Below are positions 1 to 64,000 of a DNA stretch of 64,000 nucleotides, one piece after another. Source of the DNA: Antedon mediterranea. Lineage: Eukaryota; Echinodermata; Crinoidea; Comatulida; Antedonidae. Location of the stretch: positions 5,242,312 to 5,306,311 of the forward strand of contig NC_092675.1 of NCBI RefSeq assembly GCF_964355755.1, written 5' to 3'. Positions within the stretch are counted from its first letter, which is position 1. Every line of letters begins with the position of its first letter. A program made the position numbers and the translations under genes. Under the pieces are notes generated by a model. The model did no database searches. It worked only from the letters and a program-made list of their open reading frames with translations, and was not told where the DNA came from.

Positions 1-96
1 ATATCACTACCATATTAGGGAATATCATTGCCATATTTGGGCACATCACACTTTTTTTGTCAAACTCCTAGTTTGATAGTGTAGACATAGCTTTAC
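1..96. repeat. Foldback MITE family 1, partial copy at window edge
   Basis: The stretch carries one arm and part of the centre of a dispersed foldback element. The diagnostic words are 'gggcacatcacac', then a short T run, then 'gtttgatagtgtagaca'. The same words, in one or both orientations, recur at about 10233, 26394, 37030, 45022 and 55259. The other arm lies outside the window or is lost. It has no coding capacity. Confidence 0.7.
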
Positions 97-599
97 ACTT
101 CTTAGCCTTATGTGGGCAAAGGCCACTAGTTATTATCATACACAACCTTTATTTTTATGTTCAAATTTGGTAAATAATAAATGTTATTATTTTCTAAACA
201 TTATAATAAGAAGCTAATGCATGAACATGTGTGAAAATTAATAATTAAATGCAAGGTAGAGTCTGAAATGTAAGTAGATACTTGTAATACGAATTATAAT
301 TGTAAATGGGATTTCATCATTATTTGTTAGTAGAATGTTGGTCCATTATTTGTCGAATCGTGGGTTATTTGTAAATGGACGAATGCTAATTTATAGGGCT
401 GCAATTATAAACTGTTAGTTGAATGATTAAAATGCAAGAAATATTGTATTATTAATACTGTACTTTCTTAAATCAATTCAATTTAATTTATTTCCACAAT
501 ATACAATAACATACAGGATAATAAATACAATGTAAGTAATCATGTGGTCATATTTAAGTCAGAAACACTTTAGGTTTGACCCACCCAAGATATAACATT
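97..599. other. AT-rich stretch without a recognisable gene
   Basis: I see no coding signal, RNA gene or repeat unit here. The stretch ends at the target-site duplication of the LINE insertion that follows. Confidence 0.5.
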
Positions 600-2050
600 A
601 AATACGAATACGATGTATTATATTAAAAAAATATGTGATGTTAATGTTTTACTTAATATGTCATGTTATAACATTATTGATGTTAATTCTGATAAAATTC
701 CACTGTTTTACAAAAATATGATAAAAGCCTACATAAATTATAACAGAATCTCTAAAAAAAAACCTGAAACTTATAACGATATAATGAATGAGCAACTGTG
801 GGGAAACCACTACGTTAAACTAAAAAAAAAACGCTTTTCTACAAGCATTGGATTGACAGTGGCATTATCAGTATTAAAGACATTGTTAATAAGAACACTT
901 TTTTAACATCAAACGAAATACTGGTGAAACTACAATGTAAAACAAACTGGTTAAATGAGTATTTGTGCATTATTAAGGCAATACCAATTCAATGGAAACG
1001 TATTATTAAGGAGGTAGATATTTTCAATTGTGATGATAATGATGAATTAGTTGGGACCAAGTATGAGATTAATACTACCAAACTAATATACTCATGGTTT
1101 GTGAAAGAATATTTCATTATTCCAATGTCACAACTAAAATGGGAAGAGTACTTCAATGATAACAACATTGATTGGAAAACTTCTTGGTTACGGAAAGTAT
1201 GTAAAATGAAAGATAAGAAACTAGCACAATTCAATTATAAGATGTTACATAGAATACTGCCTACCAACAAACGGCTGTATCAGTGGAAAATTAAGGAAAC
1301 ACAAACGTGTGACAAATGTGGAGAAATTGAAAATGAAAATCATTTGTTTTTTAGTTGTAGATTTATTCAGAAATATTGGAGGAAAATGCTTAGTATCTTT
1401 GTAAGTTTAAATCACAATAATATATCATTTAAACAATTAATACTAGGAACGGGAGATAAGCTAATAGATTATATTTACACTTTTGCAGCATTTACTATTT
1501 ATAGAATAAAAATGTTATCTGCACTAAATAAGCCAGTGGGTAAATCTTTATGGAATTCATTTAAAAGCAATATGTTATATAACATTGAATGTGAAACATA
1601 TAACAATAAAGAAACAAGTATAGAAAAATGGGTAGCTTTAAGAAATAAGATTATGATAATATAATTTCTAATTTGATACGATTAACCGAAAAGGAATTAC
1701 AGTGATACGGGTTACTGGTGGTACTGAGCTATTATTATTGGTTTTTTTTATCATGTATATAAATATATTGTATAATCCGGGTTGTAAAATGAAAACAAAC
1801 AAATGAAAATGTGTGAACTATTTTAAAACGGGATAGATGATAATGATGATCCTGTCAAGTGTATAACAAAATATAAGAAAATTAATGAAAAAAGGAGTAA
1901 TACAGAATTCATATATGTAAAAATGTTACTTATGAACTGTAACGACATTTACAAGTTAAATAATACGATTTTATGTAATATGAGATAATATGAATGTGAA
2001 TAAAAGTGGTGTTTGCGCCACAAAAGAGAAAAAAAAAAATACGAATACGA
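600..2050 (+). mobile_element. 5'-truncated L1/Tx1-type LINE with target-site duplication
   Basis: A non-LTR retrotransposon insertion. The 14-base word AAATACGAATACGA at 600-613 is repeated at 2037-2050, directly after a poly-A tail, as expected for a target-site duplication. Between the two copies lie the 3' end of a reverse-transcriptase ORF (614-1664) and a 3'UTR. The 3'UTR from about 1789 to the A tail is almost identical to a second, shorter insertion at 47258-47505, with two mismatches seen over about 245 bases. The 5' part of the element is missing, which is typical of target-primed reverse transcription. Assignment to the L1/Tx1 group rests on the C-terminal protein sequence, so it is reasonable but not proven. 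Confidence 0.85.
614..1664 (+). pseudogene. LINE ORF2 C-terminal remnant (zf-RVT region), one frameshift
   Basis: Two consecutive open frames encode the C-terminal part of an L1/Tx1-like reverse transcriptase. The first (to about 831) has the linker just after the polymerase domain, with the pattern 'IPLFYKNMIKAY ... LWGN'. The second (from about 832 to 1664) includes 'RILPTNKRLYQW' followed by the zinc-binding pattern CDKCGEIENENHLFFSC (C-x2-C-x8-H-x4-C), which is the zf-RVT motif. The frame changes once, inside a run of ten A at 822-831. Read across that run, the sense continues with 'FYKHWIDSGI'. A single indel in the A run therefore explains the break. No endonuclease or polymerase catalytic core is present, so the copy cannot move on its own. 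Confidence 0.85.
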
Positions 2051-3864
2051 AAAAAAAAATTAACTAATAATGAATAAAAGAAAACAAAGATACAATTTCT
2101 ATTTAATATTTGATCGTGAAGGTAAAATGAGTTTACAGCGGCACGCGTGAGTACAAGACACGTTTTGTGAGTGGACAACGGCAAAAGGCGCCGTGATCAG
2201 TGAAGCATAAAAATTATCAAATGTTGCGTTAAACATTTCACTTTTGTTTTACAAGCTAGTAAATTATATCATTTGTTGCGTTTATGACAACAGATTGGGC
2301 TTATAGTGTGCGGTTGGTTAGCTGCTCAAAATTGGCAGGCAATTTAGCACAGACTTAGAAATAACCTTGGTAGGCCTTTTGTCACGGATAAGAGAACATG
2401 GGTTTGGGCCAAAAAACAAGATATTTCCACCAACAAACATATCTGAAAGGGGGTGTTTCCAAAATCGGATGAAAACGTTCATGGTCACACACTCTATCAA
2501 TAAATGTATCATAAGATTAAGCGTACACATGATTATTTCTTCAGTAACTGCACTTTTTTTTTCATCAGAATCCTACTTATCTTTCAATTTGTTTTATTGC
2601 TTTTAATATCATTTCTACTGTGTTGCTTGTAATCTTTTTCTTTTACTTTTTCTTGTAATGTAGGCCTATTGCTATTGAAATTATTTTGACCAAAATGAGT
2701 GAATACATGAGAATCTACAGTCTCTTACTATTGACTACAGTATAGCTGGTCCCTCACTAAACATTGCAAAATACGTTATGTTGTTAGTTGTCTGCCTGGG
2801 TGTTTAGTATACTCTAGCGTCCTACCAAGCCAAGACTATTGCGAGAATCGGCTGATAATATTAGGAAACGACTCGGTACTTTCTCTATAATTTATCCACT
2901 AATCATAGGCAAATTCTATATTACAGTGTCACTATAGGCCTACAATTTACATTTTATATTACCAAGCTTTCAACCGATTTCTGTTAAAGCAACTCAAAGC
3001 TTAGACTTCCCCCAATTCTCAAGTGGCCTGTATTTTTTAATTTTTGTTTACCAATATTAAGCTCTGAATCGCCGTCTCTAAAACCTAGACGAATAATTGT
3101 ACTCGAAGCTATACGTCACATAAACGGTAAATTGCGCAAGAGTCACGCAATCCTGCTTGCTGGAAAAAACGAAAGGAAATACAGCAAATCAACTAAGTGA
3201 AAAGTAAATTAATTGAACCCTGGGAATACTATCCTACACTGTATTACAGTACTACAAGTGTGATACGTACATTCAGCAAGTCATTCAATATTGTATATAT
3301 ATACGATCATTGTGAAGTTTTAAACATAATGCGATAAGAATATTGAATTCGATATAGGCCTACAGATAGAAAAAAGTACCGGTTCTCTAATTTTATTTTC
3401 CCCTAAAATATATATCTGTAAATATCATAATTATATTATATTATTAAGACTAAATTAATAACAGAACCGCATGCGTAATGACGTAATAATTAAATTGGCT
3501 CATATAAACACTCTACCAACAATGTCGAACCTCTTCAAACCAAATCTAATTAAGCACACTTATTGTATATTTTTTTAAAGTTGATATAGACTCTATGTAT
3601 ATTGCTCGTTCCCAATTCAAGGTGTCATAGACAAGAAACAAGAATGATATGCCCATCCGGTTAACTGTTATCCGCTCTTTTTAATGTTGATGATATAGGC
3701 CTAAAACTATCTGTGAATTTGCGTGGATTTTTCTCAAGGTATTTTCTTCGTGTCATTTCTGTGAAACGAGTATGGATGGATGACAGTTTTCAATGTGACC
3801 AGGTCCATGATGTGACATTTTATCATATTTAATTTGTTGACTGAATAAGAAACAAAAACAGCTT
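2051..3864. other. Intergenic DNA, no gene seen
   Basis: Short open frames here have no family features, no plausible splice partners and no compositional support. The only structure I notice is several copies of the palindrome TAGGCCTA (for example 2661, 2935, 3355 and 3695). Confidence 0.5.
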
Positions 3865-4190
3865 CAGTGAGTGAGTGGCCGAATGGTTAAGACAGTGGAA
3901 CCGTAATTACGTAGCCATAACATCGGCAGGGGTTCGAGACTCACTCACTCCATGGTTCTGGTAGTAGAACGAGTCTTCTCGGATAAGGACTATAAACCGT
4001 AGGCCCAGTGTACACATCTAGTTCGTGTGCACTTTAAGGAACCTAGTACATCTTTCGAGACGAGTAGGGGGTTACCCCGGTGTATTAGTACATCACAGCC
4101 ACTGATCACCAACTGGGCCCTCTGGGAGACCAGTCCTTGACTGAAGAGGTTACGTACCTAATATAAATTTATATTTCAATCAATTCAACA
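3865..4190 (+). mobile_element. SINE family C, tRNA-Ser/Leu-like head
   Basis: The head has an A-box-like 'TGGCCGAATGGTTAAGAC' and a B-box-like 'GGGGTTCGAGACT', spaced as in a class II (Ser or Leu) tRNA with a long variable arm. A body of about 220 bases follows, and the copy ends in an 'AATCAATTCAA' tail. A second copy lies in inverted orientation at 63530-63852 and matches over head and body. Two matching copies with internal Pol III promoter boxes support a SINE rather than a tRNA gene. Confidence 0.8.
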
Positions 4191-6189
4191 TATCACTGAT
4201 GTTCATAATTTCTCTAAGGCGATGTCTTCTACTTTTCCACCGGGGTTATTAGCAAACCACATACGCGTGCCCAAACAACAAATTATCGATTACTTAATTG
4301 AGATTCGTAAAAGATCATTAGTAACGTCTTACGATCGACTTAATAAACATAAGTAAACCAAGCGTATTTAAAAAGTAACGCTTAGCACAACAGGCACACG
4401 CGAGAGCCGAACAAAGCCGCGCGGGACGGGGATGAATGCGTGCTGATCTGAGAAGAGGCAACCCGTACTTGTCTTTGTTATCACTGTTTGTGATTATAAC
4501 TGTTGCCATTCTGTTGAAAATATACAAATTTTACGAATGGACAAGTTTGCTTGGGGGCTGATGATGCGTTGTTTACATTTCGTCAACGGCAGAGGGTTCA
4601 GTTAATTGAAGCGGTGTGCGAATTAAATGTCTGAATGACCATGTCGAAAAGGTGTGGAAATGGGTTCATGCCCCCTTTGACTGGGATATCATCAGCCGTC
4701 AGTCCATCATTTGTAAATTCGTTTCTGGGTGTTAAGCTTTTGAAGAAACAGATGGATGTTGTGTTTTGTATCGACATGATTCGTGAAGGCGTTGAAAGTC
4801 CCCGTGACCAATCCTCAGATACCTCCTCATTAGAATATTTTCACTATCATTGAAAAGGCTTCAAAGATAATGTTCAACATGATTTAAATTAGGGGCTAAC
4901 ATACGATAGTAAATAATAAGAAATCATGTATTTGTTTAGCAGACAATTAACATTAAATTGATGTCAAAAGAAACCAAAAAATCTTACACAGGCACTATAA
5001 AACATCGGCCTATCACAACTCTCAGCTATAAGTAAACGTTCAAGCATGGATTCGGCCTAATACGCTTCAATCCATCGCTGTGTGAAATAGCTTAAGAGGG
5101 CACAACGTTTTTAACCGAGCCTTTATAGTAGTCTATTGTTTAGATTATCTTGTAAAAAAAAGAGTCTCACTACACTGTTACATTATGCTCTAGAAAACTC
5201 AATAAGACTGTCATGTCACTACATACATGTAAGGCTGACATTTAACAAGCTGATTCTAAAGTAAAATAAAGGTCTGAAACGTGACTACCCTTTTCCTTTG
5301 ACAGCATCAGTCAATGTTCGAATCGGACTTATCGGATTCACTCAAATTTGTCAAATAATAGATTCGACAGGCTTTGGAGAAATTAGGCCTAATGCACGTA
5401 CTAATGATGCAATAATCAAATACTACAATCAGTAACTGATTTATAAAGTACTACAGTAGGCCTATCGTCAAATATCTTCTAAGGTCATATTGATCATGGG
5501 AACGTCTGTGGAAGTCCGTATACCTTTTTTGAATATGTATTTTTATTGAATAGGCTTACTTTAAATATGCAAATATTTCCTAGCTTTAATCATAGTTCCA
5601 ACCTGTCATAATTAGGTTGAAGGCATGTTTTATAGCACATTTATAAATAAGAATATAGTTTTATATGTCTTTTTGCATTTACCTTTTGTATTTACTATAC
5701 CGTGTTGATGAGGCAATGTATAGGTAATATCACTTTGCTTTGAATAACTGTCAGTGCCTTTGTTTAACAATTTACATACTTCAACCGTGTTTAAGACACG
5801 GTTTTACGGCAGCGATACTTTAGTATAGTCACACAATACTTTATTTTTATAGACAATTCGTGCAAACTACTTTACCTATGTTGCCAATAATATGTCATCT
5901 ACAATAACACGTCGTTTTTTGTGCATGTTACTTAAGCTATGCGTTAAAAAGGGGAAGTGTACTGAAAAATGTGAAAACTGGTTATAGAGATTACGCCTTT
6001 TAGAGCCAGCGGAAGTTCAAAAGTATACGCATCATTCTGATAGTAATCTTGTTGGGGTTGATGATGTAAAGGAAAAAACAACTCGCATGTGAATCAGAAG
6101 ATGCCGGACACCACGTACCAAGTGAATGTGTATCATTTATCCAACTAAAATGAAGAAAAAGTAGGCTAATTGGCTTAAATTGTATTCTG
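4191..6189. other. Intergenic DNA, no supported gene
   Basis: A 72-codon open frame at 4635-4853 has no recognisable domain and no convincing splice context. I do not call it a gene. TAGGCCTA palindromes occur near 5386 and 5458. Confidence 0.4.
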
Positions 6190-6335
6190 TGTCTTTTATG
6201 TGACTTTGGGCTTGGGGTCAACCGGCTCAGCTACAGTGATTAAGTTCGCTTAGGTTGACCCTGGTTTCTCCAATTGCAGAGTTTTTTGTTATGTATATAT
6301 TGAAATAGACCGAATAAATAATGAAATGAAATTAT
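6190..6335 (+). repeat. Dispersed repeat D, non-LTR retrotransposon-like 3' end
   Basis: About 140 bases match a second copy at 11391-11560. Shared words include 'CAACCGGCTCAGCTACAGT', 'TTAGGTTGACCCTGGT' and 'GAAATAGACC'. Both copies end in an A-rich 'AATGAAATGAA' tail. Such a tail is usual for a SINE or LINE 3' end, but no head or ORF is attached. Confidence 0.6.
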
Positions 6336-6759
6336 TGATCAACGATTAACGTTGTGTTTGTATTACTTTATGTTGAAGGTTTTCCACTATACGATGTTCC
6401 TTCAAATTTACAGAGCAATATCATTGCTTACACAGCAAAACAGAACATAACTTTTATTTGAAAGAGACAAGAACAGATATCAGCTAGTAAAAATTACAAA
6501 AATATGGATATTTGATATAGTTTCCATCTTGCCAAAAAATGATTTTTTGGCCTACTGCTTTATAATTAAAATTAATTGTACTTTATAAGTTGCCTGCCAA
6601 ACTTCAATTTTGTAATACTTCAGAAGGTTTTTGTGGATAACATTGGTTTTATCGTAAGCCTAAATTAAAACTTTACCACACGCAAATGCTTGAATTTACC
6701 AAGGGACATAATCACTCCTTTACTCCACCAGGGTCCGAATATAGTTACACGGTTAATTG

Positions 6760-6933
6760 TGGTTCCCACTAGCGACGCAACAGAAGGACGTAACGCAACG
6801 CAAGTGAATTGACCAATCATAAGCGATGGCTTATTCGCTTGTGATTGCTAACTGTCTATAACTTCGCTTGTCATTGGTTAAAACGCTTGCGTTGAGTTTA
6901 CGTCGTCCTTGCGTTACGTTCTAGTGGGAACCA
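6760..6933. mobile_element. Foldback MITE family 2 (TGGTTCCCACTAG termini)
   Basis: The stretch starts with TGGTTCCCACTAG and ends with its reverse complement CTAGTGGGAACCA. The arms stay complementary inward through 'aacgcaacgcaag' and 'cttgcgttga'. It is 174 bp long with no ORF. A related, one-ended copy starts at 63357 with the same TGGTTCCCACT terminus. The superfamily is not clear. Confidence 0.75.
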
Positions 6934-7463
6934 ATCTTTACACACCCACATTTAATACAGTTCAAGCTCACGAACCATTAATTACTGCTGAACAACCGCC
7001 AAATGCAATTTTTATCGAATAAAAAACAGCTCTAACCTTCACGCAATTAGTTTCCAAATGTCAAATTTACATTTTGATAGCTTACGATATTTAATTGTTT
7101 TTAAAGATTGTGTGGGTTATGAAAAAAAACTAATCATTCTATAGATAGATAGTGAAATATCAAGACAACGTCATCAATCATGTTGTAAGTGTGAGCTGTT
7201 GTGTGTAATGAGTTACTACAGTATATGAATTGTTCTCAAACTATGCGATATGATTTTAATAACATGAACAGTCGTACCATGTCTTATAAAAGCCGGAATT
7301 CACGTTTTTAATTGTTTTAAACACACGGCCAAGCCCTAGACGGGGGATACCCACATTAAGGGCACACTTTAATGATAGGAAATCTACTGTGTACAGCACT
7401 TAATATTAACCTTCATAGGAAACAAACTGTTTCAGTAAGTTAGGCCTACTTAATATAAAGTGT
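6934..7463. other. Intergenic DNA, no gene seen
   Basis: No coding or RNA feature is recognisable. A short stretch near 7322-7372 ('acgggggatacccacattaagggc') looks like a fragment of a DNA-transposon terminus, but it is too short to assign. Confidence 0.4.
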
Positions 7464-8265
7464 ATGCAAGTTGTACGGTTGATTTCTGAAATTTCTGAAA
7501 ATTGGTTTCTACATAATTGTTTCCCCAATATCAATTTAGTTCAATCAATGTAAGTTGTACGGTTGCTTTCTGACATCATCTTACATATCGAACTATGGTA
7601 TCTACATAGATGTTTCCCCAATATCAATTTAGTTCAATCAATGTAAGTTGTACGGTTGCTTTCTGACATCATCTTTCATATCGAACTATGGTATCTATAG
7701 ATGTTTCCCCAATATCAATTTAGTTCAATCAATGTAAGTTGTACGGTTGCTTTCTGACATCATCTTACATATCGAACTATGGTATCTATAGATGTTTCCC
7801 CAATATCAATTTAGTTCAATCAATGTAAGTTGTACGGTTGCTTTCTGACATCATCTTACATATCGAACTATGGTATCTACATAGATGTTTCCCCAATATC
7901 AATTTAGTTCAATCAATGTAAGTTGTACGGTTGCTTTCTGACATCATCTTACATATCGAACTATGGTATCTATAGATGTTTCCCCAATATCAATTTAGTT
8001 CAATCAATGTAAGTTGTACGGTTGCTTTCTGACATCATCTTACATATCGAACTATGGTATCTATAGAGGTTTCCCCAATATCAATTTAGTTCAATCAATG
8101 TAAGTTGTACGGTTGCTTTCTGACATCATCTTACATATCGAACTATGGTATCTATAGATGTTTCCCCAACATCAATTTAGTTCAATCAATGTAAGTTGTA
8201 AGGTTGCTTCTGTTACATATCGAACTATGGTATCTATATAACTGTTTCCCCAACATCAATTCAGT
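7464..8265. repeat. 91-93 bp minisatellite, about 8.5 copies
   Basis: A tandem array with the key word 'AAGTTGTACGGTTGCTTTC' followed by 'TATCGAACTATGGTATCTA' and 'TTTCCCCAATATCAATTTAG'. Units of 91 and 93 bases alternate, depending on whether 'CTACATAGATG' or 'CTATAGATG' is present. The central copies are nearly identical, while the first and last are diverged or shortened. No frame is conserved along the array. Confidence 0.95.
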
Positions 8266-9919
8266 TTTTGACACGTTGTTTACTTAGATCACATAACAAT
8301 TAATATTTGTTAAATGTTAGTTTACAAAGTACCTTGAGAAATCGAATATGTTTAATTGCCCTTACCCGATATCTTACTATTCACACACAAGTATTTTCAA
8401 ATACTGTAAAATGTTTTTCTACTTTGTATTAACCTTTGAACTTAAATATTGTGAAATATATAAACTTATTATTAATATTATTTCGCTTTTAATAGTATTC
8501 ACTGCGATATATATTATAAGGTGGCGCTATAAGCATTTCATGCAACCTGATACTATGTAAAGTACAGTTATAGAGGTTGAAATATTAAGTTCCCGAGCGT
8601 ACTTAAAGCTCAGGTACAGGCATGCAATTTAAATATAATATCTGGTTAATTGTACATAAATCAAATATTTGTAATAGAAATCAAGACGAAAAAACATAAA
8701 TTTCCCTTAAAATGGATATACAAATACAAAATTTGGCAAAATTCTGCTATAAAAACCAGGAAGACTTTTTCAGTAGTTAGGTAGTTTTATCTAGTGTAAT
8801 AACATGTTTAGTGACTCCCTAGAAGGTGAAACAAGATGGTGGATATACGGTGGATACTTTTTCTATAGCATGAAAATAAAACTCTGAAGTTGAATAAAAA
8901 TACTAGAAACGTAAAATTCAAGTTATATTACCTATATTTAGTCATCTGATAACATTTTTTACCACACCGTTTATTTATTTTTTTTTTTAAATGCCTCCCT
9001 ATTTACAACATTTGTGTACAAAAGAATAGAGATTTTACTGTGATATTTGAACTATCCCCCCAATTTTCCGTTATGTAACACACAAACATGTCAATATACA
9101 TTAGCAATTAAGTGATATTACACAAATTGACATAAAAACGTACTATATTCTCTATAGAAGAGAAGATCCAATGAATAAATTCAGATAAAAAAAACTAAAA
9201 AAAAAAAAACTCCAACGTTTGCGACAAATATAAGTTTCGAACCCAGAATATACAGATTTCGACCCTGACACCATACCTGCATATGAATACAACATTTTAG
9301 GCAATATACATGGCTGCAGTCGCGTGCTCAAGTTAGTGTTTACCGACCGACCGACCGACCAACCGACGGACATAGAGAGCTGTTGCACGCGACTAAAAGG
9401 TACAAACCTCAAACACAAGGATAATGAAACATACCACTGTATAGTATAATATGTAGTTTTATTCCTCTAAATTAAAGATATTTTAGAAGATTGAAATCTT
9501 TGTATTTATTTTTAATATAATTTACATGAAAAAACAGTTTCTTGGAGTTTAGTACAGTATATACTTGGATTAGGTTTACATAATCATACTGTGTATCAGC
9601 AACATAGGAATTTTCCAGCCTTTTCAACTCCATAATAATTATCATAAAGTCGGCAGAGGATGGGTTCCAGCACTGGTCTTGTTCTATGTGTTTGTGAGTT
9701 TAATCGTGGTACTGCACTTGCTCTATGAATCCATGAGTTTTGCTCTATACCTATCTATTCACATACAGTATCAATCAATTAATTTTACTGTAAATTTGTC
9801 AATAGAAATTTTGTTCTTATCCAATTGTAATAAACGTACCGTAAAATAATCAGAAAGAAAAGATAAAAAAGGAAAATGTAACATGCATTATCGGTCTTCA
9901 AATAGAATGATACATTTTC
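8266..9919. other. Intergenic DNA downstream of lamtor3
   Basis: A 70-codon hydrophobic open frame (8348-8560) is AT-rich and has no supporting context. A short (CCGA)n microsatellite lies at about 9343-9368. No other feature is recognised. Confidence 0.4.
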
Positions 9920-9925
9920 TTTATT
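9920..9925 (-). terminator. Candidate polyadenylation signal of lamtor3
   Basis: TTTATT on the plus strand is AATAAA on the minus strand, about 170 bases past the lamtor3 stop codon. The distance is plausible, but no transcript evidence is available. Confidence 0.4.
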
Positions 9926-10095
9926 GTAGGAATGTAATTATACAAAAAGCATAGAAAACATGCTAATAAATATTCTGTATTGTGAGTTAATTTAGATTAA
10001 ACAGAATTACGAAACATGTATAATAACTCTTGTAAAAAAATTAGTACACTGTACACATAATAGTATTGTATTAACACTATCCAGTTCATTTGACC

Positions 10096-13000
10096 TCAAC
10101 CGTTTGTTGGTACATCAATAGCAGTCTTTAACTCCTGTAAGACCTCATCAAATGATGACTCCAGAGCTAGTAACATACCTGTTGAAAAAAGGGGGCATTA
10201 AGAAATTTAAACGTAACCAAATGACTGACTGTGTTAAGCTCTGCCTACACTATCAAACTATATAAGAGAGGCCTTCAATTAACTTTAAAAAAGTCAAAAT
10301 GAGGTACAGACAATCGACCTTGTTCACATTTAGTCCAGGTGTGAAATATTGTGAAGAGATGAACTGAGTAAAATGATTGATATTTCGTGAGATTTTATTG
10401 GCCAAGCGGACTTGTTATACCTCCGCCAAGGAGGTATTACAAGATCTTTACTAAAATGAATATACAGATAAATATGTGGTCAAGGACCATTCTATTAAAT
10501 TTTAGGACCATTTGGGACCATGGTCCCAATTCTGGACCACTTTTTAGTATAATTTTCAGACCTGCTAGTGTTAAAAGATATGACTTCAAAACTTCATTTT
10601 TGTACAAGAGGCAAGAGTTAGAATTTGTGATTTGTAATTTTAAAACATAATTTGATTTAATGTGCACGTTTTTTAATGCGAGTAGTTTAAAAAACACATT
10701 TCTTTTCAAATTCACTCGTTTGATTTTCGCGTTGCTGTTCTATTGTTAGTCAATTGAAGCTATTGTTAATTGAAAGGCTTGTTACATAACCATTACACCA
10801 AACTCGCATACACATGCTTGTAGTGAAATTAGCCTCAATCACTAACAGCATTAAGACACACACACAAATATATATTTATATATATATATTTTTACAGTAG
10901 GCGGAGGTATGCACTCTTGGAGTGGCTTTCTAGTTACACATAGTGCAACGCATAAATAACCTCATATTAGTATAAACAGTGTATATTGACATGTTTATTC
11001 AAACTACATATTTTCATATATTTTATCATGCCCTGGTGTATAGCTAAAAGGTAGAAAAAATTGCAATTCCCATAGTCAAATTTCAGTTGATTCTTTCATG
11101 TATTTTTGTTAGTGTGTTGGGTATTCCCTTTAGAGTGTCTGCTTGCTTTTATTAGTACCAGCCGAATAATGTGGAACACTCATGTGGGACACATTGGTAA
11201 ATCCTGCACAAATAAAGTACATTAACAGACATTCAATGTTACATAACATTTTTTTTTTTCAAATTTTATACTACAATAGCCATCAGGTTGTCTGGGACCA
11301 GCTTTCCAGACCGTTGGCAGATGCTGCAGTCCTAGAAAGCCTAGAAGCTTTCATTAGAAAAGTTCACATTCAATTTGATTCGCTTTAACTGTTTTTTGTC
11401 TTTATGTCTTTTATGTGTAAACTGACTTTGGGGTTGGGGCAACCGGCTCAGCTACAGTAATTAAGTTTCACTTAGGTTGACCCTGGTCTCCCCAATTTCA
11501 TTTTTTGTTTTTTATGTATATACTGTACTGAAATAGACCAAATCAAAAATGAAATGAATGAAAGTGGCAGATTCTGTACACAGAATAACAAAAATAATAT
11601 AACTGGGCATGTTTCTAAAAATTCTAAAATGTTAATTAATTAATTATTCACACAACAGTAATCTATTATGGCGTGTGCTGACTACATGTCATATTACCCA
11701 CAATGCAGTTAAGGATTGACCTATATGTTATGTAGGAAATGTTGACAGGTTTATTTAATTATCATATGGAGTGAACATTAATATCTTTTGTTGTTGGTTT
11801 CTGCAAATTTTTGTAATTAAATTTTTCCTATAAAAACATTTATTATAGTTGTAACTTTCATAACTGTTAATTTGGTCCACAATAAGCAAGAGTATATTGT
11901 ATATTGGCCTATATAAGATTAATTTTGAGGTGGAACCACACAAGTGAATACAGTCAACTCTCCCAATACCGGACACCTTTGGGCCGGCCAAATAAGTCTG
12001 GTTTTCTGGAAAGTCTGGTATTCGGAATGTGTTTTTAATGGTAAATATAAATTTGGGACCATTTGGTCCTAAAAAAAAGTCTGGTATTGGGAGAGTTTCT
12101 GGTTTTCAGAGAGTCCGGTATTGGGAGAGTTGACTGTATCTCTATAGACAACCCAGTTATATAAAAACAATGTTTTTTCCATATCCTTAATTAAACATTA
12201 AAAAAAAGTAGTTATCCATTCCATGTTCCTGAAATTGATAGACAATACAGGTTGCATGGGTCTCAAATTGACCTACCCTACATAATTCTTTCTCAATAAA
12301 TTGGTATTTAGTACTGCATTCAATGGTTTACTGCCCAATTGGGCCCTGTCCAAAAAAGTCCATAAATGAGAATTTGACATGACTTATATATATAACACAT
12401 TCAAAAGTACAATTTTGTTCTATAAACTTTCTTTCTACAGTATACTGCATACTGTAAATCACAAGTGATATGTTTTAAACCAATACATGGATTACACAAA
12501 CCAACAGTGGAGTTGGTAGTCTACGATGCCAGCTTACCTGGATAAACCAACAATAGCCCTTTCTCCTCGAAGAGCGAGATATACCTTGAAAAGTAGAAAT
12601 TTTCATTGAACACCCCTTTCCACAAATGGTATACTCCATGAACTATGCCCTCAGGTGGGAGCCTCACCACAAGCCACCATCATCATTTCTTTTCAAGGAG
12701 AAAGGGCTATTGTCGGTTTATCCAGGTAAGCTAGGCACAAAACAGACTAAGATTTTATTTCTTTTTGTTGATCCACTTGTATCATGTAGGATTCATATAA
12801 TTTAGCTGTTTCAAAATTATTCTTATAAATAAGCCAAATGTAAGTTAAATAAGTCAAATGTTCCTGAACATTAAGAGGTGATGTATTGTTAAATTGAGAC
12901 CTTTAGCTAAAATTGCTTCCTCTAAAGAGATTTAAAAACAGTTATTGGCAAACAACATTTTTTGTTTACCTTATTTTCTTTTATTTTTACAATTATTTTA

Positions 13001-14632
13001 AAATAAAAGCAATGTTATTTTACTCCGTAGCATTGTTAATATTATACTGATACGGGGCTCACAACTTAAAGTTCAATAAACTTACCGTGACATCCTTCCA
13101 CCCATATATTATACACTGTATACGTATCTTTGTTTAAATGCATTTAAATGTGTGGAAAATAAACGAAACGAAACATTTAAGGAATTGTTTCCAAAAAAGA
13201 ATTAAACTCACCACAATTTGCATCTAACCTTGCTATTAATGTGATTACAATGGGAAGCTTGTTGAACATTATGACCTGAAAAAGGAGCAAATCAAATCAA
13301 TGCTTACATGTCAAAACAGGTGTTCTGGGCTTGTACAGTATCTCATTAAACAAAGCCAGCTGTAAGTTTTATCAAGAACAAGCAAATAAAGAATGTTATT
13401 AGAGTTAGTCATTCTATGACATGCTTAAGTTGATTTGAATCATATCTAAGTTACATCCACCGTATTTCATCAGTTGACTATATATCTATGTTGTTAACTT
13501 TGATTTAACTCTAATGTATCCGATTTATACCCATCAGGGAATTATCAAATTTTAATTTTCGCAAAGAAGCACAGTTAATGTGACAACAAAGCATGTTTAA
13601 TTAAAGCTACAATGCCAGGATAATTATTCCTGCTCTACAATTTAAAAATATAGTTGGGAAATGAAATAAATAAATAAATAAGTGCATTTGTTCACTGCAC
13701 AAAAGAATTTAAATCTTTTGCTGCTGTTTGTTCAGGTCTATTAATACAGTAAGTAAGTACAAAGTATTGAGTACAGTATACAGTTAAAGTAACTTTTAAA
13801 AATACACTATACCAGACATTTTGGGCCGGCCAGCCCAAGGATTTGAATTACTACTTACCTGGTGATTTTGGTATGTACTTATGATTGTTGTATTTTTGCC
13901 TAGACCTAGCTTGCTTGCTTGTCCACTAGCCAAACCAAATGTAGACAAGAAGCTTGGTCGCAGTGCCAGTTCTGGTGTACTTTCATATGCAACTAAAAGG
14001 AGAAAAAAGGTACTTGGTATAGTGAATGAGCAGTTCGGGAGTTGCATTTGGTAGCAAAAGGGTGAATTCTGATTGTCATTAACATCAAAATAAAGTTTAT
14101 ACCTTTAAGAACTGGAACACCATCTCCATCTGAAACAACTATGGCATCAAGGCCATCCACTCTATAAAATTTAAAGAATATTTCAATAGAATGTAAATAC
14201 TTAAATAATCAGTATCATGAGTAAAGGATAAGAGTTGTTGCTACATAGAAAATAATGAGAACAAAATATGCCCTTTCGAAGTTTTACTTACGTCTCCATG
14301 AGCATATGAAAATATTTTTTAATTTCCTGTAATACAATCGAAATTAATAAATTATAAATGCTAATTTAATTATACTGTATGCACAATGTATATAAAAATA
14401 TACTATAATGAGTAGGCATGTATATTGCAATAATGTTGTTCTCACACCATTATGTTTATAAAGAATGACTGATGATATTTTCTTTCATCAATACTAATAG
14501 GCCCTAGTAATAGGCCTATCTATTTACATTATAAACGTCAATATTAATTAAATTATTATTATTATTAATGATGTAATTTGTATTGTAACAAATATTTTTT
14601 TAGATAAATAAAGTATGACTTACTTGAGACAT
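10096..14632 (-). CDS. lamtor3: LAMTOR3 / MP1, Ragulator complex subunit
   Basis: LAMTOR3 is a roadblock-fold subunit of the Ragulator complex, which anchors Rag GTPases (mTORC1 pathway) and MEK1-ERK scaffolding to late endosomes and lysosomes. Coding exons in transcript order are 14632-14624, 14326-14292, 14161-14103, 13992-13859, 13275-13212 and 10178-10096. All have AG/GT borders and matching phases. The product is 127 aa; the human protein is 124. Diagnostic stretches are 'VDGLDAIVVSDGDGVPVLK', 'ALRPSFLSTFGLASGQASKL' and 'NKLPIVITLIARLDANCG'. The first coding exon holds only three codons (M-S-Q). The long last intron (10179-13211) is filled with repeats. The gene is divergent from the RUFY gene. 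The identification is firm; the exact start could move if an upstream exon exists. Confidence 0.95.
10233..10262. repeat. Foldback MITE family 1, single arm
   Basis: 'AAGCTCTGCCTACACTATC' matches the outer arm of the family found complete at 37030-37192. Only one arm is visible. It lies in the last lamtor3 intron. Confidence 0.55.
10384..10933 (+). mobile_element. Helitron-like non-autonomous element, 3' end at CTAG
   Basis: The left part holds 'CCTCCGCCAAGGAGGTATTA' and the right part 'GGCGGAGGTATGCACTC'. The right end has a small hairpin (CACTC-TTG-GAGTG) nine bases before CTAG at 10930-10933, followed by T. A hairpin just before a CTRR end is the Helitron 3' signature. The open frames inside it run on both strands and have no family features. 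The left boundary is uncertain. The element is intronic to lamtor3. Confidence 0.5.
11391..11560 (+). repeat. Dispersed repeat D, second copy
   Basis: This is a partner of 6190-6335, sharing 'CAACCGGCTCAGCTACAGT' and 'TTAGGTTGACCCTGGT' and ending in an 'AATGAAATGAATGAA' tail. It lies in the last lamtor3 intron. Confidence 0.6.
11951..12136. mobile_element. Pogo/Tc1-mariner-type foldback MITE with TA target site
   Basis: The element is 186 bp with near-perfect inverted termini: CAGTCAACTCTCCCAATACC at the left and its complement ending ...GAGAGTTGACTG at the right. TA flanks both sides (11949-11950 and 12137-12138), as for IS630/Tc1/mariner elements. The CAGT start and 'CGGACACC' motif resemble pogo/Tigger termini. 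Related left-end fragments lie at 27538-27615 and possibly 13804-13830. It has no ORF. Confidence 0.8.
12531..12732. mobile_element. Foldback MITE family 3 (AGCTTACCTGGATAAACC termini)
   Basis: The left arm AGCTTACCTGGATAAACC continues to 'CAATAGCCCTTTCTCCT'. The right arm is its complement, ending GGTTTATCCAGGTAAGCT. The arms are about 37 bp and the whole element 202 bp. There is no coding sequence, and no clear target-site duplication was found. It is intronic to lamtor3. Confidence 0.75.
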
Positions 14633-15123
14633 CATTCAACTTTGTTTGAATGTGTATATATAAACGATCACAATAACAAAGGCAAACGTTGAATCACACT
14701 AGGCCTAGTGGTAGATAGATTTCCAAACCAACCGAGGCCAGGGCCTGTCCCAACCCAACCAGAAGGCAAAAGTAAAGGCGAGTTAGGCCTAGCCTAGGCC
14801 TAGCTAGTAGGATTGGATTTATAAATAGGCCTAGCCTAGCTAGTAAGTTGATACCAATGTATGGCTCTTCAACGTGATATAGGCTAACTACTTTAATGTT
14901 AATTGTTTAATACAAATAAATTTTAGACACAAAGGATGAGTACTGAATGAAGAAATAACGTCTCGTGAATTTACGAAGGTACGTGTTTACGAATCTCGTG
15001 ACAAATAAAAAATATAGGCTCTATCCAATCGTCAGAAAGTTAAAAGAACTGCCCATTTACGTAACACCCAATGTAACGACTAGATTTACCAACGTTGGTG
15101 GTGCTTTAACAACAACAACAAAA
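14633..15123. promoter_or_regulatory. Divergent lamtor3 / rufy promoter region
   Basis: This is the 491-bp gap between the divergent start codons of lamtor3 (minus) and the RUFY long first exon (plus). It must hold both start regions, or at least their 5'UTRs, unless upstream exons are missed. It is rich in 'TAGGCCTAG' words around 14700-14840. No TATA element is obvious. The promoter call is inference from gene arrangement. Confidence 0.45.
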
Positions 15124-15286
15124 ATGGCGTCAAGCATGAATGAAATGAATTTGAAGCAAAAAACTCTCATGAGACTAGCTTCTGGTGATGATAACCCAAG
15201 TAATGAAAATGACGAGGGTCTGGCATGGCCACAGGCTACTATTGCGAAAAAAGTAGAACCACAGAAGCTTGTATCAAAGAGAAGAG
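15124..15286 (+). CDS. rufy: RUFY alternative first coding exon 1a
   Basis: ATG at 15124 opens 54 codons ([15 protein letters not shown]..., acidic and low-complexity). They end at 'AAGAGAAGAG|GTAAGA' in phase 1. The next exon at 22175 begins with AT, which completes a GAT codon, so the join is in frame. No domain is recognised in these 54 residues. The open frame runs further upstream without an ATG. The exon lies just downstream of the divergent lamtor3 start, which supports a promoter there. An alternative is that it is the first exon of an unrelated short gene. Confidence 0.6.
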
Positions 15287-18200
15287 GTAAGATGAAAACG
15301 GACCGTTAGTTAGGCCTCCCGCAATCACTGGTGAATGGACTGCACACGCCCAACCCGGCCACCCGATCAATAAAACTTACCAGGCCTAGGGAAATCCGTC
15401 ATGTTAGTTTAGCCTAGAGAGAGAGGGAGAAAAAAAACCCTAAAAACATCAATTAATGAAATGAATAATTAACCATTCAATTATTTTAAATAAAATATTA
15501 TTGTTTTTACTTTAATTTTAATTAAATTAAATGATTAAATGTAAGTTAGCCTACTACTAGCTAGGCTAGGCCTAGCTATCATTTTCGGTAGGACTTGCTA
15601 CATACAGGTAGGCCTGCATACTGCAGAGCCCCTAATAAACAATGTATAATTATTTTGTTTAGGTTGCAATAAAGTAATTTTTTATTCAATTTTGGAGCAC
15701 CATATTTGTTCAAATTTGCCATTATTATTGACATTTTAACACCAGCAGTGTCTCTTAATTAATTTTTAACAATAAGACACAAGAGGATAAATGCTAGTAT
15801 TAGGTGTTGCTAGATGTTCGAAAATACAATTATTTGTGTTTGTCGTCATTATATTTCAATATGCTGTATACTTTTACACTTTTTGTCATTTTTTAGTCCA
15901 TGTATCTTTTTAATCGGATTTGCTGACAACCGACATTTCTTTTTTTTTATGAAGACAAATAAAGTTTCTTGTATTGTTTTCTTAAAACTTAAGAATTCAT
16001 TTTATGTTCCAATGAGAGAAGTAGGATGTTAAGATTTGGTTTGAACCAGGGTTTGAATATTCAATCGATTAAAAAAAAGTACAGTAAATAAGTACAGTAA
16101 AGTAGTATAGTAATATAGTATAGGTTGGAAAAATTTGGATTAGATTGTATAAAATAACCTCTGAAAATAGGCACCTTGTAGAGTTTAGACAGGAGACAAA
16201 GAAAACATGTACCAAACATATTTTTTTTATTATTACTCAGACCTCTCAACTAGGAAAAATTAAATAGCGGTTTTATGAAATTATATAAAGCGCTATAATA
16301 ATCACATTAAACCATAGTGAGTTCTACTGTATGGAAAATCTTTATTTTAAGTTACAATATTGGTATGTCAGGTGGAATGACCTATTATTCAAAGCAAAAA
16401 TTCATTATAAACATCCAGCTATCCAAGCTGCCTTTGTTTTTTAAAAAATGAAAACTAAGAAATAATTTTTTTTATACCAGTTCACACTTTAACAAGTTTT
16501 TTTTTTGTTGGCCTAATTGTATTTTTTCTATTCTCCTATCAATACCTAGAGTGGTAGAAAAATTATGAATTGAATACATTTGGAGATTTTTTTGTTTATT
16601 CAAAATATCTGTAAAAATTGCATTTTAGCAGGAGGGCTGGAGATGACTCACAAATAAGCCTGTATGTTTTTTTAAAGGTAACCATGGAATAGCAATATCT
16701 TAAACAAAATACTGTATCAATCTGGAGCTTCCTGCTAGAGTAGAAACAAATTGAGCCTATTTCAGAGATGATTGCTTGATACGAAAAAAAATATTTTTCT
16801 ATTGTTCTGCTAGCTTGTTAATATCCTGGATTCAGTTGGACCAAATTGTAAATCTCTTTTTTTCTGTAAAAGTGAATAACTATCAGTATTAAATGACCTA
16901 TTTAAAGTTTTATTTATTCATATTCATTTTTCATGTTTTGGAGAACAGTTTATTCTGTGATTAATTTTTTTTATTTGAAAATTAATCATTTACTGTACAC
17001 TATGAGCAAAAATCTTTTTTTTTAAATAAAATTTACCAAGAAATGATTTAGAGGGCAAAATAGTCTTATTATCATTCTTTCCTATTTTCTACATAATTTT
17101 AGTTTACTATAAATTTAGATTATTTTCCTATACAATTTGTATTCCCAATTTGGCAATGAAGCGTTTAATGTGTTATCAAATCTATAGAAGATACAGTACC
17201 GTAGTCTCTGACGTATACAAATTAATCAGATCCCAATGAGCTTGCATGTCATCTTAAAAGCCACACTCTCACTGGCTGTGTACGAGATACATGTTTTAAG
17301 CTGTTATGAACAGATATTTATATGCAAATTATTGGATAAATTATAGCAGTCTCTAGTGTCGGTTTATTTAAACGTTGGCATCATTTATTCCTCGTGGTCG
17401 TCAATAAGTTCTCCGAGTATAATCATCTATTGACATATTGCTCATTGCATATTTACAATACTGGCATGGTACAGTATCAAGACAAAAAAAACTGGTGATC
17501 TTTACCTGCGAGGAGGCTAACACAGCAACAATTTAATTACAAGGTTTCCCAACAGCAGTTAGAAGAAGATGACGTATTGAGCCTAAGCATTAACAAGATA
17601 GATAAGGGAGTGTTTTATGCTGCATCTGTAAAAATCATTTTTACAATGGCAAATGATACAATTTATCTGTGTAATTTCCGTGTGTCTGTGGATGGGGAAT
17701 GGTTATGCCTTAGGGAGCTTTCCGACGTATCTGTTGCCCAGCAGAATTCTAGTACAGAGGAAGGGGCTGAATCAGACCAGGAAACAGATGGTAGGTTTAA
17801 ATACAATAATATAATTGTTAACAATATGATGTCATTTTCAAGGGGTGTGTATATTGTACTTTACTTTTAAAATGGTCAAAGGTCAACATTAAAATTCCCA
17901 TGATATGATTATAAAAAAATCAAAATGGTGATGCACATTTTAATATCTTTGCATTTAAATTTTGTTAATTTTTCTTGCAGTTACTAAATGCATCTAGACC
18001 TAAATTGATGCAAAACATTGATTAGAAAATATGTCAAAATATCAATTAAAAAATATATATATAAAATGGTGCACCACCAATAAAACTCTCATACGGTCTT
18101 TCATGATGACACAGATAAAATCACATTTATCAATATTAATAAATAAATTACATAGTATGTTAATTTACTTTAATTCATAGAGTAAACAATATTCATAATT

Positions 18201-21200
18201 CGGACTTGATAACATGCTAATGTTGTTAATGGTTTTACACAATCATGTACAGTATGGCCGACATTCATGTTGAAGTAATTAATGCTGTGAAACATACACT
18301 TAACTGCAAATGTCGTAGAAATGGTCACATGACAGATGAGGTTTCTCTTAAATTTCTTTCATTTTGAATACTTCAATGCAGAGTATTAATTTTTTTTATT
18401 GTATTGCTTTACCATTGATAGAAACTAATAAATGTTGAATTATTATTTAATAAGACAACAAAAACTTATAGTATCATTCAGAACTTTTAGATACTTAAAA
18501 AAATCATAATGTTCTTGACTTTTTCAATATTGCAACAGCGATATTCACCTATTAATATTATGTTAATTATCTATTTAATTTTAATAATACAGTAGTAATA
18601 CATAGATTGGTACTTTAGGTGCCTGTCCAGACCTACTAGAGAGTTATGCTTTCGTATTGTGTGCGGCATACAAATCTATATGTCTGAACCAGGGGGAAAA
18701 GTGGATGCCACCTGTGATGACACTGACTTTCGTTCGTTACGACAGCTCAAGGTACAAGTTTGCGATGCTTACGATTTTGACCTTCTACCAATCAAATTTA
18801 CCCATTGCATGCCGGATGTTCTCCCCAAATCTGCGAATATGAACACTTGCTATTACGATATAAATAACGTGACCTCTCCTGCTTACAAAAGTATAAAAAA
18901 CTCCACATAAACTCCATAAATCTGAACATACTCTTAGCAGGGAATTACACTCTTCCCTACTCTACTCATAGTAACTACTGTAACATACTAATGAACAAAA
19001 TTAGATAATGTCTATGTAAACATTCTACTTCATTGAATCTTCGCATTGCATGGTGATAAATTACATTACTATTGCAGACTCACGGCATACTGTAATGCTT
19101 CCATCTACTCAAGTCAAGTACATTTTAAATTATTAACTTGAATTGCATTAAACCTGATTATTATAGCACTACACGCATGTTAAATCATAAGTATCTTGGG
19201 AAAAATAAACTACTTTTAATAAAATGTTATCCCGTGCCATCATTGAACTCTGAAATAACCAAAAGAGGAAGTCATTGCAATGGTGATCAACCATCAATTA
19301 GTGTATTTCTTCCTATTGTTCCTTCTTGATCCATGGTTACTGTAAGCATAATAATTTGTGACATGTAAATTGTACATGGTTTTTTTCTTATTTCCAGAAA
19401 GTACAAATAGCAAGTCAATGAGTATGATTGATTTTTTTTTATATTGTTCAATGTTAAATACAATAATATTTCAATTAATATCATACAACCTATCAAAATG
19501 CTTATACTGAATAATAATAATAATAATAATAATAACGCTGTGGACTAAGATTGTTACACCTTTTCATTCTTCTCCCCTTAATTCGCATTCTAGTATATTA
19601 GAGTCCAATATAGTAATTAGTGTGTATATGTTATAGGGGTTTTATGCCATATACAGTACTGTAATATTATCATATGCATAATAATACAGCTCCCTGCTAT
19701 GATATTAGTTCAGTATAGTGATGATTGAATTTAGAAAGATACTGTAAATTATTAGATAGTGATTTGTATGTGTATCTGGGGTTCAAACCATTTCCATCTA
19801 TAAAGATGATATAAAATGATAGGGGATTTTTAATACAGTTTATGTACCAGATTACCCATGCACTTGTTATAATTCTGCATCCTACAGTGTTTTATAGGAT
19901 GTTGCACTATGTACAATGTGTTCAATGATAAGTGTTTTCACAATGATGACAAATATTGTTTCAATTTAATTCACAGGCAGGTAGGCTACATCTAATTAAA
20001 AGACTTGTTGAAGTCTCCCACATCAGACAGATGATTGTGCATTCTGGTTTAACCTACCTTGTTCATTGTTTTAAAAATGTATTACATACAAAATATTTTC
20101 TTCTCCAAAGAAGGTCATCAATAACAATTGCTTATATTTACATATTGTTGGAATGCATTTTTAGACTTCAATTCGGTTGCCCAGCAAATAAAAGGGGAAG
20201 GAGGATGTGTTTTTCCATGTCCCTCTTTCTCTAAATATAATATAACTTGCCATCTCTGACACGGTCATCAGCATATTGTGTTAATACAGTAGTTACTGTA
20301 GTAGTAGCAGCAGGTAATTCTTCTTCAACCAAGATACAGTACATAGTAATTAATGTTTCAAAGGAGAAGATAGCTGCAGATACATGATCAAATATATATC
20401 CTTTCGTAATATTTAATTAACACCATCCTAACCATAAATTGTCAGCGCGTCACAACAGTACTTTTTGCATCGCATACAGGAACGGAAACAAGGGTTAATT
20501 AATAATCTGTTGAAAATAAATATCAAATTGTGGTTTGTACAGTAATATCCCTGGATCTTCCCTCGTATAAAATATCATTGTATTACCTTTTTATTAAATG
20601 AAAATAAAATATAGATTTTTTAGTGGATGGATAGGAATAAATCTTTCAGAGATTTGTCCAATTAGCCTGAGTTCAAAATATAAAAATGTAAGGCCTAAAC
20701 CCAAAAAAACTGTTTGAAATCCAGAATCTCAAAATGGTGCATACATTTAAATAAGCAATTTTTAAAATTAAGATTTACTGCTGCTACCGTACATCATGTG
20801 TGGAATTAGTACATTAGTTTTGAGAGGCCATGGTAATGTTTCCTACAAACCCCTTTATGCATTATTCATTGATGATCTTGTATTTCATTTTATATTACAC
20901 ATATAATTAATTTCATTACTGAACCATGTTGCAGTCGGAATCAATTTCCTATCACTTTCTTATACTTAATATCCTGGAAAAATAAATACTCAGTCTAAGA
21001 CAAAAAAAATGATGTTACTCTAAATCACCCGTAGATATGATATCACATTTCACATTTCCTGTTTTGTGTATTTAAATCACCGATAAAGGGCTAGTATTGC
21101 CCGAAAGCTTCCCTTATTTTTCTGGCTGTTTTACTTTATTGTTTTGATTTACCTTTTTGCTTATTTTTTTTTGTATCTCCATTGAGATCCAGCCACTGAT

Positions 21201-24200
21201 ACCCAAAACATTGTCATTTGGTATCGCCATTGAGATCCAGCCACTGATACCCAAAACATTGTCATTTGTATCTCCATTGAGATCCAGCCACTGATACCCA
21301 CAGCATTGTCATTTTGTATCGCCATTGAGATCCAGCCACTGATACCCACAGCATTGTCATTTTGTATCGCCATTGAGATCCAGCCACTGATACCCAAAAC
21401 ATTGTCATTTTTTCAGTAATCTGCCTTTGGATAAATATATTTTTTGTTAAATATTTTATATTTTCTGTATTGTGCTTTCATTTAAAGCCATGTTTAATTT
21501 ACAATCAAAGGTAAAGTTAATTTACAAAATAGTATATATGTACCCGTATTGTAGTTAATATTCATGTGTCAACCTCGGTTAATGCAAGTAATGGCAAGCT
21601 TGACATGTATGTCGCAGTCCTAAAAAACACTATCATGATTTAATTAACCAGTTTGCCAAAGTGCATAGAGAAAACTGTCATACGTACGGCAAGAACATGT
21701 GGGATTAAACCAAAGATGAATTCTGTATCTGTACATTTAATTTGTGAAGTGTAATTCCAATACAAACCTGTACAGGGGTCAGGTCAAACTTCCTTAGAAA
21801 GTCAATGAGTTTTTTTTTTCAAAGTCTATTTCTGTAATAAGTAAATAAATAAGAACTGGTTTGATAAATAAACCTTATCTGTCTTGATTTAAGCAAAATA
21901 TTAATAAATGTCCAGATTTTTTGACTACATTATATATTATGCTAATGAACACAGTTTGTTATACAAATAATTAACTAATCAAATTGCAAGTATAAACTCA
22001 GGTGTGTATGTTCAAAAAGTGGGATTGTTTTTTGATTGTATTGTTTGTTTTTGAGAATGCTTTTTTAACTTCTGACTTCTTTCATTTGCTTTGATCTCCC
22101 ATTTAGATAACATACATTTCTGTAGCCTGACTCACTAAATATATTTTTTGACCTTAAATAATTTTCATTCGTAGATGACAGTGTCCTTAAAAACCCAGTG
22201 CTTGTAGAACGAGCTAACCTGCTCAACATTGCTAAGCTGTGCATCAAGGCACTTATAGAGTCAGCGCTAGAAGAAGGACGAATCTTGGATGATGAACATA
22301 TACCACTTCAGCAATTCTTTGTGGTTATGGAGCACATTTTGGCACATGGACTGAAAGGTAATGTTTACTGCAGGATTTACTAACTATACTGTAGCTACAG
22401 AAGAAGCATACTGTACAAGGTTTGATTGAACCTAGTAGAGGTTGAACAATTTTTTTGGCTGGTTACAACAGTACTACATCCTTATTTTAGTAGTATGATT
22501 ACAGTACAGTTTCAATGTCATTTCCTTCCCTACCAATACCAATGGTATTTATGCTCCATTTACTAAAAAATAAATGTTTTTTCCAATTAATGTGGATGTC
22601 TGTCCACCTGTCTGCTTGTTAAATATATTGTGGTAAATATTAAATGTGTTATATCCTGCTTGGACCACACATTATGGAATCTTGTCAATGCTGTTGGTGA
22701 ATTGGCAGTGTATGTGTGGTCAGAAATCATTAGGCTTAAACTGATGATATTTAATTACATGTGTCTGACAAGGTATAGCAATAAAAAGCAGTGCACTGTA
22801 GAAAATACTGTTACAAATGAGGGGGTAAGAGGTTAATTTAGTTGAGAGCTAGAGGTGGGAACTGATTAAGTATCAGTTGAATTCTCTTTAAAAATTCCAC
22901 ACAAGTTTGTAAACCATAGTTTGTAAACTATCTCTCAACACTCGAAATCCTGAAAAAATGACCTAGTTCATGAAATCCTCCAACCATCACCCAAGCCTAC
23001 TTTCAAAAGCAAATAATACTAATGTCATTGTGATCGCAAATGGGTATGTTATATTTTAAAATGTAGTAATTTTATACATTGAGCTATACTTTAAATTACA
23101 ACAATGCACCAGACCAACTCTGTATACTTTCATTAAATACTTTTTAGGAAAAAAGTTTGTTCTAGAAAAGAAGAAGGAGTTTTGGAGCGCATTAGAAGCA
23201 GTTGAAAAGATAATGCCAGAAGCTAAGGATATTACAGATAGTGTCAGAAATCTACCAGGATTAAAGTAAGTATGAATAGAATCGTGAATATTCATCTGTC
23301 CTGGTAATATAAGTTATTCAGTTTAAACTTTATTTTGTATTAAATTTAAGTATGAATATTATTGCATACTGGAAAAAAGATAAAGGAGGTAGAACGTACT
23401 GTATGATACCAATCAGAATTAAAATTTTGTTTTCTTTTTTGTATTTCCTATAATATTATGTTTTGTGTCATTATTTGAATAAATATTTAATAAATTAAAA
23501 TATTTTTCTTTTTAAATAAAAGCAAAGAGCAATCAATTTAAGTACCATTGATTAATCTTGCTGTTTCCTGTGTCTTGTTCATTGATTTTTTTAGGACAAA
23601 TATCGGTCGTAGTCGAGCATGGTTGAGACTAGCACTCATGCAGAAGAAACTATCCGATTATTTCCGAGCACTGATTGAACGGAAGGACATACTCGGGTAA
23701 ATAATCACTGACTGTTAAACACAATTTTAATCATGTTTCTATTCAGTTTATCACAATTTCTTAAATAAAACAAAACAACAGTTTTTTTTAACATTTACAG
23801 ATAATTGTAAACATTAATCAGAATTAAAAATAAAAAACAGGATATCACTGATGTGTTTTTCTGTCGCGATTTCACGCAATTCACTCTTCACACTCAAAAC
23901 CGGTTACAACTTTTAACAAGTTGTTATTATTTGAAAAATAGGTTAAACGATAACAGTTGCATGAAAGTATCAAAAATGTTTTAAAGAGTATTGAGATTGA
24001 AGTTGTGTTGTTGTTTATCTTCGTCAACCATCAAGTAGTGGCAATCATTAATAAATCTTTTCATATTAAACGCTTTTAATTTACCTGCAATATGTTCAGG
24101 TCACAACCTGTAAATGCCATATTGCATTTTGATTTGTTCATTGATTTAATTGCCTCAAACCATTAGAAATATTAACTTCAAAATGACCGACATAATATTA

Positions 24201-27200
24201 ATACTGAATGCATTCAAAAAGGATTTAAATATCGTAACTTATAAAGTTGCTGATAATGATTGACATCACATTTATTTATTTCATACGCATCCAACAGCGA
24301 GTGACTTGCCAATTACAGGATGGATAAACTATTTGATACTTTATCATACTTATAAACTAAGTTTCATTTGAGGCTTATGGAGTTGTTGAAAGAGTTGTGA
24401 GTTACAACCCTGGCACTAGGTTGGGATTAAAACCTGGGCCATGGGATTGGAAGGCAAGCACGTTAACCACCAAGCTACAGCTCCACTGCTAGATAATTTG
24501 AATAAAGTTTTTGTATTTTGACCAATTACAAAAACATAATTATACAATTAATGTTTGTTAGTTGAATGGTGAGGCAGTCACTGCAGTAAAAATTGCAGTA
24601 ACTGCAGTACAATCATTTTGACATTGTTCCTTATGCCTGTAGCAATTACTAGATTGAAGCGCTTATAAAAGATGGTGTCTATAGACTATCTAACCCGTCA
24701 CATTTATTTTGTAGTGAATTCTATGACCCTGGAGCTGCATTGATGGAAGAGGAAGCAACTGTCATTGCAGGACTTCTAGTGGGCTTGAATGTTATTGATT
24801 GTAACTTGTACTTAAAAGGAGATGATTTGGATTCGGCTCCATCAGTTCTTGATATCAGTGTTTTTATGAAAGACGGAAACTATTTGGAGAAACCGGAAGA
24901 GGCTGGTGCTGGGTATGCAACTTGTAACAAATTATACTACTGTACTTGCAGCTAAATTACGTTACAAATTTGAGTTTGTTTTATTTAAATTGCCCATGCT
25001 AATAGACTGCCTGGGTTAAGGCTGATAAGAGTTAAGGCTTGTTAATTTAGGAATAAAGTTGAATTTAACCTTCTCCAGTTTTCCTATACTTTATACCACA
25101 TAAACTACCTAAAATACATAGTATTGCCTACACACACATACACGGATACAATGTTGTATTCAAAATTCTTCCAAAGTTCATTGGTAGTCTAACATGACTA
25201 CTGTACATAGTAGCATAGGTAATGCACTATGTTGGCTTTTTAACCATGTGACTAGGCGACTTATTTTTATGTTCTACAATTTTTTTCAGCTGTTTAACTG
25301 ATGTGGAGTTGGACCATCCCTGAGTTCATCTCCTTTATTTCATTTATTTCAGTTCAATGGGTTGTGACGGTGGATTATCCCGGAGTTCATTTTCAACCCT
25401 ATCACTGCTATGGCCTGTTTTTATTTCCTTCTAAAATTCATTTCAGCTGTTCGACGGATGGTGGAGGTGGCCCATCCCAGAATTCAGATCTATCTTCTAT
25501 CTTGGATCAGAAGAATTATTTAGAAGAATTGAATCGTCATCTAAATGCACAGATCAGCTCATTACAAATTCGGGTCAAAGGTCTGGAAGAGAATAACTCT
25601 CAGATGAAGCAAGAGGTAATATGGTACATTTGTAATTAAAGAACTCAATAGTTTACAAGAAAATGGGTTTTTTTAAGAACATTTGTTTAACTATACTGTT
25701 GCTAAATCAGTTTGGGGAATTGTGTACAATAATATAAAGATCAAACTTTCAAAAGTAAAATTAAACATAAACAAATTTATGTACAGTAAAATTTTGCAGA
25801 AAAGTTGTCCAGTTCAGACTTTTTGTGCTTTCTTGATGTAGGTTGTTTATTCGTAACCATTTCTTTGTAAAACATATACAAGCATACTGACAAAACTTAA
25901 GATTCTTGTCATTTAAGTTTTTTATGTAACAATATTTTACTTTTTCAGCTTGCAGTTGCCAAAAACAACCTTTTAAGTATTCAAGCAATGAATGAAAAGT
26001 ATCAAACTGAGAATGCCAGACTTTCTCAAGATGTCAACAAGAAAATTGAGGTTGGTTTTTCTTATTAGTGAAGATACCAGCCCGAGAGTGGGCCGTCGCA
26101 CTTCCCCCACTTCAAGATCGTTTTCATATGTATTTTGGAGTTTAATTACCTATTACCCACACTCGCCAGCGACCATCAATACAAATATTAAATAGTAAAA
26201 TAACATCTAAGTTATATTAGGAAACAATATTTTGCGTCTAAGGTGTAAATTGTATTTTATAGCTTGTACGAGCTGATATGGATGTTGAGAGAGAAGCATA
26301 CAACACATCTAGAGCTGGTTTAGATTCACTCTACAAGTCTGCACAAGACGATCTGCAACGTCAAACACATGAACGCAATGTAAGTTGTATTAAGCCTTGT
26401 TATACAATCACAATGTTTGACAACAAAATGTGATGTGCCCATATATGGACATGGTTATGTCATATCACTACCATAATTATTTTTATTTATTTTAAATAAA
26501 ATAAATAAATATCAATATCATATTTGGGCACATCACACATTTTTTGTCAAACTAGTGTGATAGTGTAGACAGAGCCTTACATTTTATGATAGTCCATACA
26601 TCCCAAACATATAGTATATGTTAGTAATTACAGACAGCCTGTTTGGCCATGATCCACTAAAGCCGACCTCAGATAGCATTTCAACGAATGAGACAAGACA
26701 TGGGGAGCAGAATGCCAATGTGATAAGTCGATTGATACTAGTTTTTGAGAATATCAAACATGTTTAATATTATACAATGCGACAAGCATAAACAACCTTA
26801 CATTGAGTTGGGTTGCATTATACACAGCTGTCTGGGCTCAACTTTAATTAACATTTACATATTTTGTAGCGTTTGTTAATACACCAATGATTGTTAATTA
26901 CCAAATACTACTGGTTATTGAAGATACAGAACACTACCAATTGCTAGGCGTGGTCTTTGAACATTCTTAAACTTTAAAAAAAATACTACAACTACTGATG
27001 TTGATATTCCGCCGTACCACGCCGAGAATGTTAAAGAGTCAGTATCCAATCGGGTTTGAACTATACCATGAAAGTCCCAGTGGTCTAATGGTTAGGACAT
27101 CTGCATATCAAGCAGAAGGTCCGTGTTCGAATCTCAGTTGGGGCGACTCATCTTATCGTTTCAAATTAAATAATTAAAATTTCAGTACATCGCCGGGCGG

Positions 27201-30200
27201 ATTAGAATTAATTTCTATGCCTATTGTGTTAATATATATATTAGATATATATTGATGTTATTATATTATATTTACATTATGATGTAAACGTTCCAGGAAA
27301 TTTCTTGTTGAACTTAATTCCACATGATACTCATTTTGTTTTTGTTTTTTTTGTAGGAACTACAGCAGGACCTACAATTGCAAAAGAGTATGAAGACAGA
27401 AATGGAGATGGCAATGAAACTATTGGAAAAAGACATCCATGAAAAGCAAGACACAATAGTATCTCTAAGAAAGCAACTGGGTGACATAAAGACCATCAAC
27501 CTAGACTTATATAACAAACTACAGGTTGGTTAAAATGCAGTAAACTCTCCCAATACACAACACCCTTAGGCTGGCGTAACACGGTTCTGGAATTCTGAAT
27601 GCGTTTTTATTGTTTAAACAGATATTGAAAATTTTTGGAGGAGTATTGTTATTTATTATTATATTTTAAATGTGATCACTCACATGTTTAGTACTTGCCC
27701 ATTACATATTGTGTAGCTGTAACAGATTAGCCAACTTATATTTGTGTACAGTACTTGGTAGATAGACTAGGATGAAACCAGTTCCCTGTACCAGGCTATC
27801 AGACCAACATGGAGTCGACTATGCTAAAACAAAACATAGATGCATAAATATTACTCAGAATTTGAAAGTAGGCTAATAGGCCTCAGGGTGGAATTACACT
27901 ACAAGTTGGGCCGATAACTCAGGGCTGACTTGCATATCATTATTATAAAATAACTGTTTTTGTTTTTTGTAATTCAGAATTTTGAAAGTACTGCCAGACA
28001 CAAGACTGACATTGTTGTAAAATTAGAAGAAAAAACAGCTCAAATGGCTGCCACTATAAAAGCACTAGAGGAAAGGTGGGTAGTTTAAATATCAATTTGC
28101 ATAACATTTACATATATTCACCTGTTATTTCTCATTGTGTTCTGACTTTGTGTGCATGTTACCCATGTTGACTGTTTACATTGAAATGTTTATTTCTTTT
28201 TTCAGTTTTTTATTTATACCAAACTTATTGTAATATTTCATAAACTCATCATCAATCTTAACCTTATTATGTATATTATTATATGTATTGTTGTTAACTG
28301 CTGGTTTAAAATAATTTATAGTACATAGCATATTCCATATTTACCACACATGCTTTATAAGAGCATTAACAAAAAGTAAATTAAAACATAATTATGCTAT
28401 TTTTCCAACCCATATGCCCTTATTTGGTTCGATGCTAATGATATATGTGTTCATCACCATAAAGTTTTGCTTGCCGTCAAACATCCACAATGCAATATTT
28501 GTCAACTTTGTTAGCTTTCACTGTTTTGTTTTTTAAATATAGTTAATTGGAACCTTTGTTTATGTATCACTATTATTTTACTTGTTTATTTAGTAATTCC
28601 TTTAAGTTTTATTTCCTTTTCTTTTATTTGCCTTCCATCTTCTTACATATATGCATGCAGGTTAAAGATATGTGAAAATGATAAACAAGCGGCCATGGAA
28701 ACTGCTCGTAAACTGGGGCAAACTCTTGCAGAAAAGGACCTCAAACGGTGAGTCTTCCAGCGTATGAGTGCCAGTTTTAGTAAGGCAGCATGCGATGGAC
28801 ATTGGTGTACTAATAACACTTGTAGAAAATTGATTTTGTTGTACAGATCAACAAACATGTTCTTTTTGCCAAAAACCAAAAATTTATCATTTCTTTGTCA
28901 CAAATAAATATTTTTCGTTTGTTGACTTCTTTATTAAATGTAATTGTTGTGTGCTTTTGTTTACATAGTGTAATTATCAAGAATGTGAAAGTAATGGAAT
29001 AAAATGTAGTATGTTGTTGGGGGTAAAATTATCTCTATTCAACCACACTAATGCAGTATTTAATACAATTATTTTCTTAAAAGTTTATGTTTCCCAAGTC
29101 TGACGACCAAAAACCATTTTCCATTAAGCATTAAAGAAATCTAATCTAATTTTTGTAAAAAATATTATCTTCTTAAATCAACTACTCACCCACTGCCAAG
29201 GCTGAGAACTTGGACTAACATCCATCTGAAAATGTAACAGCGCCCTCTATTTATGTTATAGATTTTTGCCCACTAGTTTTTTTAAATTTCATTTAACACT
29301 AAATGAGCTAAAAAAATATCTGACCAATTAGGCCTTATTATTATTAATCGAATGTATGTTTGGGAATTTAATTCATGTTATTCAAAAGCTGTGAAAGATA
29401 TGTAAAAATGTTTACTCAATAATACCTTTTCAATTTCTTTTAGTTCTGCTTTAGAAACAGATTTAAAAATTGAACGCGAGTGGCGCAACCAGTTACAGAA
29501 GGATCTTGGCATGGAGAAAGAGTTGGTTAATCAACTTCAAAAAGATGTTGAGGAACTGGCAAGTTTAAGGCAACAATTCAACAAAGTATCAGATAAACAT
29601 ACACTTTTACAACAAACTTGTGAAGAGCAAGAACTTGCATTAACAGAAATGGGATCAAAACTTAGCGAGTAAGTTATTTTTATTTATTTCAACAATATTT
29701 TACGAGGGTGGTCCATCCAGCTGAAGCTGATCATTAGGGACCCTCACAGAAATACATTATGACAAGACATAAACATGTAACAATAAAAATAAAATTAATA
29801 TAATTAATAAAGATAAAATAAAGCTCAAACAATTTAGAATCAAAAATTTAAAAAATTAAATTGTATTGTATTTATACCATAAGATATTATGCATTTTGAT
29901 TATCAACTCAAGCGCAATCACAGCTCAAGCCACCACAGAACCAATCAGATACCCTACAAGCATTTTAACAACATTGTTATAATTTTTATTCCATGCTAAA
30001 GAAATGGGTGTTGTCACGAAAATGTAGTAACAAAAGATATGCCAGTTTTAAGTCATTTCCCTACACAGCCTATTTTATTTTGTTGTGCGTTACGAAAAAG
30101 TAATCTGTACTATTTAGTAATCTAAAATTGTTTGGTCTGTAAATGTACGGTTGTTTTCCTGTTCTTATTAGTTATCCGCTTGGTATACCAAGCGGATAAC

Positions 30201-33200
30201 TCCTTGTTATTGTACGAGATCAACATTTTTTTTCTGTATTATTAGTTATCCGCTTAGTAGCGGATAACTCCTTGTAATCGTCCTGTTTCATCATCTTTTT
30301 TTTTTTTTTTTTTCTGTATTATACTTCTTTCCTTCTGTCATTTTTGTGCGTCGCGTTTCTCTAAAACGTGTAAACAGAACATATCGTAACTTTGTCAACA
30401 TATCGACATATACGTGAACTTGTGCACCTCCTATTTTTGAATGACGTCAGAGTTGCGCAACGTGACTTACGCGCGATTTTATGAATTTCAATGATTGATC
30501 ATAGACTAAAAACGAAACATAATTTTGTTTTGACACTTTGTGAAAATTTAAGTAAAATCAAGCGCAAACTTCCTATGGATTAAAAATAGCATGTTTCACA
30601 AAAAGTTACGCGCGCACGCGCGTTTAAAATTTTAGAGTGCGAAAAATCAACTTCTAATCAACTTTCTATGCGTTTCATGTCATTTTGAGCATGTCAAAAA
30701 TTCCCACGCGCGCGAAACTTTTTACGCACGCGGTGCACACTTAGAGTTAAAAACATATTTTTTTCGCGTGATTCATGTTTTTTCAGCCTTTTATAGTAAT
30801 GTTACCAACCTTTAAACAATTTCGACTTAAAATTACGTCATACGAGCACGTCGAATTAAATAATTTGCACGCGTTTCTGGTGAAAAAGTTCAAAAATTCG
30901 TCAAAATTATGCCTATTTTTAAACAGTCATAGATTCTAAACTACATGGAGAACTTTTTTTTAATTACATATTCTGGAAGTTGATGAGTTGTAGATATCGA
31001 ATCATGCATTAATATGGCTAACCGGACATTGTGACGTCATCGTATGGCCACGCGAATATAAAATATAGGATTTTTGTCTCTTTCGTCATAGCTCATCACA
31101 TTTAATAGAGCGCATCTCCACTTATTCGTAGTCGATTTTCACCCCGATTTTAATATATTCTAGGTCAATCAACTATCTTCTGCATGAATTTAAAAATTTT
31201 TAATTTTTTTAACGTCATCATGCCTAAAAATTTAAATTACGTTGGTCATTAATTTCATCTTTACAGTAAATTTTAATCTGTTATAGCTCGTAAGAATAAA
31301 ATGTGATAATCAGGATTAAAACGTTTTCAGGAAGTTATTGTATTGTAGATACAAAATCATGTGAAAATTGTGCCAATCGAATGTTGTGACGTCATCATAT
31401 GGCCAGTTAAATACAAAAAGTCGTATTTTCATCTTTTGCGTTATATTTCATTACATTTAAAAGAGCGCGCATCAATATTTCACGTATTCAAATTTCTTCT
31501 ACACGGTAATATGTTGTTGCTGAGATAATTTCATTCTGAAATTTCTACTTTTGCATTTCATTTTGAAACCGTCAAGATGTTAAAAATTACAATAAAATAC
31601 GGGTCCCGTAATTTCACCTATTTTACACTGTTTGTGATATGTATACAGATTGTACTGTGTATACTATATGACACAAACTAACAGAATTCAGAAATAACAA
31701 CATATCATATTCTTCAGTTCAGGTCATAATGCCTTAATATTTCTCTGTGTGCAATATTCTAACGTATGACGTGCACGTGGCGTTTGTCGAGCGGATAACT
31801 AACTCGTCAAAGTGACGAGTTTCATGTCTAGTTCTTCTTTCCTTCCTTCCTTTTTGTGAGTCGCGTTTCTCTAAAATGTGTAAACATAACATTTCATAAC
31901 TGTGACAACATATGGGCATTTACGTGAAGTTGTGCACCTCCTATTTTTGAATGACGTCATAGTTGCGCAACGTGACTTACGCGCAATTTTATGAATTTCA
32001 ATGATTGATCATAGATTAAAAACCAAAAGTCATTTAGTATTGACACTTTGACAAAATTTAAGTCATATCAGGGGCAAACTTTCTACGGATTAAAAATGGC
32101 ATGTTTCACAAGAAGTTACGCGCGCACGCGCATTTAAAATTTCAAAATGCGCAAAATTAATTTCTAATCAACTTTTTACGCGTTTCATGTCATTTTGAGC
32201 ATGTCAAAAATTCCCACGGGCGCGCGATTTTTTACGCACGCGGTGCGCACGTAGCGATAAAAACATATTTTTTTCTCTTGAATTATATTTTTCAAGCCTT
32301 TCCTAGTAATTTTGAAAACAATTTAGAACTTTTCCAGTTTAAATAACGCCATACGAACACGTTGAATTAGACAATTTGTGCGCGTTTTTTATGAAAAAGC
32401 TTAAAAAATCATCAAAATAATGTCTTTTTTTAAACAGTCATAGTTTCTAAAGTAAACCGTGAACCGTTTATTTTTATTACAAAATCTAGAAGTTGATGAG
32501 TTGCAGATATCGGATCATGCATCGATAAGGCCAAAAAAACATTGTGACGTAATCGTATGGCCACACGAATGTAAAATATAGGATTTTTGTCTGTTTCGTT
32601 ATTGCTCATCACATTCAATGGAGCGCATCACGCTTATCTGTATTCATTTTTCTCCTATATTTATATATTGTCTAGGTTAATCAACTTTCTTTAGCATGAG
32701 ATAAAAATATTTTAATTTTTATAACGTCATCATGCCTAAAAATTTTAATTACGTGGGTCATTAATTTCATCTTTACAGTAAATTTTAATCTGTAATAGCT
32801 CGTAAGAATAAAATGTGATAATCACGATTAAAACGTTTTCTGGAAGCTATAGGATTGTAGATACGAATTCATGTAAACATTTTGCCAATCGGATGTTGTG
32901 ACGTCATCATATTGCCAGTTGAATAAAAAGAGTCGTATTTTCATATTTTGCGTAATAGTTCATCACATTTAAATGTGCGCGCACCAACATTTTACGTATT
33001 CAAATTTCTTCTACACGTTAATATGTTGTTGCTAAGATAATTTTCTTCAGAAATTGCTATCGTTGTGTTGTTTTTTTTATGACGTCATCATGTTAAATAT
33101 TTGAATTAAAGGCAGGTCCCATAATTCAGTTAATATGTCATATAATAATACAGTAGTACAATGTACACCAGCATAGTCTCTGATGTGAGCAAATTGTTGT

Positions 33201-34196
33201 TTGCCGCCCTCTGTATCATGTAGAATTAATGTCTCCTTTTATACACAGTGTACTGTATAATTATAATAGGCTACAAGGCGAAAATACAGGACCACCTCTT
33301 ATTATAGTTTTTAACGTATGACGTGCACGTGGCATCTGTCGTGCGGATAACTAACTCGTCAAAGTGACGAGTTTCATGTCTAGTTATTAATTGTATGCTG
33401 CCCTCTATAGTAACATTAAGTTTGGTAGTCTCTTTTTCTGTCAGTTGTAATTGGAAAATGAATCTAAATTTTTTCAAAATGTTTTTATATTATAGTTACA
33501 AATATAATGTATAAGTAATGAAAGTTATTTTATATATTTGTTTTTTTATTTCTCATTTGATGTGTTTCTCAATTGCGTGTAGATCTCAATTAAAGATGGA
33601 TGATATGAAAGAAACGGTGACAGCCTTAGATAAACGGGTGTGGACAAGCGATAAAGACTCCCTCTCTTGTATGTTGTGTGAAAAACAGTTTTCTGTTGCT
33701 CGTCGTAAAGTAAGTATTTTTTCACTTTTATTTTTTATTCAATTCAATAACATCTATATGTAACATCTCGTGGCCAAAGGCTAGTTACAAATTACATTAA
33801 AATGGTACCTATTAAAATTAAACATGCACAGAGACACTAAAATGTAAAAAAATAGACTGAATAAAAAAATGAATCTGGGAAATTATTTGTATTTTAGTTG
33901 CAACAGATCGTTACATTTGTACATTTCTATTCACATTTCTATACTAGGTCTTTTTTATGTCATATGGATTAAAGTTTAGAAAATGGATTATACTGGAAGG
34001 CAGTCATAAAAGTGTAGGAAAGTAACATGGAATAAAATTTATTTTGTTACAGCACCATTGTCGAAGCTGTGGAGGAATCTATTGCAATTCTTGTTCAGAT
34101 AACTACATGCCACTGCCATCATCAGCTAAGCCAGTCAGGGTCTGTGACAAGTGCCATACAAATCTACTACAGAGGTACTCAGCATCATCTGCATAA
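15124..34196 (+). CDS. rufy: RUN and FYVE domain protein (RUFY family)
   Basis: RUFY proteins are endosomal and lysosomal adaptors that bind small GTPases through a RUN domain and PI3P through a FYVE finger. Coding exons are 15124-15286 (or 17646-17790), 22175-22357, 23148-23265, 23595-23696, 24715-24912, 25447-25615, 25949-26050, 26263-26379, 27357-27524, 27978-28075, 28661-28747, 29444-29668, 33583-33709 and 34053-34196. Phases agree throughout, giving 666 or 660 aa. In the 660-aa form the RUN domain spans about 50-248 ('[11 protein letters not shown]', '[16 protein letters not shown]', '[10 protein letters not shown]'). A coiled coil spans about 270-595. The FYVE finger uses cysteines 600, 603, 616, 619, 624, 627, 644 and 647, with the RRKHHCR motif at 611-617. 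The N-terminus of the second isoform resembles vertebrate RUFY3, and the FYVE finger is present as in RUFY1/2/4, so the gene may represent the unduplicated ancestor. Confidence 0.93.
17646..17790 (+). CDS. rufy: RUFY alternative first coding exon 1b (RUFY3-type N-terminus)
   Basis: ATG at 17646 encodes 48 residues starting [20 protein letters not shown] and continuing CLRELSDVS. This closely resembles the conserved N-terminus of vertebrate RUFY3 (pattern TIYLC[16 protein letters not shown]). It ends 'GAAACAGATG|GTAGGT' in phase 1, exactly what exon 22175 requires. No in-frame ATG lies upstream and no strong 3' splice site precedes it. It therefore looks like a true first exon with its own promoter in the first intron. 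Confidence 0.85.
18618..18933. mobile_element. PIF/Harbinger-type MITE with TTA target site
   Basis: The 316-bp element is flanked by TTA (18615-18617 and 18934-18936). The left end reads 'CCAGACCTACTAGAGAGTTA' then 'TGCTTTCGTA', and the right end carries 'ATCTGAACATACTC'. These termini match the 1005-bp element at 38636-39640, so this is an internally deleted relative. Open frames inside it are an accident of transposon sequence. It sits in a RUFY intron. Confidence 0.75.
19510..19534. repeat. (ATA)n microsatellite
   Basis: About eight tandem ATA units in a RUFY intron. No further function is visible. Confidence 0.9.
21173..21410. repeat. 47-48 bp minisatellite, five copies
   Basis: Five tandem units begin at 21173, 21221, 21268, 21316 and 21364. 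Each contains 'CCATTGAGATCCAGCCACTG' and 'ATACCCA'. Units differ mainly in 'TATCTCC' versus 'TATCGCC' and 'AAAACATT' versus 'ACAGCATT'. Because 48 is a multiple of three, the minus strand shows a spurious repetitive open frame. It lies in a RUFY intron. Confidence 0.95.
24417..24492 (-). repeat. SINE family B, tRNA-like head only
   Basis: On the minus strand the sequence reads 'GTGGAGCTGTAGCTTGGTGG' and then 'TTAACGTGCTTGCC', followed by a B-box-like 'CAGGTTTTAATCCC'. It matches the head of the complete copy at 63043-63262 and has diverged from it. No body is attached. Confidence 0.6.
25280..25486 (+). repeat. Triplicated splice-acceptor/exon-start segment
   Basis: Three diverged copies of one motif lie at about 25280-25328, 25343-25391 and 25437-25486. 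Each has a pyrimidine tract, CAG, a GATGG/GACGG-like core and 'CATCCC(T/A)GA(G/A)TTCA' or a close variant. Only the third copy is the true start of RUFY exon 25447-25615. Copy 1 used as an acceptor would hit a stop after ten codons. Copy 2 stays open further but then stops before the real exon. They look like decayed tandem duplicates of the exon start. Confidence 0.6.
26394..26578. repeat. Foldback MITE family 1, two-armed copy
   Basis: The left arm holds 'GTTTGACAACAAAATGTGAT' and 'GTGCCCATATATGGACATG'. The right arm holds 'TTTGGGCACATCACAC' and 'GTGATAGTGTAGACAGAGCC'. The AT-rich centre ('AAATAAAATAAATAAAT') differs from other copies. It is intronic in RUFY. Confidence 0.7.
27074..27260 (+). 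mobile_element. SINE family A, tRNA-like head with body
   Basis: The head has 'TGGTCTAATGGTTAGGAC' (A box) and 'GTGTTCGAATCTC' (B box). The anticodon stem TCTGC/GCAGA encloses the loop ATATCAA, giving AUC, which is not a normal animal anticodon. The head resembles Glu/Asp tRNAs. The body contains 'CATCGCCGGGCGGATTA' and 'CTATGCCTATTGTGT', and this body recurs without the head at 37578-37682. The unusual anticodon and shared body favour a SINE over a tRNA gene. Confidence 0.7.
27538..27615. repeat. Pogo-type MITE fragment (left end)
   Basis: 'CAGTAAACTCTCCCAATACA' and 'GAATGCGTTTTTATTG' match the left part of the element at 11951-12136. The right terminus is not present. It lies just after a RUFY exon. 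Confidence 0.55.
29702..29750 (-). repeat. SINE family B, tail only
   Basis: The minus strand reads 'GAGGGTCCCTAATGATCAGC' and then 'TGGATGGACCACCCTC'. This matches the 3' body of the complete copy at 63043-63262. It is a headless fragment in a RUFY intron, next to the exon ending at 29668. Confidence 0.6.
30170..31831 (+). mobile_element. Helitron-like non-autonomous element, copy A
   Basis: A non-coding element of about 1.5-1.7 kb. The 3' end has a perfect 9-bp hairpin (AACTCGTCA-AAG-TGACGAGTT, 31801-31821), six bases, then CTAG at 31828-31831 followed by T. Hairpin plus CTRR next to T is the Helitron 3' signature. The body contains 'ACGCGCGCACGCGCG' and several TGACGTCA-like words. The homology with copy B begins near 30310. 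The preceding 140 bases hold two tandem 'AGTTATCCGCTT' foldbacks that may belong to the 5' end. It lies in the 3.9-kb RUFY intron. Confidence 0.6.
31832..33383 (+). mobile_element. Helitron-like non-autonomous element, copy B (tandem)
   Basis: This copy begins directly after the CTAG of copy A, with TTCTTCTTTCCTTCC, and follows copy A's order over its whole 1552 bp. It ends with the same hairpin (33353-33373) and CTAG at 33380-33383. The two copies have diverged clearly by point changes and small indels. No Rep/helicase ORF is present in either. The segment could also be read as a local tandem duplication. Confidence 0.6.
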
Positions 34197-37029
34197 TTCT
34201 GAAATGGGACTACTGCCAGGGCCTAGGATGTACTACCATTTCCTGTTTAGAAATCCATGCAGCACTAATATTAACGAATATATTATGGATGAATTAATTC
34301 TATTGTATAAACCGAGCACCAAGATGACTTGAATGTTTATCATGGGCATTATTTTTAAGTGATCAAGATTAATGTTCAGCAGTTACAAAAAAGTTTATGC
34401 TCAAAATGTGTAAATTGTATGTGTACATGCAGCATTGTGAAAAACATGATGTGCTTGCTATCAAAATGAAATGCTTTAAACATTGATGCTCAATTATGGG
34501 TTTTTATTAAAGTTGTGGCAACTCAATGTCTTTTTTAGTACTATTATACGAATGCCATACTTTCCATGATCAATGCTAGTATTATTAATCTGTGAGGTAA
34601 AAATGATTGCAGCCCTTTGCAGGCCTAAGGCAGTCAGAAAGTGTACTTGTTTGCCATGGTCAACACACCATAAAATGGTCCATTATGTTTTAAATGAACA
34701 AAACTGTTTATTTTTCTCAAATGCCATGTTAGATATATCATGTTTACAATGTAATTGAATGTGTGCATCCTCATATGTTACATTTCTAAACTATTATTTA
34801 AAACTTCTATCTTTGTTATTTCGTTTTTAAGGGTTCAAAGCAGATGAACATTTTGTTAATATAGTTGGTGACAATTGTATAATAATGTCAGATTTCAAAG
34901 TCAGAATACGCAAAATATGTTTGTAAAAAAGATGTTTATAAAATTACCTTTATGTTTTTTTTATTTGTTATGATACATAATATATGTATACACTTTATAA
35001 TTATTTTAATTCTTTGTTACATAATTTTATATAAATAATTAGTTCTAATATATATATATATGATTGCATACTGTACCAATTATTAATTTCCATAATTTAT
35101 TTTTTAAACATTCAATTTCTTCCTTTATGAAACCAAAGAATTAAAATTATATTTGGTTTCTATTTATACGTTAAATAAGTGAAGCGGTTTTTTACAGTAC
35201 TGTATAACAATAAAACCCCTCCTTTGGGACACGCCTCTATTCAGGATGCACCCATATTAAGGGACAATTATCCGGTCCTGATTGTGTCTCCTTAATATTG
35301 TTGGAAACCTTTCAGCTGCATGATTTTTAAAGACGGTTGTATAAGCTAAGAAATGAGGGCCTTGTGATGATTTTCTCAGACTGATCAACAAATGCAGACG
35401 TCTCTCGCAAGGTTTATCATCAGGAGCGGTAGTGCCAGATCGTGTGCTACGGGACGCTAAGAAAAATGTAGGAAGACAATAAAGATTTTATGTCACGTGA
35501 ACACATGATGGAAGAAATCAAATCCAAGACATTCTTACAAAGTCATTCCTCCTCTCTAATTTGAAATGTACTTCATACTATTCAAGACAACCTTAACTAT
35601 GATTATTAAAACTATTTTATATAGTTTATTTTCAAATGTTTCATGAAAAACTGTTTTTGTCCAGTAAAAAGTGACTTTTTTAAAGTTTTCCGCTGCTGAT
35701 CAGAGAATTGGATGATCGAGCTGTGATGCCTTTTTTATCAACAGATCTATTGAAATATCTCATTTCTGATTAGCCGTAAATATTTGAATGTTTGAAATCC
35801 ACAAACCATTATATTGTACTGTCTATATTGTATCTTAAATGTGCCTTTGTGCTTTCATAATTTAATTGATGGCCGCCATGTTTATTCAGCAGAAGAGTTT
35901 ATTTTTGTTACCTGACTATTTAATAGTAAACATGTAAAACTATGTTAGATTAATATGACGTTTGAAATTACCTGTCTCCTTCCATCGATGTCTGTCACAA
36001 TTTTGTAGTAGATTGCTAAAACTACAGCTTGTAGGCCTATGACTTTTTAAGTAATTTCACTAGTGATATGAAATACCAGACTGTCGGCCTACTGTAATCC
36101 ACAGCTACCTGAATATTAAATTGTAATGCTAAGATAAATTATGTGGAATTAAATATTACTGAAATTCAAAACAATACTGCGAGTATTTTCTTGTATTTTT
36201 TATAATGTTTCTAATTTGAGTTTATCGTTTTTTTCTTCCCTACAATCTTAATATGTTTTTTTAGGAGAGAGATCATGCATATCAATTCAACTTGCTATTA
36301 CATTGTGATGATTTAGTTTGCTTTATTATTTTTAGTTTAAAGATGTTCTACATTAAACACTCAAAAGTGTTAACTAGAGTAAACAACAGTTAAATATAGC
36401 AACGGAGAAGGGGGTATCTTAATATCGAGTATACTTTATCTAAATACACACACAATACCGACACTTTAATGTACGGTGTTTTTAAAAGGTAAGTTCTTCT
36501 CAGTAAGCCGTTGGTAATACTCTCAACCATTAACAAAACATTAAAGTGGCTTGAAGTGACCTCATAAGCGTGTAGGCTACTATTGGTCAATGTGCGCGTA
36601 TGCCATCGAAATATTGTTTTAGGCCCTCATAACCACATTTCTTTACGAAGTTTGGGTTCGTATGCCAGCTTATAATAAGAGCACTTCGGAGTCTTTGTCG
36701 GCAGATATATTAATGGATAAGTATATTATTGAAAAAACAAACTGTTATGAAAAATCTTTTCTTTGCTTATTGATACGTGTGTCATTCATACGCTTTGTTC
36801 TTAAAGGATGCTTTGCATTAATTAAGTAAACATTGCATTTCAATATATAGTTTGAAGATCTTGTATTTCATCAGCACTCGTTTTTAAATGATTTTTACAA
36901 TACGAGACTATGATAGTAGGCATGCTGGCCGAATATAATGATATTTTGCATGCACAGAGATTCAAGTAGCCTCTATGAAAATAGTTGTATGTGTTACATT
37001 AAATTGATGAATAAAGATGGTATGATCCT
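34197..37029. other. RUFY 3'UTR and intergenic DNA
   Basis: Candidate polyadenylation signals for RUFY are ATTAAA at 34506 and AATAAA at 35209. Beyond them I see no gene. A stretch at about 35215-35310 ('GACACGCCTCTATTCAGGA', 'CATATTAAGGGACAATTATC') resembles a degraded pogo/Tigger-type DNA-transposon terminus. Confidence 0.4.
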
Positions 37030-37192
37030 AAAACTCTGTCTACACTATCTAACTACTTTGACAAAAAACGTGTGATGTGCCCTAATATGGTAGTGATATC
37101 CTTAAATATGGTATTGCTATGACATCATCATGTCCATATATGGGCACATCACATTTTTTTGTCACAAAGTTTGATAGTGTGGACAGAGCTTA
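37030..37192. mobile_element. Foldback MITE family 1, complete copy
   Basis: The left arm starts with 'CTCTGTCTACACTATCTAAC' and the right arm is its complement, 'GTTTGATAGTGTGGACAGAG'. The inner arms 'ACGTGTGATGTGCCC' and 'GGGCACATCACAT' also pair, leaving a short centre. About 163 bp, no ORF. This is the clearest copy of the family. Confidence 0.8.
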
Positions 37193-37577
37193 AGCCATAT
37201 GAAAAATATTTTAAAAAGAGATTCAAACAGGCTCTGTCACAAATACCATGGAAGGGTGAGGAAGAGGAAGACAATACCAGAGAAGAATGTAAATTGCACA
37301 AAGACGAAATGAGTGCGCAAACATTCACAAATCCGTGAAAAATAGCTGGATTTTAATCATTCAGTTTAGTTTGTTTTTTTTTCTTTTAGTGGTAGGCCTA
37401 TGCCTACTTTGCAATTTGGTTTTATTGAAAAGGTATTATTTAGTTATCAGAAGTATGTTATGTTTAGAGCCAATTGTAATCTATTTATTTTGTTGATATA
37501 ATACCAGTCTGGCATTATTTTGTAAAATAGGCCTATCTTCCACATCATTAACTAGGCCTACTAAGTTTATGAAATGC

Positions 37578-37682
37578 TATCTTATCGTTTTAAATGAATA
37601 CATTTGCAGTATATATCACCGGGCGGTTTAAACATTAATGTTCTCTGCCTGTTGTGTGAATATAATATCATTGATATATGTT
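37578..37682 (+). repeat. SINE family A, headless body
   Basis: 'ATCTTATCGTTTTAAAT', 'TCACCGGGCGGTTTAA' and 'CTGCCTGTTGTGTGAAT' match the body of the copy at 27074-27260. The tRNA-like head is absent. Confidence 0.6.
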
Positions 37683-38103
37683 TAGCTCGTTGTTTATTGT
37701 TATAACATGAGGTGACATAAGTAGGCCTCCCATCAATTATAATATTTCTCACCGCATCTAATAGTCAGATAAACGATTGTAAACATTGTCATCACTTAAC
37801 TTAAGCATGTACCAGTGACCAACAATCGTTTCCATTATGTTCAGTACTTAGTACTAAACCATGGGATTTGATTATCATTAAGTATAAGTAAATGTGACGT
37901 CAATAAACTATGATTGGTACCGTATGCCATTATAGAATACTTAGAGAAAGAATTATCGTCCTGATTGTTTGATAACGAAAACACCCGCAATTTCATAGAA
38001 AAAATACTATAGGGTATCCCAGTCAAAATAAATTCAATTATTTGTATTACGCATCTAATATACAAGTCAACTTATTAATTTTATTCAATAAGCGTGACAC
38101 ATT

Positions 38104-38402
38104 TGCAAAATTACCATCTCTCCTCGCACTATAGATAAATGACAATCTATCCTCGCATTAAATAATCACCTTCTCTCGTGCAAGCTATTTGTTTGCTATT
38201 TATTGCTATGACCAATCCTGCGCCTTAGTGCTTCTCTCCTCGCACTAATATATAGATGTTCAATTACCTTCTCTCCTCGCACTACATGTTCAATAACAAT
38301 CTATCATCGCAATAGATATACAGTATAGATGTTCAATGACCATCTCTCCTCGCATTAGAAAGATGTCCAATTACCATCTCTCCTCGCATTAGAAAGATGT
38401 TA
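38104..38402. repeat. Degenerate tandem repeat (CTCTCCTCGCA motif)
   Basis: About eight diverged units of roughly 30-40 bases. The core is '(A/T)ACC(A/T)TCTCTCCTCGCA', followed by 'TAGATGTTCAAT' or 'TTAGAAAGATGT'. The last two units are nearly identical; the earlier ones have many changes and variable spacing. No coding frame is kept. Confidence 0.75.
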
Positions 38403-38635
38403 ATCGCACTCAATTGAGCGATTAACAAATCGCAAGACAGAGAACCAAATGAAATCGTTTAAATTTTATAAAATGTAGAATAATCCAACCCTGGATTTCT
38501 AGCACTGCCCAAATCTAGATTCCATTTTTAGTTCTGTTCTTGACCTTTCCGAGGGACGAACTAAACAAGAGAAAGTCATTTCCTCTACATATGGTCCTGT
38601 GAAGTGGCTATTTAAGTGAAATACCTCTCCTCTTA

Positions 38636-39640
38636 GGGCCTGTTCAGACCTACGGAGTTATGCTTTCGTATTGTACGCGGCGTACAAGTCCATAGGTCTG
38701 AACCAGGAAAAGATTAGTGGAAGCCACCTCGTACGACACTGATATTTCGTACGCTACGAAAGCTCAAGGTATGAGTTTAGTGGACGTCGCTTACAATGCG
38801 AAAGTCACGCATCGATGAACATGACCTAGGTTAGATATCTAGCCAATCAAATTACAATATTCGCCACATCACATCGTGACATGTGCTCCTCATCGTATAG
38901 CCAAGCTGATCCATTTGTTGTGATCGGTGAACGTGCGAAAAAATCATACCTTTTGTTTGTTGTTACACTAGGTATACAGTATTATTATTATTAATATTAT
39001 TATATTAATTAATTTAAAATGTCATCGAAGCGTGCGCATTGGCGAGAAACCGAAGTAAAATACCTTATTTCATTGTGGGGAAGCCCTGCCTGAGTTTAGA
39101 GATCGGTTGGAAGTGAAAAACTGGCGTAAAAGCACCGGCAACAAGATGTCTGTGTTCAACGAGATGGCGGACACGTTAGCAGATGGGCCATCCTCATAAT
39201 AAAGGAGGATTTAAATTATATCTAAACGAAATTGAAGGGGTCGTCGTATAAAGCGGCGAAAGACCGAGTAAATAAGTCTGGAGCCGGTGCAAGTACGGGA
39301 TTTGAACATTTTTCTGCCATAAATGATATTTTAGGCCTAGACCAAATATAAACCCCAAAACGATCGGCTGGTTGGTATGCCTGACAACCCATCGATAATG
39401 CCGAGCCCAAGTGTTCGGTCTAGGCCTGTAACTCCTACCCCAACCACTACTACTTTTAATAACAACGAAGGTAGGTCTATACGTGCGTTAGAGTTTGGTT
39501 AATCGCCAGCGAGTGACATCATATCCGTTTGTAACGCAACTTCGTTGCAATGAATCTGAACACTTTGCTCTTACGACGCTCATTAAAATATGACCTTGGC
39601 TGTGATACGAAAGCATAACTCCGTAGGTCTGAACATACCC
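38636..39640 (+). mobile_element. PIF/Harbinger-type DNA transposon, non-autonomous (1005 bp)
   Basis: TTA flanks both sides (38633-38635 and 39641-39643), matching the 3-bp target preference of PIF/Harbinger. The inverted termini of about 35 bp pair: GTTCAGACCTACGGAGTTA at the left and TAACTCCGTAGGTCTGAAC at the right. Inside is a decayed Myb/SANT-like gene of the kind that accompanies the transposase in this superfamily. No DDE transposase is present. The 316-bp element at 18618-18933 is a shorter member of the same family. Confidence 0.85.
39019..39345 (+). pseudogene. Decayed Myb/SANT-like DNA-binding protein of Harbinger element
   Basis: ATG at 39019 opens 'MSSKRAHWRETEVKYLISLW', an N-terminal Myb/SANT-like signature. 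The frame then shifts. Further pieces in other frames are 'NKMSVFNEMADTLADG', 'GGFKLYLNEIEG' and 'SSYKAAKDRVNKSGAGAS', which correspond in order to later parts of the same domain. At least two frameshifts and several stops break the gene. In PIF/Harbinger elements such a protein helps transposase bind DNA; here it is not functional. Confidence 0.8.
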
Positions 39641-39643
39641 TTA

Positions 39644-41045
39644 GCCTTCACCAAATGGTCATCTATATATTAATATACAAAAGTTGATCCATGGAAAATC
39701 CATTGAGTAACATACCATTTTTACAAAGACCGTCTACGATTGTTTTCCAGCTTTCCACGGGAAATGCGATAACTCGGAGAATCTCTTGCCGATTAATTGG
39801 ATCAGATATCGATATTATAGTAGTTCCAGATCCTTATAAGATTTAGGTCACCACGTGTATGAAAGGGGAGTCTATTTCGGCTATTTTTAATGTGGTTTGT
39901 GTGGTTGTGGCTGAGATTAAATTAGGTAATGATAACCAAATGATGATTATATGTGCATATCGTCTAAATATGTCGTGTTATAAAGGATGAAATTCCACTT
40001 ATTGGGGCGCAATAATTGATATCCTATCAATTCAAGATTCCCAAGTCAATATTTGTGTTCACAGAAACAAGTTAAATATAAAGTACCAATATGTGTTGTG
40101 ATTAAATAACATTGTCAAAAACTAATAATTGAAATGTAATAAAATCTAATCATATAATTTGTTAATAACGTTTAGGCCTATAAAGACAATTGTGAAGTTA
40201 AGGTGAAACCAAACCGTTAAGTTAGAATTAAATTCAGTACGATATTAGGCATACACATTTTATAAAGACACACCACACAACCCACCTACCACTCGCAAAC
40301 TCTTTGACTATTTTTATCTGTAGGCCTATTACTATTTTTGATTTGACTGATGGCTGCGTTTAATGGTTCATAACTTCTAAAAAATATATAAATCACATAA
40401 AACTAGATGTACTAATCAAAATGTTGGCTTACAATGTCGAAACAATTTCTCAACTCGATGTTTTTATTTACAGTAGGCGTATTGTATGTTCAATTTTTGA
40501 CTTATTACGAGTAGGGGGACTATTGCTCTTTAAAAAGATTTTTTTTTTTAAGTTTCTTCATTTTTTGTTTGGCAACACCGTAAAATATACGTAACCGTAA
40601 TACGGTTATGTTGGTTGCTGCTTACTACTATAGAAGTGATCAGTTTGAAGGAACGACTACTTTACTACAATGGGATCAGAGAATCCGACATTCAAAACAA
40701 ACGTCTATTCACCTATTGTGCAATCTTTTATCATGCGATTACCTAATCCTCAATAAAATTCACTGTAATTGTTTTCATTTCATCGGTTTCAAATTTATAA
40801 ATAAAAAAAAAATCTTTATTTCCTAAAATATATGTTGGTTTTTAAACTAAATTATTTCTTATGATGATTCTTTATTATGTTAGAAGAAATTCCAGGGAGC
40901 TTGTGGGTTAGAAAAGACCTGGATTTCCGGGACATGCCGTAGTGATAATCTGTGATGAGATAACGTATTAATATTAGATTAATAGATTGTTGTGTATGAT
41001 ATTATATATGGTACCTATTAATGATTTTGAAACCCTAGGGATAGT
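39644..41045. other. Intergenic DNA upstream of pinhead
   Basis: No supported gene. The 72-codon open frame at 40608-40826 has no family features. TAGGCCTA words occur near 40171 and 40322. Confidence 0.4.
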
Positions 41046-41100
41046 TATATAAAAAAAGGCAGGCCATTTCAACCCACTGAAATGATTGGACAGTATAAGA
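41046..41100 (+). promoter_or_regulatory. Candidate TATA elements of pinhead
   Basis: TATATAAAA at about 41046-41054 and TATAAGA at 41094-41100 lie 270-325 bases before the pinhead ATG. Either could place a start site that gives a short unspliced 5'UTR. Upstream ATGs lie in that leader. The call rests on sequence resemblance only. Confidence 0.35.
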
Positions 41101-41370
41101 AGCGCCGGTGAGTCAATGGGCCTGGATGTCTAGACTGACTGTCTCGTTTCTTTCGATCGAAATAAAAGAGAGCAATTACATGAATTGCTGGCTATCATGA
41201 TTAATGGCGTCCTGTTGTATAAGCTTTGATTTTCTGGCATCAAACCACTACCTGATCCCAGTTGTGAAAGATCAGCTAAGTAGAAGCTCCTTGGATTCAG
41301 TTGGAATTATACATATTCTCGATCGTGCTAAACTTTCTGGGACGAAACTTAATTTGTCTGATAACTCATA

Positions 41371-44300
41371 ATGTTTCTGGATCTTTTAAAAGGATTTATT
41401 TGTCTTGGTGTGGTTCTTGTCCAAGTGATGGCTGGTAAGTGATACGGGTATATTTTGTCCATTATAGCATACCAATGAGAAAGTTGTTGTGCAACCTGCA
41501 GCTACTAACTCCTCTGCAACTAAACGAGCAATCCGTCAGTCATGGTTCCCTCATTTAAGAAAATGCGCGGTAATCAAGTTATTGTTGATTTAGTGTGAAT
41601 TAATTATCTCGACATGAAATCAAGATTCACAATCTGGATGCATTTTATTGTACAGTATAATATTAGTTTGCAATGTTTTCATATGATATGAAATGTATTG
41701 AATTGGATTATGACTGGTATGGGATCGAGACCTGGAAACTGTCAATTTTATCTTCATGTCTTTGTTTGCAAACTTACAAAGTGTGTAAGTGCACTCAGCT
41801 CTTTACTTTACAACTCGATTGGTCACCCTAGTAAACATACCAATTACTTCAGTATTCATTTCAAGATGATACCAAACATCTTCATTCCGTCAATCAGTAT
41901 TATCAATGGGATTTCTTCCATTCAAATACCATATGGGTACTACTCATACATTTTAAGCATTTTACGCCAGGAATTTCTCTTGTCGATAGCTTATTTTCAA
42001 GTTTTGGTACTTTGACACAAACACATTCTCTTGTGAACCGGTCCTTAACTTACCGTGTAGCCTATATTTTGTTACAAATGTCGTTGATAAATTGTGTTTT
42101 TACCACAGGCCTAATGACTCTTTGTTGGTGGTACAGGATTTAGGTAGAATTTATTTGGAAAGAACTTGAGGTGTTTACTTTTAAATGTTTACTCGACTGG
42201 CCACAGGTGAACTTTTCGCCTCGTTGAGAGCCGTTTAAACGCCTACGTACCAATCCTAATCTTTATTGAATATGTTTTAATAGCACATCACTATAAAGCG
42301 TACAATAAATAATCGAAATCAGACATTGTATAATATTATTATCAACTAAGATTTATAAAAGAATGTTAATTGAAAATAAATCTCTTAATGACAATCATAT
42401 AAAAAGTAGGACTTTATAGATGTAAAAAAGTAGATTTGGCCTGAACTGCCACAACATGGAATTATTTTGTGCGGTAGAGCAGTGTAGATTCTTTAAACAC
42501 ATAATGGTAACCTATATATACATTTTTATAAAAGAACACACCTCATTCGAATACTGAAAATACCTACAGATTAAGAACAAATTAAGATGATTTAAAGGAA
42601 CATGCACAAATAAGAAAAACCAATTTTTTGGGACTGAAACTCGTAAAATAGAAATGATATGTAACAGCTGAACAAAATGAACGATTTTGTTATAAAAATC
42701 ATTCTTTTCCCATATCACATTTCTCATTAATGTTTATTGAATTTGCGTAGGTATTTAAAAATAACTGTATATTATATGTATATTGATCAAATATTGTTTA
42801 TTTTAAATAGAATTAGGCCTATCCTTAGCCCATTTCTAATATATTTTACAGCTGTGTATGCGGCACCAACGAGTAAAGAAGAATCCATACTACCACACAT
42901 TCCACGCAGTACAGAAAGAATTCGAGAGGGGTTACAAAATGACCCTTCACTCGTTGATCAGATCCCTCGAGTACAAAGCTCCGCATACCCTCCAATCGTC
43001 TTTCCTATGGACGAAGATGAAGAGGGGAAACTTGTTAAGAGAGGGTGCTGTGAACGGACAAGACACGTAGTAGAAGCTGGTTATGGTAGGTCATCTTACA
43101 AAATGTCGTACGAAAAAAAAAAATTACAAGCTTTTTCCCGAAGAACGAAATTTAAAAATATTAATTGTTCAGATTTATAAGAAATATAAGATTTACGATA
43201 TGATGAGCGGTGATGTTGATGTAGTTATATAATACAAAGGATTTTTTATCAATAAATAATAAATACACATTCAACACACTTCGTGTTTAAATGATAATTA
43301 ATTTCTTAAATAATAATTTGAAGTATAGTATATCCTGCAGCTTTTCCTTGCAACGCCAATGTATTGTGCAGGCATGTTTAGAATTACAATTACGAGGGGG
43401 AAATTATTGGTTTTTAAACATATTTTAGTATAATAGGTATGCTTTCATTTTATTCGGTATAGGCCTAGGCCCGACTTGATAGCATCATTCTACTAGAGAA
43501 ATAAGTTTAGTTTTAACATACCGAATTTAAGGTGATTAAATAGACAAAGGGTTGTATCTAATTAGTTAAGATCGATTATTTAAATTATTTAAATAAGAGA
43601 CAAAACACCTCAATTTGAATACAATAACGACACATCCACGTAACTAGGGCTACCTAAATACAAAAAACATAGCTAGTTTAGGCTAATACGAAGGGACTCA
43701 TACTGTATGCGAATTATTGCCTCCTTATCATCATATACATATCATAATAATCCACATCAGATTAAAGGCATGAGTTCTCAATATTGTTGTTGATACATTT
43801 TCACAGCTGCCGTACACCTGACAAAATAATGTATTTTTATCCCCTTGAAATTTGGTTGTAGACATTAAAGCTACAGAAATACTAGGCCTAGACAAATTTT
43901 GTCAATTTTTTTGCATTTAAAGCCATACATACAAATATCACATACAAACTGACCATAAACCTATTAAATATTAATACAAATAATAAAAAAACAAACTATT
44001 ATTATCTATTTCATAGACAATTCTCTTTTTCAAAACTGTGTATAAAATAATTAAAAATAAATTTTATTTTAAGTTAACTTATCAATTAATTTCAGATGAC
44101 AGGAGACGACGTATAGGTATTGATGTTGGAAAATGTCGAAAAGTATCAAAAAATTCCGATGAACGAAATCGTTTGCTACCGGAAGAAAAACATCAGGTAA
44201 TTTTATTTTTAATACTGTATAGGCCTAATAATATAAGTGGAAGATATCTTTACAAAAAACTGTTTCATTAAGAAAAGGTCTTTGGATGGCCGGTGGCGTT

Positions 44301-47300
44301 TCTGCATTTATAAAATCCTAAACATTATGATATTGTTTTTCACTTTTCACTACCAAACAAACTTTTAAATCAAGGTCAGTTTTACTTTATCGAATTTAAT
44401 AGTCATCTAATATCTAATTGCTTCCTTCATTGTGCTAACAATACTCGTGTAATAGTATTAACGTGTGTTTCGGAATATAAAGTTAATTTAAACGTCGTAT
44501 TTTGTAAACTAATACTGCTACTTTTGTAAAATAAAAAGTATGAGTAATTTATATTATAGAAAAAATTATTATTCTTGTAATTTGTATTTTTTGAATATAT
44601 TTATGATTAAAATCTCTATATTCAATGAAAATTAACTTAAACTTTAAATACAACATATAAACACTGTCTACGACCAACGGTGTTTATTCACCGGAGACGG
44701 CCTCCTACGGCTCGATTTTCTGTAAATCTCGTCTACATCTAAGCTAATAATACGAAGTGTGGTGTATGCTAAAAAAGTTCCGCAAACTATAGTAAAAAAA
44801 AATTGTCTAATGTAGGCATTCGTCAGCTGGCCCAACATGTAATCTTTAAAACATTATAACATTCTTCCTTTTTTTATAGACTTTCATGTTTCGAGACAAT
44901 ATTTCAGAAATTCTATAACTTTAATTGAATAATCTTAATTAGTTTCGTAATGGGATGATGCAGTTTAATCGAAATTTTGAACTTTGGGAGCCATTTTGCC
45001 ACCATAGTTTGGTTAACAATTTGTCTACACTTCAAATCAAACTTTATGTAATGTGCCCATAGCCTATATATGGACATGATGATATCATATCACTAACATT
45101 TTTATTTATTTCGGCACATCACACTTTTTTGTCACATCAAGTGTGATAGCTGTGTAGACAGAACTTAAGATACATCACTAGCTTAGTATAGTAGACAGGC
45201 TTACCAAACCAGCCCTTGCGCCGTCGCCGCGAAATAAATATCGTTTGATCCTACAGTGTTGATCAGTTATACTTAATTTTATCTTGGCTAGTTTAATTTA
45301 ACCTGATTGAAAAATGTAACAATACCTTTAAATAAAGATACTTAAAAATGATTATCCTGCTATTTTATCTTATTTAACACTTCATGGAAAGTTATTCAGT
45401 TGGATTACAGATTGAAAAAGGATCTAAATGCTTTCTATTATACCAAAGTTAACATTGTGGCATTAGCCGACATACGTCTCGAGGTTTTTTATTTCTATAG
45501 TCGAATGCGGGTGAAGTCCAATTGTCCATTTGTCCAAATTGCCTTCTCGTTGTCCACATCGATTTAATAGCGCGAATATCTGCCGCCTTGCTACTTCCAT
45601 CACTGACGCCAACTAAAAAGTTTTCTTGTACGTGGTGGCGCTCTTTAATAACAGAAAATGCTGTCATTGATTTATTTGATTTCTGTTAACGGTTAACAAA
45701 AATAAAACCGCAATATGAATTCGTTATCAATTGCATTAAACTTTGCTATACACTACATGTGAAAAGAAGTTTTTTTTAAATAGCTTGCGTTTGACTTCTG
45801 TCAAGAGAATCTAAAAAAATGTGAAAATGCAAAAATATTCAGACATAAAATTAAGTTTAATTTGTAAACATTTTTATTTTGTTTTATGTTTTGTTGGGTC
45901 TTTTTGAGACAGGCCTTGGCCTCTAAGTCGGATTCTAATCAATGATATCTGTATTTGTTTATATTGTTTACATTGTTTAAGTTTTAATTAATTGAATAAA
46001 TATGAAATGAAAATGAAATGAAAAGTTAGTCTGTACAAAATTACAATAAACTGAATAATTAAAATAGAACAATCAATATATAAATACTTAATCGTTTATG
46101 AAAATACCAGGGTTCACTCTTCACTGAAAATACCAGGGTTCACTCTTCACTGAAAATACCAGGGTTCACTCTTCACTGAAAATACCAGGGTTCACTCGTC
46201 ACTGAAAATACCAGGGTTCACTCTTCACTGAAAATACCAGGGTTCACTCTTCACTGAAAATACCAGGGTTCACTCTTCACTGAAAATACCAGGGTTCACT
46301 CTTCACTGAAAATACCAGGGTTCACTCTTCACTGAAAATACCAGGGTTCACTCTTCACTGAAAATACCAGGGTTCACTCTTCACTGAAAATACCAATGCT
46401 TTATTTTAATAATGAATTCTATTCCAAAAATTTTAAAATTAAAACTATATACACTACTTTTTTTATAATACACTGTTTTTAACTGTGGTGCTTCTAATTA
46501 GGAGACAATGTCAAATCAAAGTTTTATATTAGAGACTCTTAGAGTCTCTCTTTTTAAAAACTAAACAATGTTACAATAGCAATTTGCCGTTAATATTGTG
46601 AAGACAAAAATATTATTTCGGTGAAAAATAAGTATAATAATTTAACTTGTATTGCATGATTAGTGTTTGTTTTTATAACTTTTTCTTGTACTTTAGCAAA
46701 TACATGTTAATAAATTCCATGTTAATGAAAAAGCAAACTAGTTTCATTGACACATCATATCACTTCAGTGTATTTAAACACCTTTCAAGATACCTATTCA
46801 TGTTATATTAATGGTATTCATCAATTCTCTTATTTGACAAACTCGCAAACGTGCACCTGCAGTCCACTGAGCACCTTTGACTGACTGATACCGTAACAAA
46901 ACATGTATTGTAAGTGAAGAAAATTAGGTAAACCCTGGCATTCTTCTACATAGTAAATAATTCGTTGCAGGTGAGTCAATAATAAGTGTGAAAAGATGAA
47001 GAACAATTGTCGGTATGGGATGGGAACTATAAGCCGTAATTGTTGCTAAGCCATTAAATAATACTAATGAATCGCTATAGACGAAGCAGACAATAGGCAA
47101 CATACCGTCACTTTTGTTTTGAAACCCAGCTAAACAAACGTTGTGAAAAGAATGAGGCCACCTGCAAAACGTATGGAAACTCTAAACAAGTGCTTGTTCG
47201 TAGAAATTGGCCTGTCGATTATCATCATTATTATTGACGCTAACTTGCCTGCCATGAATGAAAACTAACAAATGAAAATGTGTGAACTATTTTAAAACGG

Positions 47301-50300
47301 GATAGATGATAATGATGATCCTGTCAAGTGTATAACAAAATATACGAAAATTAATGAAAAAAGGAGTAATACAGAATTCATATATGTAAAAATGTTACTT
47401 ATGAACTGTAACGACATTTACAAGTTAAATAATACGATTTTATGTAATATGAGATAATATGAATGTGAATAAAAGTGGTGTTTGCGCCACAAAAGAGAAA
47501 AAAAAAACTTGCCTGCCATGATCTTAAATAACAACATCATATGCTGCTTGTATCGGTGTAAAATGCTGCTTGTATTGGTGTAAAATATCTCTTACATTCA
47601 ATGAAATTAACATCACTCAATTTAAAATTATCTTTAATTACTTTTAAAAAAATCTGTAAAACGTTTACCTATTAGCCATTTAAACAACTTATTTTTGTTG
47701 TGCTCAATATTTTATCTCTTTCGTTTTTTGACTTATTTTATTGTGTATTGTATAGTATTTATTTTTATGTATTTTGCCTATTTATATTGTAGGAGGCCTC
47801 ATGAGACAAGCTATTGCTTCTAGTGCGGGCCCCAGTTGTTGTCAAATAACTGAATAAATGTGTATGAATGAATAGATGCCATCTCCCTGACGAAAACATA
47901 GGTATAGGCTAAAGGGATACTGTGTGTGTATTTTTAAAGTTTATTCAGTACCTATAAACAGCAATAAGTATTAAACTCTTTCACATATGCTTTATCGTAC
48001 GGAGCCTATACTACTCACTACGTTCGTTGAAGCTGTATTACTTAATCGATTTTTAATCGAGAGGTGATTTATGTTACTTAACAATTATTTAAGAAATAAT
48101 GCTAAAGTGCTTATACAAGTGCAAAAATGTGGGCGAAATATTTCAAGTTTAAATGTTAAGAGACTTTTAATAAATCCAAAACAGCTACATAATTCTGATT
48201 TCTTTATTGTCTTTTGTTTTCGTATTTGATGGAGTAGTTAACGGAGCCAAAATATTAGCAGGCATTTAGAGATGTACTTAGAAGCATTGTTCTAAAGATC
48301 AATGACATATCTTCCAATTGTTTTAAAAAATATCCATACTATTTCAGGTCAATGTACAATAAGCTATGAAATATTGGAATTCGTGAAGTTTTGTTTAGGA
48401 TTAAGAAAACCTAGATTTTATAAAGCTTTTCGTAGTGATTACTTACTGATTTCTTTCCAATATTGTTGATAAATTAATGTTTGTTTTTCTAAAGTTAAAA
48501 TGCCTATTCCCAGGAACATCATATTAATTTAGACGGCTTTTATTGAGTTTTGTGACAGAAAACAATAATTCTGGAAAAAAAAACACACGAGAATGGGATT
48601 GTAAAGTGAGTGAATGAATCCAAATGACTGGGTTCAAATCTTATTGATCATTGTAGCTGTATTTTGATCTGAATTTATCATATTATTTATTTATATTTCA
48701 GTGTATGCAATGCCCTGAGACAAGCGAGTGCGTTGCTTCGGAAATACGTGTACAACGCGTTTACCTCGTGGGAGAACCACAAGTATTTGACGTCGTTCAG
48801 GATTGCGAGTGCGTGCACACGCCACCATCGTGCGAACGTAAATCGCAAATAAAGATGTTTTTTGCGGACACACCTTACGAAACGGAGGTAGATGTCGGAA
48901 TGTGTGCTGGTACTTGTTCTGATGGTATGTTCATACAAAAAACATTCATGGCTTCATAATTCATCGTTAAAATAAAAAGAATTCGCATATACGTCATCAT
49001 CATCATCTTATCATCATCATTATCATCATATATTACTCACAGCGGGATATGTCTATCCTATCTTTATCACGAATAATTTATGTTCATCATAAAACGAAAG
49101 CTTTAATTAGCTGAAAAAATGAGAATAATACTACGTTCATCATCATTTCATCATAACAACACGGCCTTAATGTGACGTTTAGTTACTTACAATAGTATTT
49201 TATAGATATTCACTTTTATTATCCATATTATTATTATGACAACTTGTAAAGTTAAATATTATGAATTTTGGTTTTGTATCAGTTTAATAGTTTTATCGCA
49301 TGGTTCAAAATCTTACATTTATGAAGAATATTGTATGAAAATCACATATTATTATGATTTTGGTGAAAATAAGAACACAATGTGTCATGATCTGGCCTAA
49401 AAGAAGGAGCATGAGATATTCAGATAAAAGTATTAATCCCCTTCGCCTGCCGCCGTACGTATGTCACCACTTGAAAAAGTTTCCTATGACGTACCACACC
49501 ATCTGGTTTTTGCTGCTTCGTGGAACTAACTTTAAACTCGTTCAACTTTCGCCACTTGATGTGAATAGCTTTGCTAATTACTAAAGAAGTAGCTGATCTG
49601 TTAAAAAGAGTTTTTAAGAACCATCTAAATTACCTTTAATTAACATGTTTATAAATTTAAATTATTTATTCGTGGTGTGAAATGTTTACGCCATGAATAA
49701 GAATTTCCAGTAAATATTGCTTTTGAAAATACTGAAATCTGAAAATTAATTTGATTTACTCGTATAAAGAATTTAAACTGTCAATTAAATTAATTTATTC
49801 TTCAAAATTTTCAAATTGGCAACCATCCAATTCAAGGAAATTAATTGGTAACATCTTATATTTTTTGTTCGACTCTTTGTATTAAAGATTAATAAGGTAT
49901 CGATAATTTATCTAACGGTACAATAAGTGTTGTTACATTTTATGGAAGTGTATCTTTGAATATTTTGAATCTAGGCCTAGACTATGCAATTTCTGATAAT
50001 ATACAGTAGGCCTAGATGATTATATGATCGAGTAAGCGCCGCACCCGAATAGGCCTACTTCACTCCTCTGCAATCGATGCGAAATAGCCCAGGCCTATAT
50101 ATTCGAGTGAAGACAATTAATTATAGTGCTGGTTATTAAATATCACTCAGATACATTATTCATTACTAATTATTATTTTATTTCTGTTACCATTCTGAAT
50201 GTTTACAGTATACTAATTCAATATTTGCTTGTTATCATTTTAAGACAATACTTATACAATTTGTTTATTTATATAGGCGATGGACTTGAATGTAAAAGTA

Positions 50301-51983
50301 CTGAAAATCGCACTGTTACAATTGAGGGACCTAACGGTATGATGACATATTTTTGTAATGTTCTATTTACTATTAATAAATTAATAATTATCCATAATAT
50401 TAACTTATCATTATGAATCAGACTGACATTATGCTAACAATATGTCAATATAAAACATTAATGTTGTTTATTTTTACTTTGAATTATGTTTGCATAATAC
50501 AGGTGCATTTTGTGTTGACGTCATTGAAGCTTGTAAATGTCAACATTCATGTTACCGCGCGACGCATCGAGAGGTTTACTACGAAGTGATATTCAACACG
50601 ACGTCGAATTCAACGCAAACAGTAATAAAGGTGAGATTTTGACCTAGTTTAATGAGCCAATGGTGATCGATAATAGTTAATAATAAATGAATTGTCAACA
50701 TTAGCTTAGATATTGTAACTTTTCTTTATTATATATAGATATATTACAAGGGTACCGTACCCCCGTGAGGGGCATCTAAATGTGGAATAAATAAAAATAT
50801 AATATAAAAAAATATAATTCTTATATATAGTTATTGTATTAAATATGTATTAGGCCTATGTATAAATATATATTTGTGTTTTTTGTTTGTTTGTTTTTTT
50901 TGGTTATTTGTTTGTGCTTACGGCTATCGAATTCTGAAGTGTAGGCTACAGCATTGTTAAACTTTAACACACGGAACACAAAAGTCTCTCAAAGAAATAT
51001 CGTAGTTCATTTATATCGGTAGATAACGTTTGATTCTTATGAATTCCTTCATTCATAACTGTTTTCGAGTTATATTCCATTAAAGTATGGGACTCTACAA
51101 CCACCTACCACCCTTCCGCCTTATGGTCTTATGATTCGAGCTGATGACGTAAGTGGTGCACTGAACGCGTGCCAGGACATTATCATTTCAACCACAAACA
51201 TACCTCGGAATTAAAGTACAAAAACGCACACATTGCGTGGGCCCAAGTCAAGTCCTAATGATTTCCATTTTATAATCGAAGTTCAGCAGATGTAACTTTT
51301 CTTATTCGTTTCGTCACTGATAACCTCCTTTCTGCTGAAAAAGTCAGAGGCGTTAATGTGTTATCAGTAATGCAACTTTTATATGAACAAAAGCGTGGGC
51401 CTAAGCTAAGTTTTAAAATGATGTGGGTGCCTAACATTTCCTTTTACTGATTACATTTATATTCGAGGAATTATAACTAATCCACTGCAGAAATAGAACT
51501 TTGCTGTAAAGAAGTTAGGCTACGCCAAGACATTTTGAAATACCTCTTAAACTTAATGTCCTCGCTGTCCTTAATGGCTTCGTAAATTGTATCCATCAAT
51601 ATCATTCATTTTCATGTTTTGTTATGATTTTTTTTTAGGAAATGGATATTGGAAAATGCATAGGAACATGTTCACAGGATGCTTCGTTACAGTGTATTCT
51701 GAGGTATTGTGGGCCTAATGCTAAATATTAATTAATTCATAATTCATATTCAAATTCACATTGGTTAATTATATTATTTATATTAATATATATATTAATT
51801 TTTATTGATATTAATGTTCAATATTTGTAATTTATTAACAGGTCTCCGAGTAATCCTGATGAATGTTTAATGTCGTTAACAAAGAAAACAAACTGCAGTC
51901 CACAGTCGTATCACCAACACAACTTTCAAACAACAGGAAACCGAAGACAAACTGTATTAACTATTAGAGATTGTGGATGCTAG
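41371..51983 (+). CDS. pnhd: Pinhead: secreted protein with three cystine-knot-like modules
   Basis: Pinhead is a secreted protein that acts on dorsoventral patterning and antagonises the BMP ligand Admp in chordates. Exons are 41371-41434, 42852-43085, 44096-44196, 48702-48924, 50277-50336, 50503-50630, 51639-51703 and 51842-51983. All splice phases agree, giving 338 aa. Residues 1-25 are a signal peptide. A propeptide follows, ending KLVKR (81-85), and the mature part has 23 cysteines. Three modules each run from an opening cysteine (CCERT 87-91, SCERK 176-180, SCYRA 243-247) through D(V/I)G(K/M)C (113, 201, 277) to a closing CxC (168/170, 238/240, 336/338). Modules 2 and 3 have a full CxGxC (CAGTC 201-205, CIGTC 277-281); module 1 has CRKVS instead. 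N-glycosylation sequons occur at 218 and in module 3. The identification rests on architecture plus adjacency to admp. A generic CTCK-type protein is the alternative. Confidence 0.85.
45022..45170. repeat. Foldback MITE family 1, diverged copy
   Basis: 'TGTCTACACTTCAAATCAAA' and 'TAATGTGCCCATA' form one arm. 'GGCACATCACACTTTTTTG' and 'GTGTGATAGCTGTGTAGACA' form the other. It lies in pinhead intron 3. Confidence 0.65.
45897..46022 (+). repeat. Possible non-LTR retrotransposon 3' end
   Basis: 'GAGACAGGCCTTGGCCTCTA' is followed by a T-rich stretch and a (GAAAT)n-like A-rich tail ending at about 46022. Structured 3' ends with such tails are usual for LINEs and SINEs. No second copy was found in the window, so support is weak. 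Confidence 0.35.
46100..46395. repeat. 26-bp minisatellite, about 11.4 copies
   Basis: Eleven full units plus a partial of 'GAAAATACCAGGGTTCACTC' plus 'TTCACT'. Units are almost identical; one changes CTCTTCACT to CTCGTCACT. The near identity suggests recent expansion and probable length polymorphism. It lies in pinhead intron 3. Confidence 0.97.
47242..47521 (+). mobile_element. Short LINE insertion (3'UTR only) with 16-bp target-site duplication
   Basis: AACTTGCCTGCCATGA occurs at 47242-47257 and again at 47506-47521, immediately after a poly-A tail. The 248 bases between them match the 3'UTR of the LINE at 600-2050, with two substitutions seen. This is an extremely 5'-truncated copy that carries no ORF sequence. 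It lies in pinhead intron 3. Confidence 0.9.
47775..47880 (+). repeat. Possible non-LTR retrotransposon 3' end
   Basis: 'GGAGGCCTCATGAGACAAGC' and 'GGGCCCCAGTTGTTGTC' are followed by 'AATAAATGTGTATGAATGAAT', a tail-like end. No other copy is visible here, so this is a weak call. Confidence 0.3.
48991..49031. repeat. (ATC)n microsatellite
   Basis: An imperfect run of ATC/CAT units just after pinhead exon 4. Confidence 0.8.
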
Positions 51984-52012
51984 AGACAATACAAATACAA
52001 CAGAGCTATACA

Positions 52013-52018
52013 AATAAA
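52013..52018 (+). terminator. Candidate polyadenylation signal of pinhead
   Basis: AATAAA lies 30 bases after the pinhead stop codon. It is well placed if the 3'UTR is short; further AATAAA words (near 52162) are alternatives. Confidence 0.45.
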
Positions 52019-53398
52019 ACATATTCGAGAAGGGGATATTTTATCTAAAAAAAAACCGTTTTTACATCGTACTCTAATAACGGCTTCCATTATTTGCAAC
52101 TTTAGATTTTGATGAGTGTGGCTGTGACGTCAGTTAGTAAGCAGTTTAAAACAGCCAAGGAATAAAAGTTACTATTACTGCGATTTTCATTATACTGTAT
52201 TATGATTATGAATTAAATTATCTATTATTTATTCCAAAATGAATTTTTATTAAAGCAATCCGACACAATATTTTCAGATAAGTCAAAAGGGTAAAAGCTA
52301 TGATATATAAGTACACACCCCTGCTTTTTAAATTACTGTACATTATTTTGTACGAAATTTTCTGCGTTTTACACAATATCATTAGTTTGAATAACAAATA
52401 GGAAAGAATACAATTGTATGAGATTTGTTTTTCTATTGATCATAAGAAAAAAGTGTATGCAAGTCTTATCAATTATGTATATAGTGTTTTGTTATCACTT
52501 AGAAGTTACAATATTATAGCAATGGCCTGTATATTGTTTGTAGATAAACATTTTACGAAATTTGGTAATATATCCTTGAGTTAGTATAGTATAGGCATAT
52601 TAAAGTTAGATGTTTATGCCTTTATTTTAAAATCACCAGCGATTAAATGTAATTGTAAAATCTTCCAGAAAAGTGGATAGCCCAATAATTTACTAAAGAT
52701 AAACTGGGTATATGGTTGTTATCGGGATGTTTGGCGGGCTGATCTTATGACGTAGGCCGATGCAGAGTATTACAGCAAGCTGGGCAAACTTAAAGAGTAC
52801 CTCCTGATTTATAATTTCTAAAACATCTATAGTTAGATATATTTTATAATAGATTTTAAAACCCTAGGCTACCCTTTAAATTTGTAGCTTCAAAACATCA
52901 GTAGCTGCTGTCCATTCAGTCTTACAAATAATTTTACCTAATACGGACCTGATTGCGATGTTGTTTTAAATGTATTGCATACGTAGCCTAGCCAACACTG
53001 TTAAGTACAGTATGATTTTGTTAAGAAGTCGAATTAGTTTTTAATTCTTATATTCAGAGAAAACTATCTAATACTTTTATATATTTTTCTACTGAAAGAA
53101 AGTGTTGAAAGATAACATTGATTTTGTACAAAAATAGTATCTGTATTGCAGCCCTAAGGACACCCTTACACACGCGAACGTCAGTTTTTATATTTAACTA
53201 CACTAAGCTAAATTCAGTAGGGACTTGTATTCGATGAAAGAAGTTTGTCCAGTTACGCTTAACTGTTTGTGAATATAGGCTAATTACTTTCGACTTGAGG
53301 GAACATTTATGTGAATAATGTAAATATATTGATGTATTAAAAAAAATTTATTTTGTTTTTATGTTATTTCGTCAGTGAAAACACATATGCCTACATAC

Positions 53399-53553
53399 AA
53401 CGAACGTTCTTTTTTTATGCACAGGATCATACTATGAATGTATTTTATTAATGCTGATTTAGGTTATTTTATTTATTGCTTTGATTTTTTTTTTATTGTG
53501 AATATGATTGTAAATACACTACTCAATTCTGTGCATAAAACGAACGTTCTTGG
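53399..53553. repeat. Short inverted repeat with GAACGTTC cores
   Basis: 'AACGAACGTTCTTT' near 53399, followed by 'TTATGCACAG', pairs with 'CTGTGCATAAAACGAACGTT' at 53528-53547. The arms are about 25 bases with an insertless AT-rich centre. It may be a small foldback element or a regulatory inverted repeat. Confidence 0.5.
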
Positions 53554-55258
53554 TCAAAAAGATATAATATAATAAGGTATAATTTTAGCTTAAAACACAG
53601 CAATTTTTCTTTGATTATTCAACCATAAAACAATCATAGTCTTGCTCATTCCGATCATAACAAAAAGGGAAAAAAACACGAATAACACGAATATTGTTTA
53701 AAAACATATTTAAAATATCGTGTCCTTATATGGTATGATCTATACAACATATTCCAGGTCAGGCACAAAAGAACCACACTTATAATATTTATAGCGACAA
53801 CTACATCGTCCTTGCAAACGATCCCTCTTGAAACTCCAGAAACAAAATCTTCTTCGTCGTTTATAAATTACACAACATAAAGGTCTGTTAAACCGCGTCT
53901 CTAAATTGCTTTTAACATTGTTTAATTCTACACAATTTTCATGATATATTTTCTTTAAAATAACGGTACCAATTTTTTTAATCAATGGTATAATATACGC
54001 ATACCAATAATACAACTCTAGCGATGTTATTGTTTATTTAATTATAATACAATGTGTCCGGTTCCACTTGTTTGTTTACCGCAAAGTGTGGTTTTTCCAT
54101 TCATAATGAATACAGAATATATTTAGTTTTTACTTTGTTTTAATGACTTGCTCAGATCTAAATCCGCACCGAACCTGAATACAAGTACATATAAGTGGTG
54201 AGATAATGTGTTTCATCTTACTGGGAATAAAATTAAGTGATTGTATTATAGCTGAAGCACAATTTTAATCCATGGAAGAGTGGATACAATGTTGATTCTT
54301 GACCTAATAACTCTAATCGAACAACAGGAGAATTTAAAATTCGATTTTAATCTAAAGCAATAGTTTACATAGTTTTCTATACAGGACAATTTATAATATT
54401 TTCAGAAAGAACTCAAAACAATAAATGTAAGTTTGAAGGACACAGAAAAAGACGCAAAAAGAAAAGGTAGGCTATACTTTAATCTATTCAATTAATCCTA
54501 ATAACTAGGCCTACAATTTAACTCAAGCTGCAGATGCAACAGGAAAATTACGTTATGTGTTACTTCCATATATTAATATAGAAGAGAATTCCTTGCCCGA
54601 TGTGGTTTTAAAATGTTATACCAGTCACCGCTGAAACATACTGGTTATGATTCTGGACATCATGCACCATTTATACTTAACAAAATAATTGTAGAGATTG
54701 CATCATCTACTTTACAGTAAATTGTTATAGTATTACTTTATAGTTAACATGGCATGCAACCCTTTGACGGATGTTTTTACCTTTATGCCATTTATTTTCA
54801 TGATTAAACTTGTTTGAATAAATTAATAATAATTCAAAAACAACCATCAATGATATGTGGCCCTTTGTCCTAATTATGAGGTCATCTAGGACATGGAATA
54901 CGCCATTACACAATAGCATGACCTCATTTTTAAATTATTTCATAACCCTTAGTGGATAATCAATTATTATTTTCTGTAATTATGAAACGGAACTTATTAA
55001 TTTACACATGTTAGTTAAATCATTTTGTATCAAAACAAATTATTGTCTAGCTTAGAGGAGCAATAATTGGAGAATGATTCATATTTTCTGGTATGTTTAC
55101 ACAATTTCACAGATGACAATGCAAACAATAGTGTTGACGGCAATGTATCCTGTTTACACTTAACTCGGGTGAAATGATCATAACAAACAATCTCAATAGT
55201 TCTTAATACATATTTTGAAATATTGATTTCTATTTTTGAAATGAAAATATTGCAATAT

Positions 55259-55394
55259 AAAGCTCTACTATCAAACTTTATGTGACAAAAAATGTGCCCA
55301 TAGATATCATGATGTCATTTCAATACCATATTTAAGCATATCACTACCACATTTTTTTTGTAAAACTAGTTTGATAGTGTAGACAGAGGTTTCA
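55259..55394. repeat. Foldback MITE family 1, copy between pinhead and admp
   Basis: The left arm is 'AAGCTCTACTATCAAACTTT' with 'AATGTGCCCATAGATATCAT'. The right arm is 'AACTAGTTTGATAGTGTAGA' with 'CAGAGG'. It lies about 3 kb upstream of the admp start. Confidence 0.7.
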
Positions 55395-58365
55395 AGTTCA
55401 ATTTTCTATATGGAATTTTATTTTTTCTACTCAACAAAACTTCGCAGTCTTCCGATGAGCGCTATCACTTTTACACACGATTTCAAAAAATGATCATTCC
55501 CCTCGTGGCCAAATAAACTCCATAGCAACTATGTTTGGTTCAATTTACAAGCGTCGCACCACACCTGTCACAAATAACATAGCACAAATTTAGTTTTTTA
55601 ATAAAATGGGTGGTTACCTCAAGTAAATTATTTATAACATTAACAAAATATGAATAACATTGTACAGAACTTCACTTTTAATCTACGTAATCTTCCTTAT
55701 ACGAATAAATACAAAGGTGGTTTTTTTCAATATTTTATTATTCATAGGTTAGAAACATGTTTTTTAAATCTGACTGAAACTGACTAACACTTCGGATGCA
55801 TAAGGAGATACAATAATATACTTTTCTGCACGTATTTTCTTTGAATATTTTAGTTGTATATTACCTATAGGTATTGATGATGTCACATACCATATGGTTG
55901 CATCGGTCTCTAATAATAAACCAATGTATGATTTATAAGAAGTTCAAAGGGGAATAAACCGCTGCTGACACGTGCCACAATATCTAATGTTTAAAGTAAA
56001 CTTCTTATACGGGCGGATTAAATTTAAATGAATCATTAGGTCTTTCTTTCCCGATCTCCCCCAGCGGCCCCATTCACCTGGAATTTTGTCATAGGGAGCC
56101 ATGTATTCCTACAATACAATAAATAATTATTGTATGTAAACACGATAAGCTGTGCATCATGTTTAATCCCTGCCTTTTAAACATCCAATTGAGTTTATAA
56201 TGTACAGTACTTATTTTAATCTGGTTAAGTAAACATTCGTATTACACTGAATACTGTATAGAATGACTTTGTAGCCTATGAAACATTGTCAAGGGCGGAA
56301 TTTCGGACTCAACGGCACATCAGCAAATTCGACTGTCGATTATTGGTCGGTCAGTATTCCTTTTTACGACACATTTTAACAAACGCGCATTAAAACGCCT
56401 GATAAATAATTGGCACAGTTCTTTTTTACGCGTGTTTTAACTGTGCCTAAATGTTTGATGCGTTCTCTATGAAATGTGTCAGATTTGTTGATTGGTTAAT
56501 TAAATACAACATAAATGAACACATTGACTATCGTATTGGCCTCTTTCGTAGATTATTATTGCCAGGGCCGCTTTATAACAGTATGGAATAGTAAGTTCTG
56601 TTATGTCATGAGTGCAATAATAAAGAAGCTAAGAAAGCACCCTGTCTGTTTGTGTGTGTGAATAGACATTTCTTAATTGAAGCGAACAGTGAAGAGGGCT
56701 AAGTTTCACCTGTTTCTATTGTTGTTCAACTGATTGTCAATAACGTATGCCAGGTGTGAATTGTTGGTTTTTATTGTTGTGTCCTTTTATTTTGGCACGT
56801 TCTTCCAGTTATAACTGTTGGAAACTGAAGTGAGTGTTTAGTATATTTAACAGATTGGTTCTATTCAACCACTAGGGCCTACACCTGTGAGATTGTATCG
56901 TGCTTTTTCCCACACTAGTTTCTAAAAAACTGCAGTGTATTGAAAGTCTAATGAAAAAAGTAAAGAGTTCACTAATTGGAAGTATTATCTGTCTATATTA
57001 GCTATGTAAACCTAAAGTGTCGTAAATATGTTTTAGGCATATGCAAATAGTAAAACATAACGTGTGTTGTTGTCGTTTGATGTATTTTGTCAACAATCTA
57101 TTCCAGCCAAACGTAGTGCGTTTATTACAAACAGTATTTACGTTTGCTAGTGTTTATCGTATGGTTTCCGGACAAATTTTAATGTAAAGCAAGTTTAATT
57201 TTAAATTGAAAACAACATGATTGGCAGTATTTTATTTTTGATTGACACACACGATTCATTGATTTAAATCTAGGATGTAATTGAATCGCCAACTGTTTTA
57301 AATGAAATCAGAAAAAAAAAAGATTTATAGGCCTAAACAAAAGTGTTTATTTCCTTTATATACTTGTTAATCAAGATTAATCATTCACTTGTTCATGTTA
57401 GATAAATATCCATAGAGAGAGAACGACTGTATACACAATAAAATAAATGTGTCAGACTAAATATAAAATTAATAATTGACTTTTACACTCTATAACAATG
57501 ATATTGATTGTTCTTGAGAGAGAAAAACAGAGAGTGTGAGAGGAAAGTCGATAAAGGAAAAGAAGACAATACAGCTTGCCTTTGTTAATTGATAATAATA
57601 ATTAACCATCATTATACATTCAATAGTATAACCGAGCCAAATATTCTCTTCATAAACAAAATAAATATGATTTATTATGAGTTATTTATTTGGGTCAACT
57701 AATTTAAAATGACAGGAATCGTGTAATTTAAAAAGTTTTACAATATATATACTCCATTCTAATTCCTTTCAAGTTTTTCGGAACCGTTCCCTGAATTTAA
57801 AAAAGCTAATTAAGAGGTGTGAATGCCTTTGTGCGTGAGTTTACTTCCAACACCTTGTGCAAAGGCTAACTAACAATTAACATGAATGTTCATAGGCCCG
57901 GTAATCCGCTGATTTAGAATGACAGCAAGCTGATATTTGTATTACTGTCGCACTAAACCAAAGAATGAAGTAAATTTAATCAATCTCATCTTTATCGTTC
58001 ATGAATTTTAAGGGCGATTACAACTTTATTCTGGTGATCGTGGATGGACTGGAGAGACAAAAGAAAACGTGATCTCTTAAGTGGATTTCGCTGTCCTTAA
58101 GGGCTGTTGAGATCATGAGCACCCATCTAGCTCAGGTATTGGTTCGTCCGGAGGTAAGAGGACAAGCTGAGCGTCAATCACAGGTGTGAACTGGTCCGTA
58201 ACATCCTTTGAAATTACAAACACCCGACTTTGATTGCCAAACTTTCCATCGACCCTCGTCCTGACAACACGTGTTTTAACAGCAAGCTTCACTAGATACA
58301 AAATCGCGTAAAACTGTTCTGATTTTTTCTTTCACTGGAAACCGATACGATAAAAAACATTTTCC

Positions 58366-61300
58366 ATGATGTCAGTATACTATTTACTTTTCGTGGTTGT
58401 AATCATCTTCCATTCTTGTACGGGAAAACCAACGCCACTATCACCAACGATATCGGATGTGGAGGACTTAAATACACTACCTGAATCGGAAGAAGTTCGT
58501 ACGAAAGCGTTGGACCAGTTACGCAACGTTTTCGGTTTTACCAACAAGTCGCATTTTTCACCGGCAAAGGATCATTCTCCGCCTCAATATATGATGGATC
58601 TATACAATACTATCGCGCATTCTGGCGGAATTACTAATATACCAAATCCGTATTACTCAAGTACTGTACGTTCATTCCTGGACAAATGTAAGTCATATAT
58701 TTATAGATGTTCCCACAGTTGATTAGAACTGATCAAGTCAGTTGTCGAGCTTTGCTTGAAAACTGACTATATCCATGTTACCACATCCAAACTCATTTTT
58801 TGCGATTGTGGAAACCATAATTTAATTGTTTTTACATTCAATAATTTTTCATTTCAGCCTAATCATTCGGTCATTTAACAGATTGTTACGTATGAGTCAG
58901 AGATTCATAGAAATCAGAATGTTAAATTATGAAACATCTGTTTTCAACCTCTTCATCTGTCTTTAACCCACAAATAGTCAAACTCGACCAATCAGAGTTG
59001 ACTTTGGGTCTAGCAATAACAAAAATCAAACGATTTTACAAGTAGGCCTTATGGCAGTTGTTGCTGAATATTTTTTAATTTATTTATTTTTTTAAAGTTC
59101 CAAGGTACTTTAGATAATTAAAACCTCTTCTGCCTCTATAAATAATTTAATTAGTGCATTTAAAAAACGGACATACCGTCACTTTACTTGGAAATTGTTC
59201 ACTTTTACCTTTAGAAAATAGATTGAGGTGATTAAGCATAAATGTTCATTGTAAAGAAACATGTTAGGCTTGCATATGCGATATTAAGGAGTTTTTATTA
59301 CTTTGTGCTCGCTTTAATCGCTGTTTCTCCTGTAAAACCCCCAGTCATTATGCCATATCGCAATACCCGTTCGAATCTTCCGCCAAGGTCTCCTCATACA
59401 ATGCATAATCGTCTAAAGCTATTATAACAATTCCCGATATAATATAGGAAATATATTTAAATTCAATCAATTTCTTTAAAGGCAGGGTCAAGAGGGTAAT
59501 CAGTCTGGGAATATGTGGTATGGGATTATGCCTACATTTACTAGTCCATCTGTTCATATAGCAACAATGAATATAAAAATATTTCAGAAATAGAATCGGT
59601 TGCATTGGAACAAAAGCTGACGTCACATTTAGATGCTCTGTATTTTTTGCAGGATAGGCATTATAAATTTAAAAAAGAATTACAAAAAGCAAAACATACT
59701 TTGACAATAAAATTCACTTTCTAGTGATCACCATTCGATTTTGGAACCTTGTGTTTGGTTATTAGTATTTTCGAACGAAATAAATCATTTTTCATCTTCT
59801 TTTTTATCTGTGCATCTTTATCTATCGGATACATTGTTACCTAAGTTTAAAAAGAAAGAGATGTATTATTTATTGAATTGGACCCACGACACTATTTTGG
59901 TAGATAAAAGCAATACAGTTATATATACTTTATTTTATATATGTAATCCTTTTATTTCAACAGCCCACAGACAAAGAATGCTGTATAGTTTCAACTTAAC
60001 CAAGGTACCAAACACGGACAGAATACTTCGAGCTGAATTACATCTATTCAAAATGAAGCCAAAAGTTAAACATGATAATAGACGACAACACTATTACCAG
60101 GTAAAGTTACTAATAATCAACTTTTTCTATTTGTTTACATTAAGATTCATTTCTGTCAAACCATTGTTGTTAACAATATTGAAATACTAATTTTGTATTA
60201 ATTAAATAACAGTATCAGTTTGCAATCTTCGTGGTATCTTTGGTATTCATTCAAATTAATGTATTTAGTCGCACCCGATAGATTCAGACAAAGGCTTGAT
60301 TTCGTCATTCCTAACGATACAATTCTATATTTAAACTGATTAGGAGAAATGGAATTTAATTAATAGCATAAATAACACAACAAATATATAAATTTAAAAA
60401 TTATCCAAGGCCACTGTGGTACCTTGTAATTCTAAAAATATTAAAATGTTAAGTCCACATCAATCGTCAAAGATTTCGTTTCTCAGCGCTGACGCATTGG
60501 AAATATAGCTCAGTAAAGTCAAGGTTAATATATCTAAGAGGAGTTACCATTTCTGATTGGTTAAATGTTTTGAAAGTTAAGGAACAAATTTGGTAATAAC
60601 CCCTCCTGTGCCCAGGCTGTAAGTTTTCTAACCTGTTCGAATTAAGGGATCTGTCAGACGCGCCACCATCTTTCAACAACTGCGATAAGATCGTTTCAAC
60701 TTTGTTATGTTTGAGCCAATGATCTTCTGCGGAAAACCAGTTTCAGTGTTTATCGACACGAACTAGGGATAAGGGTTTCCGCCTAACTTACCTAAACGGA
60801 TTTTTTATCATTGAAAAATGACATAATCAGAAATAATACACATATGTAGGTCGTTAGAATTTTAGAAGAAAACAGACATCTCCTCATTTTAACTTCCATG
60901 TGGTTTTGATTCTATTTTTTTTCCTGGAAATAATGTATAGCGAAAAATGTATTTTCTGTCCATCGACGAATGTGTATCAACGTCTCTAGATATTCATAGT
61001 TCCATATATTACTTTGTCAATTAAAAAATATGTATAATTAATTAATAATTATTTAACTTATTATTTACTCTTCAGGTTCATCTTTATAAAGTAAAAACGG
61101 ACAACCCGTTATCAGTAGAGGGCGCTGAATTGATTGGTATACGGCTTATCAGTGTGCAGAGAACCGGTTGGGAAGTGTTTGCCGTCACAGATGTTGTCAA
61201 TAGTTGGATAGCCAATTCCACAACAAACCTAGGATTTCTCATGACGGTGACGAATCTAAACGGAGAAGTGATGGACGACAGCAACGTACGTTTTGCTCAG

Positions 61301-62119
61301 CGTGGAAAACATCATGATTCCAAACAGCCAAACTTGGTTTTGTTTAGCGACGACGGTAGACAAAAACCAGCATTACCAAAAACAATAACGAAAGTTGGTA
61401 CGTGCTTGTTTGATCCACAAACTTAAAATAAATCATATTTGTTTTAATTACAATATTCATGCATGTAACATTATGGAATGTCACAGTGTATTTCATAAGA
61501 TGAACACAAGAACATTAAATGTTTATCGACATAGGCATTGAAAAAATGAATATCAATTAAATAAAAAATACTAAATAATATAATATTAGTAATAACGATA
61601 AAAATTAATTGATCCATTTTAACTCTTTCAGATCCCGATAGTGCATATGATTATATAATTGAGACGTACGGCGATAATAAAGAGGAAACAAAAACAGGTT
61701 TTAAACATGTCATGAAGAGGGACACACAAACAAACTCAACAGAACACGCAAATACAGGTGAAAACCAGTACCGAACAAACACACGTCGTAGCCAACGAAC
61801 TGGTCCCTGTGCATTACAACCAATGTACGTCGATTTTCAGACGATCGGTTGGTCAGACTGGATCATTTCCCCAGATGGTTACAACGCAAACCAGTGCTCT
61901 GGGAAGTGCACATTTCCCCTAACGAATCTTGTAAACCCCAGTAATCATGCATCGGTACAAAGCCTAATAAACACTTTAAATCTAGACGAGACAGTTGGGC
62001 AACCTTGTTGTGTACCGGATAAAACAGAACACATCACATTACTTTACTATACAGATGATGATAACGTCGTTTTAAAGCACTTTGAAGGCATGATCGCTAC
62101 AAGTTGCGGTTGCCATTAG
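58366..62119 (+). CDS. admp: Admp-like BMP-family ligand (TGF-beta superfamily)
   Basis: Admp (anti-dorsalizing morphogenetic protein) is a secreted BMP-type ligand in dorsoventral patterning. Exons are 58366-58687, 59964-60100, 61076-61397 and 61632-62119. Phases agree, giving 422 aa. Residues 1-20 are a signal peptide (YYLLFVVVIIFHSCTG). The prodomain has 'TVRSF' near the first exon end and 'ILRAELHLFK' in exon 2. The cleavage motif RSQR ends at 316, leaving a 106-aa mature ligand with seven cysteines: 'GPC', 'QCSGKC', 'PCC' and C-terminal 'CGCH'. 'YVDFQTIGWSDWIISPDGYN' is the finger-1 signature of the BMP group. Another BMP-group identity (Vg1/univin-like or BMP5-8) is possible from the ligand alone. 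The adjacent pinhead gene and the SCGCH ending favour Admp. An AATAAA at 62751 may end the transcript. Confidence 0.85.
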
Positions 62120-63042
62120 AGAAAAAAATAGTATGTACGCGGGAGTATTTTTATCAAAAACATATGAACTTTTTAGTTCAATATGATTTTAAATTCGTTA
62201 AAATACGTTAACAATCGAAATACTGATATAAAAGCATGCTCAAGAGCTCAATTTTAAGCTTAATTTAAGATCGTTTTTAAATTTCAATTGATATAATGCT
62301 CTATTATTAGCTCTTATATACTCAACAACTACAATATTTGATAATGAGTTTGATGGTTGATATAGTTCGCCGTTTGAAGCAATGTAGGCCTAAAAGGCGT
62401 TGGAGTAGCATATTTTAAAGTAAATGTATTTATTAATTTTCTAATTCAAACTCAAACACGTACTTACGAATATCGACAGCCAGCATGTGTGTTTATTCGA
62501 ATAATACATTATTTATTGGAAACTGTTTTGCACTGTAAAACACTGTATATTTGTTTAGATCGCGAATTGTTGAGAAATGCAAACTAAGAAATGTATTCTT
62601 AACGCTCCTCTCGATTGGTATCGGAAACACCCTGGAGACATGGGCTGGGATAAGTGCGTTATATTGAATTATAATGTATTCAGACTTATAGATAATTGTG
62701 TTCATGTTCAACCTGTTAGTGGCGGTTTCATCGCTGTTGGTTGTGAACTGAATAAAATAAAATAAATAAAATGTATATAGTTGTAAATAAAATACAAATA
62801 TAATTCTGTACTTGTAATTAGGTGTGATATTATTGAATATGAATTTAAATAAATAAAATTATCATATTCTTATTCTCAGTTTTTTGTGATTTGTATCATA
62901 TTGCATCAACATAATTATTGCAATAATTTTGAAAGGAAGAGAATTACCACGAGACTGTGTCCATGACGTTGAGTTCTGACGAAATGAACTTACCATTTTA
63001 AAGCTACATTATTGTTATTATTACAAAACGATGTATATTCAG
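62120..63042 (+). other. admp 3' region, no further gene
   Basis: A likely admp 3'UTR ends near AATAAA at 62751 (a second is at about 62849). No other gene is recognised. Confidence 0.4.
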
Positions 63043-63262
63043 AAGTGGAGTTGTGGCTTGGTGGTTATGATGCTTTGCTACCACTCCAAGGGTCCTGGGT
63101 TCAAGTCCCGTCACATGTCAGCATTTTTTCTAAGGACCAAATTACTCCACTCCCAAAGACTTGTAATAAGACTTTGTTTATGTAGAGCATCTTGAGAACC
63201 TCTGAGGGTCCCTAATGATCAGCAATAGCTGCATGGATCACCCTCATTAAATATAGAAAAAG
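63043..63262 (+). mobile_element. SINE family B, complete copy
   Basis: The head 'GTGGAGTTGTGGCTTGGTGG' plus 'TTATGATGC' is A-box-like, and 'GTCCTGGGTTCAAGTCCC' holds the B box. The body ends with 'GAGGGTCCCTAATGATCAGC' and 'CATGGATCACCCTC', followed by 'ATTAAATATAG'. Head and body fragments occur separately on the minus strand at 24417-24492 and 29702-29750. Confidence 0.75.
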
Positions 63263-63356
63263 AGTACCGCATTCACAGCTAATATGGTATAGTATTAAAT
63301 TCTGGAAATTATCAGGTGAAACAGAGAAATAAAAAGGGGGCGCCTTGCTACTTATT

Positions 63357-63510
63357 TGGTTCCCACTTGAACGCAACACGTTGACTTAAGGCGCAACTTA
63401 AGTGAGTTGACCAATCAAAAACGATAGGTCGGGTGATCCACCGCGTCGTGATTGGTTAAATTAGTTTCGGTGCACTTACGGTCTTGCGTCCATTAACCCT
63501 TGCGTTAAAT
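63357..63510. repeat. Foldback MITE family 2, one-ended copy
   Basis: It begins TGGTTCCCACTTGAACGCAA, like the element at 6760-6933, and continues through a 'GACCAATCA...TGATTGGTTAA' inner inverted pair. The second terminus is degraded or missing; the right edge is uncertain. Confidence 0.55.
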
Positions 63511-63529
63511 GTGCGAGTTTGCGACTCAC

Positions 63530-63852
63530 GTGTATTGATTGATTGAAATTTATATTTATACTGGGTAACCTCTTCAGTCAAAGATTGGTCTCCCAGAGGG
63601 CCCAGTTGGTGATCAGTGGCTGTGATGTACTAATACACCGGGGTAACCCCTACTCGTCTCGAAAGATGTACTAGGTTCTTTAAAGTGCACAAGAGCTAGA
63701 TGTGTACACTGGACCTACGGTTTATAGTCCTTATCCGAGAAGACTCGTTTTACCACCAGAACCATGGAGTGAGTGAGCCTCGAACCCCTGCTGATGTTAT
63801 GGCTACGTAATTACGGTTCCACTGTCTTAACCGCTCGGCCACTCACTCACTT
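63530..63852 (-). mobile_element. SINE family C, inverted copy
   Basis: Read on the minus strand, this copy has the tRNA-Ser/Leu-like head 'GTGAGTGGCCGAGCGGTTAA', then 'GCAGGGGTTCGAGGCTCACT', and the body of the plus-strand copy at 3865-4190. It ends in an AATCAATCAATA tail. The two copies are clearly homologous over their full length. Confidence 0.85.
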
Positions 63853-64000
63853 AATTGCATTGCTTTGAACAGAAACACGGTCCATCTAAGGTGGAAACAC
63901 TAATAGTCCAACAATGATAAGTATTACACTAGTCTATGTTAAACAGATGTTCCACTTTTGTTCTGTCTATCATCCATTTCATTCATGTTCACCCATGGAG

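Follow-up and report, generated by a model that had tools for sequence, protein, structure and literature searches.

Does a crinoid carry the linked Pinhead-Admp gene pair known from other animals, and would the two genes act on one another there? The question is raised by a locus in the window, by which we mean the whole stretch of 64,000 nucleotides of Antedon mediterranea DNA analysed here. In the 2012 Ciona work of Imai, Pinhead is said to antagonise Admp, with Pinhead transcription interfering in cis, and the tandem pair is reported there to be present from arthropods to vertebrates; the 2021 Xenopus work of Itoh reportedly also points to Pinhead antagonism. The pairing itself is already known in other animals, and what is new here is the crinoid member. 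Pinhead is also named as a regulator of Admp in the available text of a review (PMC11226491).

We consider it probable that the locus holds a Pinhead-Admp pair, that is, a ligand and its regulator from the dorsoventral BMP circuit. As in the Ciona pair and in those from arthropods to vertebrates, a secreted cystine-knot-like gene adjoins an Admp-type gene on the same strand across a short spacer. In contrast to the Ciona pair, the present one lies in a crinoid, is known from sequence alone, and has its Pinhead recognized by architecture and linkage.

Both gene models are predictions read from the DNA. They place the two genes head to tail on the + strand, with GT-AG borders at all 10 introns. 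The Pinhead-like gene (41371-51983, +) has 8 exons encoding 338 aa in frame, and 7 of the 10 introns belong to it; the Admp gene (58366-62119, +) has 4 exons encoding 422 aa, with GT-AG at 3/3 introns. The spacer between them (51984-58365) measures 6382 bp, in agreement with the 6.4 kb given in the preliminary description, whose coordinates, sizes and strand were also correct for both coding structures.

The rest of the window holds several features of its own. Upstream of the pair lies a gene that we take to be RUFY-like (22162-33763, +). The end of a RUN domain falls in its open reading frame 24653-24955 and exceeds the cut-off at 28.3 bits; there may also be a coiled coil, and at 33515-33763 the start of a FYVE domain is seen below threshold (18.5 bits). 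A tRNA with anticodon ATC, called Asp, is found among the reading frames of this gene (27074-27145, +; 47.1 bits). A zf-RVT domain (36 bits) in the frame 819-1664 (+) is probably a LINE-type remnant, and the translation of a short array at 21161-21477 (-), taken from the list of open reading frames, repeats a unit of about 16 residues.

The Admp-type ligand and its second copy

Exon 1 of the downstream gene (58366-58687, +) holds the start ATG and the predicted signal peptide. According to the gene model and Pfam, exons 2 (59964-60100, +) and 3 (61076-61397, +) encode the propeptide, and exon 4 (61632-62119, +) the RSQR cleavage site (aa 313-316) and the mature ligand, whose 106 aa at 61799-62116 lie within this one exon and are followed by the stop at 62117-62119. 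Pfam recognizes TGFb_propeptide (PF00688, 83.4 bits) and TGF_beta (PF00019, 116.4 bits), both above cut-off. The protein thus has the propeptide, basic cleavage site and C-terminal seven-cysteine domain of the TGF-beta superfamily. A scan of viral contigs with it found no relative.

Antedon has 11 chromosomes, and our genome searches covered a 354-Mb assembly in which 11 contigs measure 22-41 Mb and the other 7 no more than 567 kb. One such search gave 21 matches, equal to 19 domains, of which 12 (L008 and L016 being partial) entered the trees together with three human domains from the PDB. A near copy of a univin-like gene (L006) and six divergent domains (two each in L011 and L013, plus L015 and L018) were kept out. 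Among the genes of this genome, univin-like, nodal-like and BMP3-like are labels that we presume; a gene on C10 was labelled BMP2/4 by its 209 bits to BMP2, and the BMP5-8 label comes from a place beside BMP6 (69/90 in the 15-row tree). In the PDB, the univin-like gene matched GDF5 best, at 150.9 bits (BMP2, 148.5).

In every tree the partner of the window ligand was another Admp-type gene from this genome, located on C4. The support for this pairing is weak once long-branch rows are kept (73/30 in the 15-row tree, where 2/12 inner branches were starred), against 97/95 in a 10-row tree made by removing five rows, namely three long ones, a partial one and a near copy; BMP5-8 was the next group there (81/81). 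Removal of two more rows brought the pair to 98/96 in an 8-row tree. AU tests on the 15-row tree rejected the placement of the window ligand with BMP2/4 (p 0.0111), with BMP5-8 (p 0.0238) and with the univin (Vg1)-like genes (p 0.0103). Moreover, the C4 copy is the closest to the window ligand among the 14 other TGF-beta mature domains compared, with 58/103 identical positions against 50/102 for human BMP6 and 45/101 for BMP2, and seven alignment columns are common to these two copies only, among seven sequences. The propeptide, by contrast, speaks against this pairing, being nearer to BMP2/4: beyond the window it matches that gene best (E 4.7e-6, 30%), and the C4 Admp-type copy follows at E 0.47, ranked under two further paralogues.

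Within the limits of these data, the identification of the window ligand as an Admp is well supported by its sequence. The name draws on exclusion and on the admp pair reported for echinoderms and hemichordates in the available text of PMC4600745, and the Admp grouping that we see is with the second Admp-type gene of the same genome. The Admp features that had been claimed for the ligand are borne out by this grouping and by the AU rejections, and the phylogeny of the 106-aa mature domain, once run, gave no clustering with BMP2/4, BMP5-8 or Vg1.

Two other sets of TGF-beta genes were observed in the genome. Three nearly identical univin/GDF-like genes lie at C10:7305496 (L004), 10 kb from BMP2/4, and at C4:6396448 (L005) and C4:6355929 (L006), about 40 kb apart; L006 has an extra cysteine codon in its CC motif. 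Their near identity reflects either recent duplication or an assembly effect. At C1:17857955-17864705 (L011, L013), four divergent TGF-beta domains are clustered and appear by eye to be two duplicated pairs.

The genome thus has two Admp-type genes, the window copy on C6 and the copy on C4. The presence of two admp genes in echinoderms and hemichordates has been reported (Lapraz et al. 2015, PMC4600745), and the available text of that paper describes sea urchin admp1 as BMP-repressed and ventrally expressed, and admp2 as dorsal and BMP-activated. The two genes found here resemble the ADMP1/ADMP2 of Ambulacraria in their number and in grouping apart from BMP2/4 and BMP5-8. They differ in that a Pinhead-like neighbour is detectable for the C6 copy only, no Pinhead-like match near the C4 gene being among those listed in a genome search with E up to 10, and in that the copies are unlike in structure, an intron inside the mature domain being present in the C4 copy alone. 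The branch of the window copy is the longer one (0.82 vs 0.39 in the 10-row tree), but we do not claim that it evolves faster because relative-rate tests with five outgroups gave p 0.14 to 1.

Since two Admp copies are also reported in xenacoelomorphs (PMC11226491) and likewise in bryozoans (PMC13121700), in the available text of both sources, the Admp pair alone is no proof of an ambulacrarian. The preliminary description had made its reading conditional on an echinoderm or hemichordate genome. This origin is supported by a reading frame on C4 that has a signal-like start and encodes CFWRTCPVG followed by GKR, a vasotocin-type peptide of the crinoid Trp-Arg type. The CFWRTCPVG frame precedes, by about 8.4 kb and on the same strand, a neurophysin-type exon at C4:25455598 (59.4 bits), and we infer that the two belong to one gene. 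According to the available text of PMC9793003, Trp-Arg at positions 3 and 4 of the peptide sets the three crinoids studied apart from other echinoderms. A peptide predicted for Antedon mediterranea was sought in the genome and gave no match; since it is short and published for one species, we do not weigh this against a crinoid origin. A COX1 search, aimed at the mitochondrial code, likewise gave no match.

The upstream cystine-knot-like gene

Exon 1 of the upstream gene (41371-41434, +) holds the start ATG and a predicted signal peptide, a 19-residue stretch from residue 5 with the hydropathy maximum of the protein (2.28, a crude score). No later hydrophobic span was seen, as stretches starting after residue 40 reach at most 0.8 on the same crude score, and hydropathy thus predicts a secreted protein with no other membrane span. 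The sequence also contains four N-glycosylation motifs. Exon 2 (42852-43085, +) encodes a KLVKR basic site and the beginning of a first cysteine-containing unit, A, which continues through exon 3 (44096-44196, +) and ends with CEC at residue 168 in exon 4 (48702-48924, +). Unit B begins in exon 4 (CAGTC, 201), passes through exon 5 (50277-50336, +) and ends in exon 6 (50503-50630, +) with CKC at 238. Unit C begins in exon 6, has its CIGTC ring motif (277) in exon 7 (51639-51703, +) and ends in exon 8 (51842-51983, +) with CGC at 336, then the stop.

Units B and C are two CxGxC knot-like units, and unit A, which has a CxC but no CxGxC, is degenerate; eight columns are invariant over the three. 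B and C resemble each other with a Smith-Waterman score of 64, reached in 0/1000 shuffles. The likeness of A to B is weak (13/1000 shuffles as high), and that of A to C is not significant (175/1000). Two CxGxC motifs were reached in 95/20000 shuffles of residues 84-338 and three CxC motifs in 6279/20000, so that the CxC count alone says little.

The libraries searched gave no family for this protein. In Pfam nothing exceeded the cut-off for the whole protein, the sole entry being Pico_P2A (E 0.31), and when units B and C were each searched alone, B gave hEGF at 0.85 and C no match. NCBIfam, a bacterial and archaeal library, had no match at E up to 1, the PDB none at E up to 10, and the viral contigs scanned held no relative. 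Searched as a profile against the PDB, the three units returned 13 hits, the best of which, to a WD-repeat protein (E 0.075), we read as chance. In the genome, all 8 matches listed for the protein (E up to 10) fall inside this gene; a second copy is not among them. This search scored the best candidates, and parts of the assembly may read N.

The protein shares with the DAN-family BMP antagonists a CxGxC...CxC cystine-knot pattern in a secreted protein, but it differs from them in having several units and no Pfam DAN match. Against seven DAN domains from this genome, hhalign gave a probability of 0.6, and DAN was rejected along with the other Pfam cystine-knot families, none of which matched over the cut-off. 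DAN genes do occur in the genome, with 7 matches that all lie outside the window, three of these DAN-type matches being clustered at C1:39230305-39244807 (L043-L045).

Pinhead is the most likely identity of the 338-aa protein, as judged from its architecture and from its position next to Admp on the same strand. The name is partly circular, because linkage to Admp is itself used as evidence. The preliminary description gave the protein a Pinhead architecture; a signal-like start and two CxGxC units were observed, and a third unit is degenerate. The identity is consistent with the data, short of proof. No other cystine-knot family matched the protein; a better match to one of them would have spoken against Pinhead.

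Proposed regulation and competing readings

How might such a pair work? The Admp-type pro-ligand, whose domains are recognized by Pfam, would leave the cell as a cystine-knot dimer after cleavage at RSQR. The upstream gene would yield a secreted protein, presumably Pinhead, in which two units are clearly cystine-knot-like and a third is degenerate. If the pair behaves as in Ciona and Xenopus, Pinhead would be expected to bind Admp or counter it extracellularly, with complementary transcription domains for the two genes. Their head-to-tail arrangement would aim Pinhead transcription at the Admp promoter, where it could disturb an Admp enhancer situated in the Pinhead introns or in the spacer, our candidate site at 51984-58365. 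However, the sequence does not make it evident that the whole spacer is transcribed, because a probable poly(A) signal, AATAAA (52013-52018, +), lies 30 bp past the Pinhead-like stop, with a second AATAAA at 52161. With a signal so close, a Pinhead intron is as good a site for the enhancer as the spacer.

We scanned the window for two BMP-response motifs, GRCGNCNNNNNGTCTG and GGCGCCNNNNNGTCT. The former has 3 one-mismatch sites (at least 3 were found in 4/100 shuffles), one of them in the third intron of the Pinhead-like gene (45210-45225, -), and none in the spacer; for the latter the scan gave no site. The spacer contains a high-copy interspersed repeat near 55251-55405 and a piece, 53428-53539, for which one other copy was listed. 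The underlying search of the spacer gave at least 45 matches from the 40 candidates scored out of 2189, and further spacer repeats are possible. That the cis-repression module is intact as in Ciona, and that only the Pinhead-adjacent Admp keeps it, the other copy having escaped, is a tentative proposal that we regard as rather unlikely.

Pinhead could also work with Admp, both being BMP-like, promoting Chordin degradation and repressing each other for robustness, a reading that we find possible but doubtful. The Ciona and Xenopus work reportedly points to antagonism instead. Unit C, the last of the 338-aa protein, resembles BMPs in its CxGxC ring and its terminal CGC, which would suit a BMP-like Pinhead. 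However, when the three units were compared by profile with seven TGF-beta domains, the probability was 2.0 over 7 columns, and scores as high as those of the window mature ligand were reached by 21 of its 300 shuffles against unit A, by 140 against unit B and by 134 against unit C; given these weak scores, the sequence offers no support for a BMP-like fold. Cooperation is what the available text of the zebrafish papers describes, with Pinhead BMP-like and promoting Chordin degradation together with Admp, and the two genes repressing each other's expression (PMC8753366, PMC8034876). For the CHRD domain, the present genome has a single match, at 32 bits on C3. It may represent an exon of Chordin; the domain itself is not Chordin-specific.

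Alternatively, the pairing might be a passive relic, an old and unbroken gene order without shared regulation. The absence of both scanned BMP-response motifs from the spacer agrees with this. But the pair reportedly persists from arthropods to vertebrates, which is hard to expect of an unconstrained arrangement, and the C6 copy keeps its neighbour although an Admp with no detected Pinhead-like neighbour is tolerated on C4; we think a relic unlikely. Finally, that the 338-aa gene is some other lineage-specific secreted cystine-knot protein, beside Admp by chance, is quite improbable: no library matched it and the Pinhead name is partly circular, but it has repeated CxGxC...CxC units, no better family match and no second genome match listed, and it sits directly upstream of Admp.

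Meaning for echinoderm axis patterning

We therefore return to the Pinhead-Admp pair as the preferred reading of the locus. Crinoids are sister to the remaining extant echinoderms, according to the available text of PMC11336682, and a Pinhead-like gene linked to Admp in a crinoid would date the pair to the echinoderm ancestor. A description of an echinoderm Pinhead was not found in the open literature naming both Pinhead and Admp, in the text available, and may exist elsewhere. In the sea urchin, the dorsoventral model of the Admp paper comprises Nodal, BMP2/4, two Admps and Chordin, and the word "Pinhead" is absent from the main text of that paper as available (PMC4600745). The two Admp copies of Antedon, one with and one apparently without a Pinhead neighbour, offer a natural comparison. 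In the rather unlikely case that the cis-repression module works here as in Ciona, the ambulacrarian dorsoventral network would have an Admp antagonist that has been left out of sea-urchin models.
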